From: Pontibacillus sp. HMF3514
Lineage (GTDB): Bacteria > Bacillota > Bacilli > Bacillales > BH030062
Length of the DNA: 64,000 nt
Assembly (NCBI RefSeq): GCF_009858175.1
Contig: NZ_CP047393.1
Span: 3,844,001-3,908,000 of the forward strand
Direction of reading: 5' to 3'
Below, piece by piece: positions 1 through 64,000 of the stretch. Positions within the stretch are counted from its first letter, which is position 1. Every line of letters begins with the position of its first letter. Position numbers and translations under genes: made by a program. Below the pieces are notes generated by a model that saw only the letters and a list, made by a program, of their open reading frames with translations, had not been told where the DNA came from and did no database searches.

Positions 1-1
1 A

Positions 2-1102
2 TTAGCCAAAAAGCTTAACAAGCCATGGCTGACGTTCATTGTTCCTTTCATCATCATTCCGCTGGTCTATATGACAATCAACCTCTACAATCCGCTTAAT
101 TATGATTTTGGTGGCCCAGCATTACTGTTATTGATATCAATCGTATTGTTGCATTTATTAGGAAAAGGTCGCATGAGGCCAATACTGAAATCCTTTGTAT
201 TAGCTCAGCTACTGTTTGGATTTCAGTGGCTGGATACCGTTATCTTTTTAACACCTCTAGGATTTGGAGGAGGACCGATCTCCAGTGAAGTGAAAGAGAT
301 CGCAGTCAATATCGGTTTTGGCAACACATTATCGTTATACAGCCTGTTATTATGTGGTATATTCATGATCAATGCGGTTGTTTTAGCTGTCTATCTAACT
401 GTTTCAGAGCAAAAGTGGCGTATGAGGCAGGACTTAAATATTGCTAGAGGTGAAATGGTGGAATCTCGCGCAGGTCGTGAAGCATTGCACCTAGTTCATG
501 ACTTAAAAACTCCTCTTTCTCTTATTGAAGGCTTAAACTCCTTGATTCAAATGAAATCCAAAGATCAGGATGTTCTAGAATACACAGAGCAAATATCCGA
601 ATCGATCGAATCTACAAGTAACATGGTCTCTGAGATTTTGTATGAAGAAAAGAAAAACTGGTGTACGCTTTCAAGGTTGATTGAATATGTACGAGCCAAT
701 AAACTTACCGACCAATCAATTGATTTTCAATTTGAACTTCACGCAGATCCAAGTATAAAAGTGTATGTAAATAAAATTCGTATGACGAGAGCCATTGTGA
801 ACTTGATTGATAACGCCTGTGATGCTGTTGATGGGAAAGCAAGCGCTAAGGTGACTATTCGATCGGAATTCGATGAATCAGGTATCTGGCTAGGCGTAGA
901 GGATAATGGAAAGGGACTCTCTAAAAAGGAACAGCAAAAAATTTGGAATGCTGGATACAGTACGAAAGCTCATCCTGGTGTTGGCTTGACGTTTGTGAAA
1001 AACGTCGTTGATGAGCATGATGCTACCTTGAAAATCGAGAGTGAATTAAAAAAGGGAACAACCTTCTGGATTGTTCTACCAAAGGAGTGTGTACAGCTAT
1101 GA
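2..1102 (+). CDS. Sensor histidine kinase, 5' end outside window
   Basis: The frame is open from base 2, so the gene starts upstream; the first ATG in view (71) is internal. At least four hydrophobic segments form the N-terminal part (LTFIVPFIIIPLVY and onward to about residue 120 counted from base 71). A kinase core follows: H-box LVHDLKTPLSLIEG with the phospho-acceptor His at 497-499, N-box NLIDNACDAV, G1 DNGKGLS and G2 GVGLTFV. This is a membrane sensor kinase with an integral-membrane rather than an obvious extracellular sensing domain. It overlaps the response regulator by 4 bp (ATGA), so the pair is translationally coupled. The signal is unknown. The H-box and the regulator's C-terminal domain are reminiscent of the CitS/DcuS/MalK type, which would fit an organic-acid or ion signal (inference). 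Confidence 0.9.
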   Translation, partial: LAKKLNKPWLTFIVPFIIIPLVYMTINLYNPLNYDFGGPALLLLISIVLLHLLGKGRMRPILKSFVLAQLLFGFQWLDTVIFLTPLGFGGGPISSEVKEIAVNIGFGNTLSLYSLLLCGIFMINAVVLAVYLTVSEQKWRMRQDLNIARGEMVESRAGREALHLVHDLKTPLSLIEGLNSLIQMKSKDQDVLEYTEQISESIESTSNMVSEILYEEKKNWCTLSRLIEYVRANKLTDQSIDFQFELHADPSIKVYVNKIRMTRAIVNLIDNACDAVDGKASAKVTIRSEFDESGIWLGVEDNGKGLSKKEQQKIWNAGYSTKAHPGVGLTFVKNVVDEHDATLKIESELKKGTTFWIVLPKECVQL

Positions 1103-1719
1103 ACATTTTAATCATTGATGACGATCCATCCCTACGTTATATGCTGACTGAAATTTGCAAGCATGCAGGATGGGACTCAGAGATTGCAGAAAATGGACAA
1201 AAGGGCGTAGATTTATTCCAACAAGGGAATTATGACCTCATTCTTGTTGATTATCATATGCCAGAGATGGATGGGATTCAAACTGTGAAAGCAATTCGAA
1301 GCCATCACTCTCAAATACCTATACTCGTTCTAACAGTAGATGAAAGACAAGAGATTGCTGATCGCTTTCTTCAGGAGGGAGCCAATGACTTTGCTTTGAA
1401 ACCAGTAAAAGCTCCGGATATCATCTCAAGAATCCAGCTCCATGTTCAGCTAGCTAATTTGAAAGGTTCTCAAGTCCAGGATGACAATGTGTTCAGCTCT
1501 AAGGGAATTAGTAAAAACACACTCTCTCATATCGAGGATTTTATGAAAAAGCAACCTGAACCAAGCTCTGTAGATGAAATTTCAAAAGAGGTCAACCTTG
1601 CCTATCCAACAGTTTATCGGTACGTAACTCATTTGCTGAATGAAGGCAAAGTAAAGCAGATTGATTCCCACCAAAAGATGGGGCGACCGAAAAAATTATA
1701 TCAATGGTACTCCGTTTAA
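1099..1719 (+). CDS. Response regulator, REC plus winged-helix output
   Basis: 206 residues. The receiver domain (about 1-118) has the acidic pocket DDD at 7-9, phospho-acceptor D51 (ILVDYHMPEMDG), the Thr of LTVDE and a Lys in LKPVK. The C-terminal part (about 145-206) reads as a helix-turn-helix of CitT/DcuR flavour (DEISKEVNLAYPTVYRYV). The start was set at ATG 1099, overlapping the kinase stop, because AAAGGAG lies 11 nt upstream; a GTG at 1087 is possible but badly spaced. An intrinsic terminator follows directly. The next gene on the same strand is an NhaC-family antiporter, a plausible target because a perfect 18-bp palindrome lies between them (inference). Confidence 0.9.
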   Translation: MNILIIDDDPSLRYMLTEICKHAGWDSEIAENGQKGVDLFQQGNYDLILVDYHMPEMDGIQTVKAIRSHHSQIPILVLTVDERQEIADRFLQEGANDFALKPVKAPDIISRIQLHVQLANLKGSQVQDDNVFSSKGISKNTLSHIEDFMKKQPEPSSVDEISKEVNLAYPTVYRYVTHLLNEGKVKQIDSHQKMGRPKKLYQWYSV

Positions 1720-1720
1720 G

Positions 1721-1747
1721 CATTCGCCTTTGGGCGGGTGTTTTTTA
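1721..1747 (+). terminator. Intrinsic terminator after response regulator
   Basis: An 8-bp stem (CATTCGCC / GGCGGGTG with two G-U pairs), 4-nt loop, then TTTTTTATT, immediately after the stop codon. Confidence 0.75.
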
Positions 1748-1759
1748 TTGGATTACTTT

Positions 1760-1777
1760 TATCAGCGATCGCTGATA
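1760..1777. promoter_or_regulatory. Perfect 18-bp palindrome upstream of antiporter gene
   Basis: TATCAGCGATCGCTGATA is fully self-complementary. It lies between the two-component terminator and the antiporter promoter region, about 105 bp upstream of a TATAAT at 1863-1868 that has only a poor -35. A weak -35 with an upstream symmetrical site suggests an activator-dependent promoter. The binding protein is unknown; the adjacent response regulator is the obvious candidate. Confidence 0.45.
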
Positions 1778-1914
1778 CCACTTTTTACACTCCCTCCCTT
1801 CCCAAGCAATTCTTCTCAACTTTTTTTCATTTTTTTCTGTATGAAAATTAAAAATGAGTTCTTATAATGATTTTTAACATTTCAAACAATTTAGACATCG
1901 AAAGGAGATGCTAT

Positions 1915-3408
1915 ATGGAACATTTCGGCCTATTATCTTTATTACCATCCGTAGTCGCTTTGGTCTTAGCCATTTGGTCTAAGCGAGTTGTCCCATCATT
2001 ACTTGCAGGAATCTTGGTAGGGACAATAATGATTGATATTAAAACGAACGGTGTCCTGCACGCAATTATGTATTCCATTCTCAACCTATTCAGCGCCATT
2101 GCCGGCCACCCTGCTGATGCAGAGGCAGGTATCAGAGGCATGGGACTCGTTAAAGGAGCTGGACGTGCTGAACTCATCATCGTTGTATTCTTACTTGGAG
2201 CATTTATCGGCGTCCTTAATAAATCGGGCGGTGCTTATGCATTCGGTAATTGGTTAGCTAACAAAGTTCGAGGAAAACAAGGTGCTCAAGTATCCACTGC
2301 ATTAATGGGAAGTTCTCTTTTCACAAGTGCTTACTTCAGCTCCCTAGCAACAGGAACCGTTTTCCGACCAATTTATGATCGTATGAATATTTCTAGAGCA
2401 AAATTAGCGTTCTTTCTAGACTCAACTTCGTCTCCAATCAACGTTCTTGTACCGATTTCTGGTTGGGTAGCATTCATGGGAGCGCTCATGGTAGATAACA
2501 TTCCAAGTGTAAATGACCCTATTGCTGGTCTAGCACAAACTGTGCCATACAACTTTTATAACATCGTCATCTTAGTTATGGTATTCCTTTTTGCTAGTGG
2601 TAAATTGAAAGATTTCGGACCTATGAAAAAAGCAGAAGAACGTGCGAAGCAAGGAAAAGAGCCAAGATCTGAAGAGCAAGAGGTTGCAGCTACTGCAGAA
2701 CCGAATAAAGGTAAAAATGCATCTCCTTCAGACATGTTACTTCCACTTGGTGTTTCAATTGCAACACTTGTTTTACTTGGCATGTGGAACTATACGCTAC
2801 CGTACTTCTTCGAGGTTGAAAAGCTTCCTTTAGACGGTAACAAAATGCTTATTATCAGCTTCGGCCTTGGTATTATCGTTGCCTTCTTGAAGTACACATT
2901 AGGTAAGCTGATGACACCAAAACAATTCTCTGAAGAACTATTTGAAGGTTCAAAAACCGTCATCCTAGGTGCTGTTATTATTCTATTAGCTGTTACACTA
3001 GGTGACATCATGCGCGCAACAGCTCCAGAAGGAACTGGTGCAGCTGCATTCATTGGTGAAGTAGCAAAAGGCGTGATTCCTAGCGCAATCATCCCATTAG
3101 CCTTATTTATCATTTCTGGATTTGTGGCATTCTCTATGGGAACATCTTTCGGAACTTGGGCGATTATGATGCCAATCGGCGTATCCTTAATGCTAGCAAC
3201 CGGCGGAGATCCAATCCTTGCTGCTGCCGCAGTCCTTTCAGGCGGAGCATTTGGAGACCATACCTCTCCGATCTCGGATACTAGTATCATGTCCTCCGTT
3301 GGCTCAGATTGCGATCACATGGAGCACATCAACACGCAGCTCCCTTATGCATTAACAGCTGCAGGCGTAGCTTCCGTGTTCTTCCTTGTTGCTGGGTTTA
3401 TCATGTAG
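1915..3408 (+). CDS. Na+/H+ antiporter, NhaC family
   Basis: 497 residues, polytopic membrane protein with about a dozen hydrophobic segments. The NhaC-family signature near the C-terminus is clear (GGAFGDHTSPISDTSIMS, then GSDCDHMEHINTQLPYA). A charged cytoplasmic loop rich in Glu/Lys (about residues 235-270) splits the protein in two halves. Family members exchange Na+ for H+, or malate for lactate (MleN). Substrate cannot be read from sequence. The start was put at ATG 1915 because AAAGGAG lies 7 nt upstream; the longer frame from 1867 adds residues unlike the family start and lacks a ribosome binding site. A strong bidirectional terminator follows. Confidence 0.9.
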   Translation: MEHFGLLSLLPSVVALVLAIWSKRVVPSLLAGILVGTIMIDIKTNGVLHAIMYSILNLFSAIAGHPADAEAGIRGMGLVKGAGRAELIIVVFLLGAFIGVLNKSGGAYAFGNWLANKVRGKQGAQVSTALMGSSLFTSAYFSSLATGTVFRPIYDRMNISRAKLAFFLDSTSSPINVLVPISGWVAFMGALMVDNIPSVNDPIAGLAQTVPYNFYNIVILVMVFLFASGKLKDFGPMKKAEERAKQGKEPRSEEQEVAATAEPNKGKNASPSDMLLPLGVSIATLVLLGMWNYTLPYFFEVEKLPLDGNKMLIISFGLGIIVAFLKYTLGKLMTPKQFSEELFEGSKTVILGAVIILLAVTLGDIMRATAPEGTGAAAFIGEVAKGVIPSAIIPLALFIISGFVAFSMGTSFGTWAIMMPIGVSLMLATGGDPILAAAAVLSGGAFGDHTSPISDTSIMSSVGSDCDHMEHINTQLPYALTAAGVASVFFLVAGFIM

Positions 3409-3418
3409 AGACCAAAGT

Positions 3419-3458
3419 AAAAAGTGCCTGACTCACAAAAATGAGCAGGCACTTTTTT
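3419..3458. terminator. Bidirectional terminator between convergent genes
   Basis: AAAGTGCCTG / CAGGCACTTT stem extended by CTC/GAG, with A-run before and T-run after, so it works from both sides. It serves the antiporter gene (+) and the oxidoreductase gene (-). Confidence 0.85.
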
Positions 3459-4413
3459 AATGTTTATAAAGTTGTTCAAGTAATTTAATATTCTCGAATG
3501 TTTTATCGTGGTAAGACTGTAAAGATTCATTTTGCTGAACAGCCTGTGTAAATGTCTCCACTTGTAATTTGTACTGATCCCCAATAATAGTTTCTTCATA
3601 GCTACCATTTTGAGTACTCACTTTTACAATACCTTTGTGCTCATTAGCGTCTGGACGATAAGCAAAAGGAATCTGAATGGTCCCTTTCGTTCCAAGTACC
3701 TCATATTGATGACGAAGTGGCGCATTAAAGCTACAATCTACTTGAGCCATAGATCCGTTTTCCATTCTTAACGTTACAAGTGATGTAACATCTACACCGT
3801 ACTTATTATCCAAAGAAGATTTAACAGTATGTTCAATAGGATTACTATCCAATACATTAATGGCTGTATGTGTACCATAGCATCCTACATCCCAAAGAGC
3901 TCCTCCGCCTTTTTCTTTATCCAGGCGAATGTTGTATTTAGAGCGATCAAAACTAAAAGAGAAGCTAGCACGCAAGTATTCCACTTCTCCGATTTCACCT
4001 TCAGCGATTAATTCTTTCACTCGCTGATGTTGAGGGTGGAACTGATACATAAACGCTTCAAGAAACTGCACATTATTCTCATTGCATATCTCAATCATCT
4101 CCACCACATCTTGATGTGTTAAAGATGCTGGCTTTTCACATAAAATATGCTTGCCTGCTTCGGCCGCTTCAAATACCCATTTTTTATGTAGATGGTTCGG
4201 AAGAGGAATATATACCGCTTCAATCTCAGAATCTTGTAAGAGCTCTTCATATGACCCGTATGCTTTTTCTATATCAAATTGCTCTTGGACTTCTTTTTCT
4301 TTTCCACTTGAACTTGCAATTGCTACAACTTCAGAGTCTTCTGTACGCTGTATTGCTGGGATAAGTGCTTTCTTTGCAATGTTTGCAGCTCCCAGGATTC
4401 CCCACTTGATCAT
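3457..4413 (-). CDS. Gfo/Idh/MocA family NAD(P)-dependent oxidoreductase
   Basis: 318 residues. N-terminal Rossmann fold begins at once (IKWGILGAANIAKKAL) and the family signature EKP occurs in GKHILCEKPASL. The C-terminal half is the alpha/beta substrate-binding domain. Family members oxidise or reduce sugars, inositols, or act as trans-dihydrodiol dehydrogenases; the substrate is not predictable here. The start at 4413 has AAAGGAG on the minus strand about 8 nt upstream; the open frame extends to 4467 without a better start. Single-gene unit, convergent with the antiporter. A second family member lies at 49538-50524. Confidence 0.88.
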   Translation of the reverse strand: MIKWGILGAANIAKKALIPAIQRTEDSEVVAIASSSGKEKEVQEQFDIEKAYGSYEELLQDSEIEAVYIPLPNHLHKKWVFEAAEAGKHILCEKPASLTHQDVVEMIEICNENNVQFLEAFMYQFHPQHQRVKELIAEGEIGEVEYLRASFSFSFDRSKYNIRLDKEKGGGALWDVGCYGTHTAINVLDSNPIEHTVKSSLDNKYGVDVTSLVTLRMENGSMAQVDCSFNAPLRHQYEVLGTKGTIQIPFAYRPDANEHKGIVKVSTQNGSYEETIIGDQYKLQVETFTQAVQQNESLQSYHDKTFENIKLLEQLYKH

Positions 4414-4682
4414 ATCATCACTCCTTTTTCTTCCATCATAGCAACGTCCCTTTTGACTGTCGAACAATTTACTAGAGTAAGGAGCCCATTATGCTTTCTG
4501 TGGAGGGGTTATGTTTTACGTTTGAGCGTAATAGTTGTTGATTTGATTTTATCTTAATTTAGAGGTGTTGGGAATGATTGGGCTTAGTTAAGGCTTACGA
4601 CAAAACAAATAACACCCATCCCTTACCTTATTGGCAAGGAGCAGGTGTTCAATGTATTGCAGTTTTTCACGATCTATTTCAC

Positions 4683-6413
4683 TTACAAAAACGGTGGTTC
4701 TCTCGTTACTAACGGTTTATAGTATGCTGTACGACGGGTCAAAATGAGATTTTCCTGATCCAACCACCAGTCTGTTTTCATTGTTTGGAATGCGTTAACA
4801 AGTACTTCTTCTTGTTCACCTGAAGCAATTACTGTCTGATCATTGGTATAGTTTTGGTCCAAGTTGTATATAGCACTTCGACCCTTGAATCCATACTTCG
4901 ATCCAACAAAGTTAGAAACAATGGTATAGGATTGAGCCCCTTTCGCTACAGCATCCCAGGTAGAGACTGTACCTTTTGGATAAGGATTCGGGAATACATC
5001 TTGATTCATCGACAGTTCAACTCCATAGTCCCCCGTCCAGCTTGCAGGTATGCAAATCATATCCGCGCGTTTAACAGCTAAGACACCTGCTACTTCTGGA
5101 AATGTAGCATCATATCCAATCATCATTCCAACACGCCCAAAGCCATTTACAGGGGTAACCATAATCCTTTTTCCTGGTGTGGCCCAACGCTCATCCCAAT
5201 GATCTAAGTGAATTTTACGATGTTTCCCAATAACTTCACCTTCAGGACTTATAAATAGCGCACTATTATAAAAGTGAGGTAATTCTTTTTCGGCAAATCC
5301 AAATACGATATAAGCCTCTACCTCTTGTGCTAGCTTTTTCATCTCCTGCACTATAGGTCCATCATCTGTCTCAGCGTATGGCTCTATATCTTGCTTTTTT
5401 TGTAATTCCATCGGACCAATTACAGAAAGTTCAGGGAGGACAATGAGATTTACATCTTCCTCGACTTTGTCCCTTACAAGCTGCTTCACTTTTGTCAGGT
5501 TTACTTCTTTATTGCCAATCTCTGGTTCATATTGTATTGAAGCGGCTTTGATATTTCGTGCATGTGTGTTTTTGGTATAATCCCATGGACCTAAAAAGAG
5601 CATTAATTCTTTGTAAGACTCCATACGACGCTCTAACATTCGAGATTTTGCAGGGTTTGCAAACTGAGCTGGATCAATGCTTCCTTCTAAAATATATGGG
5701 GAAGGATCTTCTTCATCAATTGTCATTGGCGCTTCGGCAAGCTTTTCCCCATAAGGTGACCATACAGAACTAAGACCGACCATATTAAAATCTTCTTCTT
5801 TGTCAGAACGGTTTGCACTAACGATATAGAGGCCGTTCATTTCTGCCCAGTGCTGCAACATCGAGATGGAGGCACTAGATGAATTCGTTGGGAAACACAA
5901 AATATCAGCACCATTTACAGCTGCTAGTCGTGCGGATTCAAAGTACGTAGAATCCTGACAAATAATCATGGCGATGTTACCAATATCCGTTTCGTAAACT
6001 GGACAACCGATATCTCCCCAACAAGACCAGTAGGTCTCAACGACCCACTGATGAATTTTGCGGTACTTTCCTATATATCCATTTGGGCCAACAAGAGCTG
6101 AGGAGTTGTAATACAACCCCGTTTCAAGATCAACTTCTGCCATACCAATAACAATATACGTGTTGTATTCCTTAGCAATCTCGGCAAACTGCGCAGTTGT
6201 TAACCCCGGAATCGTATCTACATAGGAGGAAATAGCGGAACGATCTAAATAATGATAACCCGTTGTAGCCATCTCAGGAGTAACAATGAGTTTGGCACCC
6301 TTTTCAGCTGCTTCTCGAACATACTTTTTCAATTCGCGAATGTTCGCATTACGTCGGTTCAACTTCGGATTGTATTGAATGGCTGCTACTGGAAATGGTC
6401 TAGATATAGACAT
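4683..6413 (-). CDS. Tandem carbon-nitrogen hydrolase (nitrilase superfamily), second domain degenerate
   Basis: 576 residues made of two CN-hydrolase domains (about 6-265 and 285-560), roughly twice the usual size. Domain 1 has the full Glu-Lys-Cys triad: E47 (TPEMATTGY), K119 (YRKIHQW), C152 (IICQDSTYFES). Domain 2 keeps E328 (LPELSV) and K400 (HRKIHLD), but the nucleophile position reads MIGYDATFPE, so Gly433 replaces Cys. Domain 1 therefore probably catalyses amide or nitrile hydrolysis, and domain 2 probably serves dimer-like packing (inference). No signal peptide; cytoplasmic. GGAGG lies just upstream of the start. It is divergent from an MFS transporter, which might move its substrate or product. 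Confidence 0.88.
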   Translation of the reverse strand: MSISRPFPVAAIQYNPKLNRRNANIRELKKYVREAAEKGAKLIVTPEMATTGYHYLDRSAISSYVDTIPGLTTAQFAEIAKEYNTYIVIGMAEVDLETGLYYNSSALVGPNGYIGKYRKIHQWVVETYWSCWGDIGCPVYETDIGNIAMIICQDSTYFESARLAAVNGADILCFPTNSSSASISMLQHWAEMNGLYIVSANRSDKEEDFNMVGLSSVWSPYGEKLAEAPMTIDEEDPSPYILEGSIDPAQFANPAKSRMLERRMESYKELMLFLGPWDYTKNTHARNIKAASIQYEPEIGNKEVNLTKVKQLVRDKVEEDVNLIVLPELSVIGPMELQKKQDIEPYAETDDGPIVQEMKKLAQEVEAYIVFGFAEKELPHFYNSALFISPEGEVIGKHRKIHLDHWDERWATPGKRIMVTPVNGFGRVGMMIGYDATFPEVAGVLAVKRADMICIPASWTGDYGVELSMNQDVFPNPYPKGTVSTWDAVAKGAQSYTIVSNFVGSKYGFKGRSAIYNLDQNYTNDQTVIASGEQEEVLVNAFQTMKTDWWLDQENLILTRRTAYYKPLVTREPPFL

Positions 6414-6602
6414 CTGAGGGCCTCCTTAACGAAATAAGTTTTTTTTAGCGTAACACATCTCTTTTCATGGCTAGAAATATAAAACTTTGATCAATATCAT
6501 TTCTCTTACATGTTTTAGCAAAAAATACATGTATGACAGAAGTATGCCATCTCCACCTTTTACTCAAAATAACAAAAAAGACCCATTATTGGAGGAACCG
6601 TT

Positions 6603-7799
6603 ATGAAGGGTAAGAAATGGGATTTGTTTGCATTAGCAGCTATCCCTTTATTAATGACGTTAGGGAATTCTATGCTAATTCCTGTGTTACCCATTATTGA
6701 ACGTGAAATTGATATCACGTCTTTTCAGTCGAGCTTAATTATTACCATTTATTCGATTATAGCAATCCCCCTCATCCCAATCTCCGGATACCTATCTGAT
6801 AAGCTCGGTCGGAAAAAAGTCATCATCCCTAGCCTTATTATTGTTGGAGTTGGAGGAGCCATTTCAGCTTATGCAGCTTGGCACATGAAGAACCCTTTTA
6901 CTGTTATATTGATCGGACGATTTATTCAAGGAATTGGTGCTTCAGGTGCATTCCCAGTCGTAATCCCAACCGTAGGAGACATGTTTAAGGATGAGGAAGA
7001 AGTAAGCAAAGGCCTTGGCATTATCGAAACTTCTAACACATTCGGCAAGGTTCTAAGTCCGATCTTAGGTGCACTATTAGCCGCAGTCCTATGGTTCCTA
7101 CCATTTATCGCTATCCCCATTTTATCTGGATTAGCCATTATTCTTGTCATGATCTTAGTAAAGGTTCCAAAAGAAAAAAACCAAGAACCTAAACAATCTT
7201 TTCAAGCATTCATTCATGTTATTCAAGATCTACTAAGAGAAAATGCCAAATGGTTAACTTCGGTTTTTCTTGCAGGGTGTATTTTTATGTTCGTTTTGTT
7301 TGGGTTTTTATTTCATTTCTCAAGTATATTAGAGGATGATTTTAAAATATTAGGTTATAAAAAAGGCTTATTTTTAGCCGTACCTTTACTCTTTTTATGT
7401 GTGGCTTCTTATATTGCTGGTAACAAAATTGGCGAACATAAGGTTTTAATGAAGTGGATTATTTTAATTGGAAGTGGAGTAGCTGTTGTTGCGTTCCTTT
7501 TTGTACAAGGCAAAGAAAGTCTGCTTAGTTATTTCATTTTATTATCCATTGCAGGTACTGGCATTGGAGTAGCGCTCCCTTGTCTAGATGCTTTTATAAC
7601 GGAAGGCATCCCAAAAGAAGAGCGTGGGACTATGACCGCAGTGTACAGTTCTATGCGTTTTATAGGTGTAGCAGCTGGTCCTCCTGTTACCGCTCTACTA
7701 ATGAAATCATTTCCTTCCATCCTTTATTATAGCTTTGCTGGATTCGTATTCCTTAGCTTAGTTATAAGCTTTTTAGGTATAAGACCTTCTAAATCTTAA
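6603..7799 (+). CDS. MFS transporter
   Basis: 398 residues with about 12 transmembrane helices. The motif-A loop between TM2 and TM3 is present (GYLSDKLGRKK), and a motif-C-like GKVLSPILGALLA lies in TM5, which is typical of drug/H+ antiporters. It is thus most likely an efflux pump; substrate unknown. GGAGG lies 7 nt before ATG 6603. It is divergent from the tandem nitrilase gene. Ends at a clear terminator. Confidence 0.85.
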   Translation: MKGKKWDLFALAAIPLLMTLGNSMLIPVLPIIEREIDITSFQSSLIITIYSIIAIPLIPISGYLSDKLGRKKVIIPSLIIVGVGGAISAYAAWHMKNPFTVILIGRFIQGIGASGAFPVVIPTVGDMFKDEEEVSKGLGIIETSNTFGKVLSPILGALLAAVLWFLPFIAIPILSGLAIILVMILVKVPKEKNQEPKQSFQAFIHVIQDLLRENAKWLTSVFLAGCIFMFVLFGFLFHFSSILEDDFKILGYKKGLFLAVPLLFLCVASYIAGNKIGEHKVLMKWIILIGSGVAVVAFLFVQGKESLLSYFILLSIAGTGIGVALPCLDAFITEGIPKEERGTMTAVYSSMRFIGVAAGPPVTALLMKSFPSILYYSFAGFVFLSLVISFLGIRPSKS

Positions 7800-7812
7800 A
7801 AGAAATACCTAC

Positions 7813-7842
7813 GCACCAAGCTACTAGTCTTGGTGCTTTCTT
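7813..7842 (+). terminator. Intrinsic terminator after MFS gene
   Basis: GCACCAAG / CTTGGTGC stem, 8-nt loop, then TTTCTT. Confidence 0.75.
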
Positions 7843-7907
7843 ACACATATTCATTACTATTTTTTGATGCTACAATAAAATCAAACTGCATGAGAGGAAG
7901 ACAGACG

Positions 7908-9656
7908 ATGCTTGAATTATTTCTTCCTATGCTTGAACGTTTAGGAATTATTGTCACCGTAGCCTTTATCATTACAAGGTTTCGCTTTTTCCGTGAATTA
8001 ATCGATCAGAAAACCCTTCACCCTCAACAACAATATATGGCCATTCTGTTCTTTGGTCTCTTTGGTGTGATTGGTACATATACAGGGATTACTTATGATA
8101 CCTCTTCCTCCCTATTCGGCAATGTTGTCTATGACCTTGGAGAGTCGGAAGCTATAGCGAATTCACGCGTAATTGGCATTGTAGCCGCGGGGTTATTTGG
8201 TGGTTATCGCATTGGTGTTGGAAGTGGTCTTATTGCGGGATTACATCGCTTCTCACTTGGAGGCTTTACAGGATTTGCATGTGGTGTATCAGCCGTTGTG
8301 GCTGGTCTTATTTCTGGATTTTTTCATAAAAAGAATCAACCACTTAAGCTGAAAACTGCTCTACTAGTTGGTGCATTAGCTGAAACGGTTCAAATGTTAA
8401 TTATACTCGGTATAGCTAAACCTTTTGCGATGGCGTGGGACCTCGTACAAGAGATTGGCCTTCCGATGATTATGGCAAACGGAGTTGGATCAGCTCTATT
8501 CTTACTCATCATTCGGAATGTTTTAGCTGAAGAAGAAAAGGCCGGAGCCATCCAAGCCCAGAAAGCATTAAAGCTGGCTGAATCTACAATCTCTTATCTG
8601 CGAACGGGATTAAACTCTAATTCTGCCCAAAACGTGTGCAAGATGATTTATGAAGAAGTCAACGTCAGTGCTATTGCCATGACAGATCACCAAACCATCT
8701 TAGCCCATGTTGGAAAGGCAAACGACCATCACCAATCAGGAGAACCTATCCAAACAGATGCCACAAAAGAGGTGCTTCATTCAGGAAAAATGTTGATCGC
8801 AAACCACGCCTCCATCCAATGTAAAATTCCTGAATGTCCTTTAGGTGCTGCAGTTATTGCACCTTTGAAGCGTAGAAATGAAGTTATAGGTACACTGAAG
8901 TTCTATGTGCGATCAGAAAAAGAAATTTCAAATGTCCTACTAGAATTAATTCAAGGACTAAATGCTTTATTAGGACAACAACTTGAGATCGCAGAAGCAG
9001 AAAAGTCTAAAGAATTAGCCCGAGAAGCAGAAGTGAAGGCACTCCAAGCACAGATTAACCCTCATTTTTTGTTTAATTCGTTAAACGTGATCGTGTCTTT
9101 AACCCGTACAAAACCAGATCGTGCTCGCTCATTACTTATTGCACTTTCTAAGTTTTTCCGCCAAAACTTAAGCGCTACAACGAAGACATGGACCTCTTTA
9201 TCTGAAGAACTAAAGCACGTAAAATCTTATTTACTAATTGAAGAAACACGATTCGAAGATAAGTTACAAGTTGAATATGAAGTGGACGAGAGTGCCATGA
9301 ACGCCAAAATTGCTCCTTTAACACTCCAACCTCTCGTTGAGAACTGCATAAAACATGGTATTAAAAACAAGGATGGAATCGGAAAAATCTTAGTTAGAAT
9401 TATGGAAAAAGAAAACGATATTCTAGTTTCTGTTCAAGATAATGGAATTGGAATGAGTAAGGAAGAGCTTTCTAGACTAGGTGAAAAGAGAGTAGACTCT
9501 AGTCAAGGTACTGGACTTGGAATCTATAACGTAAACAAACGCTTGGAGTATATGTATGGTTATACTTCAACTCTTCAAATTCATAGTGAACCGAATAATG
9601 GCACGATCATTTCATTTGTTATTCCTAAGAACTATCAGGAGGATCGATATGAATAA
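7908..9656 (+). CDS. lytS: LytS-type sensor histidine kinase
   Basis: 582 residues. The N-terminal 5TM-5TMR_LYT domain (about 1-215, several membrane helices rich in Gly) is followed by a GAF-like domain (about 220-365), then a His_kinase domain with QINPHFLFNSLNV and an HATPase with DNGIGMS and GTGLGIYNV. The start at ATG 7908 has GAGAGGAAG 8 nt upstream. It overlaps the response regulator gene by 8 bp. In B. subtilis and E. coli, LytS/BtsS-type kinases sense extracellular pyruvate and control pyruvate transporters (established for those species). The neighbouring CstA-family gene supports the same role here (inference). Confidence 0.92.
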   Translation: MLELFLPMLERLGIIVTVAFIITRFRFFRELIDQKTLHPQQQYMAILFFGLFGVIGTYTGITYDTSSSLFGNVVYDLGESEAIANSRVIGIVAAGLFGGYRIGVGSGLIAGLHRFSLGGFTGFACGVSAVVAGLISGFFHKKNQPLKLKTALLVGALAETVQMLIILGIAKPFAMAWDLVQEIGLPMIMANGVGSALFLLIIRNVLAEEEKAGAIQAQKALKLAESTISYLRTGLNSNSAQNVCKMIYEEVNVSAIAMTDHQTILAHVGKANDHHQSGEPIQTDATKEVLHSGKMLIANHASIQCKIPECPLGAAVIAPLKRRNEVIGTLKFYVRSEKEISNVLLELIQGLNALLGQQLEIAEAEKSKELAREAEVKALQAQINPHFLFNSLNVIVSLTRTKPDRARSLLIALSKFFRQNLSATTKTWTSLSEELKHVKSYLLIEETRFEDKLQVEYEVDESAMNAKIAPLTLQPLVENCIKHGIKNKDGIGKILVRIMEKENDILVSVQDNGIGMSKEELSRLGEKRVDSSQGTGLGIYNVNKRLEYMYGYTSTLQIHSEPNNGTIISFVIPKNYQEDRYE

Positions 9657-10383
9657 ACCAATCACAGTTCTCGTTGTAGATGATGAACGTTTTAGTAGAG
9701 AGGAACTTATTTACTTATTAGAGCAACATGAATCCATCAAAGTCATTGGTGAGGCTGAATCAGGAGATACTGCCCTTATGAAAGCTATTCAGACTCAACC
9801 TGACGCCATTTTCCTAGATATAGACATGCCTAAAATGGATGGAATGGAAGTAGCAAAATCTGTCCTAGAGCTCAAGAAAGTACCTCAGGTTATATTCGCT
9901 ACCGCATACCCTGATTATGCTGTAGAAGCTTTTCGTCATGAAGCATTGGACTATTTATTAAAGCCCTTTGATGAGGAGCAATTAACTGAAACCATAAAAC
10001 GTATTCATTCAAGATTCACAAAACCAAACACAAATCATTCAAGAACAACACCCCCATCAAAGTTACCTATAGAGGGAGAGGATGGAATTATATACATATC
10101 TCCAGATGATATCCTTTATGTTAGTCGAGAAGAAAGAGTAACGAAAATCGTTACGAAGGATCGTACTTTTGAAACGAAGTGGCCTTTAAAAGATGTGGAA
10201 GAACGACTACAGGCATTTACTTTTTTCAGAATCCATAAGAGCTATTTAGTCAATTTAAGACACATTGAAAGACTAATCCCTTGGTTTAACGGTGCTTACC
10301 AGTTAGAACTTCAAGGGATAGACGAAAAGTTGTCTGTTAGTCGAAACTATATTAAAGAACTCCGTGAGCAACTGGAATTGTAA
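9649..10383 (+). CDS. lytT: LytTR-family response regulator
   Basis: 244 residues. Receiver domain (about 1-120) with VVDDE, phospho-acceptor in IFLDIDMPKMDG and LKPFD; C-terminal LytTR DNA-binding domain (about 140-242, FFRIHKSYLVNLRHIE is typical). Starts at ATG 9649 with AGGAGG 6 nt upstream, inside the end of lytS. LytTR proteins bind pairs of direct repeats about two helical turns apart; such a repeat series lies in the 163 bp between this gene and cstA. Confidence 0.93.
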   Translation: MNKPITVLVVDDERFSREELIYLLEQHESIKVIGEAESGDTALMKAIQTQPDAIFLDIDMPKMDGMEVAKSVLELKKVPQVIFATAYPDYAVEAFRHEALDYLLKPFDEEQLTETIKRIHSRFTKPNTNHSRTTPPSKLPIEGEDGIIYISPDDILYVSREERVTKIVTKDRTFETKWPLKDVEERLQAFTFFRIHKSYLVNLRHIERLIPWFNGAYQLELQGIDEKLSVSRNYIKELREQLEL

Positions 10384-10393
10384 ATAGATAAAG

Positions 10394-10472
10394 ATCTTAA
10401 GCTTTTCTCCAAATACCCAGTGCATCTTAATCACGCCTAAATGTATCTTAACTCCCTCACAAAACATCTTAA
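10394..10472. promoter_or_regulatory. Four direct repeats upstream of cstA, candidate LytT operator
   Basis: ATCTTAA occurs at 10394, 10424, 10445 and 10466. The spacings are 30, 21 and 21 bp, so three copies sit on one helix face. LytTR regulators are known to bind about 9-bp direct repeats with 12-13 bp spacers, i.e. a 21-22 bp period. Binding by the adjacent lytT product is an inference. Confidence 0.6.
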
Positions 10473-10488
10473 ACAGAAACAGCACTTT

Positions 10489-10502
10489 TGTAAGCGTAAT
10501 CA
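10489..10502. promoter_or_regulatory. Near-consensus cre (CcpA) site
   Basis: TGTAAGCGTAATCA matches TGWAANCGNTNWCA at 13 of 14 positions. It lies 26 bp upstream of the perfect cre and shares its TGTAAGCG half. Confidence 0.45.
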
Positions 10503-10514
10503 TGATACCTTTTG

Positions 10515-10528
10515 TGTAAGCGATTACA
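10515..10528. promoter_or_regulatory. Perfect cre (CcpA) site before cstA
   Basis: TGTAAGCGATTACA matches the B. subtilis consensus TGWAANCGNTNWCA at every position. It lies 18 bp upstream of the cstA start codon, a repressing position, as expected for a carbon-starvation gene. Confidence 0.8.
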
Positions 10529-10546
10529 AAAAGAGGGGGACAAGAC

Positions 10547-11989
10547 ATGGTAACTTTTCTAGTGAGTATTGCACTATTAATCATTGGTTATTTTACGTAC
10601 GGTAAATATGTAGAAAAGACGTTTGGAGTAAATACTGGACGACCTACCCCAGCCTATTCCAACCAAGATAATGTGGATTATCTTCCAATGGGGAAAAAGA
10701 AAAACGCACTCATTCAGCTATTAAATATTGCAGGTGTTGGTCCGATTTTCGGTCCAATTTTAGGAGCCCTTTATGGTCCAGTTGCTTTTCTGTGGATTGT
10801 TTTAGGCGCAATCTTTGCAGGAGCTGTTCATGACTATCTAACAGGTATGATCTCGATTCGTAATAGAGGGGCACACTTACCAGAGTTAGCAGGGAAGTTT
10901 CTTGGGAAGGTTATGAAACACGTCGTTAATGCTTTTGCTATTCTACTTTTAGTACTAGTTGGTACGGTGTTTGTAACTGCACCAGCAGATTTGCTTCATA
11001 GTATGACAAGCAGTTGGTTAACACTACCGATTATTTTAGCTGCGATCTTTGTCTATTATCTAGTTGCTACATTACTTCCTATTGATAAAATTATTGGACG
11101 TTTTTACCCAGCTTTCGGGGCACTTCTTTTAATTAGTGCCATTGGTGTCGGTGCTGGACTTGTGTTTACAGGAGCACCAATCCCTGAGTTGTCCTTTACG
11201 AATATGCATCCTGATAACGCACCAATCTTTCCACTACTATTCTTAACGATTTCTTGTGGAGCACTATCCGGATTCCATGCAACACAAACACCAATCATTT
11301 CACGTACAACCCAACAAGAAAAACAAGGTCGTCGTATTTTTTACGGCATGATGATTGCCGAAGGTATTATTGCTATGATTTGGGCTGCTGCAGCTATGAG
11401 TCTATTTAACGGATCAGCTGGTCTAAACGAAGTATTAGCAAGCGGTGGTCCTGCTGCAGTTGTAAGCGAAGTATCGAAGTCTATGCTTGGAGCAGTAGGT
11501 GGAACGTTAGCGGTTCTTGGCGTTATTGTTCTTCCAATCACATCTGGGGACACTGCATTCCGAAGTGCACGTATGATTATTGCGGACTATATTAACGTAA
11601 CACAGAAAAAAGTAGCAAATCGTCTATGGATCGCAGTACCGATGTTTGTCATTTCGTTCATGCTGACTAAAATCGATTTCACGCTTTTATGGCGCTACTT
11701 CTCTTGGGCAAACCAATCAACGGCTGTCATAGCCCTTTGGGTTGGAGCAACATACTTGTTCCTTTCTCGAAAAAATTATTGGATTGCTGCAGTACCAGCA
11801 ACATTCATGACGATGGCAACTTTCTCTTATATTTTAAATGCTGATATCGGGTTTAATCTCCCTATGAATATCTCTTATGTCGTTGCTGCATTTATTACTG
11901 TAGGGATTGTAGCCGCTTTCTTCAATCATGCTCGCCGTTCTTTACAACGAAATATTCCGCTTGAGGAAGAATGGAGAGACATTGCGTAA
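10547..11989 (+). CDS. cstA: CstA-family transporter (carbon starvation / pyruvate uptake)
   Basis: 480 residues, polytopic. The CstA signature region is present: IAGVGPIFGPILGALYGP, FAGAVHDYLTGMIS and HATQTPIISRTTQQE. It is shorter than E. coli CstA/BtsT (about 700 residues); the C-terminal extension is absent, as in many Firmicute homologues. Family members import pyruvate or peptides (established for E. coli BtsT and CstA). Upstream lie LytT-like repeats and two cre sites, so it should be induced through LytS-LytT and repressed by CcpA (inference). RBS GAGGGGG precedes ATG 10547. The stop overlaps the start of the next small gene. Confidence 0.9.
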   Translation: MVTFLVSIALLIIGYFTYGKYVEKTFGVNTGRPTPAYSNQDNVDYLPMGKKKNALIQLLNIAGVGPIFGPILGALYGPVAFLWIVLGAIFAGAVHDYLTGMISIRNRGAHLPELAGKFLGKVMKHVVNAFAILLLVLVGTVFVTAPADLLHSMTSSWLTLPIILAAIFVYYLVATLLPIDKIIGRFYPAFGALLLISAIGVGAGLVFTGAPIPELSFTNMHPDNAPIFPLLFLTISCGALSGFHATQTPIISRTTQQEKQGRRIFYGMMIAEGIIAMIWAAAAMSLFNGSAGLNEVLASGGPAAVVSEVSKSMLGAVGGTLAVLGVIVLPITSGDTAFRSARMIIADYINVTQKKVANRLWIAVPMFVISFMLTKIDFTLLWRYFSWANQSTAVIALWVGATYLFLSRKNYWIAAVPATFMTMATFSYILNADIGFNLPMNISYVVAAFITVGIVAAFFNHARRSLQRNIPLEEEWRDIA

Positions 11990-12129
11990 TGGGTTGCTGT
12001 TCACCAAACTATACAGAACACGTTAAAGAACAAGAGAAATCGGTTAATAATGCAGAACATGAAACCATGCCATTTTGGTTCAAAATACTAAGTGCTTTAA
12101 TGATTATTAGTGTTTTTTATATCATGTAA
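11989..12129 (+). CDS. 46-aa membrane peptide coupled to cstA
   Basis: The start codon overlaps the cstA stop (TAATG). The 46 residues begin MGCCSPNY, continue with a charged Glu/Lys/Asn stretch and end in one hydrophobic helix (FWFKILSALMIISVFYIM), i.e. a C-terminal anchor with a vicinal Cys pair near the N-terminus. E. coli cstA and btsT genes are also followed by a small gene (YbdD/YjiX), but this sequence does not look like that family. Transcribed with cstA up to the terminator at 12134. Function unknown; a transporter accessory subunit is plausible. Confidence 0.7.
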   Translation: MGCCSPNYTEHVKEQEKSVNNAEHETMPFWFKILSALMIISVFYIM

Positions 12130-12133
12130 ATTG

Positions 12134-12173
12134 AAAACCACCAGTTCAAGTAAAACTGGTGGTTTTATTTTTT
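12134..12173. terminator. Bidirectional terminator, cstA unit / pdxK
   Basis: AAAACCACCAGTT / AACTGGTGGTTTT stem of 13 bp followed by ATTTTTT. It overlaps the last codons of the convergent pdxK gene. Confidence 0.85.
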
Positions 12174-12965
12174 ATATTTTCTCATTGCACCATGATGCGT
12201 AGACCCAATACCTCTATTAAAGGAAAGTGAATGCTGAATCGCATACGTAATAAATTGCTTAGCTATTTGAACCGCTTCTTCTACTGTCTTCCCTTTGGCA
12301 AGCTCTGCTGCAATTGCGGCTGAGTAAGTACAACCGGCTCCGCTAGTATGAATGGTTTCAATTTTATCGGACTCAATTTCAAAAAACTGCTCCCCATCAT
12401 ATAAAATATCTGTCGCATTCTCCGTTAATGGTCCACCTTTTACTAACACATATGCTGGTCCCATATCTTTTATTTGTATAGCAGCTTCCTTCATATCTTG
12501 GACAGAATCTATACTTTCCACACTAGTTAAGCGTGCTGCTTCCATTCTGTTCGGGGTAATTACATTTGCAAGGGGAAGCATAAGTTCTTTAAAAGATTCG
12601 ATGGCTTCATCTTTCAGCAATTGCGATCCCATTTTTCCAATCATCACTGGATCAACTACAAGGTTAGGTATGGATAATTCTCTTATGAGTTCAGAGACAC
12701 GAACGATGATATCCTCTGTAAAAAGCATTCCTGTTTTAGCAGAATCAAGTCCTACATGCTCATGAGCAGCATACACTTGTGCTTCGATTGCATCGATTGG
12801 GTTAGTAAATATCCCCTGTTCTGTCTTGGCATTGTTTGCCACCATAGCGGTTATCGCACTCATTCCGTAAACATCTCTTTCTTGAAATGTTTTTAAATCA
12901 GCCTGAATTCCAGCACTCCCTTGAGCTGCGGATCCTGCTATCGTTAATACACGTGGTAATGTCAT
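12165..12965 (-). CDS. pdxK: Pyridoxine/HMP kinase (PdxK/ThiD family)
   Basis: 266 residues of the ribokinase-like fold. LTIAGS near the start and AGIQADLKTFQERDVYGM are family signatures; the anion-hole and catalytic region reads HTSGAGCTYSAA. The AGCTYSAA and VYGM variants resemble B. subtilis PdxK (pyridoxal/HMP kinase) more than its ThiD. The usual GSDSGGGAG is changed to GSAAQGSAG, an unusual substrate loop. Reaction: phosphorylation of pyridoxine-type vitamers and/or hydroxymethylpyrimidine. The start at 12965 has AAAGGAG on the minus strand; the open frame continues to 13205 without a sensible start. Divergent from the HAD gene. Confidence 0.85.
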   Translation of the reverse strand: MTLPRVLTIAGSAAQGSAGIQADLKTFQERDVYGMSAITAMVANNAKTEQGIFTNPIDAIEAQVYAAHEHVGLDSAKTGMLFTEDIIVRVSELIRELSIPNLVVDPVMIGKMGSQLLKDEAIESFKELMLPLANVITPNRMEAARLTSVESIDSVQDMKEAAIQIKDMGPAYVLVKGGPLTENATDILYDGEQFFEIESDKIETIHTSGAGCTYSAAIAAELAKGKTVEEAVQIAKQFITYAIQHSLSFNRGIGSTHHGAMRKYKK

Positions 12966-13110
12966 GCTTCTACTCCTTTTTTCATATTTATTATTCCTAT
13001 TGTACGGCAGTTTCCTTTTGTAATGCGAATAGACTGATTGCATTACCTCTGTTAGCCTGCACCATTTTGTATTAAAATAAGGTTGGTTGATAAAGGAGGA
13101 CATACGTAAC

Positions 13111-13854
13111 ATGAATAAAGATATCAAACTCATCGCTTTAGATATGGACGGAACATTATTAAATAACGAGCACGAGATCTCTTCAGAAAACCTAGCTGCT
13201 ATCAAAAAAGCAAAGGATCAAGGCTTTCATGTGGTGATTAGCACTGGACGTTCTCTTTCTACGTGCAAGGAAATTATTGAACCCTTAGGAGAATCCGCTT
13301 ATCTCGTCACGATTAATGGCGGCGAGATTTATGATCAAAACTTTGAGCTTATCGAGCGAAATTCTTTTGATCCAAAAGATGTACGTAAGCTTTGGGATCT
13401 TACACAAAAGCATCAGGCCTTTTTCTGGTCCTCAACTGTTCAAGGGCGTTTCAACTCTGAAGAGCCTTTTGCAAAGGAAGTTGAAGACTATGAATGGATC
13501 AAATATGGCTTTAATTTTGAGGATGAAGAGTTACGTGATACCGTTTTAGAGGAGCTAAAGGGTCACGATTCTTTTGAGGTAACGAACTCAAGCCCTCTTA
13601 ATCTTGAAATTAATCCAGCTGGTATCAATAAAGCTACAGCCTTACGTAAAGTAAGTAAATGGCTGAACATTACTATGGATAACGTCATGGCTGTTGGAGA
13701 TAGCTTAAATGACATCGCTATGATCCGCGAAGCAGGATTTGGCGTTGCTATGGGGAATGCTCAGGATGTTATTAAAGATGAAGCAGATTGGGTAACTGGC
13801 TCAAATCTTGAACATGGCGTAGCTCAGGCTATTGAACGTGTTTTAGAGAAATAA
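13111..13854 (+). CDS. Cof-type HAD-IIB phosphatase
   Basis: 247 residues. Motif I ALDMDGTLL, motif II STGRS, the Lys of motif III before the cap return (INKATALRKV) and motif IV GDSLNDIAMIREAG are all present. The insertion between motifs II and III is the Cof-type C2 cap. Enzymes of this type hydrolyse sugar phosphates, FMN or similar; substrate not predictable. AAAGGAGGA lies 10 nt before ATG 13111. Single gene, ends at a terminator. Confidence 0.88.
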   Translation: MNKDIKLIALDMDGTLLNNEHEISSENLAAIKKAKDQGFHVVISTGRSLSTCKEIIEPLGESAYLVTINGGEIYDQNFELIERNSFDPKDVRKLWDLTQKHQAFFWSSTVQGRFNSEEPFAKEVEDYEWIKYGFNFEDEELRDTVLEELKGHDSFEVTNSSPLNLEINPAGINKATALRKVSKWLNITMDNVMAVGDSLNDIAMIREAGFGVAMGNAQDVIKDEADWVTGSNLEHGVAQAIERVLEK

Positions 13855-13871
13855 CTTCAGCAGAATTTTTT

Positions 13872-13918
13872 TAGTAGTTCAGTTTTGGAGTACCACTTCT
13901 TAATTGAACTACTTTTTT
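13872..13918 (+). terminator. Intrinsic terminator after HAD gene
   Basis: AGTAGTTCA / TGAACTACT stem followed by TTTTTTTA. Confidence 0.7.
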
Positions 13919-13992
13919 TATTATGGAATGGATTAAACGTAATATTTAGCAATATGGCAGTTATCTGGAATAAGCTTCTGAGTGAGAGGAAG

Positions 13993-14160
13993 GGTTCGTT
14001 GCGTTTGTGAGGTGTGGGGGCATTGAAACGGCAATACTCCTGCGGAATAACGGGCGAGCGAGACCCCGCAGGGAACGAAGTGAGTGAGGAGGCTCGATCG
14101 TTCGTCCGGGGAAAGCAGCCCGTTTCCCAGCCCACCACACTCCACAAGAGCAACGGAACC
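13993..14160. repeat. 168-bp GC-rich imperfect palindromic intergenic element
   Basis: The ends pair over about 40 nt: GGTTC, GTTGC, TTGTG, GTGTGG and GAAACGG on the left mirror GTTTC, CCACCACAC, CACAAG, GCAAC and GGAACC on the right. Inside are smaller stems (CCTGCGG / CCGCAGG, CGAGC / GCTCG). GC content is clearly above the flanks. It resembles, from memory, a structured intergenic repeat family scattered through Bacillaceae genomes. The short open frames crossing it on both strands (up to 123 codons) are by-products. Confidence 0.7.
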
Positions 14161-14218
14161 ATACTCATCTTATCTCGAAACCCAGTTTTCCATATAAAAG
14201 TGGGCTTATATGGAATTA

Positions 14219-14264
14219 AAAAGGGCATTAAACTGATTTACAGTTCAATGCCCCCTTTTTCTTA
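14219..14264 (-). terminator. Terminator at end of glucan operon
   Basis: AAAGGGCATTAAACTG pairs imperfectly with CAGTTCAATGCCCCCTTT; a T-run follows on both strands, so it can close the leftward operon. A further short stem (CCATATAA / TTATATGG) lies at 14190-14213. Confidence 0.65.
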
Positions 14265-14290
14265 TTTCTGTGTTCCAAGATACCTTTTTA

Positions 14291-15916
14291 TTAACTCCAC
14301 AAATAAACCCTGACTTCATGAGGTCTAAGACTTACATTGGATACTTCTTGTTCCACCTCATAATTATGAAGGAGCAGTTCAACATCACTTGTCTCTACCG
14401 AGTACTCAAACAGATTCTCCTCATCACTCATGTTGGCCACTACAAGTATTTTCTCGCCTTCAAACTCTCTGAAGAAAGCATAAATCTTAGCGTGATCCTC
14501 TAATATAGGCTGATAATCCCCATATGAAAATACCTTATAAGTCTTACGTAATGAGATAAGCTTTTGGTAATAATAAAACACAGAGTTCTTGTCATTCAAA
14601 GCATTTTCAACATTGATCTCAGTATAGTTCGGATTCATTTTGATCCATGGTTCCCCATCTGTGAAACCAGCATTTTGCGAGCTGTCCCACTGCATCGGTG
14701 TTCGAGAATTATCACGACTTAATAGTTTTAATTCCTCTAACACTTCTGCTTCATCACGACCTTTTCCAACCTCTTCGTTGTACTTATTGATCATGGCGAT
14801 ATCTTGGTAATCATCAATGGAATCAAAATCCACTCCAGTCATGCCAATCTCTTCACCCATAAACACATACGGAATGCCTGGTAGTGTATGAACAAGTGTA
14901 CCGAGTAATTTAGCTGACTCCACTCGATATTCTCCATCATTTCCAAAGCGAGTAACCATTCGCGTGTGATCATGGTTATTTAAGAATTGTGAGTTCGTTC
15001 CTCGACCAAATATTCCCTCATACCAACGTTTTTGAATCTCTTTAAAACGAGGTACATCCATTCGGACCATATCATCACAAACTTCGAAATGAAAAAGAGT
15101 ATTTAATTCTTCACGGTCTTCCCCTACGTATAACAAACCATCTTCTGGTGTCACAAACGGGATTTCTCCAACTGTAAAGACGTCATAATGTTTCAATACC
15201 TTTTCATTCATCTCCTTTAAGTACTCATGAATGCCTGGATTATTTCCTAGGGAATCAAGGTTCTCCGGATTCTCTGCATCAGGGAAGCCTTCAAGCTTAG
15301 CTAAGAGATTGATAACATCCATGCGAAATCCATCGATGCCTTTATCTAGCCAAAAGCGCATCATGTTATAGATTTCTTCACGAACTTCTGGATTCTCCCA
15401 GTTTAAATCAGGTTGTTCCGTCGCAAAGGAGTGGAAATAATACTGTCCTGTTTTATCATCATACTCCCAAGTAGATGGAGTAAAATAGCTTCTCCAATTA
15501 TTTGGTTCGGATCCATCTTCTTTCGCATCCCTCCATATATACCAATCTCTTTTTGGATTATCCTTAGAAGAGCGTGACTCTATAAACCATGGGTGCTGAT
15601 CGCTGGTGTGGTTTACAACCAGGTCCATAATTAACTTCATGTCACGCTTATGAACTTCTTCTAACAAACGCTCAAATGTCTCCATATCTCCTGCCTTATC
15701 CATAACGGAGTAGTAATCAGATATATCATAGCCATTATCCTTGTCTGGTGACTCAAAGAACGGATTTAACCACAGGACATCAATGCCTAATGATTGTATG
15801 TAATCTAGCTTTTCGATTACACCTTCTAAATCACCGACTCCATTGCCAGATGTATCATTGAAGCTTCGCCAGTAAACCTGATATACGACAACTTCTTTCC
15901 ACCATTTCTGTTCCAT
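14291..15916 (-). CDS. Oligo-1,6-glucosidase (GH13)
   Basis: 541 residues. Catalytic (beta/alpha)8 barrel of GH13 with nucleophile D200 (GFRMDVINL), acid/base E251 (VGEIPF) and transition-state D316 (FLNNHDHTR); H103 in VVNHTSD. The QPDLN stretch at 168-172 and Val directly after the catalytic Asp are features of enzymes cutting alpha-1,6 linkages. It would release glucose from isomaltose, panose or limit dextrins in the cytoplasm. A perfect GGAGGTGA precedes ATG 15916. It is the last gene of the operon, after the glucokinase (18-nt gap), so product glucose is phosphorylated at once. Confidence 0.92.
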   Translation of the reverse strand: MEQKWWKEVVVYQVYWRSFNDTSGNGVGDLEGVIEKLDYIQSLGIDVLWLNPFFESPDKDNGYDISDYYSVMDKAGDMETFERLLEEVHKRDMKLIMDLVVNHTSDQHPWFIESRSSKDNPKRDWYIWRDAKEDGSEPNNWRSYFTPSTWEYDDKTGQYYFHSFATEQPDLNWENPEVREEIYNMMRFWLDKGIDGFRMDVINLLAKLEGFPDAENPENLDSLGNNPGIHEYLKEMNEKVLKHYDVFTVGEIPFVTPEDGLLYVGEDREELNTLFHFEVCDDMVRMDVPRFKEIQKRWYEGIFGRGTNSQFLNNHDHTRMVTRFGNDGEYRVESAKLLGTLVHTLPGIPYVFMGEEIGMTGVDFDSIDDYQDIAMINKYNEEVGKGRDEAEVLEELKLLSRDNSRTPMQWDSSQNAGFTDGEPWIKMNPNYTEINVENALNDKNSVFYYYQKLISLRKTYKVFSYGDYQPILEDHAKIYAFFREFEGEKILVVANMSDEENLFEYSVETSDVELLLHNYEVEQEVSNVSLRPHEVRVYLWS

Positions 15917-15933
15917 TTGTTCACCTCCGTTTT

Positions 15934-16875
15934 TTATCTAGAGCATGTATTATCTATTGCATGTTCGATTTGAAAAAGTAAAGCTGCTGCGCCAATCGTA
16001 CCGGCATTATGATCTAAACCTGAAGACACAATCTGTGTTTCTCTTCCAGAAGGACTTAATGCGTACTTTTGAACATAGGATTGGACCACCTTAAATAAAG
16101 GATCTCCAACCTTTGAAACACCTCCACCGATAACGATTTTTTCTGGATCGAATGCGTTTATCAGATTCGTACAACCAGCACCAATTATTGTGAAGATAGG
16201 TTCGATCATCTCTTTAACAGATAGGTCCCCCTGGTTATAAAGTGTAAATACTTCTTCTGCTGTTACAGGACGCCCCAAAAGCTCTGATCCCTGTCTCGCA
16301 ATACCTGTCCCAGAAGCGATCCACTCCCAGCAACCTTTTTGACCACAAGTACATGTTCCATAAGATGGATCAATCATCATATGACCAACATCCCCTGCAT
16401 TGCCGCTTTTACCTGATATCAAACGACCATCAGAGTAAATACCCGATCCTATACCTGTACTTATCGTTAAATACATGAAGTCCTCATTCGGTTGGGCAGC
16501 ACCTATCCACTTTTCAGCTAATGTAGCAGCGTTACAATCATTTTCGAGTCGTACAGGAAGCTTATACTTTTCTTTGAAAAGATGGACAATGTTTACATCA
16601 TGCCACTTCGGTAGATTCGGTGGGCATGTGATCAACCCTTTCTTTGAATCTAAAGGACCGGGAGCTCCGATTCCAATGCCGTGTATTTTTTCAAATTGAA
16701 CTCCTGATTGTTCGATTAACGTATCAATTCCACCAAATAGTTGATGAATCACGTCTTCTGGATTTGCTTTAACATCTGTTGGAATTTTGGCTTGGTGGTA
16801 CAGAACACCGTCCTCTCCCACAAGGCCAATCGCAACTTTTGTGCCACCGATATCGATACCGAGCACATAATTCAT
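15934..16875 (-). CDS. ROK-family glucokinase
   Basis: 313 residues. N-terminal phosphate loop GIDIGGTKVAIG, catalytic Asp in LENDCNAATLAEKW, ROK zinc motif CTCGQKGCWEW, and no N-terminal HTH, so a kinase rather than a repressor. Reaction: ATP-dependent phosphorylation of glucose. The start was put at ATG 16875 with AAGGGTGG 6 nt upstream; a GTG at 16884 would sit on the ribosome binding site. It lies between the debranching enzyme and the oligo-1,6-glucosidase. Confidence 0.9.
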   Translation of the reverse strand: MNYVLGIDIGGTKVAIGLVGEDGVLYHQAKIPTDVKANPEDVIHQLFGGIDTLIEQSGVQFEKIHGIGIGAPGPLDSKKGLITCPPNLPKWHDVNIVHLFKEKYKLPVRLENDCNAATLAEKWIGAAQPNEDFMYLTISTGIGSGIYSDGRLISGKSGNAGDVGHMMIDPSYGTCTCGQKGCWEWIASGTGIARQGSELLGRPVTAEEVFTLYNQGDLSVKEMIEPIFTIIGAGCTNLINAFDPEKIVIGGGVSKVGDPLFKVVQSYVQKYALSPSGRETQIVSSGLDHNAGTIGAAALLFQIEHAIDNTCSR

Positions 16876-16901
16876 CTCGACCACCCTTTTTCATTCAAGA
16901 T

Positions 16902-18995
16902 CTAGCTTTGTAACTGTATTTGTTTACCCTTTTTACGAAGAGAATATCCTGTTGTATTTTTTAACACAGTGATAACATAATCTCCCTCATTTCGCTCAAT
17001 GGTGAGTGAAAGCATGCCCTCTCCAATACTCATTCCTTCAACACGTAGCTTATTCATCCCTTGAGGAAGTACTGGGTCTATCTTAACTTCTTTCGTTAAT
17101 GAATTCGGTTGTACGCCGAGCACAGTTTGAAGGAAAATGAATGATGACGTTGCAGACCAGGCTTGTGGAGAGCATGTCGTAGGATAAGGTACTGGATATC
17201 CAAGTGTAGAATCATGCCCACAGAACAATTCAGGTAAGCGCAAGTATTCAAATCCTTTTGAGGCTTCAAGCATGCCTTCTACAATTTGAATGGCTTCTTC
17301 CTTTAACCCTAGTCGGCTAAGACCAATTAGACACATCGCATTATCATGAGGCCATACACTCCCAGCGTGATAGCTCATTGGATAGTATCCAGCCGATTGT
17401 GGTGTCATGGTACGTACACCATATCCATTGAATAAATCTTCTGCTACAAGTCGCTCAGCTACATGCCCCGCTCTTTCCTCTTGGAGCATCTCAGACATAA
17501 GAACATGCCCTGGATTAGATGTAATCGATTTAACTGGTTGTTTATGACCATCTAAAGCAATGGCATAGAACTTTTCATCTTCCATCCAGAAATCCTCTTC
17601 AAAACGATTTTTAAGTGTTTCCGCTTCATTTTCTAAATGAGTGGCCTTTTCCTCTAACCCTAACTCTCGGTATATCGGGGCTAGATTATTTTTTGCTTGA
17701 TAAACATAACCCTGAACCTCAGATAAAGCAATTGGAGCATCTGCAAATTGGCCGTCCTCATGAACAATAGAGTTCTTAGAATCTTTCCACCCTTGGTTAG
17801 GGAAGCCTTTTGATGCTTCCTGTGCATATTGAACATACCCATACCCGTCTGAGTTACCGTACGTATTGATCCACTCCAACGCTCGATCAATGTTAGGTTG
17901 TAACTCTTTTATAAGCGCTATATCATCGGTCCAATGATAGTATTCAACTGCAAGAACAATGAAAAGGGCTGTTGCATCGTTTGTGCCGTAATAAGGGGTG
18001 AAAGGGGTTTGGTTCGTTGATGAAAGCTCACCAAAACGAATTTCATGCATGATCTTGCCTGGTTGTTCATCTCGATTTTGATCCACTTTTGTCCCCTGAT
18101 AATGAGCTAAGGTACGTAGTGTTCCTTTTACCTGATCAGGTCGATATGGAAGCATGAATAAAGCCGTAATTAAACTATCACGTCCAAATGGAACAGCGAA
18201 CCAAGGTAGACCAGCTACTGGAACATTTCCATAACCTACATCCGTCATAAGCATGCGTAGGTCCTGAGCACCACGCTGATAAACGTCATCAAATAAAGGA
18301 AGGTCACTGTTCACCTTTGTCCCTTCTTCTACCCAGTTGTGATAGGAAGATTCAAGCTGGTGAAATGCTTCATCATATGGTTTTACGGTACCTTTATGTC
18401 CGTCGATAACGGGCGTAATGGAAAATACAATTGCTGTCTCTTGCTTTGGTTCTAAACCTAACTCAAATGTCACTGTTCCATCTTCATTTACACTTTTCTC
18501 TTTTTGATCCCACTCGATAAGAGATTCACGAGTAACTTGATCCTTCCCTTTGTACCCGATACTCAGCGAACGATCTTGAACAGCTTGTCCTGTCTTCTCA
18601 CCTACCTCACCACTTCTAAAGTTACGAACAATGAACATGTCCTGAAAGTCTGCATCAAATGATAGAGCTACTTCAAACTGCTGACGAGTTGGGAAGTAAT
18701 TCAGAAAGGATAGACGCTCATATAATACGCCATCATAGATAAAACGGTCACGAACCGCTTCAATCGCACCTACATCATCTTCATTTTTCATAACGCGGAT
18801 AGAAGCAACATAGTTCTTGGATGCTGTGGAAGTCAATAGAGATGGTTTCTCTCCGTTGATTGTTAGATCAAACTTACTTAAGAAACGTGTATCTTTTGTA
18901 TATAATCCATACCCTTTATCATGAGTTGCATCAATATCTCCATTTTGCTCTGTTGTAAGGAATAGATCTCCTTCTTTAATTACGCTATATTCCAT
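16902..18995 (-). CDS. Amylo-alpha-1,6-glucosidase-like (glycogen debranching) protein
   Basis: 697 residues. N-terminal beta-rich domain typical of bacterial debranching-type proteins (about 1-260, GYGLYTKDTRFLSKFD) followed by an (alpha/alpha)6 toroid (about 270-630) with PWFAVPFGRDSLI and YHAGSVWPHDNA. No signal peptide. It probably acts on branched maltodextrins or related glucosides in the cytoplasm. The start at 18995 has a purine-rich GGGGAGAAGGGG; the frame runs on to 19031 without benefit. The gap to the binding-protein gene is only about 60 nt, so it is co-transcribed. Confidence 0.87.
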   Translation of the reverse strand: MEYSVIKEGDLFLTTEQNGDIDATHDKGYGLYTKDTRFLSKFDLTINGEKPSLLTSTASKNYVASIRVMKNEDDVGAIEAVRDRFIYDGVLYERLSFLNYFPTRQQFEVALSFDADFQDMFIVRNFRSGEVGEKTGQAVQDRSLSIGYKGKDQVTRESLIEWDQKEKSVNEDGTVTFELGLEPKQETAIVFSITPVIDGHKGTVKPYDEAFHQLESSYHNWVEEGTKVNSDLPLFDDVYQRGAQDLRMLMTDVGYGNVPVAGLPWFAVPFGRDSLITALFMLPYRPDQVKGTLRTLAHYQGTKVDQNRDEQPGKIMHEIRFGELSSTNQTPFTPYYGTNDATALFIVLAVEYYHWTDDIALIKELQPNIDRALEWINTYGNSDGYGYVQYAQEASKGFPNQGWKDSKNSIVHEDGQFADAPIALSEVQGYVYQAKNNLAPIYRELGLEEKATHLENEAETLKNRFEEDFWMEDEKFYAIALDGHKQPVKSITSNPGHVLMSEMLQEERAGHVAERLVAEDLFNGYGVRTMTPQSAGYYPMSYHAGSVWPHDNAMCLIGLSRLGLKEEAIQIVEGMLEASKGFEYLRLPELFCGHDSTLGYPVPYPTTCSPQAWSATSSFIFLQTVLGVQPNSLTKEVKIDPVLPQGMNKLRVEGMSIGEGMLSLTIERNEGDYVITVLKNTTGYSLRKKGKQIQLQS

Positions 18996-19052
18996 GCCCC
19001 TTCTCCCCTTCTGTAAAAAGTGGCTGCACATGATGTACAGCCACTCTGCTAT

Positions 19053-20336
19053 TTATTGTTGTTTCTGCTGTAGTTTCTGTAATTGCTTTGCTGCTTTGTT
19101 TAAGTTTTCTTCAACATCCTGACCTTCTACAACGATCTTTTGGAATGCTTCTGTATAGATCTTCTCTGCATCGCCCCAGTATGGTACATTACCACGTGGT
19201 TCAGCATGCTCTAGTGCATTTTTAATCGCTTTAAAGTATGGCTTTTGATAGCCTTGAACTAATCCATATGCGTCGGAACGAACAGATGGCCAAGCTAATT
19301 CACTTACAAGAAGCTCTTGTACTTCTTTAGACATTAGGAATTTCGCAAACTTAATTGCTTCGTCTACCTTCTTCGATCCTTTTGGAATACCAATCACTTC
19401 GCCACCTAATGTGTGGGATTCTTTAGCAGGACCTGACCAGCCACTGTATGCTTGAATTTCATCTTTACCATGCTTGTGGAACTGAGGAATATAGAATGGC
19501 CAGTTTTGCCCAAGATATACACTATCTTTTTCTAAGAACTGGTTCATCGTATCCCATGTTGCTTTAGAGCTTTGTTCAGCTAAATAAGGGTAAAGCTTCT
19601 GCATATATTTGAAAGCTTTAATGCTTCCTTCATCATTTAACACATATGGATCTCCGCCAGCAGAGCGGATAAAGTCGAACATATGGATTACGTTATCCCC
19701 ACCAAGGTTCGCTTTCATGGCTACACGACCTTGACCTTCTTCCTGTTTGAACGTCTTCGCTACTTTTAAAAGCTCATCCCAGTTTTGTGGTGGGTTCATA
19801 TCGTATTTATTGAATTTCTTCTCATTGTAAAATGTAATTTCTACATTCGGACGGTATGGTAAGAATAGAAGCTTTTCATTAAACGTTGCAACGTCGACCA
19901 TACCTGGGATTACTTTCTCAGGAATTTCACTCTTATACTCAGAAAGATCAGCTACTAGATCACGAGCTACAAGAGCTGACAGGTTATTTACATCCTGCGC
20001 GAACATATCAACTGAAAAATTACCAGAGTCTACTTCAGCTGTAAGTTTATTTACTAAGTTATCACTTTCAATTGCAATTGGTTCTACTTTAATTCCTGTT
20101 TCTTGTTCGAAAGCTGGAATGATCTCATTTTCGAATACTTTCCATTCGCTTTCTCCCATTCCAAAAGCTACGCGTAGTTTATCACCGTTTTCTGTTTTCT
20201 TATCTTCAGAACTATTATTGTTACTATTATCAGAGTTCCCTTCACTTGACTGTGAACTTTCATTTCCACCACATGCGGCTAGAAATACAATCGTTCCTAA
20301 CATCGCTACAAGCATTAACCTCATAACATTTTTCAT
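19053..20336 (-). CDS. Extracellular sugar-binding lipoprotein (ABC transporter)
   Basis: 427 residues. Lipoprotein signal with lipobox LAAC (Cys22), then a Ser/Asn/Glu-rich linker (about 24-50), then a type-1 solute-binding fold (KLRVAFGMGESEWKVFE; DMFAQDVNNL; GIPKGSKKVDEAIKFAKFL). It delivers an oligosaccharide to the two permeases encoded upstream in the operon. Cytoplasmic enzymes in the same unit imply an alpha-glucan oligosaccharide. The start has AGGAGG immediately upstream. Confidence 0.92.
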   Translation of the reverse strand: MKNVMRLMLVAMLGTIVFLAACGGNESSQSSEGNSDNSNNNSSEDKKTENGDKLRVAFGMGESEWKVFENEIIPAFEQETGIKVEPIAIESDNLVNKLTAEVDSGNFSVDMFAQDVNNLSALVARDLVADLSEYKSEIPEKVIPGMVDVATFNEKLLFLPYRPNVEITFYNEKKFNKYDMNPPQNWDELLKVAKTFKQEEGQGRVAMKANLGGDNVIHMFDFIRSAGGDPYVLNDEGSIKAFKYMQKLYPYLAEQSSKATWDTMNQFLEKDSVYLGQNWPFYIPQFHKHGKDEIQAYSGWSGPAKESHTLGGEVIGIPKGSKKVDEAIKFAKFLMSKEVQELLVSELAWPSVRSDAYGLVQGYQKPYFKAIKNALEHAEPRGNVPYWGDAEKIYTEAFQKIVVEGQDVEENLNKAAKQLQKLQQKQQ

Positions 20337-20377
20337 TGTTGAAACCTCCTAGGAGAAATATTAATTATATTGTTCTA

Positions 20378-21436
20378 TCAACCTTTTACTGCTCCAGATA
20401 ACATTCCAGATTTCATGTAACGCTGGAGAACAAAAGTAATGATAATAACCGGAATCGTAAGAATCATAGAGTAAGCTGCTGCTGGGAATATACTTCCTCT
20501 TGTAATAACTTCAAAAATACGTAACGGAAGCGTAGCAACTTCTGTTGATAAATACCTTGCATAGATAAACTCATTCCAAGAGTTTAGCCAAACAAAGATT
20601 GAGCCAACTGCAATCCCTGGTATAGCAATAGGGAAAACAACACGGATAAGTGCTTTAATTCGATTTGCCCCATCAATCATAGCCGATTGCTCTAAATCTT
20701 TCGGGATCATAGCAAACGTTCCAACTAAAATCCAAGCTAGAAATGGTAGATTCGGAATTAAATGAGCCAAGATTAACCCAAAAGATGAATCCGTAAGCCC
20801 CCATGATAGAAAGCGAGTCGCGACTGGTAACGCAATCCCCACATCCGGGAACATTCGTGTTACAAGTAAACCAAGAACTACAATGTAACCAATATAGCTA
20901 GGCATTCTAGAAATGACATAAGCTGCGGGTGCACAGATTACAATTGCAACAATTGTTGTGATTGTAGCTACAAGAAAACTCTTTCCAAGTGGTTGGTATA
21001 AATTTTCCACTACTTTTTTACCAAAGAAAGTCTTCTTCGTCGTTAAGTTATTTCGCAAATTCTGAAGTTCTTCACGACCTAACTTGATTTCTTTATCCTG
21101 GTTTAAAAAGGTAACCTTCTTAAACACGCCATTAATGGTAAACTGATCAGAACCTTTTAATGTGTAGTCATTCCCGTCAGCACCTGTAACTGAATATGTA
21201 TCTCCTTTGATTCCATAAATTATCAGGCCTGTCTCAGTTTTCTTCTCAGTCGTTAAAATATCTGTCCAATGGTCCATGGTTGCATCTTGCACCAAAAAGG
21301 AAGGGTGCGCTGTATTTACTTCTTCTGGTTCACTAATTGAGACTTTAAAGAGGATATAAACAGGTGAAATCATAACAAATGCGATGACTAGCAAAGCTGC
21401 GTATAATCCCCAAGTTTGGAGTTTTCCTCGTTTCAT
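20378..21436 (-). CDS. ABC sugar permease, MalG type, with large extracellular insertion
   Basis: 352 residues, where MalG-type permeases usually have about 275-280. TM1 (about 10-32) is followed by an extracellular stretch of roughly 110 residues containing about 80 extra, beta-prone residues (around 62-146), then five more helices. The cytoplasmic EAA loop is normal (EQSAMIDGANRIKALIRVVF). The insertion sits where MalF, not MalG, carries its P2 domain, so it may contact the binding protein (inference). Two bases separate it from the preceding permease gene. Confidence 0.9.
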   Translation of the reverse strand: MKRGKLQTWGLYAALLVIAFVMISPVYILFKVSISEPEEVNTAHPSFLVQDATMDHWTDILTTEKKTETGLIIYGIKGDTYSVTGADGNDYTLKGSDQFTINGVFKKVTFLNQDKEIKLGREELQNLRNNLTTKKTFFGKKVVENLYQPLGKSFLVATITTIVAIVICAPAAYVISRMPSYIGYIVVLGLLVTRMFPDVGIALPVATRFLSWGLTDSSFGLILAHLIPNLPFLAWILVGTFAMIPKDLEQSAMIDGANRIKALIRVVFPIAIPGIAVGSIFVWLNSWNEFIYARYLSTEVATLPLRIFEVITRGSIFPAAAYSMILTIPVIIITFVLQRYMKSGMLSGAVKG

Positions 21437-21438
21437 GT

Positions 21439-22359
21439 TTACTTCACCTCTTTTAAATTCTTTCTCTCCACGATGAAGAGATAGGCGATAATGAATAGAA
21501 CGATGATCCCAAGTAATATCGTGGCTGCTGCACCTGATATCCCGTAATTACTGTGGCGGAATGCCTCGTATGAGAAAGTGGACAGTACCGGCGCGCTCTT
21601 ACCAGCCATAACAAGAGGCAACTCAAAGATTCTGAACGAGTCAATCGCTCTTAATATGACAGCCATTGTAATAGAAGGCTTTAATAGTGGAAGCGTGATT
21701 GACCAAAATGTCTGCCAAGAACTTGCACCGTCAATGGATGATGCTTCATACACATCCTTTGAAATCGATTGCAGTCCTGCTAAAAGTAATAGAACGGTAA
21801 GTGGTAGTACCTTCCACATATCTGCGAAAATGATCACGAATAAGGTATCGATTCCACCTCCTAGCCAAAACGGCTGGGTGTCTACCACTCCTAAGCGAAA
21901 TAGTAACTCGTTAAAATACCCTGTTTGTCCAAATATAAAGAGAAGCGTTACACCTGATACAAGTGTAGGAACCCCCATTGGCACTAGCATGAGTGTTCTA
22001 AAGAATCCTTTACCTTTAAATTCTTGGTTAAGTAAAAGCGCGATGATTAAGGCAAACCCTATCTGTAGCACAATACCTACTATGGTTATGAAAAGGGTAT
22101 TAAATAATGCTGAGGTGAAATTTATGTTTGTGAAAATCTCTTGGTAATTCCCCAGCGTCCATGCACCCGTATCATCGTCTTTAAAACTCATTGTGACCGT
22201 ATTGATAATAGGCGTTAAAGTAAAGTAAAACATGTACACAATCAAAGGAAGAATCATGAATGTCTCTAGCTTGTACATTTTAAAAAATGATTTAAGCTTC
22301 TTCCATTTTGCAGATGATTTGGTATTCGTTTGGCGATTCACTGCAGTTTCTGAACTCAT
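21439..22359 (-). CDS. ABC sugar permease, MalF type
   Basis: 306 residues with six predicted helices and an EAA loop (YEASSIDGASSWQTFWSITL). The N-terminus is a basic cytoplasmic tail of about 30 residues. It pairs with the adjacent MalG-type permease. No ATPase gene occurs in the operon, so a shared MsmX/UgpC-type ATPase encoded elsewhere must drive it, as in B. subtilis. Confidence 0.92.
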   Translation of the reverse strand: MSSETAVNRQTNTKSSAKWKKLKSFFKMYKLETFMILPLIVYMFYFTLTPIINTVTMSFKDDDTGAWTLGNYQEIFTNINFTSALFNTLFITIVGIVLQIGFALIIALLLNQEFKGKGFFRTLMLVPMGVPTLVSGVTLLFIFGQTGYFNELLFRLGVVDTQPFWLGGGIDTLFVIIFADMWKVLPLTVLLLLAGLQSISKDVYEASSIDGASSWQTFWSITLPLLKPSITMAVILRAIDSFRIFELPLVMAGKSAPVLSTFSYEAFRHSNYGISGAAATILLGIIVLFIIAYLFIVERKNLKEVK

Positions 22360-22376
22360 ATCGATGCTATGCCTCC

Positions 22377-23570
22377 TTATACCTGACTAGACTTAGATCC
22401 CTCTGTTAATGAAAACTCCTGATTAATAACTAAAGCTCCTGCTCCAAGAACGACAGCTTCATCAATTTTAGATTTTACAATTGGTATATCTTTCACTCGC
22501 TTACCAATTACTCTGGATAGAGCTGTTGAGCGGATCTTATCAAATGTAAATGCATTCACTTGACTGAACGTTCCTCCGATAATCACTTTATGAGGTGCAA
22601 ACAAATTGATTAGATTTGCAATCCCTACGCCTAAATGTTGAGCCGCTTGATCCACAACCTTTTGCGCTAAGGCTGAGCCTGATTCAGCTTCTTTTAAAAT
22701 GTTTTCAAATGTATTTTCTTCATTCTGTTCGTTTGAACCGCTTTCATAATTAAGCATTTTTTGATACGTTCGCTCAATAGCCGGTATGGAGGATAACGTT
22801 TCTAAACAACCGTAATTTCCACAGTGACAAAGTTCCCCTGGGAATGCGATACTCATATGTCCCAGCTCGCCAGCTTCCCCTTGGAGCCCCCGATAAAGAG
22901 AACCGTTTATCATTAAGCCACAACCGATCCCGATATCTGTCATCACATATGTGAAATCCTTATAACCGACTCCCTCGCCGAACCATTTTTCTGCTAGCGT
23001 AGCTACATTCGCATCATTATCAAGCGTAACAGGTAATTCTAAAGCTTCTTCTAACAAGTGTTTAAGTGGGATGTCTTTTTCACCGTAAAAGTTCGGTGGA
23101 GATATTCTGTGATCCTCCGTTTCATCAAGAGGACCAGGTAAACCGACTCCAACACCAAGGACTCTCGTTTGGTGGATATCAGCCTGCGTTTTCACATCCT
23201 GAACAATTTCCTTCACATAAGAGACAACCTCTTGTATGGATTCATCTCCATAAGTTACTTTCATCCTGAATGAAAGTAAGTCTCCATTTAAATTGATCAA
23301 GGCTGCTTTAATAGCTGATCTTCCCATTTCAATACCTAGGGCATAGAAGCAATTCTCATTTACCTCTAGCATAACGGGACGCCTTCCTCCACTTGAGTGA
23401 CCCTGTTGTCCCTCCCTTAGCATATTTAACTTCATAAGCTTATTAGTAAGACGTGTCACAGTAGACTGTGGAATATCAAGCTTTTCACATATTTCCACAC
23501 GTGAAAGTGCTCCTTCTTCCCGTATTAAGTTAATAATTTTAGTAGAATTAATATCTAGTGTCAGTTTCAT
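22377..23570 (-). CDS. ROK-family transcriptional repressor (XylR/NagC type)
   Basis: 397 residues. N-terminal winged helix-turn-helix (about 1-70, LSRVEICEKLDIPQSTVTRL), then a ROK sugar-kinase fold (GIEMGRSAIKAAL; LDNDANVATLAEKW; zinc motif CHCGNYGCLE). It is the first gene of the leftward seven-gene glucan operon and 262 bp from the next gene upstream. A promoter, a 25-bp inverted repeat over its -35 and a cre-like site lie within 90 bp of the start, so autoregulation with glucan or glucose release is the likely mode (inference). Confidence 0.92.
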   Translation of the reverse strand: MKLTLDINSTKIINLIREEGALSRVEICEKLDIPQSTVTRLTNKLMKLNMLREGQQGHSSGGRRPVMLEVNENCFYALGIEMGRSAIKAALINLNGDLLSFRMKVTYGDESIQEVVSYVKEIVQDVKTQADIHQTRVLGVGVGLPGPLDETEDHRISPPNFYGEKDIPLKHLLEEALELPVTLDNDANVATLAEKWFGEGVGYKDFTYVMTDIGIGCGLMINGSLYRGLQGEAGELGHMSIAFPGELCHCGNYGCLETLSSIPAIERTYQKMLNYESGSNEQNEENTFENILKEAESGSALAQKVVDQAAQHLGVGIANLINLFAPHKVIIGGTFSQVNAFTFDKIRSTALSRVIGKRVKDIPIVKSKIDEAVVLGAGALVINQEFSLTEGSKSSQV

Positions 23571-23589
23571 AATGATAACCCCTTGTCGT

Positions 23590-23603
23590 TGAAAACGCCT
23601 TCA
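23590..23603. promoter_or_regulatory. cre-like site in glucan operon leader
   Basis: TGAAAACGCCTTCA matches the cre consensus at 13 of 14 positions on either strand. It lies between the -10 element and the repressor start codon, a position known for CcpA roadblock repression. Confidence 0.6.
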
Positions 23604-23617
23604 TTAGGTTGAATTTT

Positions 23618-23646
23618 ATTATATGACACCGCTTACTTAATTTCAA
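23618..23646 (-). promoter_or_regulatory. Sigma-A promoter of glucan operon
   Basis: On the minus strand TTGAAA, a 17-bp spacer and a perfect TATAAT. The start codon of the repressor is about 40 nt downstream. Confidence 0.8.
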
Positions 23647-23659
23647 CATGGAATTAAGT
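23635..23659. promoter_or_regulatory. Inverted-repeat operator over the -35 box
   Basis: ACTTAATT and AATTAAGT are perfect 8-bp arms 9 bp apart, a 25-bp site. Size and architecture resemble ROK/XylR operators. It covers the -35 hexamer, so a bound repressor would exclude RNA polymerase. Confidence 0.65.
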
Positions 23660-23764
23660 ATTATTCTGAAATTTTTAAAAGAAAGGTACTAATCTTCACT
23701 GTTAACATTTTCATTCAAGACTTCCTATTAGGCACCATTCAAGTTTCTTGTTAAATATATGCAC

Positions 23765-23800
23765 AAAAAGAACCAGTTGTATATACAACTGGTTCTTTTT
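23765..23800 (-). terminator. Terminator after M20 peptidase gene
   Basis: AAAAAGAACCAGTTGT and its exact complement separated by ATAT, with a T-run on each strand. Confidence 0.85.
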
Positions 23801-23831
23801 GTTAAGATCTTTCTTTATTTAGGTTTTTCTT

Positions 23832-25181
23832 CTATAAGGAATACAGATATTCGCAAACCGTCTCAATTCCCTTGGTAAAGTTATCGAGATGGAAATGTTC
23901 ATTCGGTGCATGTAGGTTTTCAGAAGGTAAACCAAAGCCCATTAATACAACAGGTGCATCTAATACACGAGCGAATACTTCTACAATTGGGATGGATCCC
24001 CCTTCTTTCGGGAAGAGTGGACGAATGCCGTACACATCCTCATATGCATCTGCGGCTTTTTGAATCATTGGATCTTGTGAATCCAGTGATACTGGATCAG
24101 CTTTTATAAGTTGTTTTAAATCTACTTGAGCTCCAACCGGCTTATATTTCTCAACGTGTTTTTGAATATACTCATACACTTTTTCTGGAGATTGTTCTCC
24201 AACTAAACGGCAGCTAATTTTAGCTACAGCCTCTTTTGGCACAATGGTTTTCATTCCCTCTTCTGCAAATCCTCCAGCAACACCATTAATTTCTAAAGTT
24301 GGGCGGATCCCAGTTCTTTCTTGGAATGTAAAGCCTTCTTCCCCAAACAATTCAGTCATATTGAGTTCTTTTTTTGTTTTTTCTGCATCAAACGGAATTT
24401 GAGCTACCTCTTCTCTTAGTTCAGGTGTTGGAGTTGGTACCCCTTCGTAAAAACCATCAATAGCTACTTTGCCATTTTCATTATGCATAGAGTCGAGTAA
24501 CTGAACAATGCTATGAACAGCGTTTGGGACTCCTCCACCGTATTGACCTGAGTGCAAGTCGGTATTGGCTGTCTTTACGTTCATTTCTAACGCTAAAGCA
24601 CCGCGAAGTGATGTACATATCGCTGGTTGATTTTTATCAATAAACGATGTATCTGAAACTAACACTGCATCTGCAGCGAGCTTTTCTTGATTTTGATCAA
24701 TGAATGGAGGAAGATTACGACTTGCGATTTCCTCTTCACCTTCAATACAGAACTTCACATTTACCGGAAGCTTTCCATCCTTATCCATAATGGCTTCTAA
24801 TGCCTTAATATGAATAAATACTTGTCCCTTATCATCTGTAGCACCACGTGCATAAATTTTGTTTGCTCGAACAACCGGTTCAAAAGGTGGTGTTTCCCAT
24901 AGGTTTAGTGGTTCTGCGGGTTGGACGTCATAATGGCCATAAATAAGTACTGTAGGCTTCCCTTCTGCATGTAACCAGTCTGCATAAACAATGGGATGGC
25001 CTTCTGTTTGAATGATTTCGATATTTTCCATACCGATTTTTTTCAAAGCACCTTCAAGCCATTTAGCTGCCTTTTGCACATCTTCTTTATAGTCGTTTAC
25101 TGAAGAAATACTAGGAATACGTAAAAAGTCTTTTAATTCTTCGATGTATTGATCTTTATGTAATTGAATGGTTTCCTTCAT
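23832..25181 (-). CDS. M20-family dipeptidase/deacylase
   Basis: 449 residues. Metal ligands of the M20 fold are visible: GHYDVQP, the bridging Asp and general-base region GATDDKGQ, GEEEI, VSDTS and the C-terminal LHAPNE. The lid/dimerisation domain (about 185-345) includes LHSGQYGGGVPN. Cytoplasmic di-zinc exopeptidase of the CNDP/DapE-like branch; probably cleaves dipeptides. Ribosome binding site AGGAGGG precedes ATG 25181. Monocistronic with a strong terminator. Confidence 0.9.
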   Translation of the reverse strand: MKETIQLHKDQYIEELKDFLRIPSISSVNDYKEDVQKAAKWLEGALKKIGMENIEIIQTEGHPIVYADWLHAEGKPTVLIYGHYDVQPAEPLNLWETPPFEPVVRANKIYARGATDDKGQVFIHIKALEAIMDKDGKLPVNVKFCIEGEEEIASRNLPPFIDQNQEKLAADAVLVSDTSFIDKNQPAICTSLRGALALEMNVKTANTDLHSGQYGGGVPNAVHSIVQLLDSMHNENGKVAIDGFYEGVPTPTPELREEVAQIPFDAEKTKKELNMTELFGEEGFTFQERTGIRPTLEINGVAGGFAEEGMKTIVPKEAVAKISCRLVGEQSPEKVYEYIQKHVEKYKPVGAQVDLKQLIKADPVSLDSQDPMIQKAADAYEDVYGIRPLFPKEGGSIPIVEVFARVLDAPVVLMGFGLPSENLHAPNEHFHLDNFTKGIETVCEYLYSL

Positions 25182-25355
25182 ATAAAACCCTCCTCGAAAA
25201 GTTCTAGTTCATATTATATCAATTCGTATGTACTCATGTCGTATATATCAATTGGTTAGTTGTATTATTTGTTAAATTACGGTTCCTTATCAAAAAACAC
25301 TCTAGCATTATTTCACCTAAAACTGGTCACAGTAAGAAAATAAGGAGGGGTAAAT

Positions 25356-25481
25356 ATGGATAATACGCAGGATTTCGTACAACAGTTAAATGAAAAACAG
25401 AGAAAAGATGAACATAATAAAGAGCGTGAAGGCAAACATCGTAAACCTTCTAAGCGTTTGCCAAGTAAGACACACAAGTAG
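25356..25481 (+). CDS. 41-aa basic hydrophilic peptide
   Basis: ATG 25356 follows a strong AAGGAGGGG with 6-nt spacing. The 41 residues are rich in Lys, Arg, His and Glu (MDNTQDFVQQLNEKQ at the start, PSKRLPSKTHK at the end). A terminator follows at once, so it is a complete small transcription unit. No family recognised. It resembles in composition the small basic hydrophilic proteins common in Bacillus, some of them sporulation-associated. Confidence 0.65.
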   Translation: MDNTQDFVQQLNEKQRKDEHNKEREGKHRKPSKRLPSKTHK

Positions 25482-25488
25482 GGTTTTT

Positions 25489-25521
25489 AAAGTGTAGTTC
25501 GATGAGGGCTACACTTTTCTA
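25489..25521 (+). terminator. Terminator after 41-aa gene
   Basis: AAAGTGTAG / CTACACTTT stem followed by TTCT. Confidence 0.65.
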
Positions 25522-25729
25522 CTATTGAATTAGACTAAATAACCAACACAAATTATTTTGGTATTTATTACAAAATTAACAGGTTTATTTTCTCATTTTT
25601 CTATTTAACAGAAAAAATCATTAAAAAAATTTAATAAAACACGATAAAAGGATTAAGTCTTTTGATACACCACGATTAAACAAAAAAATAACTATATCAT
25701 AAAAAACAAGACAAGAAAGGAAATGCAGC

Positions 25730-26605
25730 TTGAAATTATTAGGATTATTTACTTTTCTTCTATTTGGACATTTTTCAACTAGCGATGCCGTTATGGCAGA
25801 TGAAACAAAGTGGAACCAGGCAACATGGTTATGGCACACATCAAACATTGTGGAGGCTCCAGATGAAGTCCTTCAATTTCTTAATCAAAAAGATGTAGAT
25901 AGCGTTTATCTACAAATCAACCGTGACATTGATCCTACTTCATACATGTCTTTTATTAAAGAGGCAACGAATGATGGAATTTCTGTCTATGCTTTAGATG
26001 GATCAAAAAAATGGATTTCGAATCGTGAAGGTTTTGATCTTTTCTTAAATTGGGTGGAGAAGTATCAAAACTTTGCTGCAGATGAGGAGAAGTTTTCCGG
26101 AATCCATTTAGATGTAGAGCCCTACTTGCATGAAATGTGGGATACGGACTATCAGAACGCAATACTACAGTATCAAAACATCCTATCAGAAGCTGCTCAA
26201 AAAGCTAAACAATGGGACATGCTTTTTGCAGCAGACATTCCATTCTGGTATGACACGAAATATTTTGATAACGAAACATATGGTAAAGGACTTTTGCATA
26301 AATGGGTCATTGATACTTCAGACGAAATAGGAATTATGGCATACCGTAATTTCGCTGAGGGGAGTAACGGGATCGTTGAAATCTCCAATAACGAAATCCA
26401 ATATGCAAAAGAAGTCGGGAAAAAAGTAACTATAGGTGTAGAAACAAAAGAAATTACAAGCTATGATCACATTTCGTTTTATGGCCTGGGTGAAGAAAAA
26501 ATGAACGAAGAAGTAACGAAGGTTTATGATCAGTTTGGAAGTATAGATAGTTTTAATGGATTTGCTATTCATAGCTATAAATATTGGAAAGCGTTAGGGG
26601 AATAA
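25730..26605 (+). CDS. Secreted GH18-like TIM-barrel protein, paralogue 1
   Basis: 291 residues with a signal peptide (about 1-24). The start is TTG 25730: AAAGGA lies 8 nt upstream and no in-frame ATG is suitable. The body is a single TIM-barrel-like domain with a DxE motif on a predicted strand (GIHLDVEPYLHEMW), an ADIPFW strand and MAYRNFAEG near the end. These echo the DxDxE and MxYD motifs of GH18, so it is probably a secreted glycosidase or a glycan-binding relative. Homologous to both domains of 31706-33436 and to 43971-44885. It lies upstream of comQXPA. Confidence 0.7.
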   Translation: MKLLGLFTFLLFGHFSTSDAVMADETKWNQATWLWHTSNIVEAPDEVLQFLNQKDVDSVYLQINRDIDPTSYMSFIKEATNDGISVYALDGSKKWISNREGFDLFLNWVEKYQNFAADEEKFSGIHLDVEPYLHEMWDTDYQNAILQYQNILSEAAQKAKQWDMLFAADIPFWYDTKYFDNETYGKGLLHKWVIDTSDEIGIMAYRNFAEGSNGIVEISNNEIQYAKEVGKKVTIGVETKEITSYDHISFYGLGEEKMNEEVTKVYDQFGSIDSFNGFAIHSYKYWKALGE

Positions 26606-27026
26606 AGAGCATTTAATCGATTTACAGTTTCAATTTTTTGGGTATAAAACGTATGGTTCTTTTCATTAAAAGTTCCATGCGTTTTTGTTATTTCATTTAG
26701 TATAATTGCATTATTTTTAATTTCCCCCTCAAAATCACAAAAACCCTCTCACCCTTTGCACAAAGCTCTTTTTCTTACGCTTATCTACAACATCACGTTA
26801 AGACCAACGTCCCCCTCTTAAAGTACTTGTTTTACATAGTTTCCCAACCACTCTGTATACGCATACATATTTTGGCGTGACTAACTTAAACTACTTTATA
26901 TCCACCCTTTTTACACCTTTTCATATAACTTTGTTCTCGCTACTTTCCTACCTATTCAATTTCCGAACAATTATGGTAGGCTTATGTTTAATTGAAAGAC
27001 AATTTAGAAATTAAGAATGGTGAGAT
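26606..27026. other. Intergenic region before comQ
   Basis: 421 bp. It starts with a terminator (26646-26687: AAAACGTATGG / CCATGCGTTTT plus T-run) for the upstream gene. The remainder is AT-rich with runs of C on the + strand and no open frame with a ribosome binding site; the comQ promoter must lie here, but I cannot place it convincingly. Confidence 0.5.
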
Positions 27027-27953
27027 ATGTCTAATCAAGATGAAAAAATCGCTCGGTTCATGCTTTCAGCCGTTGAAAGCAATTTTAGTGTGAACGATTT
27101 GAAGCAGCGCACCTCTAAATTTATTGAATATAAGAAAAAGGAAGGTTTCTCCTTCGCTTCTCTCACGAAACTTCATTACGAGATGTTTGGTGGTAAAGAA
27201 CACTCAAGCATCTTTCAAGCTTGTGCTGCTGTTGAAATCATGGTCTTGGCTCTGGATATTTTTGATGACTTACAAGATCAAGATGCATTGGACAAACCAT
27301 GGTGTCAAACTCAGCAAACCATCTCGATGAATATTGCTACAGGGCTTCTGATTTTAAGCATGCAGATGCTTTCAAACACGACCTTTGACGAAAGTCGAAA
27401 ACGAGACGCTATCCAATATATGAACCAGCAAGTTTTAAAAGCTGTACAAGGGCAACATCAAGACTTACAGCAACAAATAAAGACTGAAGATGATTATCTC
27501 CAAATGGTTCATAACAAGTCTGGTTCACTTATGGCTTGTGCATGCATTGTAGGGGTATCCTTAGTAACACCTGATAAACATGAACAAGTTTTAGAATATG
27601 CCACGAACTTTGGTATTGCGGCTCAGATTCAGAACGACATTCAAGATGTCATAAGAGGAGATACAAAAAACGATCTACTCTACAAAAAACATACACTTCC
27701 TACCCTGAAACTTTTGGAAGAAAATAACGAGTATGCAGAATGGGCTCGAAGTTACTATAATGGTCTCGTCGATAAATCATATATGTATGAAAATAAGAGA
27801 GAGTTACTTGATTGGATCAGGAACTCATCATCGATTATGTACGTTCAAGTTTTAAAACGGGTGTATCAACGAAAAACCATTCAACATATAGAAGAAATTG
27901 ATACCAATTCAAAAATGAGACATAAACTTATGCAATTAATCGAACAAATATAG
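27027..27953 (+). CDS. comQ: ComQ isoprenyl transferase, processes ComX
   Basis: 308 residues with the polyprenyl-synthase fold. The first Asp-rich motif DDLQD is at 80-84 and a second diphosphate-binding region reads NDIQDVIRGDTKNDLLYKKHTLP in shorter pieces around 210-235. In B. subtilis ComQ prenylates a Trp of pre-ComX and matures the pheromone. Identification rests on the motif plus the order comQ-comX-comP-comA directly downstream. Start ATG 27027 with a weak GGTGAG site. Confidence 0.88.
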   Translation: MSNQDEKIARFMLSAVESNFSVNDLKQRTSKFIEYKKKEGFSFASLTKLHYEMFGGKEHSSIFQACAAVEIMVLALDIFDDLQDQDALDKPWCQTQQTISMNIATGLLILSMQMLSNTTFDESRKRDAIQYMNQQVLKAVQGQHQDLQQQIKTEDDYLQMVHNKSGSLMACACIVGVSLVTPDKHEQVLEYATNFGIAAQIQNDIQDVIRGDTKNDLLYKKHTLPTLKLLEENNEYAEWARSYYNGLVDKSYMYENKRELLDWIRNSSSIMYVQVLKRVYQRKTIQHIEEIDTNSKMRHKLMQLIEQI

Positions 27954-28017
27954 TTCACCTAATCAATTGCATGATAGACAAGGGGGCAATTGGTACATTT
28001 CAAAGGAGGAATTCGTT

Positions 28018-28191
28018 ATGTTACAAACCGTTGTTGAAAAACTAGTTGAAAGTCCAGATCTTTTGAAACAAGTCCGCGAAGGAAATGCTAGCTTGGCCGG
28101 CATATCAGAAACTGAAAAGGCTGCTATCCTTGATGTATTTGAGGAAAATAGCCAAGAGAATACTGTACTTGGAATCTGCTATTGGAAATAG
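28018..28191 (+). CDS. comX: ComX pheromone precursor
   Basis: 57 residues, starting at ATG 28018 with AAAGGAGG 8 nt upstream. The leader is amphipathic (MLQTVVEKLVESPDLLKQV). The C-terminus is GICYWK with Trp as the penultimate residue, matching the rule that mature ComX is a short C-terminal peptide with a prenylated Trp near its end. The strain-specific peptide would be about the last 6-10 residues (inference). It follows comQ by 64 nt and is followed by a terminator rather than directly by comP. Confidence 0.88.
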   Translation: MLQTVVEKLVESPDLLKQVREGNASLAGISETEKAAILDVFEENSQENTVLGICYWK

Positions 28192-28262
28192 AAATGAAAA
28201 ACGTAGGCATCTGGTTAGAAGCCTCAAAAGACACATATCATAAGAACATCATAGATGAAGTG

Positions 28263-28293
28263 AAAATAGCCAGATACTACTCTGGCTATTTTT
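28263..28293 (+). terminator. Terminator between comX and comP
   Basis: AAAATAGCCAG / CTGGCTATTTT, 11 bp, 8-nt loop, T-run. It should separate the pheromone unit from the receptor unit. Confidence 0.75.
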
Positions 28294-28316
28294 GTTCTCA
28301 CAAAGCAGCCAGATCC

Positions 28317-28516
28317 AGCTCTAGCGCCCAGCAACGAAAGGACTTAGGCCCACACGACGTGGGTCAGATCGACGTTGTCACAGGACGTGACGAACTTAGT
28401 CGATCATACTTTCTCCGTACGATAAGTCAACATCAAATTGCTTCACAATTTGTGTTTCCTTTATCTTACTACGGGCTCAGTCCAGTCCTGTCGTTGCTAA
28501 ACAGGCGCGTACGCTT
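28317..28516. repeat. About 200-bp intergenic repeat-like element inside the com locus
   Basis: The ends are inverted (AGCGCCCAGCAACGA against TCGTTGCTAAACAGGCGC then GTACGCT). Inner stems include CCCAC/GTGGG and GTTGTCAC/GTGACGAAC. It is GC-richer than the com genes around it. Its AGCTCTAGCGCCC start is shared with shorter palindromes at 37175, 38701 and 43904. An open frame of 121 codons over it (28182-28547) has no ribosome binding site and is not considered a gene. I recall similar elements from many Bacillus intergenic regions. Confidence 0.6.
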
Positions 28517-28522
28517 TACTAA
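28494..28522 (+). promoter_or_regulatory. Possible comP promoter at end of the element
   Basis: TTGCTA, 17-bp spacer, TACTAA. It starts inside the right arm of the repeat-like element and lies 30 bp upstream of the comP start codon. Fit to consensus is moderate. Confidence 0.35.
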
Positions 28523-28551
28523 TAAGCATGTAAAAGAAAGGTATTGAAACC

Positions 28552-30888
28552 ATGAAGCTATTCCAAAGAAAAGTCTACACAGCCGGACTTACCGGATTGA
28601 TTCTACTGATGGCTTTGTATTTAGTTTACGTTACGATGACTCAAACCTATATAGGCATTAATTTAAACCAGAACCAAGAAGGGCAATGGGAAGTTAGTGC
28701 TGTTGACCCTATTGGCTGGGCAGGCCACCATAACATTCAACGAGGTGAGGTATTAGTAGAAGTTAATCGTAAGCAACCTGATGAGCACCGTTCTATACGC
28801 CGGTATGGTGTCATTGGAGATATCGAACAACTAAAGACTAGAAAAAAAGGGGTAGAGTCTGAATACACAACCTTTCCACCTACGAATTCAGATACCCTCT
28901 TATATCACACTATAATTCCATCGATTGTTTTTGTGATTCTATTTGCTCTATCAAGCTTTATCTATGCCCGCAAAAAAGAAGATCGGACGGCGCTTATACT
29001 CAGTCTGTTTTTCCTTAATGTCGGATTAGGATACCTGAGTGCAGGGGCTTCAGCGCGAGCAGATATTATTGCTCGTTTTATTGCTGGTCTATCATTTATG
29101 ATGACACCTACACTTTTCTTACACTTTCTTGTGACGTACTTTTTACGCTATCGCATTTATTTTATACGTTTACGCACACTCATTATTCTCTATGGGGTCA
29201 ACCTATTAATAGTTTTAATTGATACGTTTTCCTTCTTTTTCAATATTGGTGGCCTATATTCCATCATTCGAAACGCTCAATTGATCCTATTTTCATTTGA
29301 AATCTTTTGGTGTTTAGCCGTTCTTGTAATCTATTACTTTAAGTATAGAAAAACCATTCATAAGCCCGTTTTCCAAAATATGATTTTCGGTATAGTTGTA
29401 TCCTTTTTCCCGTTTATCTTCTTAACGGCATTACCTAGTTCTTTCTTTGGAGTGGACATCATCCCTCCACCTGTATCTGCCGTTTTCATTATATTTTTAC
29501 CCATTTTCTTCCTGTACTTGGTGTTAACGAACCGATTATTTGATATCGATTTTATTAATAGCAGATTACGCTATTACTCATTTATATCTGTTTTATTAAC
29601 AGTCTTAATTATTGGGCCACTAACCCTGGTCGTTACGGACATTACAATTGTTGGTTGGATACGTTTAACGCTCTCCATCTATGCAGCTTGTATTCTATTT
29701 TTCTATTTAGAAGAACGATTCGGTTTCAAACCACGTTTTATGTCCAAGAAACATAATTTCCAGGATCGTTTAGACCAGTTCACAAAGGATATCTCGAACA
29801 TTTTAAAACGAGAGGATTTGGATTCTCGTTTGATAAAAGAAGTAAAAGAAGTACTGCCTGTCGCATCTGTTTCTTTAGTCCAATTTCACAAAGCAGATGC
29901 ATCATTTAAGTTGATTGAGGGGGATAAAGGATTCCCTGAACATGGTTTTCGTTATCAATATAAAGAAAACAATGATGTAAATGAAGCCGGAGATATCGTC
30001 CGTCTAGCTAGAGGAAAATGTTTTATAATCAGTGAAAGACATGAGTCATTACATATTCTTTGGGTGGACAATAAATTGAATCATACGCCATTTAACCAGG
30101 ATGAAATTAGCTGGCTTAAAACAATGGCACACTACACTGGGATTGTGTATCAAAACTTCCAACTAATCGAAGGAGTTACCGAGGAACTCAAGCAGTCGAT
30201 GTATCAAAACAACGAAGCACCTTCTTGGCTGTTACGCTTGTTATTCAACCTATCCGAAAAAGAACGTGCAAGGCTAGCCTATGATCTTCATGATTCGGCA
30301 CTTCAAGAACAATTGGTTTGGTACCGAAAAGTTGAGGAGCTTTTAGAAGAAGAGAAGCTCTCTCCTCCAACAGAACGCACGTTAAGCCAAGTAAAAGAGG
30401 GGCTTTTGGATGTTGTTCAACAAATACGAGATACATGCACCTTTTTACGTCCGCCGTTCTTAAAAGAAACTGGAATCGTACAAGCCTTGCAGCATTTAAT
30501 GGATTACTACCGCTTACATGCAAACTTTTTTATAACATTCGAAGGTAGTCAATTCACAAAGCAACTAGATCATGAGCATTCCTTAGCGATCTATCGAATT
30601 GTTCAAGAGCTCTTAAATAATGCACTGAAGCACTCGAAGGCACAACTCGTTCAATTTGATTTAAAAAGTGAAGGGGACATGGTGGTTTTAAACTACAAGG
30701 ATGATGGTGTCGGTCTACCTCCACAAGAATTGAGTAACAATTCGCAAAGCATGGGCTTAGCCGGAATTCGCCAAAGAGTTCGTAGTTTACAGGGGGATGT
30801 AGAATTCTTTTCATCAAGTGAAGGCGGATTCGAGCTTGCTATGTTTCTAGAGATCAAGAACCAAAACCCTTATAAAACCTTAAAATAG
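28552..30888 (+). CDS. comP: ComP membrane histidine kinase, ComX receptor
   Basis: 778 residues. TM1 (about 10-28), an extracellular segment of about 95 residues, then seven or so further helices to about residue 385, as in B. subtilis ComP. The cytoplasmic part carries a HisKA_3 domain with H580 (LAYDLHDSALQEQL) and an HATPase with QELLNNALKHSKA, DDGVGLP and GLAGIRQRV. It senses ComX and phosphorylates ComA. The gene starts 360 bp after comX, with a terminator and repeat element in between. Two bases separate its stop from the comA open frame. Confidence 0.92.
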   Translation: MKLFQRKVYTAGLTGLILLMALYLVYVTMTQTYIGINLNQNQEGQWEVSAVDPIGWAGHHNIQRGEVLVEVNRKQPDEHRSIRRYGVIGDIEQLKTRKKGVESEYTTFPPTNSDTLLYHTIIPSIVFVILFALSSFIYARKKEDRTALILSLFFLNVGLGYLSAGASARADIIARFIAGLSFMMTPTLFLHFLVTYFLRYRIYFIRLRTLIILYGVNLLIVLIDTFSFFFNIGGLYSIIRNAQLILFSFEIFWCLAVLVIYYFKYRKTIHKPVFQNMIFGIVVSFFPFIFLTALPSSFFGVDIIPPPVSAVFIIFLPIFFLYLVLTNRLFDIDFINSRLRYYSFISVLLTVLIIGPLTLVVTDITIVGWIRLTLSIYAACILFFYLEERFGFKPRFMSKKHNFQDRLDQFTKDISNILKREDLDSRLIKEVKEVLPVASVSLVQFHKADASFKLIEGDKGFPEHGFRYQYKENNDVNEAGDIVRLARGKCFIISERHESLHILWVDNKLNHTPFNQDEISWLKTMAHYTGIVYQNFQLIEGVTEELKQSMYQNNEAPSWLLRLLFNLSEKERARLAYDLHDSALQEQLVWYRKVEELLEEEKLSPPTERTLSQVKEGLLDVVQQIRDTCTFLRPPFLKETGIVQALQHLMDYYRLHANFFITFEGSQFTKQLDHEHSLAIYRIVQELLNNALKHSKAQLVQFDLKSEGDMVVLNYKDDGVGLPPQELSNNSQSMGLAGIRQRVRSLQGDVEFFSSSEGGFELAMFLEIKNQNPYKTLK

Positions 30889-30904
30889 GATGGTGACTGA
30901 AATC

Positions 30905-31573
30905 ATGATACGCATTATATTAGTTGATGATCACCCTTCCGTCGGGGAAGGAACCAAATTAATGATTGAACGAGAAGAGGACATGGTGGTTACCATTGTG
31001 GAATCTGCTGGAGAGGCACTAGAGATCATAGAAAAGCAAGATTTTGATCTCATGCTTTTTGACTTACGCATGCCTGGCATGAATGGAATTGAGTTAATAA
31101 AAGAAGTACGCTCTATGGGAAAAAATGCACCCATTGTCATCTATTCAGGACATGATATTGGACCTTACTTTAATACGCTTGTCGAGGCTGGTGTATCAGG
31201 ATTTGTTAGCAAAACTGAACCTCGGCACCAGCTCCTGACATGCATTCATTGTGCACTTGAAGGAAAAGTCATTTTACCGCAATCTCTTTTCAATCAATTA
31301 CGTCGCGTTGAAGTGCAAGCTCCTGAGGCTGAGGCGCAAGAACAAGAGGAAATGAAGGATGTTTCCATTAATTCAAAAGAACAAAAAATCTTGAAAGAGG
31401 TCGCCAAAGGTAAAAGTAATAAAGAAATTGCTCAGGACTTTTACCAAAGTCAACGTACGATTGAGTACAACCTGACGGAGATCTTCAAAAAGCTGAATGT
31501 AAAGTCAAGAGCCGAAGCTGTGCTGAAATCTAAGCAGTGGGGCATTATTGCTGATGATGTAGAAGAGGAGTAA
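30905..31573 (+). CDS. comA: ComA response regulator
   Basis: 222 residues. Receiver domain with DDH at 8-10, D53 (LMLFDLRMPGMNG), and KTE in the Lys region (SKTEPRHQL), which matches the ComA-specific SKTE. The C-terminal LuxR-type HTH (about 155-215) includes NKEIAQDF and TIEYNLTEIFKKLNV. Start chosen at ATG 30905 with GGTGA 8 nt upstream; ATG 30890 adds five residues and is possible. In B. subtilis ComA activates surfactin, degQ and other targets; targets here are unknown, but secreted glycan-active genes lie on both sides. Confidence 0.92.
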   Translation: MIRIILVDDHPSVGEGTKLMIEREEDMVVTIVESAGEALEIIEKQDFDLMLFDLRMPGMNGIELIKEVRSMGKNAPIVIYSGHDIGPYFNTLVEAGVSGFVSKTEPRHQLLTCIHCALEGKVILPQSLFNQLRRVEVQAPEAEAQEQEEMKDVSINSKEQKILKEVAKGKSNKEIAQDFYQSQRTIEYNLTEIFKKLNVKSRAEAVLKSKQWGIIADDVEEE

Positions 31574-31664
31574 TCCAAGATTAGCATAAGCGAACTCTTT
31601 AACTCTTTATAAATTATTGCATACTAGCTTTCTTGCAATTATTAATATCTTTTTGTACACCAAA

Positions 31665-31708
31665 AATAAGGTGTTGCCCCCAACCTGGGAGCAGCACCTT
31701 ATTGTTTA
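31665..31708. terminator. Terminator between convergent comA and GH18-like gene
   Basis: AATAAGGTG / CACCTTATT stem with A- and T-rich flanks. Confidence 0.7.
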
Positions 31709-33436
31709 TTCTTTAGCTTCTTTCCAATATTCATAGGAGTGGATCATGTACCCTTCATACGAAGATTCATCTTGCAGGTTGGTTTCCATAGCATCAATCT
31801 GCTCTCTCATCTTCGCTTTTCCTTCTTCTGCAAATGTGATTTTATTGATAAGGCTTGGGCGCATTTCTAATGAAAGTACAATTGGTTTACCAAGGTTATT
31901 AGCGTGTTTAACTTCCTCTTCCGTCATATATAAAATCCCGCCCGGACCTTCTGCATAATCACGGAATGCCATAACTGAAGTGTGATCCATTTGCTTCATG
32001 ACCCATTTATTAAATGGAAGATCTGGATTGCCTGGTGTCTTTCGATCATCCCACCACATGGCAAGGTCCATACTCACTTCTAAATCTGTACCTTCTTTTG
32101 ACTCTTTTACAAAGAGTTTGATGTTATCCATCCACTCTTTTAGCTTTTCATCATTGTGACGATTCCATCCATTTACCGTATATGGCTCAACATCAATATG
32201 AATTCCATCAAACTTTTGGGCGCTAGTTGCTTCACCATTATATTTTTTCACGTAATTCACAAGTTTCATAATGCGTGGTTGAAGGTCTTCCAGCGCCCAT
32301 TTAGGATGTCCTCCCATAGCATGAACTTCAATACCTGCCTCTTGAGCTTTTTCCATGAAGTCCTGATATTTGGAGAATGGCTGCCTTAAATCCAAACGTG
32401 TATATAACATGTTAAGGTCTTTCTCTTTAGCGAATTGAATAATTTGGTCAGGCTCTGAAATCAAGTTGCTCGCGTGCCATATATAGGTTCCTCTTTTTTG
32501 TTCGTCTTGAGGTGATTCCGATGACTCTTCTTTATCTTCTTTCGGAGAAGTTTCGACCTCTTCTTCAGGTAGTGGGCTTAATTGCAACCAACTCTGAAAA
32601 TCATCAATAGCTGTACCTACATAAGAAGATTGAGTGACATGTTTATCTAAAACATCCAGGTGCATATACATATCATCTACACCCTCGCCATGGAATGAAA
32701 CAACATCATTACCTGAGTTTTCTAAGCTAACTCCAATCATAATGTCTTTATTATATTCATTAGCAGCTTTTAATTCGTCCTCAGTTAGTGCAACTACACC
32801 ATTTGGCCCTTCCATTGTATCTCGATAAGCTAGAACTGCAGTTTGATCAAATTGGCGAATAAGCCATGTACTAAATGGCATATTAGATTCTCCAGGTGTT
32901 TCGATACTATCTAGCCAAAAGGGCATTGCCACGCTAACTTTTAATGAGCTATTTAGTTTTGCTTCTTCATATGCTGCTTGCATATTATTTTTCCATTGTT
33001 TTAAAATTGCCGTCTTGTTTTCGGTCCACGCTTGTAGTTTATAAGGTAAAACTTTAAATATAACGCCCGTCATTTTTGCGTTCTCAGCTACCGAATTATT
33101 ATAGTCCTTTACCCAATAGGCAAAACTTAGACTTTCGTAGTTGTTCTCCTTTAAGCCCCAGGAAGGCTTACCGCCAAAAGCATACACGTCGATTCCAGCT
33201 TCATTTGCTTTACGGATAAATGTTTCATAATAGTCGTATGTTTTTTGTCTATTAATCTTTAAGTATATCTGATTAAGCTCCCGTTTCTTGCTTAGCTGCA
33301 ATATGTCTTCAGTTTCAGTGTTTAAATCAGCTTGCTTCACCCATAACGCATGTTGTTTATTGCCTGGATGAGAAAACCCCGTTAAAAGCATTAGAATACT
33401 ACATAAAATCCCAAAGATTAGTGTTTTTCTATACAT
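31706..33436 (-). CDS. Secreted two-domain GH18-like protein, domain 1 degenerate (paralogue 2)
   Basis: 576 residues with a signal peptide (MYRKTLIFGILCSILMLL). Start at ATG 33436 has GGAGG 5 nt upstream; the frame is open to 33571. Two homologous barrels (about 30-285 and 315-576) are joined by an acidic Glu/Ser/Lys/Pro linker. Domain 2 has GIHIDVEPYTVNGW, SMDLAMWW and MAFRDYAEG. In domain 1 the same strands read GVIFKVLPYKLQAW and SVAMPFW, so the DxE pair and the Asp of the other strand are gone, while LAYRDTMEG is kept. Domain 1 is thus probably a binding module derived from a hydrolase. Confidence 0.72.
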   Translation of the reverse strand: MYRKTLIFGILCSILMLLTGFSHPGNKQHALWVKQADLNTETEDILQLSKKRELNQIYLKINRQKTYDYYETFIRKANEAGIDVYAFGGKPSWGLKENNYESLSFAYWVKDYNNSVAENAKMTGVIFKVLPYKLQAWTENKTAILKQWKNNMQAAYEEAKLNSSLKVSVAMPFWLDSIETPGESNMPFSTWLIRQFDQTAVLAYRDTMEGPNGVVALTEDELKAANEYNKDIMIGVSLENSGNDVVSFHGEGVDDMYMHLDVLDKHVTQSSYVGTAIDDFQSWLQLSPLPEEEVETSPKEDKEESSESPQDEQKRGTYIWHASNLISEPDQIIQFAKEKDLNMLYTRLDLRQPFSKYQDFMEKAQEAGIEVHAMGGHPKWALEDLQPRIMKLVNYVKKYNGEATSAQKFDGIHIDVEPYTVNGWNRHNDEKLKEWMDNIKLFVKESKEGTDLEVSMDLAMWWDDRKTPGNPDLPFNKWVMKQMDHTSVMAFRDYAEGPGGILYMTEEEVKHANNLGKPIVLSLEMRPSLINKITFAEEGKAKMREQIDAMETNLQDESSYEGYMIHSYEYWKEAKE

Positions 33437-33800
33437 ACGTTCCTCCATCTTTTCCATTTTAGAGTAAGCTAACCAAGCAAGACTTATCTTCGAAAATACC
33501 ACCGAAACAAGCAACAAACCTATGTAAACCGTAGCTTTATAGAAGAACGATCCCAAGTATTCCCTAATCATCCGAAGAGGATACCGAAAAAAGAATTCGC
33601 TGTTCCGAAATATGGTTTTCGATGTAAAGCCTTCATTGCCGTGTTAACTTTATAAACGTACTCAATAGATAACCCATCTTCAAATTAACTGTTTCTTTTA
33701 TGAAATTCAAGGAGAATTTTTCAAAAAAGTCAAAAAATTGAAGTTTGAGTACATTCGTCATTGAAATCGACATTCTATATGTCTGAGAAAGGAGGCACCT
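33437..33800. other. Divergent intergenic region, GH18-like / polysaccharide cluster
   Basis: 364 bp between divergent starts. It should hold both promoters. No convincing sigma-A pair, inverted repeat or small open frame with a ribosome binding site was found; the right end is the AAAGGAGG of the next gene. Confidence 0.5.
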
Positions 33801-35990
33801 ATTATTAAATACAAGGGTCTGTTCCTTTTTACCTTGTTTTTAATCGCCTTGGGGATCTTTAGTTATATGCGTGATGCAGCTTCCCCCGACATTGAAACGT
33901 TAAAGCTAAAAGATGGAACACAGATGAAATTTCGAACAAAAGATGAAAAGATCCAAGTCTATCAAAACCAATCCTGGTCCCCCTTCTTTTCACAAGGCGT
34001 AAATGTAGGTGCCTCTCTTCCTGGACATTATCCTGGAGAGCTACCTATTAAGAAAGAAGATTATATGAGGTGGTTCAAACAGATTCACGAAATGGGGGCT
34101 AATACCATTCGGATCTATACCATTCACGATCCTGTCTTTTACGAAGCACTTGTCGAGTTCAACCAAAATCATGGAGAAGATCCCCTCTATTTCATGCAAG
34201 GGGTTTGGTCGCCAGTAAATGAACTTGATGAAACTCAAAATGCACATGCTTCAAAAGTGACAAATGCTTTTAAAAAGGAATTAAAAAATGCGGTTGGAGC
34301 TATATACGGAGACATCACGCTTCCGGAATCACACGGAAATGCAAGCGGTGAATATACCGTAAATGCTGCACCCTACTTACTTGCTTGGCATATTGGTACA
34401 GAATGGGATCCGAAGATGGTGAAGAAAACAAACGAAAAAAATAATGGTAAATCCTTTAAAGGGAACCATTTTCAATCTAAATCAGAGGCTTCTTCTTTTG
34501 AAAATTGGTTAGCAGAACTCATGAATTATACAGCAGCGTTAGAGAAGAAGCGCGGTTGGGAACACCCAATGACCTTTACAAACTGGGTAACCACCGACCC
34601 TCTGAAACATCCAAAAGAACCATTTCCAATGGAAGATGCCATTGAAGTGGATGCAACACAAATTACAACAAACCAATGGGAAGCCGGTTATTTTGCTTCC
34701 TATCACGTTTACCCTTATTATCCAGATTTTTTCCGTTATTCAGATCAGTACAAACAAGTAAAAGGTCCGAACGGAAAATCAAACAACTATCGAGGTTATC
34801 TCCGGGATTTGAAGGATTACCATAACGACCTCCCTATTATGGTTACTGAATTCGGAGTTCCTTCCTCTCTTGGTTCCTCTCATATTGGAGAGAATGAGTG
34901 GAATCAGGGAGGACATACAGAACAACAGCAAGGTGAAATTAACAAAAAGTTATTCAACAACATCTATCAAGAAGATTATGCAGGAGCCATTTTATTCTCT
35001 TGGCAAGACGAATGGTTCAAAAAAACATGGAACACTATGTTCTATGACAATCCTGACCGAAGAGCTTACTGGTATAATGCTTTATCAAGTGAACAATCCT
35101 TTGGTGTCTTAGGGATGTATCCAAGTAAAACCGATGACATCCAAATTGATGGCAAAACAGACGATTGGGAAAATGTAGAAGATAAAGAAAAACTAGATAT
35201 GAAACGGAAAGGTTGGGAAGATATTTGGGTCACGCATGATGAAGGTTATTTATACATTCACGGCACCCTTTCTCAGCCCTATCAACCAGAGCAACAAACG
35301 CTCTATCTTGGAATCGATTCCTTACCCGGTGGAAACCGACAAGGTAAACCATTAGGGGATAAGAAATTAGATAAAGGCTTAGAAAGCATAATTCAATTAA
35401 GCAAAAAAGAAAAAAGTTTCATAAAAGTAGCTTCTAATTATGATTTCCATCAACGCCTTTATGGAGAAAGCTATGGCATGAAAGATGTTAAGCAGCAACA
35501 CTCGAAGGAAAACTCTGGAATTTTCAAACCATGGAAGCTAGCACTCAGTTTAAAAACTGATCCGCCGCATTCCAAGTTCTCTGTTCCTTTCGATGACGTT
35601 ACAGTTCAACTGAATAAGGGCAGCACAGATCCAGAGAGCAAAACCTTTAATTCTCATATACTCTGGCAAGCCAAGGATAAATCGATAGAGTTAAAAATCC
35701 CTTGGGCAATGTTAGGATTTTCTGACCCAAGTAAACGAAAGGCTATCAGCTATGAGGATGTTACAGAAAATAACTCATTTTCAACAGAAAAATCTAAAGG
35801 AATACGAATCCTACCATGGATCGTTGAACAGAACAAAGAAACCGTAAAAGGTTTAGGAAAACAAAATCCTGTTCCCGTTTCAGAGTTACCAATCTATCAA
35901 TGGGAAACCTGGGATAAAGTAGATTACTACGAACATCTAAAGAGCAGTTATTACACCATGAAGAAAGCCTTTCAATCTACAAATAAATAG
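33801..35990 (+). CDS. Membrane-anchored GH-A clan glycosidase with C-terminal carbohydrate-binding-like domain; apparent ATT start
   Basis: About 729 residues. An N-terminal signal anchor (LFLFTLFLIALGIFSY) precedes a TIM barrel with clan GH-A features: GANTIRIYTIHDP, acid/base Glu in HIGTEWDP and nucleophile Glu in MVTEFGVPSS, closest in style to GH2/GH5. A beta-rich C-terminal part (about 455-725, from IQIDGKTDDWENV) resembles family-9 type carbohydrate-binding domains. No ATG, GTG or well-placed TTG starts it: AAAGGAGG is followed 5-8 nt later by ATTATT, so ATT 33801 or 33804 is the likely initiator. TTG 33834 lacks a ribosome binding site and would cut the anchor. First gene of the polysaccharide cluster. 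Confidence 0.75.
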   Translation: MIKYKGLFLFTLFLIALGIFSYMRDAASPDIETLKLKDGTQMKFRTKDEKIQVYQNQSWSPFFSQGVNVGASLPGHYPGELPIKKEDYMRWFKQIHEMGANTIRIYTIHDPVFYEALVEFNQNHGEDPLYFMQGVWSPVNELDETQNAHASKVTNAFKKELKNAVGAIYGDITLPESHGNASGEYTVNAAPYLLAWHIGTEWDPKMVKKTNEKNNGKSFKGNHFQSKSEASSFENWLAELMNYTAALEKKRGWEHPMTFTNWVTTDPLKHPKEPFPMEDAIEVDATQITTNQWEAGYFASYHVYPYYPDFFRYSDQYKQVKGPNGKSNNYRGYLRDLKDYHNDLPIMVTEFGVPSSLGSSHIGENEWNQGGHTEQQQGEINKKLFNNIYQEDYAGAILFSWQDEWFKKTWNTMFYDNPDRRAYWYNALSSEQSFGVLGMYPSKTDDIQIDGKTDDWENVEDKEKLDMKRKGWEDIWVTHDEGYLYIHGTLSQPYQPEQQTLYLGIDSLPGGNRQGKPLGDKKLDKGLESIIQLSKKEKSFIKVASNYDFHQRLYGESYGMKDVKQQHSKENSGIFKPWKLALSLKTDPPHSKFSVPFDDVTVQLNKGSTDPESKTFNSHILWQAKDKSIELKIPWAMLGFSDPSKRKAISYEDVTENNSFSTEKSKGIRILPWIVEQNKETVKGLGKQNPVPVSELPIYQWETWDKVDYYEHLKSSYYTMKKAFQSTNK

Positions 35991-36000
35991 GAGGGATTCA

Positions 36001-37161
36001 ATGTTTGTCAATTTAGATATGGCCTACTGGGCTATATACGGACTCCTTGCAATCTTAGGAATAAATGTTTTTATTATCCTAGCCATGAAGATCCGAAAAA
36101 AACAAACCCAAAAGAAAACGCAAAAATGTGTACAGCAGTTTCAGGAGTATCTGGATACAATTCAGTCTGATCTTAAGCAAAAAGATCGACTCCCTTTACC
36201 AGACAAACCCTTAAATAAGTTTGAAAAGCAAGTACTACAGCAGGTTTTATTCGATTGGATACACCATTATTCAGGCGAAAAACAAACAAAGCTTGAAATA
36301 TTATGTAAAGATCTTGGGTTAGTTGAGCTAAATCTTAAACGACTGAAAAGCCTATCCCATAAAACACAGGTGGATGCAGCTTACAACCTTGGAGTTATGA
36401 GAGCGCCAGAAGCTACTGATCCTTTATTTCAGTTACTTTACCGAAACAAAAGAGACTCTACAATGTTCATCATAGCTCGATCTATTGCCCAGACATCCGA
36501 TCAACCAGCAAAAGTTAAAGACATGATTATTCATTTATCAGAGGATAACCACAATAATTACGCATTAATCACTGATATCTCACAAGAATCATCACTAGAT
36601 TTAAGAGTCATCTATACGCAGTTATTAAAAGAATCACGACCTGTATTAACGAAAGTTGCCCTACTCGGTTTGATGGAAGAATCTACACCTGATTTACACA
36701 GCCAAGTCCTCCCTTTCATCACATCAGAGGATAAAGAAGTACGTGAGCTAACGGTTCAATTATTAATCTATTCTGGTGCGTGCTCAGCCAGTGAAATTCA
36801 AAAGTTCATTCGCTTTAAAGATTGGGAAATTCGCTCCTTTATCGCTGAATGGATAGGAGATGCGAAAAAGACTGAATACACCAGTCTCCTTGAAGAAGGA
36901 CTTAAAGACAAAAATTGGACAGTAGCCCGTTCTAGTGCTCGCAGTCTACTAAAACTAGGAGAATCAGGGTTCGAGATGCTATGTAAAGTTGCTCAAACAA
37001 ATCAAGCTGGTGCTGATGTCGCATTGGAATGTCTCCATGAAGAGCTTAGCATCCAAGCTTCAAAAGCTGAACAAATGAAACAAAGTTCCGATTACGATCA
37101 TAAATTGTATATCTTTAAACAACACTTTGGCGAAGATCAACAACTTACTCCAGCTATGTAA
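36001..37161 (+). CDS. Membrane-anchored HEAT-repeat protein
   Basis: 386 residues. One N-terminal transmembrane helix (about 8-30), a basic Lys/Gln stretch, then alpha-helical HEAT-type repeats (VDAAYNLGVMRAPEATDPL; VRELTVQLLIYSGA; VARSSARSLLKLGESG). No catalytic motif. Such proteins are scaffolds; here it lies 10 nt after the glycosidase and just before the synthase gene, so it may hold the synthase complex together at the membrane (inference). GGAGGG precedes ATG 36001. Confidence 0.8.
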   Translation: MFVNLDMAYWAIYGLLAILGINVFIILAMKIRKKQTQKKTQKCVQQFQEYLDTIQSDLKQKDRLPLPDKPLNKFEKQVLQQVLFDWIHHYSGEKQTKLEILCKDLGLVELNLKRLKSLSHKTQVDAAYNLGVMRAPEATDPLFQLLYRNKRDSTMFIIARSIAQTSDQPAKVKDMIIHLSEDNHNNYALITDISQESSLDLRVIYTQLLKESRPVLTKVALLGLMEESTPDLHSQVLPFITSEDKEVRELTVQLLIYSGACSASEIQKFIRFKDWEIRSFIAEWIGDAKKTEYTSLLEEGLKDKNWTVARSSARSLLKLGESGFEMLCKVAQTNQAGADVALECLHEELSIQASKAEQMKQSSDYDHKLYIFKQHFGEDQQLTPAM

Positions 37162-37174
37162 GATCAAAAACCTA

Positions 37175-37211
37175 AGCGCCCGTATTGGGAATATATGAAT
37201 CCCTGGGCGCT
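37175..37211. repeat. Short palindrome of the AGCGCCC/GGGCGCT family (copy 1)
   Basis: AGCGCCC pairs with GGGCGCT around TTGGGA/TCCCT arms, followed by TAGAGCTA. It lies between the HEAT and synthase genes and lacks a T-tail, so it is not a plain terminator. Confidence 0.55.
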
Positions 37212-37277
37212 AGAGCTAAAAGTGGCCCTCTAGCCACAAACATTACACTATGGTAAACAAAAGGAAAGGAGTCCGAT

Positions 37278-38696
37278 ATGAGGGAAATATTACTAGGGTA
37301 TGGCTTATTCGCCATGTTCTATGTCTTCACGATAAACTCGATTTATTTAACGATCATGCTGTTTTCCTTTAAACGTATATTCAGCATCATCAAACGCAAA
37401 TCCTATACCAATATTGAAAAATTATCAGATTCCAAGAATGTACCGCCTATCTCCATCTTGGTACCTGCTTACAATGAAGAATTAACCATTGAAGAAAGCT
37501 TAAAATCGTTACTCGCTCTAAACTATCCAACCTATGAGGTTATTGTCGTCAATGATGGCTCAAGCGATGACACAATAAACGTTCTGAGAAAGCAATTTAA
37601 CTTACAATACCTGCCCCCTTCCAAAAAAGAAGGTGTTATTAAAACAGGTAATGTCAAAGGCATCTATTATAACCCGGTCTATCCTAATCTTTATATTATT
37701 GATAAAGAAAATGGCGGTAAGGCAGATTCATTAAATGCTGGAATCAACCACTCTAACTATCCATTAATCTCTTCAATTGATGCCGACTCCTTGTTAGAAA
37801 AAGATGCACTTATTCGAATAGCAAGCATGTATATGGAAAGTCCAGAAGAAACGGTAGGAATTGGTGGAAACGTCCGCATCGCAAATGGGTGCAAGATTGA
37901 AAACGGAGTAGTGAAAAACGTTCGCTTACCGAAAAAACTACTACCGATGATGCAAACCGTAGAATATTTAAGAGCCTTTATCGGTGGACGAATTGGTTGG
38001 AGCCAAATGAACGGTCTTATTATTGTATCCGGCGCATTTGGCGTATTCCGAAAAGATAAAGTTGTAGAAGTTGGCGGCTACCGTGGTGGTTATCCTGGAG
38101 AAGATATGAACATTATTATTAAACTCCACCGCCATATGTTACACCATAAGCTTCCTTACCGAATTGATTTCTGTCCAGATGCAGTTTGCTGGACGCAAGC
38201 ACCAGATTCGTTCAAGATCCTCGGCAGTCAAAGAAAGCGTTGGGGCCGCGGAAACCTGAAGAACATGATTGAAGAAGGAATTTATATGTTTATGAATCCT
38301 AAATATAAAATTATGGGCTGGCTTACACTCCCATACAACATTTTGTTTGAAACGCTAAGTCCTTTCTTCAAAATTACGGGTCTTCTATCCATTATCGGTT
38401 ATACACTTTTAGACATGACGGCCTGGCCTATCATAGCGACTTTCATGCTATTGAATGTACTATACGGAACATTACTTGGAGCGGGTTCATTACTCTTAGA
38501 AGAAATGGCATTCAACCGCTATCCGAGAATTCGAGATTTCTTCAAGATGCTCTTGTACACCATTCTAATGTTCTTTGGATACCGTCAACTTGGAATTCTA
38601 TGGAGATTCCTCGGTCAAATTGATTTCTTCCGTAAAAACAACACATGGGGCACCATGACAAGAACGAGCTTTAATGAAGATAGCAAATCAGCATAA
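37278..38696 (+). CDS. Processive family-2 glycosyltransferase (polysaccharide synthase)
   Basis: 472 residues. One N-terminal helix, a cytoplasmic GT-A domain (about 55-330) with ISILVPAYNEE, VVNDGSSDD, DADS, GEDMNI and QRKRW at 318-322, then several C-terminal helices (about 340-455). The DxD, ED and Q(R/Q)xRW set marks processive synthases such as hyaluronan, cellulose and poly-GlcNAc synthases, which polymerise and export at once. The downstream nucleotide-sugar genes point to GlcNAc and/or an N-acetyl-hexosaminuronic acid as substrate (inference). AAGGAG precedes ATG 37278. Confidence 0.9.
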   Translation: MREILLGYGLFAMFYVFTINSIYLTIMLFSFKRIFSIIKRKSYTNIEKLSDSKNVPPISILVPAYNEELTIEESLKSLLALNYPTYEVIVVNDGSSDDTINVLRKQFNLQYLPPSKKEGVIKTGNVKGIYYNPVYPNLYIIDKENGGKADSLNAGINHSNYPLISSIDADSLLEKDALIRIASMYMESPEETVGIGGNVRIANGCKIENGVVKNVRLPKKLLPMMQTVEYLRAFIGGRIGWSQMNGLIIVSGAFGVFRKDKVVEVGGYRGGYPGEDMNIIIKLHRHMLHHKLPYRIDFCPDAVCWTQAPDSFKILGSQRKRWGRGNLKNMIEEGIYMFMNPKYKIMGWLTLPYNILFETLSPFFKITGLLSIIGYTLLDMTAWPIIATFMLLNVLYGTLLGAGSLLLEEMAFNRYPRIRDFFKMLLYTILMFFGYRQLGILWRFLGQIDFFRKNNTWGTMTRTSFNEDSKSA

Positions 38697-38700
38697 GATA

Positions 38701-38733
38701 AGCTCTTGCGCCCTTTTGCTGGGCGCAGGAGCT
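38701..38733. repeat. Short palindrome (copy 2), AGCTCTTGCGCCC / GGGCGCAGGAGCT
   Basis: 13-bp arms with one G-T pair and a 7-nt loop, four bases after the synthase stop. TAGACATC follows, as after copy 3 at 43906. No strong T-run. Confidence 0.6.
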
Positions 38734-38789
38734 AGACATCTTTAACCTTAAGTACAATCACAAAATCACGATAAGGAGGGTTTCTAAAT

Positions 38790-39254
38790 ATGGACATGAC
38801 CTACAGTGTTGGATCTCGCATCCTTAAGACATTTCAACAGTTTCTCCAATATTATGAAGCTAGTAGTCTGGCTTGCGGCGTTGTCATTATAAAAGCCGAC
38901 TTGGGAGATGAGCAGTTGAAGTTACTTGAGAACCATATGCACAACCAGAAACCAGAAGTTGGCGCACAATTCAGCTATGATGCATCAGAAGGATTGTTAG
39001 GGATTCTTTTAGATGATTGTCACCTTGATTCCACCCATGATTACTCTTTCTATGTGAAGGAGTTTCTGGAACAAAATGGTCAGTTAAAAGGCCCTCTACT
39101 AATCGGGAGCTTTCCGGAAAATGGGCATCACGCTGAACAAATGATGTTTTCTATGATATGGATCCAAATGATCAGCGAAAGTGAAGCCAAGGAGATCAAC
39201 ATTTACAATCACAGACAGAACACTGAAGTAAATACATTCCACCCTTATCGTTGA
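38790..39254 (+). CDS. Unknown 154-aa protein in polysaccharide cluster
   Basis: 154 residues, soluble, no signal peptide, acidic. I do not recognise it. The alternation (SLACGVVIIKADLGDEQLKLL; LLGILLDDCHLD) suggests an alpha/beta fold and faintly recalls a degenerate GGDEF or nucleotidyl-cyclase-like domain, which would make it a candidate cytoplasmic control subunit for the synthase; this is speculative. AAGGAGGG lies 8 nt before ATG 38790. It lies between synthase and dehydrogenase genes in the same orientation. Confidence 0.75.
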   Translation: MDMTYSVGSRILKTFQQFLQYYEASSLACGVVIIKADLGDEQLKLLENHMHNQKPEVGAQFSYDASEGLLGILLDDCHLDSTHDYSFYVKEFLEQNGQLKGPLLIGSFPENGHHAEQMMFSMIWIQMISESEAKEINIYNHRQNTEVNTFHPYR

Positions 39255-39328
39255 TTGGAAAAATAGAAAGATTCGAGATTTCTAAAGAACCATAAAACCT
39301 TAATTCTGAGTAAAGAGAGGGATTTATA

Positions 39329-40681
39329 ATGAAATATTTTAACCAATTGGCTCAAAAAATTAAAACGAAGCAAGCAAACGTTGGTGTTGTGGGGATGGGC
39401 TATGTTGGCCTGCCACTTGCTGTAGAAATGGCTAAAACAGGTTTCAACGTTTGCGGTATTGATTTATCAGAAGACAAGATCGAACAATTAAAGCAAGGTC
39501 AATCTTACATTTCAGATATTAGCAATGAAGATGTGCAACGTGTTCTAGACTCTTCTAACTTCTATCCAACTACTGATTACAGTGTTGTAAGTGAACTTGA
39601 TGCAATCAGCATCTGTGTTCCTACACCATTAAGCGAAAACCAAGACCCAGACACATCTTATATCACAAGCGTTATGGAAAAAATGAAGCCTCATTTGAAA
39701 AAAGGTGTGGTCATCACGCTTGAAAGTACCACTTACCCTGGTACAACAGAAGAGTTAATTCTTCGTGAATTGAACCGCGCAGACTACCAGGTAGGCGAAG
39801 ACTTCTTCCTTTGCTACTCACCTGAACGCGTTGATCCGGGTAACGGACAATTCAACACACACAACATGCCTAAGGTAATGGGCGGAGCTACAGAAGCCTG
39901 CACAGACTTAGGTGTAATGCTATACAGCAATTACATCGAGCAGGTGGTACCTGTTTCTTCCCCTAAAGTAGCAGAGATGTCTAAACTATTAGAAAACACA
40001 TTCCGTAGCATTAACATTGCTTTCATTAACGAAATCGCTATGATGTGTGAGCGTATGGATATTGATGTTTGGGAAGTTATTGATGCAGCAGCAACAAAAC
40101 CATTTGGATTCATGAAATTCCAACCAGGCCCTGGTATCGGAGGACACTGCATTCCACTTGATCCAATGTATCTTTCTTGGAAAGCAAAAGGCTTCCGCTT
40201 CTACAGTAAATTTATCGATCTAGCTCAATCCATCAATAATAATATGCCAGACGTAATCGTAAACAAATCAGCACAAGTCTTAAATATTTACGGTCGTTCC
40301 ATCAACAGTTCCAAAATCCTAATTTTAGGAATGGCCTATAAACCAAATATCAGCGATCTTCGTGAGTCCCCTGGTCTTTATCTATATGAGCTATTTAAAG
40401 AAAGCGGAGCGAATGTTGATTACTGCGATCCGCACGCTGATAGCTTTATCGATGATGACGGTAATACCGTCCAATCTGTTCCTTACAACAAGGATATTTT
40501 AAAGCAGTATGATTGCATGGTGCTTGTAACGAACCACGCAGCATTTGATTATAATGAAATCGCTAATCTTGGCGTACCAATCGTTGATACAAGAAACGCA
40601 TTCAAAGATTATGATTATCCTCATATTCACAAATTTGGTACAACGGCAAAAATCGCTAGAGAAAACTCTATCGCTCTATAA
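39329..40681 (+). CDS. UDP-N-acetylhexosamine 6-dehydrogenase (WbpA/WecC type)
   Basis: 450 residues. N-terminal NAD domain with VGMGYVGLPLAVEMA, central helix and UDP-binding C-terminal domain. The catalytic Cys274 lies in GPGIGGHCIPLDP followed by YLSWKAK; this GHCIPxDPxYLxWKA form is typical of UDP-GlcNAc/ManNAc dehydrogenases rather than UDP-glucose dehydrogenases (KGFGGxCFPKD). It oxidises C6 twice with NAD+ to the uronic acid. With glmS and the GlmU-like gene downstream, UDP-GlcNAcA is the expected product. GAGAGGG precedes ATG 39329. Confidence 0.88.
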   Translation: MKYFNQLAQKIKTKQANVGVVGMGYVGLPLAVEMAKTGFNVCGIDLSEDKIEQLKQGQSYISDISNEDVQRVLDSSNFYPTTDYSVVSELDAISICVPTPLSENQDPDTSYITSVMEKMKPHLKKGVVITLESTTYPGTTEELILRELNRADYQVGEDFFLCYSPERVDPGNGQFNTHNMPKVMGGATEACTDLGVMLYSNYIEQVVPVSSPKVAEMSKLLENTFRSINIAFINEIAMMCERMDIDVWEVIDAAATKPFGFMKFQPGPGIGGHCIPLDPMYLSWKAKGFRFYSKFIDLAQSINNNMPDVIVNKSAQVLNIYGRSINSSKILILGMAYKPNISDLRESPGLYLYELFKESGANVDYCDPHADSFIDDDGNTVQSVPYNKDILKQYDCMVLVTNHAAFDYNEIANLGVPIVDTRNAFKDYDYPHIHKFGTTAKIARENSIAL

Positions 40682-40691
40682 GTAAAATCAT

Positions 40692-40726
40692 AACCAAGAA
40701 GGCGGGATTCTCCCCCTTCTTAGGTT
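40692..40726 (+). other. Hairpin upstream of glmS
   Basis: AACCAAGAAGG pairs with CCTTCTTAGGTT with one bulge. The following sequence is not a T-run, so it is either a weak terminator or a processing/stability element. No glmS ribozyme is recognisable in this 125-bp gap. Confidence 0.5.
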
Positions 40727-40806
40727 TATCTAAAACTGAACTTATTATTCTTATATTATCTGAATAAACAAAACTATTACATCGAATGAAAAAGGAGTAT
40801 GACATT

Positions 40807-42639
40807 ATGTGCGGAATCATGGGATATATCGGAACACAAGAATCTCAAAACATCATTATGAACGGACTTAAAAAGCTAGAATATCGTGGGTATGATTCAG
40901 TTGGCGTTGCTGTAAACAATGGTGACTCCATCCAAACGAACAAAGCTGAAGGTCGCTTTGAAAACCTACAAAGCTTATTAAACGAATCACCGCTTCAAGG
41001 TACGGTTGGAATCGGTCACACACGCTGGGCTACTCACGGACGTCCTTCCGATGAAAACTCTCACCCTCACACAGATACGAATAAAGATTTTGCTATCGTA
41101 CACAATGGCATCATCGAAAACTATCTAGAAGTGAAAAAAGAATTAGAAGATCAAGGTGTTGTTTTTCAATCTGAGACAGACTCAGAAGTTGTCGCTCACC
41201 TACTCACTTCTCTATACGACGGTGATGTGATTTCTACAATTAAAAAGGCTGTACAAAGATTAGAAGGCGCTTATGCTCTAGGAATTGTAACAGAACATGA
41301 TCCTGACAAACTTTTCGCTATTCGTCATGATAGCCCACTAATCGTAGGAAAAGGTGAAGGCGAAAACCTTATTAGCTCGGACATCCCAGCTGTATTGGAG
41401 CACACTCGTGATGTGTACATCCTTGAAGACGAGGAATTGGCTATCCTTACAGAAGACGAAGTTAAACTCTTAGATATTCAAACGGATGAACCAGTAAACC
41501 GTGAGATCTTCCGTGTTGATTGGGATATGGAACAAGCTGAGAAGAACGGTTATGACCACTTCATGCTTAAAGAAATCCATGAACAACCTAAAGCTCTTCA
41601 AACTACTATGGCTGGCCGTGTAGATGCTGAGAATCATCAAGTACAATTTGAAGAACTAAACTGGACTCCAGAGCAATTAAATAAATGGAATAAAATTTAT
41701 ATTGTAGCTTGCGGAACAGCTTACCACGCTGGATTAATCGGAAAAGGTGTTATTGAAGAGCTTACTCGCACACCAGTAGAAGTAGAAATCGCTTCTGAAT
41801 TCCGTTACCGCCGTCCTATCGTTGATGAAAATACACTTGTTATGGTGGTAAGTCAATCTGGTGAAACAGCTGACACACTAGCTGCATTACGCGAAAGCCA
41901 GAAGAAAGGTGCCAACGTCCTTGCGATCACAAACGTTGTAGGTAGCTCTATTGCACGTGAAGCAAATGAAGTCATTCTAACAATGGCAGGACCAGAAATT
42001 GCTGTAGCATCAACAAAAGCTTATACAACACAAGTTTTATCCTTCTATATGGTTGGTATCTATATGGCTCAAATCAAAGAAACAATCTCTTCTCAAGAGC
42101 AGAAAAACCTTATTGATACGTTAGTACAAACACCTGATCAAATGGAAGGTATTTTAGAGCATGTGAAAGGCCTTCAGTGGTATGCAGAGTCTATTCAGAA
42201 CTCCAATCACGTATTCTTCATTGGCCGTGGCATGGATTACGCAGTATCCTTAGAAGGTTCTCTAAAACTAAAGGAAATCTCTTATATCCACTCTGAAGCA
42301 TATGCAGCTGGTGAACTTAAGCACGGTACCCTTGCTCTTATTGAAGAAGGTACCCCAGTGATTGCACTTAACACACAAGAAGAACTTTACGACAAAATGC
42401 TAGGAAATATCAAAGAGCTAAAAGCACGTGGCGCACAAGTGCTAGGACTAGCAATGGAAGGAAACTTAAACATTTGGCAATATGTAGACGAAACGTGCTA
42501 CATCCCAGCAACACAGTCCCTATTTACGCCACTTCTATCCGTGGTTCCATTACAGCTAATCTCTTATTACACAGCTCTTGGATTAGGCAATGACGTAGAC
42601 AAGCCAAGAAACTTAGCTAAAAGTGTAACAGTTGAATAA
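40807..42639 (+). CDS. glmS: Glucosamine-6-phosphate synthase
   Basis: 610 residues. Starts MCGIMGYIG so that Cys2 becomes the N-terminal nucleophile of the glutaminase domain (1-240, HTRWATHGRPSDENSHPH); two SIS isomerase domains follow (SQSGETADTL; GRGMDYAVSLEG) and the C-terminal KSVTVE is canonical. Reaction: fructose-6-P + glutamine to glucosamine-6-P. The start at 40807 has AAAGGAG; the upstream ATG at 40786 is wrong because it would bury the Cys. It lies inside the polysaccharide cluster and lacks the usual leader ribozyme, suggesting a dedicated copy. Confidence 0.93.
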   Translation: MCGIMGYIGTQESQNIIMNGLKKLEYRGYDSVGVAVNNGDSIQTNKAEGRFENLQSLLNESPLQGTVGIGHTRWATHGRPSDENSHPHTDTNKDFAIVHNGIIENYLEVKKELEDQGVVFQSETDSEVVAHLLTSLYDGDVISTIKKAVQRLEGAYALGIVTEHDPDKLFAIRHDSPLIVGKGEGENLISSDIPAVLEHTRDVYILEDEELAILTEDEVKLLDIQTDEPVNREIFRVDWDMEQAEKNGYDHFMLKEIHEQPKALQTTMAGRVDAENHQVQFEELNWTPEQLNKWNKIYIVACGTAYHAGLIGKGVIEELTRTPVEVEIASEFRYRRPIVDENTLVMVVSQSGETADTLAALRESQKKGANVLAITNVVGSSIAREANEVILTMAGPEIAVASTKAYTTQVLSFYMVGIYMAQIKETISSQEQKNLIDTLVQTPDQMEGILEHVKGLQWYAESIQNSNHVFFIGRGMDYAVSLEGSLKLKEISYIHSEAYAAGELKHGTLALIEEGTPVIALNTQEELYDKMLGNIKELKARGAQVLGLAMEGNLNIWQYVDETCYIPATQSLFTPLLSVVPLQLISYYTALGLGNDVDKPRNLAKSVTVE

Positions 42640-42659
42640 AAGCTAAACTGAGTATTCTT

Positions 42660-42691
42660 CATAAGCAATATCTAGTGAGATATTGCTTATG
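42660..42691 (+). other. Perfect 14-bp hairpin between glmS and 50-aa gene
   Basis: CATAAGCAATATCT and its exact complement around an AGTG loop, without a T-run. Probably an intercistronic stability or processing element. Confidence 0.6.
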
Positions 42692-42738
42692 TCGTAATCC
42701 TCAAGCAAAACTATAAATCTATTAAGGTGGTGCGGATC

Positions 42739-42891
42739 ATGAATAATACAAAACTAGATGAACGAGGACTTCAAACAATCTTACAGCATATCAATGATAA
42801 AGTAAGCGGGAACAATATCATCGAAGAGGACCAAATCATCACAGAAATGATCCAAAGCTTACAACCTTTCTATCAACAAAATACGAACTAA
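42739..42891 (+). CDS. 50-aa acidic peptide in polysaccharide cluster
   Basis: ATG 42739 follows AAGGTGG by about 8 nt. The 50 residues are soluble and helix-prone (LDERGLQTILQHINDKV; EEDQIITEMIQSLQPFY). No membrane segment or signal. It lies between glmS and the GlmU-like gene, same strand, 27 nt before the next start. Not recognised; could be a small regulatory partner of one of the two enzymes. Confidence 0.65.
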   Translation: MNNTKLDERGLQTILQHINDKVSGNNIIEEDQIITEMIQSLQPFYQQNTN

Positions 42892-42918
42892 AGCTCGAAG
42901 GATAAAGGAGGATTTCTT

Positions 42919-43899
42919 ATGCACTCCACATATGCAGTTGTACTAGCAGCTGGTAAAGGCACTCGAATGAAGTCAGATTTACCGAAAGTTCTGCACCCTG
43001 TATGCGGAAAACCTATGGTTGAGCATATTACAGATCATTTAAAGAACTTAAACACGAACGAGATTGTAACCGTTGTTGGCCATAAAAAAGAAATGATTCA
43101 AGAACAACTTGGCCAATCCGTTAAATACGCTGTACAAGAAGAACAATTAGGAACAGCGCATGCGGTTAAAATGAGCGAAGAGCTTCTTGGTGATAAAGAA
43201 GGTACTACTCTAATCATCACAGGCGATACACCACTTATCACAGAAAAGACGCTAGATTATTTATTAAAACACCATCACCAGACAAATGCAGCAGGTACAA
43301 TTTTAACCATGCTTCCTGAAGATCCTTCTGGTTACGGACGCATTGTTCGAAATGCTTCAGGAAATGTGAAACGCATTGTCGAACAAAAAGATGCAACCGA
43401 AGATGAAAAAGAAATACAAGAAGTGAATACTGGGATTTTCTGCTTTGATAATCAGCTACTTTTCTCTGCTCTACAAGAAGTAGACTCAAATAATAATCAA
43501 AGTGAATACTATCTTCCAGATGTTATCGAGATCCTTCAGAACAAACAACACACCATCTCTGCATCCGTTATGGAAGATGTTGATGAAGGACTTGGCATCA
43601 ATGATCGTATTCAGTTATCCAAAGCTGAACAGATTATGCAACAACGAATCCTAGAAACGCATATGAAGAATGGCGTTACGATTGTAGACCCAAAGACAAC
43701 CTTCATTGAAGCAGATGTTGTAATTGGAAGAGACACTACGATTGAACCACGCACTCATCTACGTGGACAAACCCGTATTGGGAAGCATTGTGTCATTGGA
43801 CCTGATGTTGACTTACTTGATTATGATGTAAAAGATCAAATGAAGATTCACAATTTCTCTATGACTAATGACGTTTGTAGCATCCCACTCGGATCATAA
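42919..43899 (+). CDS. UDP-GlcNAc pyrophosphorylase, GlmU without acetyltransferase domain
   Basis: 326 residues against about 456 for GlmU. The uridylyltransferase domain is intact (VVLAAGKGTRMKSDLPKVLH; EEQLGTAHAV; ITGDTPLI; GYGRIVR; EVNTGIFCFD). Only the first turns of the left-handed beta-helix remain (about 255-300, VVIGRDTTIEPRTHLRG), then the sequence diverges and stops, so the acetyl-CoA-binding part is missing. It should make UDP-GlcNAc from GlcNAc-1-P but not acetylate GlcN-1-P. A house-keeping GlmU is expected elsewhere. AAAGGAGG precedes ATG 42919. Confidence 0.88.
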   Translation: MHSTYAVVLAAGKGTRMKSDLPKVLHPVCGKPMVEHITDHLKNLNTNEIVTVVGHKKEMIQEQLGQSVKYAVQEEQLGTAHAVKMSEELLGDKEGTTLIITGDTPLITEKTLDYLLKHHHQTNAAGTILTMLPEDPSGYGRIVRNASGNVKRIVEQKDATEDEKEIQEVNTGIFCFDNQLLFSALQEVDSNNNQSEYYLPDVIEILQNKQHTISASVMEDVDEGLGINDRIQLSKAEQIMQQRILETHMKNGVTIVDPKTTFIEADVVIGRDTTIEPRTHLRGQTRIGKHCVIGPDVDLLDYDVKDQMKIHNFSMTNDVCSIPLGS

Positions 43900-43905
43900 G
43901 AAAAG

Positions 43906-43921
43906 CTCCAGCGAGCTGGAG
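43906..43921. repeat. Short palindrome (copy 3), CTCCAGC / GCTGGAG
   Basis: 7-bp arms directly after the GlmU-like stop, preceded by AG as in AGCTCC and followed by ATAGACATC like copy 2 at 38701. Confidence 0.5.
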
Positions 43922-43970
43922 ATAGACATCTAAGAGCTAAAACTTTCTTACTCATAAAAGGGAGATCTAT

Positions 43971-44885
43971 ATGAATTCCATCAAGAAAATCATCAAAAGA
44001 CCAAACATTTTAGTAATTGTCGTTGTTGTTTATATATTGATTGGGGCGATTAGTATACTTCATAATCCAGATCAGACAAATGATCAAGTAAAAGCAACTT
44101 GGATTTGGGATGAGGAAAAGATCGCAAAACAACCTGAAGAAATCGTTTCGTTTGCTAATGAACAAGACGTGAACTTAATTTACGTTCACGTGAGCTCGAA
44201 ACAATTTTCCGTCCAGGATTATCGTTCCTTTATTCAAAAAGCTAGTCAAAAAGATATTCAAGTTTATGCTCTTGGTGGAGACCCATATTGGGCGCTCACC
44301 TCTAAACAAAAGGATTTAACAAACTTTGTTTCAAAGATAAAAAACTATAATCAAATGGTTGAACAAAACGAACAATTCCAGGGAATTCATGTAGACATTG
44401 AGCCATACCTCCTCCCTTCTTGGAAGGAAGATAAAGAGTCGGTTATGGAACAATGGATGATGAATTCTGTACACCTTATTGAAGAAGCAAAACAAGACAC
44501 AAACCTTACAGTCAGCGGTGATTTTCCTTTTTGGATTCATAAGTTGAATGTTCCTGGCAAGTCCATGAGCCTAAGTCAGTGGATGCTAAAACATTATGAT
44601 TCAATGACTCTTATGGCTTACCGCAATTATGCAGAAGGAAATAATGGAATCAGCCAAATTGCAACCCCTATTGTGAAAGAGGCCGACAAACAAGACAAAT
44701 CTGTGGTAATTGGGGTAAACATCATTGATACAGATGAAGGAAAGCATACTACCTTTTACAGCACTGAACCTGGGCACATGAGTCAGGAGCTAAAACAACT
44801 GAGAAATTCCTTTAAGAATAACAGAGCATTTTCAGGAATTGCAGTCCATGATTATGCTCATTGGAAGAAAAAACAGTCTAGTTAA
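43971..44885 (+). CDS. Membrane-anchored GH18-like TIM-barrel protein, paralogue 3
   Basis: 304 residues. N-terminal anchor (ILVIVVVVYILIGAISIL), then one barrel with GIHVDIEPYLLPSW, SGDFPFWIHK and MAYRNYAEGNNGI, all key acidic residues kept. YALGGDPYWAL is shared with the other paralogues. Last gene of the rightward cluster; probably acts on the polymer made by the upstream synthase, for length control or release, or anchors it (inference). GGGAG lies 7 nt before ATG 43971. Confidence 0.72.
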   Translation: MNSIKKIIKRPNILVIVVVVYILIGAISILHNPDQTNDQVKATWIWDEEKIAKQPEEIVSFANEQDVNLIYVHVSSKQFSVQDYRSFIQKASQKDIQVYALGGDPYWALTSKQKDLTNFVSKIKNYNQMVEQNEQFQGIHVDIEPYLLPSWKEDKESVMEQWMMNSVHLIEEAKQDTNLTVSGDFPFWIHKLNVPGKSMSLSQWMLKHYDSMTLMAYRNYAEGNNGISQIATPIVKEADKQDKSVVIGVNIIDTDEGKHTTFYSTEPGHMSQELKQLRNSFKNNRAFSGIAVHDYAHWKKKQSS

Positions 44886-45205
44886 GAGATATGGAAGAAG
44901 CACAGAGTATCCTCTGTGCTTCTTCGTTTATGTAAAGACCTTAAATGATAGGGAAAACAAGGAAATAAAAATAGGTTATAACATACATAAACCAGAATTG
45001 ACCTTCATCACCTAGTCTATATATCCTATTTTTTTTAAAAAATCTACCATCGAAATCCTCTCTTTTTATATTTTTTCACAAAGCAAAGTATTTCATCCAT
45101 AATTATCTCCCTCGATAACGCCCCCTTTTCCCAAACAAAAGAGGTAGGAAAATCCTTTATTTTAGCCTAATATGACATTAAATCTATTAAAGGAGGAATA
45201 TTTTT
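44886..45205. other. Intergenic region with cluster terminator and protease leader
   Basis: A perfect 14-bp stem GAAGAAGCACAGAG / CTCTGTGCTTCTTC (44894-44925) followed by GTTTA ends the cluster. A possible sigma-A promoter for the protease is TTGACC (44998) with TATATC (45020), 16-bp spacing, leaving a leader of about 175 nt. AAAGGAGGA at 45190 serves the protease. Nothing else seen. Confidence 0.5.
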
Positions 45206-46411
45206 ATGAAGTTAAAAAAGATTGCTAGTTTATCTTTAGCCATTTCGATGATGGTCTCCCCAGTATTTGCAGATGCCGCATCTAGTGATGATATCAAAGA
45301 ACCAAAGAAGATCGGTGACATTAATGTACAGCAAGAAAAAGGGGCATTTGTAAAAGGAGAGGTCATTGTTAAATTTAAGGACGATGTAAAATCAAAGGCC
45401 AAAGAAAAGGTACTTGAAAATGTAGGTGCAAACTTGATCCCTGATAACGATGCAGTTAAATCTAGCTTTGACGTTTTAAAAGTTGGAAATGTTGAAGCAG
45501 TTGTAAAAGCACTGAGTAAAAACCCTTTAGTTGATTATGCTGAACCTAACTATATTTTTAATGTAGCTTGGACTCCTAATGATACTTACTATGAAGGCTA
45601 TCAATATGGCCCACAAAACACATATACTAACTACGCTTGGGATATTACACGAGGAAGCAGCTCACAAGAAATTGCTGTTATTGATACTGGTGTAGACTAT
45701 TACCACCCTGACTTAGATGGCAAAACACTACGAGGGTATGACTTCGTGGATAATGATTATTACCCAATGGACTTAAATAACCACGGTACACATGTTGCTG
45801 GGATTGCCGCTGCCGAAACGAACAATTCTAGAGGGATTGCTGGAATGGCTCCGAATACAGAAATTATTGCTGTACGTGCTCTAGACGAAAATGGAAGTGG
45901 CTCACTAGATGATATAGCGGATGCCATTACGTATTCTGCTGATGTTGGAGCTGAGGTCATTAACCTTTCACTTGGATGTGACTGTAGTACAACTACATTA
46001 CAGAACGCCGTTAATTATGCATGGAATAGCGGTTCTACACTTGTAGCTGCTGCAGGAAATGATGGTGTATCTACAACATTTGAACCCGCTTCTTATAGTA
46101 ATGTAATTGCTGTAGGCGCTGTTGATCAGAACGATCAGGTAGCTTCTTTCTCTAATTACGGTACATGGGTTGATGTAACTGCACCTGGTGTAGATATTGC
46201 TTCTACAGTTCCGAACAATGGTTATGCTTATATGTCTGGAACTTCTATGGCGTCTCCTCATGTAGCAGGACTAGCTGGTCTTCTAGCAGCACAAGGCCGT
46301 AGTAACTCTGAAATTAGACAAGCTATTGAACAGTCTGCAGATGAAATCTCCGGTACGGGTACGTATTTCGAACACGGCAGAATCAATTCTTATGATGCTG
46401 TTCAATACTAA
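45206..46411 (+). CDS. Secreted subtilisin-like serine protease (S8)
   Basis: 401 residues. Signal peptide (1-24 or so, cut near FADAASS), I9-type propeptide (about 45-120, GEVIVKFKDDVKSKA), then a catalytic domain with D160 (VIDTGVDYYHPDL), H193 (NNHGTHVAGI), oxyanion N285 (AAAGNDG) and S347 (GTSMASPHVAG). A CDC pair in LSLGCDCST is unusual. The calcium-site pattern and length resemble thermitase/halolysin-type subtilases. Extracellular nutrient protease. Monocistronic. Confidence 0.93.
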   Translation: MKLKKIASLSLAISMMVSPVFADAASSDDIKEPKKIGDINVQQEKGAFVKGEVIVKFKDDVKSKAKEKVLENVGANLIPDNDAVKSSFDVLKVGNVEAVVKALSKNPLVDYAEPNYIFNVAWTPNDTYYEGYQYGPQNTYTNYAWDITRGSSSQEIAVIDTGVDYYHPDLDGKTLRGYDFVDNDYYPMDLNNHGTHVAGIAAAETNNSRGIAGMAPNTEIIAVRALDENGSGSLDDIADAITYSADVGAEVINLSLGCDCSTTTLQNAVNYAWNSGSTLVAAAGNDGVSTTFEPASYSNVIAVGAVDQNDQVASFSNYGTWVDVTAPGVDIASTVPNNGYAYMSGTSMASPHVAGLAGLLAAQGRSNSEIRQAIEQSADEISGTGTYFEHGRINSYDAVQY

Positions 46412-46428
46412 GTAAGCATATTCATTAG

Positions 46429-46460
46429 AGGACTGTCTATCTAGGGCAGTCCTCTTTAAA
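46429..46460 (+). terminator. Terminator after protease gene
   Basis: AGAGGACTG / CAGTCCTCT stem followed by TTA. Confidence 0.65.
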
Positions 46461-46463
46461 TTA

Positions 46464-46492
46464 AAAGGCCCCGGTATAAACCGAGGCTCTTC
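46464..46492 (-). terminator. Terminator after alkaline phosphatase gene
   Basis: On the minus strand GCCTCGGT / ACCGGGGC with a 4-nt loop and CTTTT tail. Confidence 0.65.
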
Positions 46493-46503
46493 ACACATTC
46501 TAT

Positions 46504-47895
46504 TTATTTTTTTTCTTTTTTACTATTCCCTTGTTCAAGAATCTTAAAGATGCTTTTAGCTTGATCCGTATTATCTGTAAGCCCAGTAAACATTTCCTTT
46601 CCTGGACCATAAGCATATACTTGAACATCTACACCCGTATGGCCACCTGTAGTCCAACCAGCACGAGCGCGGACATTAAATATCTCCGCAATAGCATCAA
46701 TTAGAGCGTATTTATCTTCAGATAGCTTCTCTTTAGCTTTTTCAACTTGTTGAACTTCTTCTTCTGTGACTTCAAACTCTGTGTACTTATTTAATACTTC
46801 CTTAACTTCTCCACCTTCTTCAATTTCAGAAGCCATAAACTCTGGAGTACGTTTTACATCTTTAATAGCTTGAGGGTTAAATACGTAAGGACCATCACGC
46901 CCAATACTTAAACCACCTGTAGAGTGATCTGCTGTAGCTACAACAAGTGTGTGCTTGTCTTTCTTGGCAAACTCAATGGCTGCATTAAATGCTTTTTCGA
47001 AATCTTTCATTTCACTCATGGCACCAACAACATCATTTCCATGACCAGCCCAGTCAATTTGACTGCCTTCAACCATTAGGAAGAAGCCATCTTTGTCTTT
47101 ACTTAGACGATCGAGTGCACTGTTCGTCATTTCTTCAAGAGAAGGGATTTCTTCTGTACGGTCAATCATTTTTGGAAGACCTTTTTTAGCGAATAGACCA
47201 AGGACTTGTTCGTTATCATCATTCATAAGCTCTTCTTCATTCGTAACGTAACTATAGCCATCTTCTTGGAACTCTTTCGTTAAATCACGGTCATCTCGGT
47301 CGAAATACTTCGTTCCTCCCCCGAGAATGACATCGATCTGATGCTCTCCATCCACTTTAAGGTCAAAATAATCATCTGCAATTTCATTATAGTCATGACG
47401 ATCTTCATCATGTGAACCAAAAGCAGCAGGAGTAGCATGGTTGACTTGAGACGTTGCAACTAAACCTGTTGCTTTTCCGTTTTCTTTCGCTTGCTCTAAA
47501 ACAGTCTTCACTTCTGATTGATCATTGTCTACCGCAATAGCACCATTATAGGTTTTAATACCTGCAGACATTGAGGTTCCTGCAGCAGCGGAGTCCGTTA
47601 TGTTTTCCTTAGGATCCTCTGGGTTCGTTTTTTGCATCCCCACAAGGTATGGATCAAATCCTGTCGCCTCCATCTTAGGAGTAGATGGATCATCTTTCAA
47701 ATAACGATAAGCCGTTGTATATGATGGGCCCATTCCGTCTCCAATTAAGAAAATAACGTTCTTAATTTCACTATTATTTTCTTTTACCTTATCTGCTTTT
47801 TCAGCAGAAGTATTCAATCCTGCAAAACTTCCTACTGCAATAGAAGCCGCTGCAGCAATTGATAGAACTTTTAACGAAGCTTTTTTACTAAACAT
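46504..47895 (-). CDS. Secreted alkaline phosphatase
   Basis: 463 residues with a Sec signal peptide (cut near ALNTSA-type region around 30). Metal ligand D53 (IFLIGDGMG), nucleophile S102 in DSAAAGTSM, and further ligands in EGSQIDWAGHGND, ATADHSTGG and TTGGHTGVD. Phosphomonoesterase, outside the membrane. TAAGGAGG lies 7 nt before the start. A Pho-box-like repeat is upstream, so phosphate-starvation control through PhoPR is expected. Confidence 0.93.
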   Translation of the reverse strand: MFSKKASLKVLSIAAAASIAVGSFAGLNTSAEKADKVKENNSEIKNVIFLIGDGMGPSYTTAYRYLKDDPSTPKMEATGFDPYLVGMQKTNPEDPKENITDSAAAGTSMSAGIKTYNGAIAVDNDQSEVKTVLEQAKENGKATGLVATSQVNHATPAAFGSHDEDRHDYNEIADDYFDLKVDGEHQIDVILGGGTKYFDRDDRDLTKEFQEDGYSYVTNEEELMNDDNEQVLGLFAKKGLPKMIDRTEEIPSLEEMTNSALDRLSKDKDGFFLMVEGSQIDWAGHGNDVVGAMSEMKDFEKAFNAAIEFAKKDKHTLVVATADHSTGGLSIGRDGPYVFNPQAIKDVKRTPEFMASEIEEGGEVKEVLNKYTEFEVTEEEVQQVEKAKEKLSEDKYALIDAIAEIFNVRARAGWTTGGHTGVDVQVYAYGPGKEMFTGLTDNTDQAKSIFKILEQGNSKKEKK

Positions 47896-47964
47896 CTTAA
47901 ATCCTCCTTATTAATCTAATACAACTTCATCATAATGTTCAATTATTGATAGAGTTTTAGAAAA

Positions 47965-47992
47965 GGGTTAATAAGTATTAATGAAGTATTAA
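47965..47992 (-). promoter_or_regulatory. Pho-box-like direct repeats upstream of phosphatase
   Basis: On the minus strand TTAATA occurs twice at an exact 11-bp period (CTTCA spacer), followed 10-11 bp later by TTAACC. PhoP of B. subtilis binds TT(A/T/C)ACA-like hexamers with 5-bp spacers in this arrangement. Candidate -10 boxes lie 20-30 bp downstream. Confidence 0.6.
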
Positions 47993-47997
47993 AAAAA

Positions 47998-48026
47998 TGA
48001 AAAGCAATAATTGTCTGCTTTTCATT
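47998..48026 (-). terminator. Terminator downstream of decayed gene
   Basis: ATGAAAAGCA / TGCTTTTCAT stem with a long T-run on the minus strand. No intact minus-strand gene feeds it, which supports a former gene at 48051-48315. Confidence 0.6.
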
Positions 48027-48050
48027 TTTATCTCTATTAACTTGTTAATT

Positions 48051-48315
48051 TCATGACCAATTGTTCTCCCTCATCGGACTGTTTTCCGAAGAGAGTGTAC
48101 TTGTAAGTAATTCATTATGATAACTATCTCGCTTTACCCCATCGAGTTTTAAAGATAGCGAAGACGAATCAACTAATGTTCGATATAACCGTGCACCTTC
48201 TCGAGCAAGTTCAGTTTCATTCACGAACGTCCCTGTTGCTCCTAATGCTCTTGCCGCTCAATTAGCAAATACCCCTAAAGGTTCACAAAATGTTAAAAGA
48301 ACCAATAAAGAACCC
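48051..48315 (-). pseudogene. Remnant of a minus-strand gene
   Basis: Reading the minus strand gives GSLLVLLTFCEPLGVFAN, an in-frame TGA, then AARALGATGTFVNETELAR and onward for some 55 residues to a TGA at 48051. A hydrophobic then a hydrophilic stretch look coding, no start codon with ribosome binding site is present, and a terminator follows. A single Trp-to-stop change plus a lost 5' part would explain it. Parent gene not recognised. Confidence 0.4.
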
Positions 48316-48365
48316 CCTCAAATATGGTTTATAATAAAGATAGAAAGAGAAAGGGGTTGAGAATT

Positions 48366-48686
48366 ATGAAAAAACGAATTGCTGGCTTATTTACAGCCGT
48401 ATTAGTAGTAGGTATTGCAACTTCAGCTTTTGCACATGGTACTAGCGAGAATGAAGGTAATACAACAAACTCCAACTTCTTACATCCAATTATTTTTGAA
48501 GAAATGCTTCCCATTATGAAGGACATACATCCGAATTTTGAAAATGAAGATTTTGAACAAATGTTCAAGGATTGTCATGGAGATGGTGGACAACGCCAAC
48601 CTGAACACAACGAGGATTATTTTGATCAAATGCCGCATAACTACGAACATGAACAACAAACTAGAACTGGAATGATGGGCTGGTAA
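48366..48686 (+). CDS. Small secreted acidic/His-rich protein
   Basis: 106 residues. Signal peptide MKKRIAGLFTAVLVVGIA with cut after AFA. The mature part is acidic with several His and Met residues (MKDIHPNFENEDFEQMF; HGDGG; MPHNYEHEQQ) and ends GMMGW. Possible metal binding, but no known family recognised. AAAGGGG lies upstream of ATG 48366. Followed by a strong terminator. Confidence 0.75.
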   Translation: MKKRIAGLFTAVLVVGIATSAFAHGTSENEGNTTNSNFLHPIIFEEMLPIMKDIHPNFENEDFEQMFKDCHGDGGQRQPEHNEDYFDQMPHNYEHEQQTRTGMMGW

Positions 48687-48695
48687 CGTAATAAA

Positions 48696-48745
48696 ATCAA
48701 CAAAACCCAGGCGTCATATGTGACAGCTTGGGTTTTGTTGATTGC
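48696..48745 (+). terminator. Terminator after small secreted protein
   Basis: ATCAACAAAACCCA pairs with TGGGTTTTGTTGAT; loop contains a further GTCA/TGAC stem. Confidence 0.7.
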
Positions 48746-48859
48746 TTTGTGAAATCACCTATAAACATATATTCATTTTCTTTAAGGAAAAATAGACCCC
48801 TTCTAGAACCGGAAAGATAATGAGAATATATACCACTACAGGTTTTATTTTTATCGAGT

Positions 48860-49405
48860 TCATAGGCGACACTCCAACTGCAGGTCTAATGGTTCTTTCC
48901 TTAATATAGCCTCATTTACTTCTTCAGCATAAGTGCATCCTACTGAATTATAAAACCATTGAGTTTCCACTGCGGGGTGTGCAGCAATATAAAGCTTAGT
49001 CGCACCTGATCTCTTAGCCGCTTCACAACTTTTTTTAAATAGAACTTTCCCAATGCCACACCCTCGAAACTCGTTAGATACATGAATATAGGGTAATTCA
49101 ACATATTGAGCATTTGAGCCAAACCGTTCTACATCAACATTAGCAAATCCAATTATTTTCTGGTTATGAAAAGCTCCAACTACATAACCACCTCTTTGAA
49201 TACACTGCTTTAAGTTTTGTACGACCTCTCGTTTCTTCTCAAGATTCCACTCATCCCTAAAAGAATCTTGTTTTGTTAAGTATTGCACTCCGGCTTTATA
49301 CCAGACTTTATTGGTTTCTTGATAACGATTGAAGTCCTTCAACAAATTGGGCAACATATCATCTATTTGAAGAGCTTTATAAGTAATCCTTATGTTTTGG
49401 TTCAT
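48860..49405 (-). CDS. GNAT-family N-acetyltransferase
   Basis: 181 residues. Core GNAT fold with acetyl-CoA loop EFRGCGIGKVLFKKS (Q/RxxGxG/A form) at about 118-132 and the following IAAHPAVETQWFYNSVGC typical of the C-terminal strand and helix. Substrate unknown. Divergent from the Gfo/Idh gene at 49538. Confidence 0.85.
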   Translation of the reverse strand: MNQNIRITYKALQIDDMLPNLLKDFNRYQETNKVWYKAGVQYLTKQDSFRDEWNLEKKREVVQNLKQCIQRGGYVVGAFHNQKIIGFANVDVERFGSNAQYVELPYIHVSNEFRGCGIGKVLFKKSCEAAKRSGATKLYIAAHPAVETQWFYNSVGCTYAEEVNEAILRKEPLDLQLECRL

Positions 49406-49537
49406 ACTCTCTTCCCTTTATGATTATCGTTTTCATTCACATCCAAATATATTTCTATACCTATGGTTAAATCCCTCTTTTGTGTGAATTCTGTTAAAAT
49501 AATAGCGTAAATGATACTAGAACTTGGAGTGAATATC

Positions 49538-50524
49538 GTGGTTCGATTTGGAATTATCGGTACAAATAACATAACAAAAACCATGCTACATGCGGCTGAA
49601 CAAGTGGAAGGCTTTGAATTATGTGCGATTTATTCTCGTACAACTTCCAAAGCAGAAGAGTTTGCCAATCAATATAATGTTCATCATACCTACACAAGTT
49701 TAGAAGAGCTAGCGAAGAGTAAAGCCATTGATGCTGTTTACATCGCTAGTCCAAACTCGTTTCACGTGGAACAATCTGTACTCATGATGGATCATGGAAA
49801 ACATGTGTTGTGCGAAAAACCTTTTGCTTCTAATTCATCTGAGGTACAAACAATGATTGATGCTGCTAAACGTAATAGCGTTACCTTAATGGAAGCCATG
49901 AAAACGACTTTTTTACCAAACTTTCAGCAAATCCAACAAAACATGAAGCGTATTGGCACCATCCGACGTTACGCTGTCCAGTTTTCAAAATACTCCTCTC
50001 GATATGACGCTTACCGCCGCGGGGAAGTATTGAATGCATTTAATCCTAAGTTCTCAAACGGATCCCTTATGGATTTAGGAATATATGGGTTGTATCCCAT
50101 GATTACGTTGTTTGGAGAACCCAATAATGTGAGGGCAAATGCCGTAATGCTCTCTTCTGGAGTCGATGGCGAAGGAAGCGTAGTTGCAATTTACTCAGAA
50201 ATGGAAGCTGTCGTATCCCATTCCAAAATTAGCACCTCATATGCGCCATGTGAGATTCAAGGGGAAGATGGAACAATTGTGTTTAACCATATGGGAGAAC
50301 CGACTGAAGTTAAGGTTCATTGGCGAGATGGTTCTACAGAAGATATTACAGTGAAAACCCCCTTACCTCCGATGGCTTATGAAGTTCAAGAGTTTGTGAG
50401 CTTGGTACAAAAGGGTGAGCAGGAATCTAGCGTGAACACATGGGAACGCTCTCTTGAGACAAGCCATGTTATGGAGGAAGCTCGGAGACAATTTGGACTG
50501 GTTTATGAAGCTGATCAAAAATAA
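49538..50524 (+). CDS. Gfo/Idh/MocA family oxidoreductase
   Basis: 328 residues. Rossmann domain VRFGIIGTNNITKTM and signature GKHVLCEKPFASN. Distinct from the protein at 3457-4413, with a different substrate domain. Start is GTG 49538 with TTGGAGTGA about 9 nt upstream; the frame is open to 49511. NAD(P)-dependent, substrate unknown. Strong terminator follows. Confidence 0.87.
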   Translation: MVRFGIIGTNNITKTMLHAAEQVEGFELCAIYSRTTSKAEEFANQYNVHHTYTSLEELAKSKAIDAVYIASPNSFHVEQSVLMMDHGKHVLCEKPFASNSSEVQTMIDAAKRNSVTLMEAMKTTFLPNFQQIQQNMKRIGTIRRYAVQFSKYSSRYDAYRRGEVLNAFNPKFSNGSLMDLGIYGLYPMITLFGEPNNVRANAVMLSSGVDGEGSVVAIYSEMEAVVSHSKISTSYAPCEIQGEDGTIVFNHMGEPTEVKVHWRDGSTEDITVKTPLPPMAYEVQEFVSLVQKGEQESSVNTWERSLETSHVMEEARRQFGLVYEADQK

Positions 50525-50533
50525 CTTAATTAA

Positions 50534-50573
50534 AAGTGTGAGGGATGATACGTAAAGCCCTCACACTTCTTTT
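50534..50573 (+). terminator. Terminator after Gfo/Idh gene
   Basis: AAGTGTGAGGG / CCCTCACACTT, then CTTTTG. Confidence 0.75.
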
Positions 50574-50595
50574 GCAGTGATGTCTATTTCAGAAT

Positions 50596-50632
50596 GAAAA
50601 ACCAGGCCATCTGAAGTAGATGACCTGGTTCA
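50596..50632 (-). terminator. Terminator of ketone-body operon
   Basis: AACCAGGCCATCT / AGATGACCTGGTT with one G-T pair; T-run on the minus strand. Confidence 0.75.
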
Positions 50633-50640
50633 TTTCAAAC

Positions 50641-51924
50641 TTATAAAATTCCAATCGCTGTAAGCATAATCACAAACGCAAGAGCGATAATCGGAATAAG
50701 TACACCAACGACGAAAATATCTTTGTAGCTGTCTTTGTGCGTCATACCTGTAATCGCAAATAACGTAAGAACCGCTCCGTTGTGAGGAAGTACATCTAGT
50801 CCACCCGAGGATAAAGATGCCACACGGTGGAAGGCTTCTGGACTTACACCAGTATTCATGGCAATTTCATAATACTTATCACCAAGTGCTTCTAATGCAA
50901 TTCCCATACCACCTGATGCAGAGCCTGTCGCTCCAGCAAGGATGTTAACAGAAATCGCTTCTGAAATTAATGGATGTCCTTTTACGCCCATTAATAATTC
51001 CGTTAATTTTTCGAAACCTGGCACTGCACGCACAACTGTACCGAAACCAACTGCTGCACTTGTATTAATAATCGCAATTACAGAACCACTTGCACCACTA
51101 TTAATTGCGGTAACAAACCGTTTGAATTTTGAGATATTTAACGCCATAATAAGTAATATTCCTAAGATAAGCGCAGTGATAACATCTAATTCAAACACAT
51201 TTAATGTGATGAGTACTGTTAATAGTGGTAAGAAAGATAATAGCCAATGCGGCACCTTGTCGTCCACTTTTAAATTCGAAGTATCTTTCGGCTCGGTAAA
51301 CACCTCGCCATTTGCTTTCAACTTCTTCTCTTGCCAACGCAGGTATAGATAACCTCCAACAGCCATGATGATTGCAGCTATAATTCCCATTGCTGGTGCT
51401 GCTGTAGGTGTTGTTTTGAAATACTCCATTGGAATCAGGTTTTGAATCTGAGGTGTACCTGGTAACGCCGTCATCGTAAACGTAAATGCACCTAATGCTA
51501 CGGTCGCTGGAATAAGCTTACGACTAATATTTGCTTCACGGAATAGAGAAATCGCTAATGGATACACCGCAAATACCACAACGAATAAACTAACACCTCC
51601 GTATGTTAAAACAGCTGCGGAAGCAAGTACTCCCAGAATAGCGCGCTGTGTACCGATAACTTTTGTCATAGCCACAGCAACAGATCGAGCCATGCCTGTG
51701 TCTTCCATCAACTTACCAAAAATGGCACCAAGCATGAATACCGGGAACCATGACTTTGCGAATGAAACAAATCCACCCATATACGTATCTTTATAAGCTT
51801 CTAATAAATCCAATCCACCTGTAAGTGCAACGACCCCCGCTGAGATCGGTGCAATCCAGATAATGGACCAGCCTAAATAGGCCAGTACCATCAGGACAAC
51901 AAGTCCAAGTAAAATACCAAACAT
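50641..51924 (-). CDS. GntP-family permease, probably for 3-hydroxybutyrate or acetoacetate
   Basis: 427 residues with about 12 helices; GntP family by overall layout (GSASGGMGIALEALGDKY; SSGGLDVLPHNGAVLTLFAITG). The B. subtilis yxjC-scoA-scoB-yxjF cluster has the same permease type beside CoA-transferase genes. It is the last gene of a five-gene operon for ketone bodies, so it likely imports the substrate acid with H+ (inference from context). Confidence 0.9.
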   Translation of the reverse strand: MFGILLGLVVLMVLAYLGWSIIWIAPISAGVVALTGGLDLLEAYKDTYMGGFVSFAKSWFPVFMLGAIFGKLMEDTGMARSVAVAMTKVIGTQRAILGVLASAAVLTYGGVSLFVVVFAVYPLAISLFREANISRKLIPATVALGAFTFTMTALPGTPQIQNLIPMEYFKTTPTAAPAMGIIAAIIMAVGGYLYLRWQEKKLKANGEVFTEPKDTSNLKVDDKVPHWLLSFLPLLTVLITLNVFELDVITALILGILLIMALNISKFKRFVTAINSGASGSVIAIINTSAAVGFGTVVRAVPGFEKLTELLMGVKGHPLISEAISVNILAGATGSASGGMGIALEALGDKYYEIAMNTGVSPEAFHRVASLSSGGLDVLPHNGAVLTLFAITGMTHKDSYKDIFVVGVLIPIIALAFVIMLTAIGIL

Positions 51925-51970
51925 GCTTTTTCCCCCTGTATTTATGTTCGTTCAAGATGATCTTAAGAGC

Positions 51971-53149
51971 TTACTGAACTTCTACAACCATTGCGATTCC
52001 CTGACCGCCTCCAATGCAAAGTGAAGCTACACCATAACGCTCCCCTCTACGTTTCAACTCTTTAACAAGCGTGTAGAGAACTCGTGTACCACTCGCACCG
52101 ACTGGGTGACCAAGCGCAATCGCACCACCGTTCACATTTACTTTGTCTCGATCTAGACCTAACTCTTTTTCTACTGATAGGTACTGAGAAGCAAATGCCT
52201 CATTCACTTCAATAAGATCCATATCTTCTAATGATAGATTCGCTTTAGCTAGAGCCGTTTTGATAGCTGGAACTGGACCAATTCCCATGATAGATGGATC
52301 TACACCTGCTACACCCCAGGAAACAATTTTAGCTAGAAGATTTAGACCTTTTTCTTGAACAAAATCTTCGCCAGCTAAAACAACCGCTCCAGCGCCATCA
52401 TTGATCCCACTAGCATTTCCACCAGTTACGGACCCATCTTTTTTGAACGCAGGCTTCAGGTTAGCTAACGTTTCTGGTGTCGTATCTTCACGAATATGCT
52501 CATCTGTATCGATTACTTTTGTACCTTTGCGAGACTTCACTTCCACAGGAGCAATTTCTTCTGCAAACTTTCCACTCTCTCTTGCAGCTGCAGCTCTTTG
52601 ATGACTCTGTGCAGCATATGCGTCTTGGTCTTCACGAGAAATCTCGTATTTATCTGCCAAGTTCTCACCTGTAACGCCCATACCTTCACCAATATACTCA
52701 TCTGTTAAAGCAGCCCAAAGCATGTCATCAACTTGTGGTGTACTGAGCTTTGTGCCAAAACGACTACCTCGTAATGCATAAGGAGCTAAACTCATGCTAT
52801 CTACTCCACCAGCTAGTGCTGCCTTACCTTCTCCAAGCATGATCGATTGAGCCGCTGATACGACTGATTGAAGGCCTGAACCACATAAACGGTTCACGGC
52901 AAGTGCTGGACTCTCAATATTTAGTCCAGACTGCAATGCTACGTGTCGCGCCAAGTAAGGAGCATTCTTGGTTGAATGAATGACATTACCGAGCACAGAA
53001 AAATCAAGATCTGATGCTTTCACCCCACTACGTTGAATGGCTTCTTTACTTGCTGTTACGCCTAGCTGCGTTGGATCAACATCTTTTAATGCTCCACCAA
53101 AACTACCAAAAGGTGTGCGAGCTCCTTCTAAAATATAAACGTTAGTCAT
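51971..53149 (-). CDS. Acetyl-CoA C-acetyltransferase (thiolase)
   Basis: 392 residues. Active-site C89 (NRLCGSGLQS), His in ALGHPVGASGTR and second Cys in CIGGGQGIA. Size and sequence are those of biosynthetic/degradative thiolase II. In this operon it would split acetoacetyl-CoA to two acetyl-CoA. Confidence 0.93.
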   Translation of the reverse strand: MTNVYILEGARTPFGSFGGALKDVDPTQLGVTASKEAIQRSGVKASDLDFSVLGNVIHSTKNAPYLARHVALQSGLNIESPALAVNRLCGSGLQSVVSAAQSIMLGEGKAALAGGVDSMSLAPYALRGSRFGTKLSTPQVDDMLWAALTDEYIGEGMGVTGENLADKYEISREDQDAYAAQSHQRAAAARESGKFAEEIAPVEVKSRKGTKVIDTDEHIREDTTPETLANLKPAFKKDGSVTGGNASGINDGAGAVVLAGEDFVQEKGLNLLAKIVSWGVAGVDPSIMGIGPVPAIKTALAKANLSLEDMDLIEVNEAFASQYLSVEKELGLDRDKVNVNGGAIALGHPVGASGTRVLYTLVKELKRRGERYGVASLCIGGGQGIAMVVEVQ

Positions 53150-53167
53150 GTTGTGTTTCCCCTTTCT

Positions 53168-53944
53168 TTATTGAGCTGTGTAACCGCCATCCAAAACGGC
53201 TGCCTGACCTGTAACGCCTTTTGCACTGTCACTTGAAAGAAATGCTGTATAATCCGCTATTTCTTTCACTTCTAATAAACGTTTTTGTGGAACTAACGGA
53301 TAGATGACATCTTCAAGCACTTTCTCTAAAGATACGTCACGGTTCTTCGCTAGATCTTCAAGTTGATTACGCACAAGAGGTGTATCTACATAACCAGGGC
53401 AGATTGCATTGACTGTAATGCCATGCTCCGCACCTTCAAGCGCAGATACTTTTGTAAGACCGATCACCCCGTGCTTTGAACTGTTATAAGCTGCTTTTCC
53501 TGCAAAACCAATCAGTCCATTAATCGATGCCATATTAATAATTCGGCCAAAGCCCTGCTTTTTCATAATTGGAAAGGCGTGCTTTGTAGCAATAAATGGT
53601 GCAGTCAGCATTATCTTTGTCATGAACTCAAATTTCTCAGTGGGAAAGTCTTCAATCGAAGAAACATGCTGTAACCCTGCATTATTAATAAGTACATCTA
53701 GACGACCAAACTGTTCGACTGTTTTATCGATGGCATTTTGAATATCTTCTTCTTTCGTTACATCACATTTTAAGCCAATGCAGTCATACCCCATGTTTTT
53801 CAGTCGATCTGCAACCTCTTGTACTTTGTCCTCTTGAATATCACTTAACGCAACTTTCGCGCCTTTCTCAGCAAACTCAACACCAATTTCATAACCAATC
53901 CCGCTCGCGGAACCGGTTATGAATACTACTTTGTTTTCAACCAT
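53168..53944 (-). CDS. 3-hydroxybutyrate dehydrogenase (SDR)
   Basis: 258 residues. Classical SDR with TGSASGIG cofactor loop, NNAG, catalytic S140, Y153 and K157 (AAYNSSKHG) and the family stretch AICPGYVDTPLVRNQ typical of D-3-hydroxybutyrate dehydrogenases. Converts 3-hydroxybutyrate to acetoacetate with NAD+. ATG 53944 was chosen because AGGGGG lies 8 nt upstream; ATG 53950 is too close to it. Confidence 0.92.
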   Translation of the reverse strand: MVENKVVFITGSASGIGYEIGVEFAEKGAKVALSDIQEDKVQEVADRLKNMGYDCIGLKCDVTKEEDIQNAIDKTVEQFGRLDVLINNAGLQHVSSIEDFPTEKFEFMTKIMLTAPFIATKHAFPIMKKQGFGRIINMASINGLIGFAGKAAYNSSKHGVIGLTKVSALEGAEHGITVNAICPGYVDTPLVRNQLEDLAKNRDVSLEKVLEDVIYPLVPQKRLLEVKEIADYTAFLSSDSAKGVTGQAAVLDGGYTAQ

Positions 53945-53963
53945 TCTCATGTCCCCCTAAACG

Positions 53964-54638
53964 TTAACGCTTTGTTTCGTAAAGATCCTCACACACCTTT
54001 AATTCTGCTCCGGTGCATTCTTTAATTTCATCAATCGTCCAACCTTCTCCAACTTCAACTAACTCAAGTCCGTCCTTGGTTACGTCAATCACAGCACGAT
54101 CCGTGATAATGCGATTAACAACACCCTTACCTGTTAACGGTAGCGTACATTCTTTAAGGATTTTTGGCTCTCCATATTTATTTACATGGTCCATAATGAT
54201 GACAACTTTTTTGGAACCATGAACAATATCCATAGCGCCTCCCATACCTTTAATCATCTTTCCCGGGATCATCCAGTTAGCTAGATTACCAGTCTCAGAT
54301 ACTTCCATCCCGCCTAAAATAGCTAGATCTAAGTGCTGTCCGCGAATCATGCCAAATGACTCAGCACTATCACAATAAGATGCTCCAATAGAAGCTGTTA
54401 CGGTTTCTTTACCAGCATTAATAAGGTCTGGATCAACTTCTTCTTCGTATGGAGAGCGTCCAATCCCTAGCAACCCATTCTCAGATTGAAGTACCACTTG
54501 CTTACCCGGCTGAATGTAGTTCGCTACCATCGTCGGCATTCCAATCCCTAGGTTTACATAGAAACCGCTTTCAATTTCTTGCTCAGCTCGTCTCGCAATC
54601 TTTTCGCGAACCGTTGCTTTATCTAAATTTACTGCCAT
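53964..54638 (-). CDS. scoB: Succinyl-CoA:3-ketoacid CoA-transferase, subunit B
   Basis: 224 residues. Catalytic Glu53 in [22 protein letters not shown] and [13 protein letters not shown] are class-I CoA-transferase beta features. Forms a complex with the ScoA product encoded just upstream. Activates acetoacetate with succinyl-CoA (or acetyl-CoA). Confidence 0.93.
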
Positions 54639-54653
54639 ATTAATCTCCTCCTG

Positions 54654-55349
54654 TTAAGCTTGTTTCGCTAGTGTTAAGCGCTCAATACGTTTTTCTTGTT
54701 GACCTTCAATTAAGCTCTGCACATAGATACCTGGAGTATGGATTTGGTCCGGGTCTAAAGCGCCTGGTTCTACTAACTTTTCAACCTCTGCAATGGTCGT
54801 TGCACCTGCAGCTGCCATCATTGGGTTAAAGTTACGTGCTGTTTTGTTATAAATAAGGTTTCCGTGTTTGTCACCTTTAGCTGCTCTTACAAGGCTGTAG
54901 TCAGCTGTTAAGCCTGTTTGAAGAAGATATTCTTTCCCATCAAATGTTCGAACTTCTTTTCCTTCAGCGATTGGAGTACCAACGCCAGCTGGAGTATAAA
55001 AGGCAGGGATGCCAGCTCCACCCGCTCGAATACGTTCTGCTAATGTTCCTTGGGGTACGAGTTCTACTTCAAGCTCACCTTCTATCACCTGACGTTCAAA
55101 TTCTTTATTTTCACCTACATAAGATCCGATCATTTTATCAATCTGCTTGTTTTGGAGTAGTAACCCAAGACCCCAGTCATCTACGCCACAGTTATTTGAA
55201 ATCACCGTTAAATGTTTGGCGTTGGATTCAACTAATGCAAGAATTAAATTCTCCGGAATTCCTACAAGTCCGAATCCTCCCACCATAATTGTTGAATAAT
55301 CCTCTATATCTTTTACTGCTTCTTGAAATGATGTATAAATGTCTTTCAT
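54654..55349 (-). CDS. scoA: Succinyl-CoA:3-ketoacid CoA-transferase, subunit A
   Basis: 231 residues. [13 protein letters not shown] near the start and [21 protein letters not shown] are class-I alpha subunit features. First gene of the operon; a sigma-54 promoter lies 30 bp upstream of its start codon. Confidence 0.93.
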
Positions 55350-55378
55350 CCATCTTCCACTCCCTTCACCCTATACTC

Positions 55379-55396
55379 ATGCAAAAATCATGCCAA
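55379..55396 (-). promoter_or_regulatory. Sigma-54 (-24/-12) promoter of scoA operon
   Basis: Minus strand reads TTGGCATGATTTTTGCAT: GG and GC of the -24 and -12 elements are 12 nt apart, with TTGCA perfect. It is 30 nt upstream of the scoA ATG. Requires SigL and an activator. Confidence 0.9.
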
Positions 55397-55460
55397 CTTT
55401 CAATAATTAAGAAAACGCTTTCTTGTTGGTGTTTTTTAAGATTTTGATTAGACAAACTCA

Positions 55461-55476
55461 TTCCGAAATCCCGGAA
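55461..55476. promoter_or_regulatory. Palindromic upstream activator site 1
   Basis: TTCCG, 6 nt, CGGAA, perfect arms; about 65 bp upstream of the -24 element. Confidence 0.65.
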
Positions 55477-55526
55477 AAAGCTCAATCTTATTATCACCCC
55501 AGTATGTAAACCCTTACACAAAAGGG

Positions 55527-55562
55527 TGAAAAAGAACCATTCCAGAATATCGGAATGGTTCT
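55527..55562 (-). terminator. Terminator after sigma-54 activator gene
   Basis: Minus strand GAACCATTCC / GGAATGGTTC followed by TTTTT. Confidence 0.75.
55540..55555. promoter_or_regulatory. Palindromic upstream activator site 2, inside terminator stem
   Basis: TTCCA, 6 nt, CGGAA; one mismatch from sites 1 and 3. It coincides with the centre of the terminator of the activator gene. Confidence 0.5.
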
Positions 55563-55576
55563 CCGATTTTCCGGAA
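55561..55576. promoter_or_regulatory. Palindromic upstream activator site 3
   Basis: CTCCG, 6 nt, CGGAA; 21 bp (two helical turns) from site 2. Confidence 0.55.
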
Positions 55577-55579
55577 TGG

Positions 55580-56944
55580 CTATAGTCCATACTTTTTCAC
55601 TTTGTCATAAAGACTTGATTTCCCGATTCCTAATTGTTCAGCAGCCTTTGTTTTATCTCCATTTACCCTTTTAATGGCCCGTTCAATGGCTTGCTTTTCT
55701 GTACGCTCCATAATTTCTTTCAAACTATCATCTTCCTGCCCTAAATAAGGATTCGGTTGAATGTGATCAGGAAGGTCTTCAATACCAATGACCTCTGTAC
55801 TCGTCAAATGTACAGCAGATTCAATCACATTTTCTAACTCCCGAATATTACCAGGCCAGTGATACTGCTTCAGACTCTCATACACATCTTCATCAAAATC
55901 AATAACGCGTTTACCGATTCGTTCTGTCACTTTGTGAAGTAAAGATTTTGATAATAGACGAATATCTTCTCTGCGCTCACGAAGAGGAGGGATTCGAAAT
56001 TGGACAACATTAATTCGATAAAACAAATCCTCTCGAAAGTGTTGCGATAGAATCAACTCCTCTAATGGCTGGTGCGTTGATGCAATGATTCGGACATCCA
56101 CCTTTTGAGGTTTAACTGCTCCTACAGCTTCGACTTCCCCTTCTTGGAGAGCACGGAGAATTTTCACTTGAGCATTTAGTGGCATATCACCAATCTCATC
56201 TAAAAACAATGTGCCTCCATCTGCCAACTGGAACTTACCGGGCTTTCCGCCTTTTTTAGCACCTGTGAAAGCACCTTCCTGATAGCCGAAAAGCTCTGAT
56301 TCTAAAAGGTGTTCAGGAATTGCAGCACAGTTCACTTTTACAAAAGGCTTGGTACTACGTTCACTGAGGTGATGAATACTATGTGCAAATAATTCTTTCC
56401 CTGTGCCACTTTCACCTCTAAGAAGAATCGATACATCTCCCGGCGCAATTTTTTTCACTTTATCCTTTAACCGCTCTAATTCTTGTGATCTGCTTATTAT
56501 ATGATGAAGAGAGTAAGTAGCACCGTTTTGTTGATTGCGTTGGGATCGATAGGCTTTCAATTCTAGTAAGAGATCCCGAATGTGACTGTTCATCTTCAGC
56601 CATTCTTCAGTATCACGAAACAGCACCATCCCAAGTGCTCCTACGATCTCCCCTTCTGATCGGAGAGGTACGCGATTTGCAATCATATAACTGCCACGAA
56701 TATATTGAAGGTCTGCAATCTCTTCTTCTCCGGTTTGCGTGACAATGTGCATACGGGAGTTCTCAATAACGTCAGATACATGCTTTCCAATAACATTTGA
56801 TTTTTCAACGTTTAAAAATCTACAATAACTTTCATTCATATATGAAATGAACCCGACTTGATCTACGATAACAATGCAAAAGTTTCCACTCTCAAAAAAG
56901 GTGTCAAATAAGTCATGTCTGTGGTTTTCAATAATCTCTCGCAT
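55580..56944 (-). CDS. PAS-domain sigma-54-dependent activator of ketone-body operon
   Basis: 454 residues. N-terminal PAS domain (about 15-120), AAA+ domain (about 145-370) with Walker A GESGTGKE, GAFTGA sigma-54 contact loop and Walker B LFLDEIGD, C-terminal Fis-type HTH (about 412-454, KTKAAEQLGIGKSSLYDKV). No receiver domain, so it answers a small molecule or redox/metabolic signal via PAS. It is immediately upstream of, and co-directional with, the sigma-54 operon, making it the obvious activator. Confidence 0.93.
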   Translation of the reverse strand: MREIIENHRHDLFDTFFESGNFCIVIVDQVGFISYMNESYCRFLNVEKSNVIGKHVSDVIENSRMHIVTQTGEEEIADLQYIRGSYMIANRVPLRSEGEIVGALGMVLFRDTEEWLKMNSHIRDLLLELKAYRSQRNQQNGATYSLHHIISRSQELERLKDKVKKIAPGDVSILLRGESGTGKELFAHSIHHLSERSTKPFVKVNCAAIPEHLLESELFGYQEGAFTGAKKGGKPGKFQLADGGTLFLDEIGDMPLNAQVKILRALQEGEVEAVGAVKPQKVDVRIIASTHQPLEELILSQHFREDLFYRINVVQFRIPPLRERREDIRLLSKSLLHKVTERIGKRVIDFDEDVYESLKQYHWPGNIRELENVIESAVHLTSTEVIGIEDLPDHIQPNPYLGQEDDSLKEIMERTEKQAIERAIKRVNGDKTKAAEQLGIGKSSLYDKVKKYGL

Positions 56945-57011
56945 GAAGTCACGCTCCTATGGTAACGATTTCAACATTCTAAATTGAAGTCTATCATGAG
57001 AATAATAATTA

Positions 57012-57037
57012 AAAAAGCCCGCATATGCGGACTTTTT
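57012..57037 (-). terminator. Terminator after UspA gene
   Basis: AAAAAGCCCGCA / TGCGGACTTTTT with T-runs on both sides. Confidence 0.75.
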
Positions 57038-57079
57038 CTGTTTATTCATTTAATTTTTCTATCATTCTCTACCCGAAAA

Positions 57080-57514
57080 CTATTTAATAACAAGAACTGG
57101 ACATTTCGCATGTTGCACAACATTATTGCTGACACTACCAAGGAAAAGCTTTTTCACATTTCCCAGCCCACGACTTCCAACAATAATTAAATCCATGTCA
57201 TGTGATTCAGCATATTTGGTAATGCTTATTGCAGGGTTTTGTTCTGGCTCTCCAACGATTACATCTGTCGTGACAAAAACCCCATCATCTTCAATCTCTC
57301 TTTTAATCTTTGCCATATCTTCTTCATACTGTTTCTTCAGTTCATCACCAATTTGACGGGTCACGTTGGCATTTGTGACAGGTCCAGTTGGCTTCACCAC
57401 AGAAATCACATGAACGGCTGTTTCGGCTGATTCAAGAACTTGTCTTTCCGCTTCTTTCACAGCTTTTTTACTTAGATCACTACCGTCATAAGCTACGAGG
57501 ATCTTCTTTTTCAT
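57080..57514 (-). CDS. Universal stress protein (UspA family)
   Basis: 144 residues. ILVAYDGSDLSKKA at the start and the ATP-binding G-2x-G-9x-G(S/T) motif (GSRGLGNVKKLFLGS) near the end indicate the ATP-binding UspA subgroup. GGAGGG lies 7 nt before ATG 57514; the frame is open to 57583. Single gene with its own terminator. Confidence 0.92.
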   Translation of the reverse strand: MKKKILVAYDGSDLSKKAVKEAERQVLESAETAVHVISVVKPTGPVTNANVTRQIGDELKKQYEEDMAKIKREIEDDGVFVTTDVIVGEPEQNPAISITKYAESHDMDLIIVGSRGLGNVKKLFLGSVSNNVVQHAKCPVLVIK

Positions 57515-57717
57515 GAGGAGCCCTCCAATCTTTAATAGTGATATCTTTCTTAGTTCTATTTTATCATAGATTTTACTTATCATAGAGTATCGAAGTTGAA
57601 TAGATTATGACAATAACTTAGCAAAAATATATTTAATACTTTTGTAAGGGTTCGTTAAGCGATATGTAAGTCTTGTTGGTTAAACTGACTATTAATCAAT
57701 AAAAGGAGTTGAAATCT

Positions 57718-58055
57718 ATGAAAGATTAACGATAATTTTAGAACTAATGACGATGTTTACTCTCTCTGCATGTAGTTCTGGTGGTGATGAAGAAATGAAC
57801 GGTGAACAAGAAGATATGAACAGTGAAGAAAATATGGATGAAGACATGAATCAAGATGAATCCGATATGGATAACAAGGATGATATGAGTGAGGAACAAA
57901 ATATGGAGAAGGACAAAAACATGGATGACCAAGATTCTGAAATGAATGGTGATGGCTCTGACATGGAAAATAAAGATAAAATGGAAAACAAAGACGATAT
58001 GAATGATGACATGAACAATGACATGGAAGATGATGACTCAATGGATGAACAGTAA
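57718..58055 (+). pseudogene. Acidic Met/Asp/Asn-rich lipoprotein gene with early frameshift
   Basis: AAAGGAG then ATG 57718, but this frame stops after three codons (AAA GAT TAA). One base later, from 57723, the frame reads RLTIILELMTMFTLSACSSGG, a lipoprotein signal with lipobox LSAC, followed by about 85 low-complexity residues dominated by Asp, Glu, Met, Asn and Lys. Loss of one A from an A4 run (ATGAAAAGA) explains the break. An internal start at ATG 57741/57747 would lack a ribosome binding site and most of the signal. Either a recent mutation, phase variation or a sequencing error. Confidence 0.7.
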
Positions 58056-58132
58056 AGCTTTTCTTCCCCCCTGGTTTGTTCATGCTATGATGATAGAAAG
58101 AACACAAAAGGGGGGGTAGCATCAACATGGAG

Positions 58133-58710
58133 AAACAATCTATATCTCTCTTGAAGTAGAACGCCTTGGTCAGATGATTCAACAGTTGTTCGAGCTGTCT
58201 ATTTACGATTCAGGACAAATGGAGTTGAACATGGAATGTATCGCTATTGATCAATGGTTACTAGAGGTTATGGAGCATAAGCGATTTACTTTAGAAGAAC
58301 AAAGTCGAGAGGTTAACATTGACCTCCCTAAACGCATAAAGGACGTATTTATGGGTCGGGAAAAAATAAAACGTGTAATGATTAATTTACTAGATAATGC
58401 ACTCCGTCATTCTAAAGCTGATACGGATATCGATATTCGTATTACTTATGAAAAGCACACCGTATTGATTGAGTTGGAGGATCGTGGGGAAGGGATTTCA
58501 CAAGAACATCAAGCGCTCATTTTTGACCGAACATATCGGGTGGAAACTTCTCGCAACCCAAAATATGCCGGGTCAGGGCTCGGGTTAGCCATTGCCAAAC
58601 ATATCGTATAAGCACATAAAGGTAAAATTTCAGTTGAAAGTACCTTAGGTGTAGGTTCTACATTCTCGATAAGGCTACCAATTGATGAAGGGAGTGGTTC
58701 GATTGGATAA
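58133..58710 (+). pseudogene. Broken histidine kinase, C-terminal part
   Basis: The frame carries end-of-HisKA-like sequence (LEVERLGQMIQQLFELS; YDSGQMEL), N-box NLLDNALRHSKA, G1 EDRGEGIS and G2 GSGLGLAIAKHIV, then an in-frame TAA (58609-58611), after which the normal kinase ending continues (AHKGKISVESTLGVGSTFSI) to a TAA at 58708. Upstream no start or sensor domain exists. So it is truncated at the 5' end and has one nonsense codon. Its true stop overlaps the start of the oxidoreductase gene, as in an operon. Confidence 0.8.
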
Positions 58711-59932
58711 GAGTATCTTTTTTAAAAGACAAAAAAAGCTTATGCTCAAACTCAAGCAACTTCACCATTGGAATGCAATCCTGTTTACTGTTCTTGCGTT
58801 AACAGGATTGATTCTTGTCTCTTCCGAATTCCGCCAATGGCTGCCACAAGTTCGTATTTGGGTGAAAGATTGGCATATTTGGATTGGCTTTGTAAGTATT
58901 CTTCCTATCCTTTTTTACGGCCCTAAGTTGGCACGCCACTTACAAACATTACGTAAACAAAAAGCAAATCGACTAAATCTATTTTTTGTTCTATTCGTTC
59001 TTATCGCTCTTATAATTTCCGGATTACTACTCACCTACCATCGCAGCTTTAGTCCTAGAGTCAGTTCAGCTGCTCTTATTGTTCATGATGTAATGACATG
59101 GATTGGAGTTCCTTACCTGATCTATCACAGCATAACTCGTAGCCAGTGGTTTAAAGCTACAGAAAAACGTCGTCGCCAAAAACTTCAGGAAGAACGCCCT
59201 GTTATCGAAAAATGGAATCCAATCATGAACCGACGTACATTTTTACGAAGAGGAACAGGAGCAGCCGTTACGGTGGTTTTCACCCCTTTTATTTACCAAT
59301 GGGCAAAACCATACTTTAGCACACCAACAGCATCTCAAACACCTTCACCATTACCAATGACCGAGCTATTTACACCAATGCCAAAACCATCACCTCATTC
59401 TAACCCTCCTATTGGCGGAGGACGAAGTGGTACATTTCGCTATTATTCAGTCACCTCTATGCCTGAAGTGAATGACGAAAATTTCTCATTTAAAATTGAT
59501 GGTTTCGTTCATAATCCTCAATCATGGAATTGGAAAGAGTTTGTGGATCTTAACCGTAATGTGCAAGTATCAGACTTTCATTGTGTAACGGGATGGAGTG
59601 TCTACGATGTAACTTGGGAAGGTATTAAGTTAAAAGACATACTAGATCAGGCAGGGATTAACAGCGATGCAAGGTATGTGAAGTTCTATTCTCAGGATGG
59701 TGTGTACACAGATACCTTAACCATTGAACAAGCGATGGGGGAAGATATCATGGTGGCCATGCTCATGGATGGACAGCTTATTGAGAACCGTAATGGTGGT
59801 CCAGTCAGGCTTATTGTTCCAAAAATGTATGCCTATAAATCAGTTAAATGGTTAAACCGAATTGAATTGATTGATCATGAGCATACCGGTTATTGGGAGC
59901 AAAGAGGCTATGATAAGGATGCTTGGGTTTAG
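58703..59932 (+). CDS. Cytochrome b561-like / sulfite-oxidase-type molybdopterin oxidoreductase fusion
   Basis: 409 residues from TTG 58703 (AAGGGAGTGG about 6 nt upstream). The N-terminal part (about 15-150) has four helices with haem-type His residues (LHHWN, DWHIWIG, VHDVMTW, YHSITRS). An internal twin-arginine-like stretch NRRTFLRRGTGAAV follows (about 178-191), then a Pro/Ser/Thr linker and a molybdopterin domain (about 240-405) with the Mo-ligand Cys in SDFHCVTGWSV. In E. coli the haem protein MsrQ and the Mo enzyme MsrP are separate. This fusion would pass quinone electrons to an external Mo centre; substrate perhaps methionine sulfoxide or sulfite-like oxides (inference). Confidence 0.85.
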   Translation: MDKSIFFKRQKKLMLKLKQLHHWNAILFTVLALTGLILVSSEFRQWLPQVRIWVKDWHIWIGFVSILPILFYGPKLARHLQTLRKQKANRLNLFFVLFVLIALIISGLLLTYHRSFSPRVSSAALIVHDVMTWIGVPYLIYHSITRSQWFKATEKRRRQKLQEERPVIEKWNPIMNRRTFLRRGTGAAVTVVFTPFIYQWAKPYFSTPTASQTPSPLPMTELFTPMPKPSPHSNPPIGGGRSGTFRYYSVTSMPEVNDENFSFKIDGFVHNPQSWNWKEFVDLNRNVQVSDFHCVTGWSVYDVTWEGIKLKDILDQAGINSDARYVKFYSQDGVYTDTLTIEQAMGEDIMVAMLMDGQLIENRNGGPVRLIVPKMYAYKSVKWLNRIELIDHEHTGYWEQRGYDKDAWV

Positions 59933-60014
59933 GGACTATGACCATTTATTTTCACCACTTAGATATTTACGAATACTTTAATAAGAGTTGATATCAAAGA
60001 TTGGGAGTGGTGAA

Positions 60015-60812
60015 ATGCCTATCGTTGATAGTACGCACCTAATTTACACAGTGGAATCGGGGGACACACTCTATTCCATTGCTAATAGATCAGGGAGCAA
60101 CGTACAGGATATCGTACAATCAAATGCGATCTATGCTCCTATCACAGATCCAGGGCTCATATTTCCTGGTCAGGTCTTAATTTTGACAACCCCCGGAAAA
60201 AACCAAGTCCAACAAATTGTAAGCCAAGGAGACAGACTTTATCAATATGCACAAAGATATAATACAAGTGTCGATTTGCTACAAGGAATAAACCCCCAAG
60301 TTGAAGACCCGAATATGATTTATCCTTCTCAGCAACTATTAGTTCCCGCATTTATTTACGAAGTGGAACAAGGAGATACACTTTATAAAATTGCACATAG
60401 GTTTGGTCTACCTCTTAGTACCTTAATGGAAGCGAATCGTGATCGTCCTGGTCTTTCTCCAGACGTGATTTATCCTGGTTATCGCTTAATTGTTCCATTA
60501 CCGTCATCGGTTAACATCGTTGTATTTCGCCCCTTCCCTGGAACTTCCATTCAGGCAGGCCAACAACTCAAGGGATATGCACGTGCTTTTGAAGGAACAA
60601 TTCTTTACCGAATTGTAGATGATGCAGATCAAGTGGTGAAAAATGAAGCTCCTATACAGACTTCAGCAGGGGCACCTTCATATGGCTCTTTTTCCATTGC
60701 TATTGAATTTGATGATTCTCCTACTACACAAACGGGAGAGTTGTGGGTTTACACGAGAAGCGCCAAAGATGGAAATATTCAAGACTTAGTACAGCTTCCT
60801 GTATTCTTCTAA
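60015..60812 (+). CDS. LysM-Gmad2 protein
   Basis: 265 residues. Three LysM repeats (about 9-56, 60-105, 110-157: YTVESGDTLYSIA, QIVSQGDRLYQYA, YEVEQGDTLYKIA) and a C-terminal Gmad2-type immunoglobulin-like domain (about 165-263, IVVFRPFPGTSIQAGQ). No signal peptide. LysM binds peptidoglycan and is common in spore coat/cortex proteins; Gmad2 is linked to spore germination and sporulation proteins. GGGAGTGGTGA precedes ATG 60015. Confidence 0.88.
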   Translation: MPIVDSTHLIYTVESGDTLYSIANRSGSNVQDIVQSNAIYAPITDPGLIFPGQVLILTTPGKNQVQQIVSQGDRLYQYAQRYNTSVDLLQGINPQVEDPNMIYPSQQLLVPAFIYEVEQGDTLYKIAHRFGLPLSTLMEANRDRPGLSPDVIYPGYRLIVPLPSSVNIVVFRPFPGTSIQAGQQLKGYARAFEGTILYRIVDDADQVVKNEAPIQTSAGAPSYGSFSIAIEFDDSPTTQTGELWVYTRSAKDGNIQDLVQLPVFF

Positions 60813-60901
60813 AAGTCCCTCTAAACAGGGGTTTTTCAGATGGTCAAGGATGTAGAAGCGATTCTAAAAGGTACATTCGAGTAAATCTATTCTCATATAT
60901 T

Positions 60902-60936
60902 TAGGCACCTTCTTTTTTTAAGGTGCCTAGTTTTTC
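60902..60936 (+). terminator. Terminator after LysM-Gmad2 gene
   Basis: TAGGCACCTT / AAGGTGCCTA followed by GTTTTT. A weaker stem (CCCT/AGGG plus TTTTT) lies right after the stop at 60815-60838. Confidence 0.8.
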
Positions 60937-60942
60937 TTTATT

Positions 60943-62022
60943 TTAAGCATATCCTACAAGTTCCATAAACCCTTTCCCTTGTATCTCTTTATGAACTTCA
61001 TTTGAAGTAATCTCTGCCCCTGAAACATCACAAACCCCTTCCCAAATTGCCTGAAGTGGTCCAATAATAGGCATTTCCTGTTTAGGAAAGAGTGCCATCA
61101 CATGTAGGTCCATTGAAAACTCAGGTATATTGATCTTCCACTCTATCGGATAGCGAGCATTTGTTTGGAAGCTTCTCCAAAAGTTTATTTCTATAAAAGA
61201 AATGTTCCTTGTGAAACGTACAGAACCATCCTTTTCTATTAGGTTAGCCATAGGAGAAAAGGTTTCTTTCCCGGATCGCATTTGATTTAAAAGGAGTTCT
61301 CGACCATCATCCAATTGAAGACCAAACCAGTCCCAACCATTACCTTTTAATAATCCATAGTCGCGCCCCCATTGATGGTCAAACCAACCTACACCTTCCA
61401 CATTTTCTATTCCTCTATCCGTTTGAAATTGTCCTTCGACACGGTTCCTAGTAAAAGAATAGTAATATAAATCATCTGGTTTCCCATCTCCCCCAATTAA
61501 AGAGATAGGTTTTAAAGGAGTAAATTGTAAATCAATCTGTAAGTCCTTTTCTGTTATATGCATCTTAAAACTGTCTTCCTTTTCCCCCATAAACGTTAAT
61601 TCATTATCCCCATAAATCAATTTAGTAGGATTCTGTTGTATGGAAGCTTTTTCAATTTTAGAATGTGGGGCTGGAATCCGACCTAGCAGGAGACTTTTAT
61701 ACAGTTTCCACATTCGAACATCTTTAGGGTTTAATAATAAATAAAACGGTAGATACATAGCAGTCATATTATTCTTTAGCTTTGTATCTATTACTGAAAA
61801 GTTCTGCTTTGTTTTCTTGTTCAAATCAATTATTGTAAAGATTAGATAGTGCCCTTTACTACACCCCGTTTCTCCTACTCGAAAAAAAGAAGTCATCACA
61901 GCATACTGGCCTCCCTGATCTCCAGTAAGAAAGGCATAATTATACCACCACTCAATATTTGATTTTCGATGAGGTTTTGTATCTTTTGGAAGTGATATCT
62001 CCTCTGAAAAGTTTTCATTCAT
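60943..62022 (-). CDS. CrtC/AttH lipocalin-like protein
   Basis: 359 residues, soluble. N-terminal EWWYNYAFLTG and C-terminal GVGWFDHQWG plus WDWFGLQLDDGRELLL match the two-lipocalin CrtC (carotenoid 1,2-hydratase) / AttH family. Start at ATG 62022 has AAGGTGTG about 9 nt upstream; the frame is open to 62145. Members hydrate carotenoids or bind lipids; no other carotenoid gene is in the window, so the substrate is open. Confidence 0.8.
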   Translation of the reverse strand: MNENFSEEISLPKDTKPHRKSNIEWWYNYAFLTGDQGGQYAVMTSFFRVGETGCSKGHYLIFTIIDLNKKTKQNFSVIDTKLKNNMTAMYLPFYLLLNPKDVRMWKLYKSLLLGRIPAPHSKIEKASIQQNPTKLIYGDNELTFMGEKEDSFKMHITEKDLQIDLQFTPLKPISLIGGDGKPDDLYYYSFTRNRVEGQFQTDRGIENVEGVGWFDHQWGRDYGLLKGNGWDWFGLQLDDGRELLLNQMRSGKETFSPMANLIEKDGSVRFTRNISFIEINFWRSFQTNARYPIEWKINIPEFSMDLHVMALFPKQEMPIIGPLQAIWEGVCDVSGAEITSNEVHKEIQGKGFMELVGYA

Positions 62023-62185
62023 TTTTTGAACACACCTTACAGTTTTATAACAAGGTATGCATATACAATTCAAAATGGGAATGAATGGAGTGAAGATAAG
62101 CCATAATACTTCGCTATCCACTCCCCCAATGCCAAATTTCCGCACAAGTCTTCTATTATACGTCCAATCCTCTCTTCATTGAGAA

Positions 62186-62195
62186 GCATAAGATA
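62186..62195 (+). promoter_or_regulatory. Possible sigma-K type -10 element before collagen-like gene
   Basis: GCATAAGATA fits the sigma-K -10 consensus GCATANNNTA. The -35 (AC) is not clear. It lies 34 bp upstream of the start codon and would fit late mother-cell expression of a spore-surface protein. Confidence 0.4.
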
Positions 62196-62228
62196 TCGTG
62201 TTCTCAAAAAATGAAAGGGAGTGATGTA

Positions 62229-64000
<1,772 letters not shown>

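Follow-up and report, generated by a model that had tools for sequence, protein, structure and literature searches.

A putative amino-sugar polymer operon of Bacillales that adjoins a comQXPA quorum system in Bacillaceae

A rightward gene cluster of Pontibacillus sp. HMF3514, built around a GH-A clan glycosidase, a HEAT-repeat protein and a GT2 synthase candidate, probably directs the synthase-dependent production of an extracellular amino-sugar polymer. The system is quorum-linked in Bacillaceae, and no description of it was found in the open PMC literature. The polymer would be made from UDP-GlcNAc plus, in this clade, a C6-oxidised derivative (HexNAcA). The window is the whole stretch of 64,000 nucleotides that was analysed; Pontibacillus, the host, is a salt-loving bacterium.

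Layout and conservation of the gene unit

The nine rightward ORFs of the initial annotation were confirmed at their positions in the window, with no overlaps, and a terminator-like hairpin with a 14-bp stem (44894..44925, + strand) lies 8 nt past the last stop (14 terminator-like sites in the entire scanned stretch vs 8.3 expected). The unit extends upstream beyond these genes, this side adding a GH18-like gene (25730-26605), comQXPA (27027-31573) and a tandem GH18-like gene on the minus strand (31706-33571). A search with the GH-A protein gave 563 candidate stretches and the best 78 were retained as loci for comparison. GH-A, HEAT and GT2 genes were jointly present in all 78, a sugar-nucleotide dehydrogenase in 66 and a GH18-like gene in 69. 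The same gene order was found in Pontibacillus, Halobacillus, Gracilibacillus, Salibacterium, Brevibacillus, Paenibacillus, Cohnella and others; as it recurs across genera at a GH-A identity of about 47-58% (loci sharing gene order, P. marinus excepted), it reflects more than chance. The proposal of a single conserved unit was upheld by this joint presence and the agreement of gene orders, and the genes did not fall into separate units in relatives, where the cluster stays together. The neighbourhood search suggested for Bacillaceae did recover the GH-A/HEAT/GT2 linkage, but the operon is not restricted to that family and Paenibacillaceae-type genera form the majority of the best 78 loci. The HEAT/GH-A/GT2 arrangement had been called unfamiliar and was indeed not found when the open PMC literature was searched; the parts of PMC12419801 and PMC3482391 that mention HEAT repeats concern unrelated settings. 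The 50-aa ORF (42739..42891, +; 54 aa with GTG 42727) was seen by locus comparison in Pontibacillus only, in four of the seven operon loci L023-L029 and in 3/78 of the best 78.

The GH-A gene (33801..35990, +), whose start is probably an ATT preceded by AGGAGG, encodes a protein with an N-terminal membrane segment and a C-terminal beta-rich part, as judged from AlphaFold, Foldseek and alignment. Its AlphaFold model (pLDDT 90.8) matched GH157 and GH2 enzymes in Foldseek with a probability of 1.00, with TM-scores that are low across the whole protein (best 0.36 by query and 0.57 by target). Residues E190 and E339, which we take to be the two catalytic glutamates expected of the GH-A clan, are invariant in an alignment of 40 rows, and with its predicted beta/alpha barrel the protein models as a member of this clan. 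No match was obtained in Pfam at E 0.1, in a PDB profile search at E 0.01 or above cut-off in NCBIfam. Long-type GH-A relatives had no HEAT or GT2 gene nearby in 8/20 loci, as did two of six second loci of Pontibacillus, one of which ends at a contig edge. The HEAT-repeat protein encoded downstream (36001..37161, +; Pfam HEAT_2, 50.2 bits) has one N-terminal hydrophobic segment (residues 11-29 by hydropathy) and, given the strict linkage of its gene, may be the membrane partner or scaffold of the synthase.

The last gene (43971..44885, +) encodes a protein with an N-terminal hydrophobic segment (residues 13-31 by hydropathy) and a VDIEP motif found by alignment. Of its GH18-like assignment the D-x-E-P motif alone held: Pfam GH18 matched none of the three GH18-like genes, and the sole PDB relative of this protein is 10yv (E 6e-17), titled 'Putative GH97 from Cellulomonas fimi'. 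Both upstream proteins are 29-32% identical to it. The one encoded upstream of comQ (25730..26605, +; 291-aa frame) shares 32% identity over 263 aa (E 1e-48) and has no Pfam match of any kind, with a hit at the equivalent position in P. marinus (L036), and both halves of the 621-aa tandem two-domain protein, encoded divergently from the operon (31706..33571, -) and kept in 7/7 of the loci L023-L029, match it as well (E 3e-50 and 1e-41). The initial annotation had missed comQXPA and these two additional GH18-like genes. Outside the cell, the chain would be cut or remodelled by the membrane-anchored GH-A enzyme together with the GH18-like proteins.

A receiver-protein family encoded next to the synthase

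The 154-aa protein (38790..39254, +), initially of no known kind, could be placed by alignment and by Pfam analysis of its relatives: it is the N-terminal domain of a family of about 268-280 aa whose members carry a C-terminal receiver. The receiver is missing in the HMF3514 window and in P. marinus, and its phosphosite is a glutamate in 35/39 aligned rows. This N-domain may be a decayed GGDEF. Sequence searches for a GGDEF with Pfam, PDB and hhalign were negative or weak, and the hypothesis was retained because of the element order of a model, a sister cassette and a permutation score. In the model of the P. yanchengensis relative the N-domain elements run alpha-beta-alpha-beta-beta-alpha-beta-alpha-beta; a GGDEF-receiver protein is encoded within the operon of a sister HEAT-GT2-GH-A cassette in 8/20 loci fetched; and when the profile of the ~270-aa family was matched collinearly through GGDEF plus receiver, its score of 179.6 exceeded all 120 permutations, the highest of which reached 176.1. 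These three observations argue against an ordinary adaptor domain unrelated to GGDEF and devoid of any cyclic-dinucleotide link, a reading to which we nevertheless assign a substantial chance, somewhat short of even. It is favoured by the lack of any Pfam or PDB match for the N-domain, by hhalign values against GGDEF alone of 5.8% and 3.0%, and by the absence of a GGDEF signature from the aligned rows. Against the remaining receiver proteins of that cassette, hhalign gave the N-domain 0.2%, and nearly all of the 50 Foldseek matches listed for the whole receiver-protein model were receiver proteins. If the domain is a decayed GGDEF, a cytoplasmic protein combining it with a Glu-phosphosite receiver could tune the synthase, the copy in the window having lost its receiver.

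A degenerate GGDEF protein, YdaK, is present in B. subtilis. According to PMC7064775, ydaJKLMN is a putative EPS operon of B. subtilis that encodes its own c-di-GMP receptor, YdaK. The present cluster, likewise a putative EPS operon of Bacillales, may encode a degenerate GGDEF receptor of the Pel or yda type; it lacks a Pfam-recognised GGDEF, has other partner genes and includes a receiver domain.

Precursor genes and the nature of the polymer

The GT2 candidate (37278..38696, +) is a synthase-type protein, as had been proposed, by its Pfam GT2 match and motifs DG93, DAD168, ED275 and QRKRW318; hydropathy gave two hydrophobic segments (residues 4-22 and 377-395). Its closest NCBIfam model is PgaC/IcaA (TIGR03937), at 143.3 bits vs an equivalog cut-off of 422. 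The XrtG-associated GT2/Firmicu-CTERM pair is matched by the GT2 (TIGR03111, 132.4 bits) and weakly by the C-terminal part of the GH-A protein (TIGR04145, 18 bits), but these scores stay below the cut-offs of 364 and 50. As the GT2 lies far under every listed curated synthase cut-off, its processivity and sugar are not deducible from family. By analogy with the family, this membrane protein would polymerise the chain and probably extrude it too. The reading of the whole cluster as a known locus was rejected, since none of the curated signatures for a synthase, a deacetylase or hyaluronan scored above cut-off.

The presence of glmS and half a glmU in the cluster was confirmed, with further copies of both elsewhere in the genome. 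The second glmS (40786..42639, +; NCBIfam, 803 bits, cut-off 418) is 47% identical to another at G000:C1:191185. The GlmU pyrophosphorylase domain (42919..43899, +) lacks the acetyltransferase, covering positions 1-314 of 447-452 in NCBIfam GlmU; described as the pyrophosphorylase half, it does contain this domain but also a stub of the left-handed helix. A glmM family was found in 12 loci (above cut-off in 3/3 tested), full-length GlmU in the relative locus L042, and glmS, glmU and glmM all together in 7 of the best 78 loci. Because some relatives carry glmM or full-length glmU, a UDP-GlcNAc-derived precursor is well supported, and from their families the extra GlmS and half GlmU (GlmM in some relatives) would raise UDP-GlcNAc.

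The dehydrogenase (39329..40681, +; TIGR03026, 419.8 bits, cut-off 189.8) had been taken for a UDP-HexNAc enzyme and scored accordingly, with 228 bits for Cap5O vs 124 for UDP-Glc dehydrogenase in PDB; it would yield a UDP-aminouronate, GlcNAcA or ManNAcA. Its top matches are UDP-ManNAc dehydrogenases (Cap5O, and NCBIfam models at 247-249 bits, below their cut-offs), and one UDP-GlcNAc 2-epimerase gene lies outside the cluster (G000:C1:3564825-3565835). Both would suit a wall-bound ManNAcA polymer of the teichuronic-acid or secondary wall polymer type instead of a free exopolysaccharide, with MnaA encoded elsewhere supplying UDP-ManNAc. We consider this unlikely: Pfam detected no priming transferase, flippase or ligase in the ten ORFs of 33834-46411, and the recruitment of glmS, glmU and glmM suggests UDP-GlcNAc itself. 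A PNAG-like or chitin-like GlcNAc homopolymer, the dehydrogenase serving another pathway, would agree with the proximity of the GT2 to PgaC/IcaA and with the 11 dehydrogenase-less loci, which retain HEAT-GT2-GH-A, with a called glmS in front in 9/11. On the GT2 tree, the 63 dehydrogenase loci all fall on one side of a branch (63/63 rows of the nearest-relative clade vs 0/11 of the other), a split amounting to one change without replication, and it makes the homopolymer decidedly improbable. The cluster shares with pga/ica an amino-sugar precursor and its closest curated synthase, but adds a dehydrogenase, HEAT, GH-A and receiver proteins; a polysaccharide deacetylase (PgaB/IcaB) had no Pfam family match in the same ten ORFs. 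The has hyaluronan loci likewise combine a GT2 with precursor genes, an analogy drawn in the initial annotation, and a dehydrogenase is among those genes, but here the dehydrogenase is of HexNAc type by score and glmS, HEAT, GH-A and GH18-like genes are present; a hyaluronan-like polymer made with a UDP-glucose dehydrogenase is very hard to credit, as the UDP-Glc models AglM and TuaD reached 164 bits (cut-off 670) and 157 bits (cut-off 700), against 247-249 for the UDP-ManNAc models.

The adjoining comQXPA system

Upstream of the operon, comQ, comX, comP and comA adjoin on one strand, the same four genes in the same order as in the known comQXPA system, which differs here in adjoining a polysaccharide operon. 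A 308-aa comQ-like isoprenyl transferase (27027..27953, +; Pfam polyprenyl_synt, 74.1 bits, cut-off 27) precedes the 57-aa comX pheromone precursor (28018..28191, +; ribosome site AAAGGAGG; Pfam ComX, 90.5 bits, cut-off 25, on 28021-28191), a 778-aa comP-like histidine kinase (28552..30888, +; HisKA_3 and HATPase_c in Pfam, 10 hydrophobic segments by simple hydropathy) and a comA-like response regulator with a receiver and a GerE/LuxR HTH (30890..31573, +; Pfam). The operon adjoins comQXPA in 7/7 Bacillaceae loci with sufficient flank, all seven with ComX-like peptides, and in 10/11 genomes with a GH-A match above 1000 bits. Neither comQ nor comP was found in the available flanks of the other 71 of the best 78 loci, which places the quorum linkage outside the operon core. 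Given this linkage, the adjacent ComX system likely controls operon expression in Bacillaceae, where it may switch the operon on. ComA boxes of the B. subtilis consensus were not enriched (7 found vs 14 expected, fewer than chance). The main text of a comQXPA census (PMC4008528) is without 'polysaccharide', 'glycos' or 'Pontibacillus', and the accessible part of PMC8389477 names comX/K in another Pontibacillus with no mention of the cluster.

A fuller scenario is put forward tentatively, at appreciably less than even confidence: GH-A/HEAT/GT2 units might be Bacillales machines in which a GGDEF-REC protein, intact in the sister cassette, decayed to an allosteric synthase subunit made of a dead GGDEF and a Glu-locked pseudo-receiver, the Bacillaceae units coming under direct ComX control and making a new HexNAc/HexNAcA polymer. 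The series from GGDEF-REC through partial GGDEF-REC to an unrecognisable domain-REC with a Glu phosphosite would make the decay of synthase regulators from enzymes testable, and the comQXPA junction is a concrete candidate for a ComX signalling target outside B. subtilis. If correct, these proposals would add a widespread exopolysaccharide system to Paenibacillus, Brevibacillus, Cohnella and the halophilic Bacillaceae, bringing with it a GH-A glycosidase that neither Pfam nor PDB searches recognise by sequence and that NCBIfam does not match above cut-off.

Gene content and conservation of the operon

The nine rightward genes that the initial annotation had placed at 33.8-44.9 kb are present there as described, and a hairpin lies 3' of the last one. 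Pfam and NCBIfam confirmed the GT2 synthase, the HEAT protein, the nucleotide-sugar dehydrogenase, GlmS and a GlmU ending after its pyrophosphorylase domain; for genes 1 (GH-A), 4 (154-aa protein), 7 (50-aa ORF) and 9 (GH18-like) no match exceeded the cut-offs. In the closest named genome, Pontibacillus marinus, GH-A is 87% identical and the remaining operon genes 91-99%. The 50-aa ORF (42739-42891), between glmS and the half glmU, is 94% identical in P. marinus and 42-48% in some other Pontibacillus.

A GH-A protein profile matched at least 592 stretches of named genomes. Relatives account for at least 563 of these, and the 80 best-scoring ones gave 78 loci, in which genes were scored by tblastn with the window proteins. 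The proposal of a single conserved unit was upheld by this neighbourhood search, since GH-A, HEAT and GT2 occur together in all 78 best-matching loci; the GH18-like gene is found in 69, the dehydrogenase in 66, glmS in 36, the 154-aa domain in 34 and glmU in 25. Being chosen as closest by GH-A, these loci are of limited value for judging remote relatives. The GH-A family is present in 107 of the 299 genomes of an order-wide sample (39/116 genera), mostly as frames of about 1000-1100 aa. Searches of the open PMC literature found no description of the cluster.

Genes most often run GHA-HEAT-GT2-REC-DH-GH18, either as such or with further genes added, where REC is a ~270-aa family of N-domain plus receiver that includes the 154-aa protein and DH is the dehydrogenase. 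Eleven loci have the order HEAT-GT2-(REC)-GHA without dehydrogenase, and in nine of these a called glmS precedes it.

Synthase, precursors and glycosidases

The GT2 carries DG, DAD, ED and QRKRW motifs. In a tree of GT2 from 74 of the 78 loci and 12 sister sequences, the 63 dehydrogenase loci fall on one side (support 96/93), the 11 loci without dehydrogenase form a second group (94/73), and the sister sequences group by themselves (100/100). Synthase and dehydrogenase thus travel together, as a single change only. The dehydrogenase-free clade (L043, L046-L048, L053, L056, L058, L059, L065, L067, L070) probably makes a different polymer.

The dehydrogenase scored 247-249 bits against UDP-ManNAc dehydrogenase models, 205 against TviB and 157-164 against UDP-glucose dehydrogenases, below the equivalog cut-offs of all three; in the PDB, Cap5O was best at 228 bits, compared to 124 for a UDP-glucose enzyme. 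Elsewhere the genome encodes another glmS (47%) and a longer glmU (53%, 466-aa frame); a single gene for a UDP-GlcNAc 2-epimerase also lies outside the operon. A phosphoglucosamine-mutase family occurs in 12 relatives' loci (all three members tested pass the glmM cut-off), a complete GlmU in L042, and glmS, glmU and glmM jointly in seven loci (L054, L064, L071, L073, L077, L081, L088). Because of these copies, and of glmM and full GlmU in relatives' loci, UDP-GlcNAc supply is the most secure part of the predicted chemistry; the acid may be either GlcNAcA or ManNAcA.

The GH-A protein (33801 onwards) had no sequence match in Pfam or PDB. With its structure model (pLDDT 90.8), the best 50 Foldseek rows, at 8-14% identity and probability 1.00, were enzymes of GH157, of GH2 type and of a few other GH-A kinds; TM-scores reached at most 0.36 for the query and 0.57 for the target. 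Residues E190 and E339 do not vary across 40 aligned rows. By eye, its start appears to be ATT in the window (33801-33806) and P. marinus, and ATC in three other Pontibacillus (5' ends inspected: window, L036, L037, L068, L075). Each lies 5-11 nt past a GGAGG-type site, and no in-frame ATG, GTG or TTG was seen at such spacing. These rare start codons of the first gene may throttle translation. The GH18-like protein had one PDB match, chain 10yv, sharing the D-x-EP motif; the window holds three GH18-like genes with four domains in total.

The receiver family and the sister cassettes

In 68 of the 78 loci a protein of the REC cluster, to which the 154-aa protein (38790-39254, plus strand) belongs, immediately follows GT2, P. 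marinus having the short form. A receiver (74-80 bits) lies downstream of the 154-aa domain in the three relatives scanned, and in 39 of 41 aligned family members. Its phosphosite is Glu in 35 of the 39 rows (37 if two receiver-less rows whose tails align there are counted) and Asp in four, all from Brevibacillus-labelled genomes. The receiver half is absent from the window and P. marinus (window 39194-39329), leaving 74 nt before the next gene. The other six Bacillaceae rows retain it; judged by the alignment, its absence is a recent domain loss.

In the P. yanchengensis protein as modelled by AlphaFold (pLDDT 91, pTM 0.59), the N-domain elements run alpha-beta-alpha-beta-beta-alpha-beta-alpha-beta, an order that fits a shortened GGDEF fold. 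The N-domain sequence had no PDB match and no consistent Pfam match; hhalign gave 5.8% against GGDEF and failed against receiver proteins of the L147/L149 type. The family profile aligns collinearly across GGDEF plus receiver, with a score of 179.6 compared to 162.0 for the receiver only and above all 60 + 60 permutations (maxima 175.7 and 176.1). From profile and model, the N-domain would probably be a decayed GGDEF. The host genome has nine GGDEF matches over cut-off.

Twenty further loci with a long-type GH-A were hand-picked from different families of the order. HEAT, GT2 and GH-A occur together in 12, eight of which have a 531-541-aa protein directly before HEAT that resembles a Pontibacillus GGDEF-receiver protein along its entire length (GGDEF by Pfam at 152 and 159 bits in the two scanned). 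In L143 a partial GGDEF is joined to a receiver (30 bits), and in L144 both domains are spread over split frames. The corresponding proteins of L147 and L149, of 307 and 271 aa, have a receiver as their only recognisable domain. The sister cassette (L131-L136, L138, L141) runs GGDEF-receiver protein, HEAT, GT2, long GH-A, small receiver and a large kinase-type protein of 816-976 aa (a hybrid kinase in L131, the one scanned); its predicted nature is a signalling module built around the synthase. GH-A has no adjoining HEAT or membrane GT2 in 8 of the 20, and second loci within Pontibacillus have HEAT and GT2 in four of six, one of the other two being cut by a contig end, so the long GH-A also stands alone.

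ComX linkage and relation to known systems

Upstream of the operon (27027-31573) lie a comQ of polyprenyl-synthetase type, a 57-aa ComX (90.5 bits, cut-off 25), a HisKA_3 kinase with multiple membrane segments and a GerE response regulator. The interval from comX to comP contains, in antisense orientation, an Rfam Bacillaceae-1 RNA (28349-28415, minus strand; 75.6 bits, gathering 35). Seven named Bacillaceae loci extend far enough upstream to be judged (L036, L037, L057, L068, L072, L075, L080; an eighth, L061, begins too near the operon), and all seven have comQ, a ComX-like peptide with a Trp near its terminus and the kinase in order, and the regulator too. The other 70 loci have no comQ- or comP-cluster gene within the flanking sequence examined. 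ComX occurs in 43 of the 299 order-sample genomes. By eye, it lies within 10 kb of GH-A in 10 of the 11 in which GH-A exceeds 1000 bits, the two being on separate contigs in G189, and none of the remaining genomes has both within 10 kb on one contig. ComA is a predicted regulator of the operon; the consensus B. subtilis ComA box is not enriched.

The has and pga/ica loci resemble the operon in pairing a GT2 with precursor genes, but the operon departs from both in the features tested. PMC7064775 describes B. subtilis ydaJKLMN as a putative EPS operon with YdaK as its c-di-GMP receptor; the operon here would be comparable, as a putative EPS operon with a predicted regulator of second-messenger type.

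A fuller reading is doubtful: a GH-A/HEAT/GT2 machine whose GGDEF-receiver protein decayed to a dead GGDEF with a Glu-locked pseudo-receiver, under ComX control in Bacillaceae, making a new HexNAc/HexNAcA polymer. Two results weaken both this reading and the broader one: TM-scores for GH-A are low, and hhalign failed against proteins of the L147/L149 type. The operon would belong with the synthase-dependent systems as a variant. We consider it likely that it directs synthesis of an extracellular polymer from UDP-GlcNAc and a C6-oxidised derivative, and that it is linked to quorum sensing in Bacillaceae.
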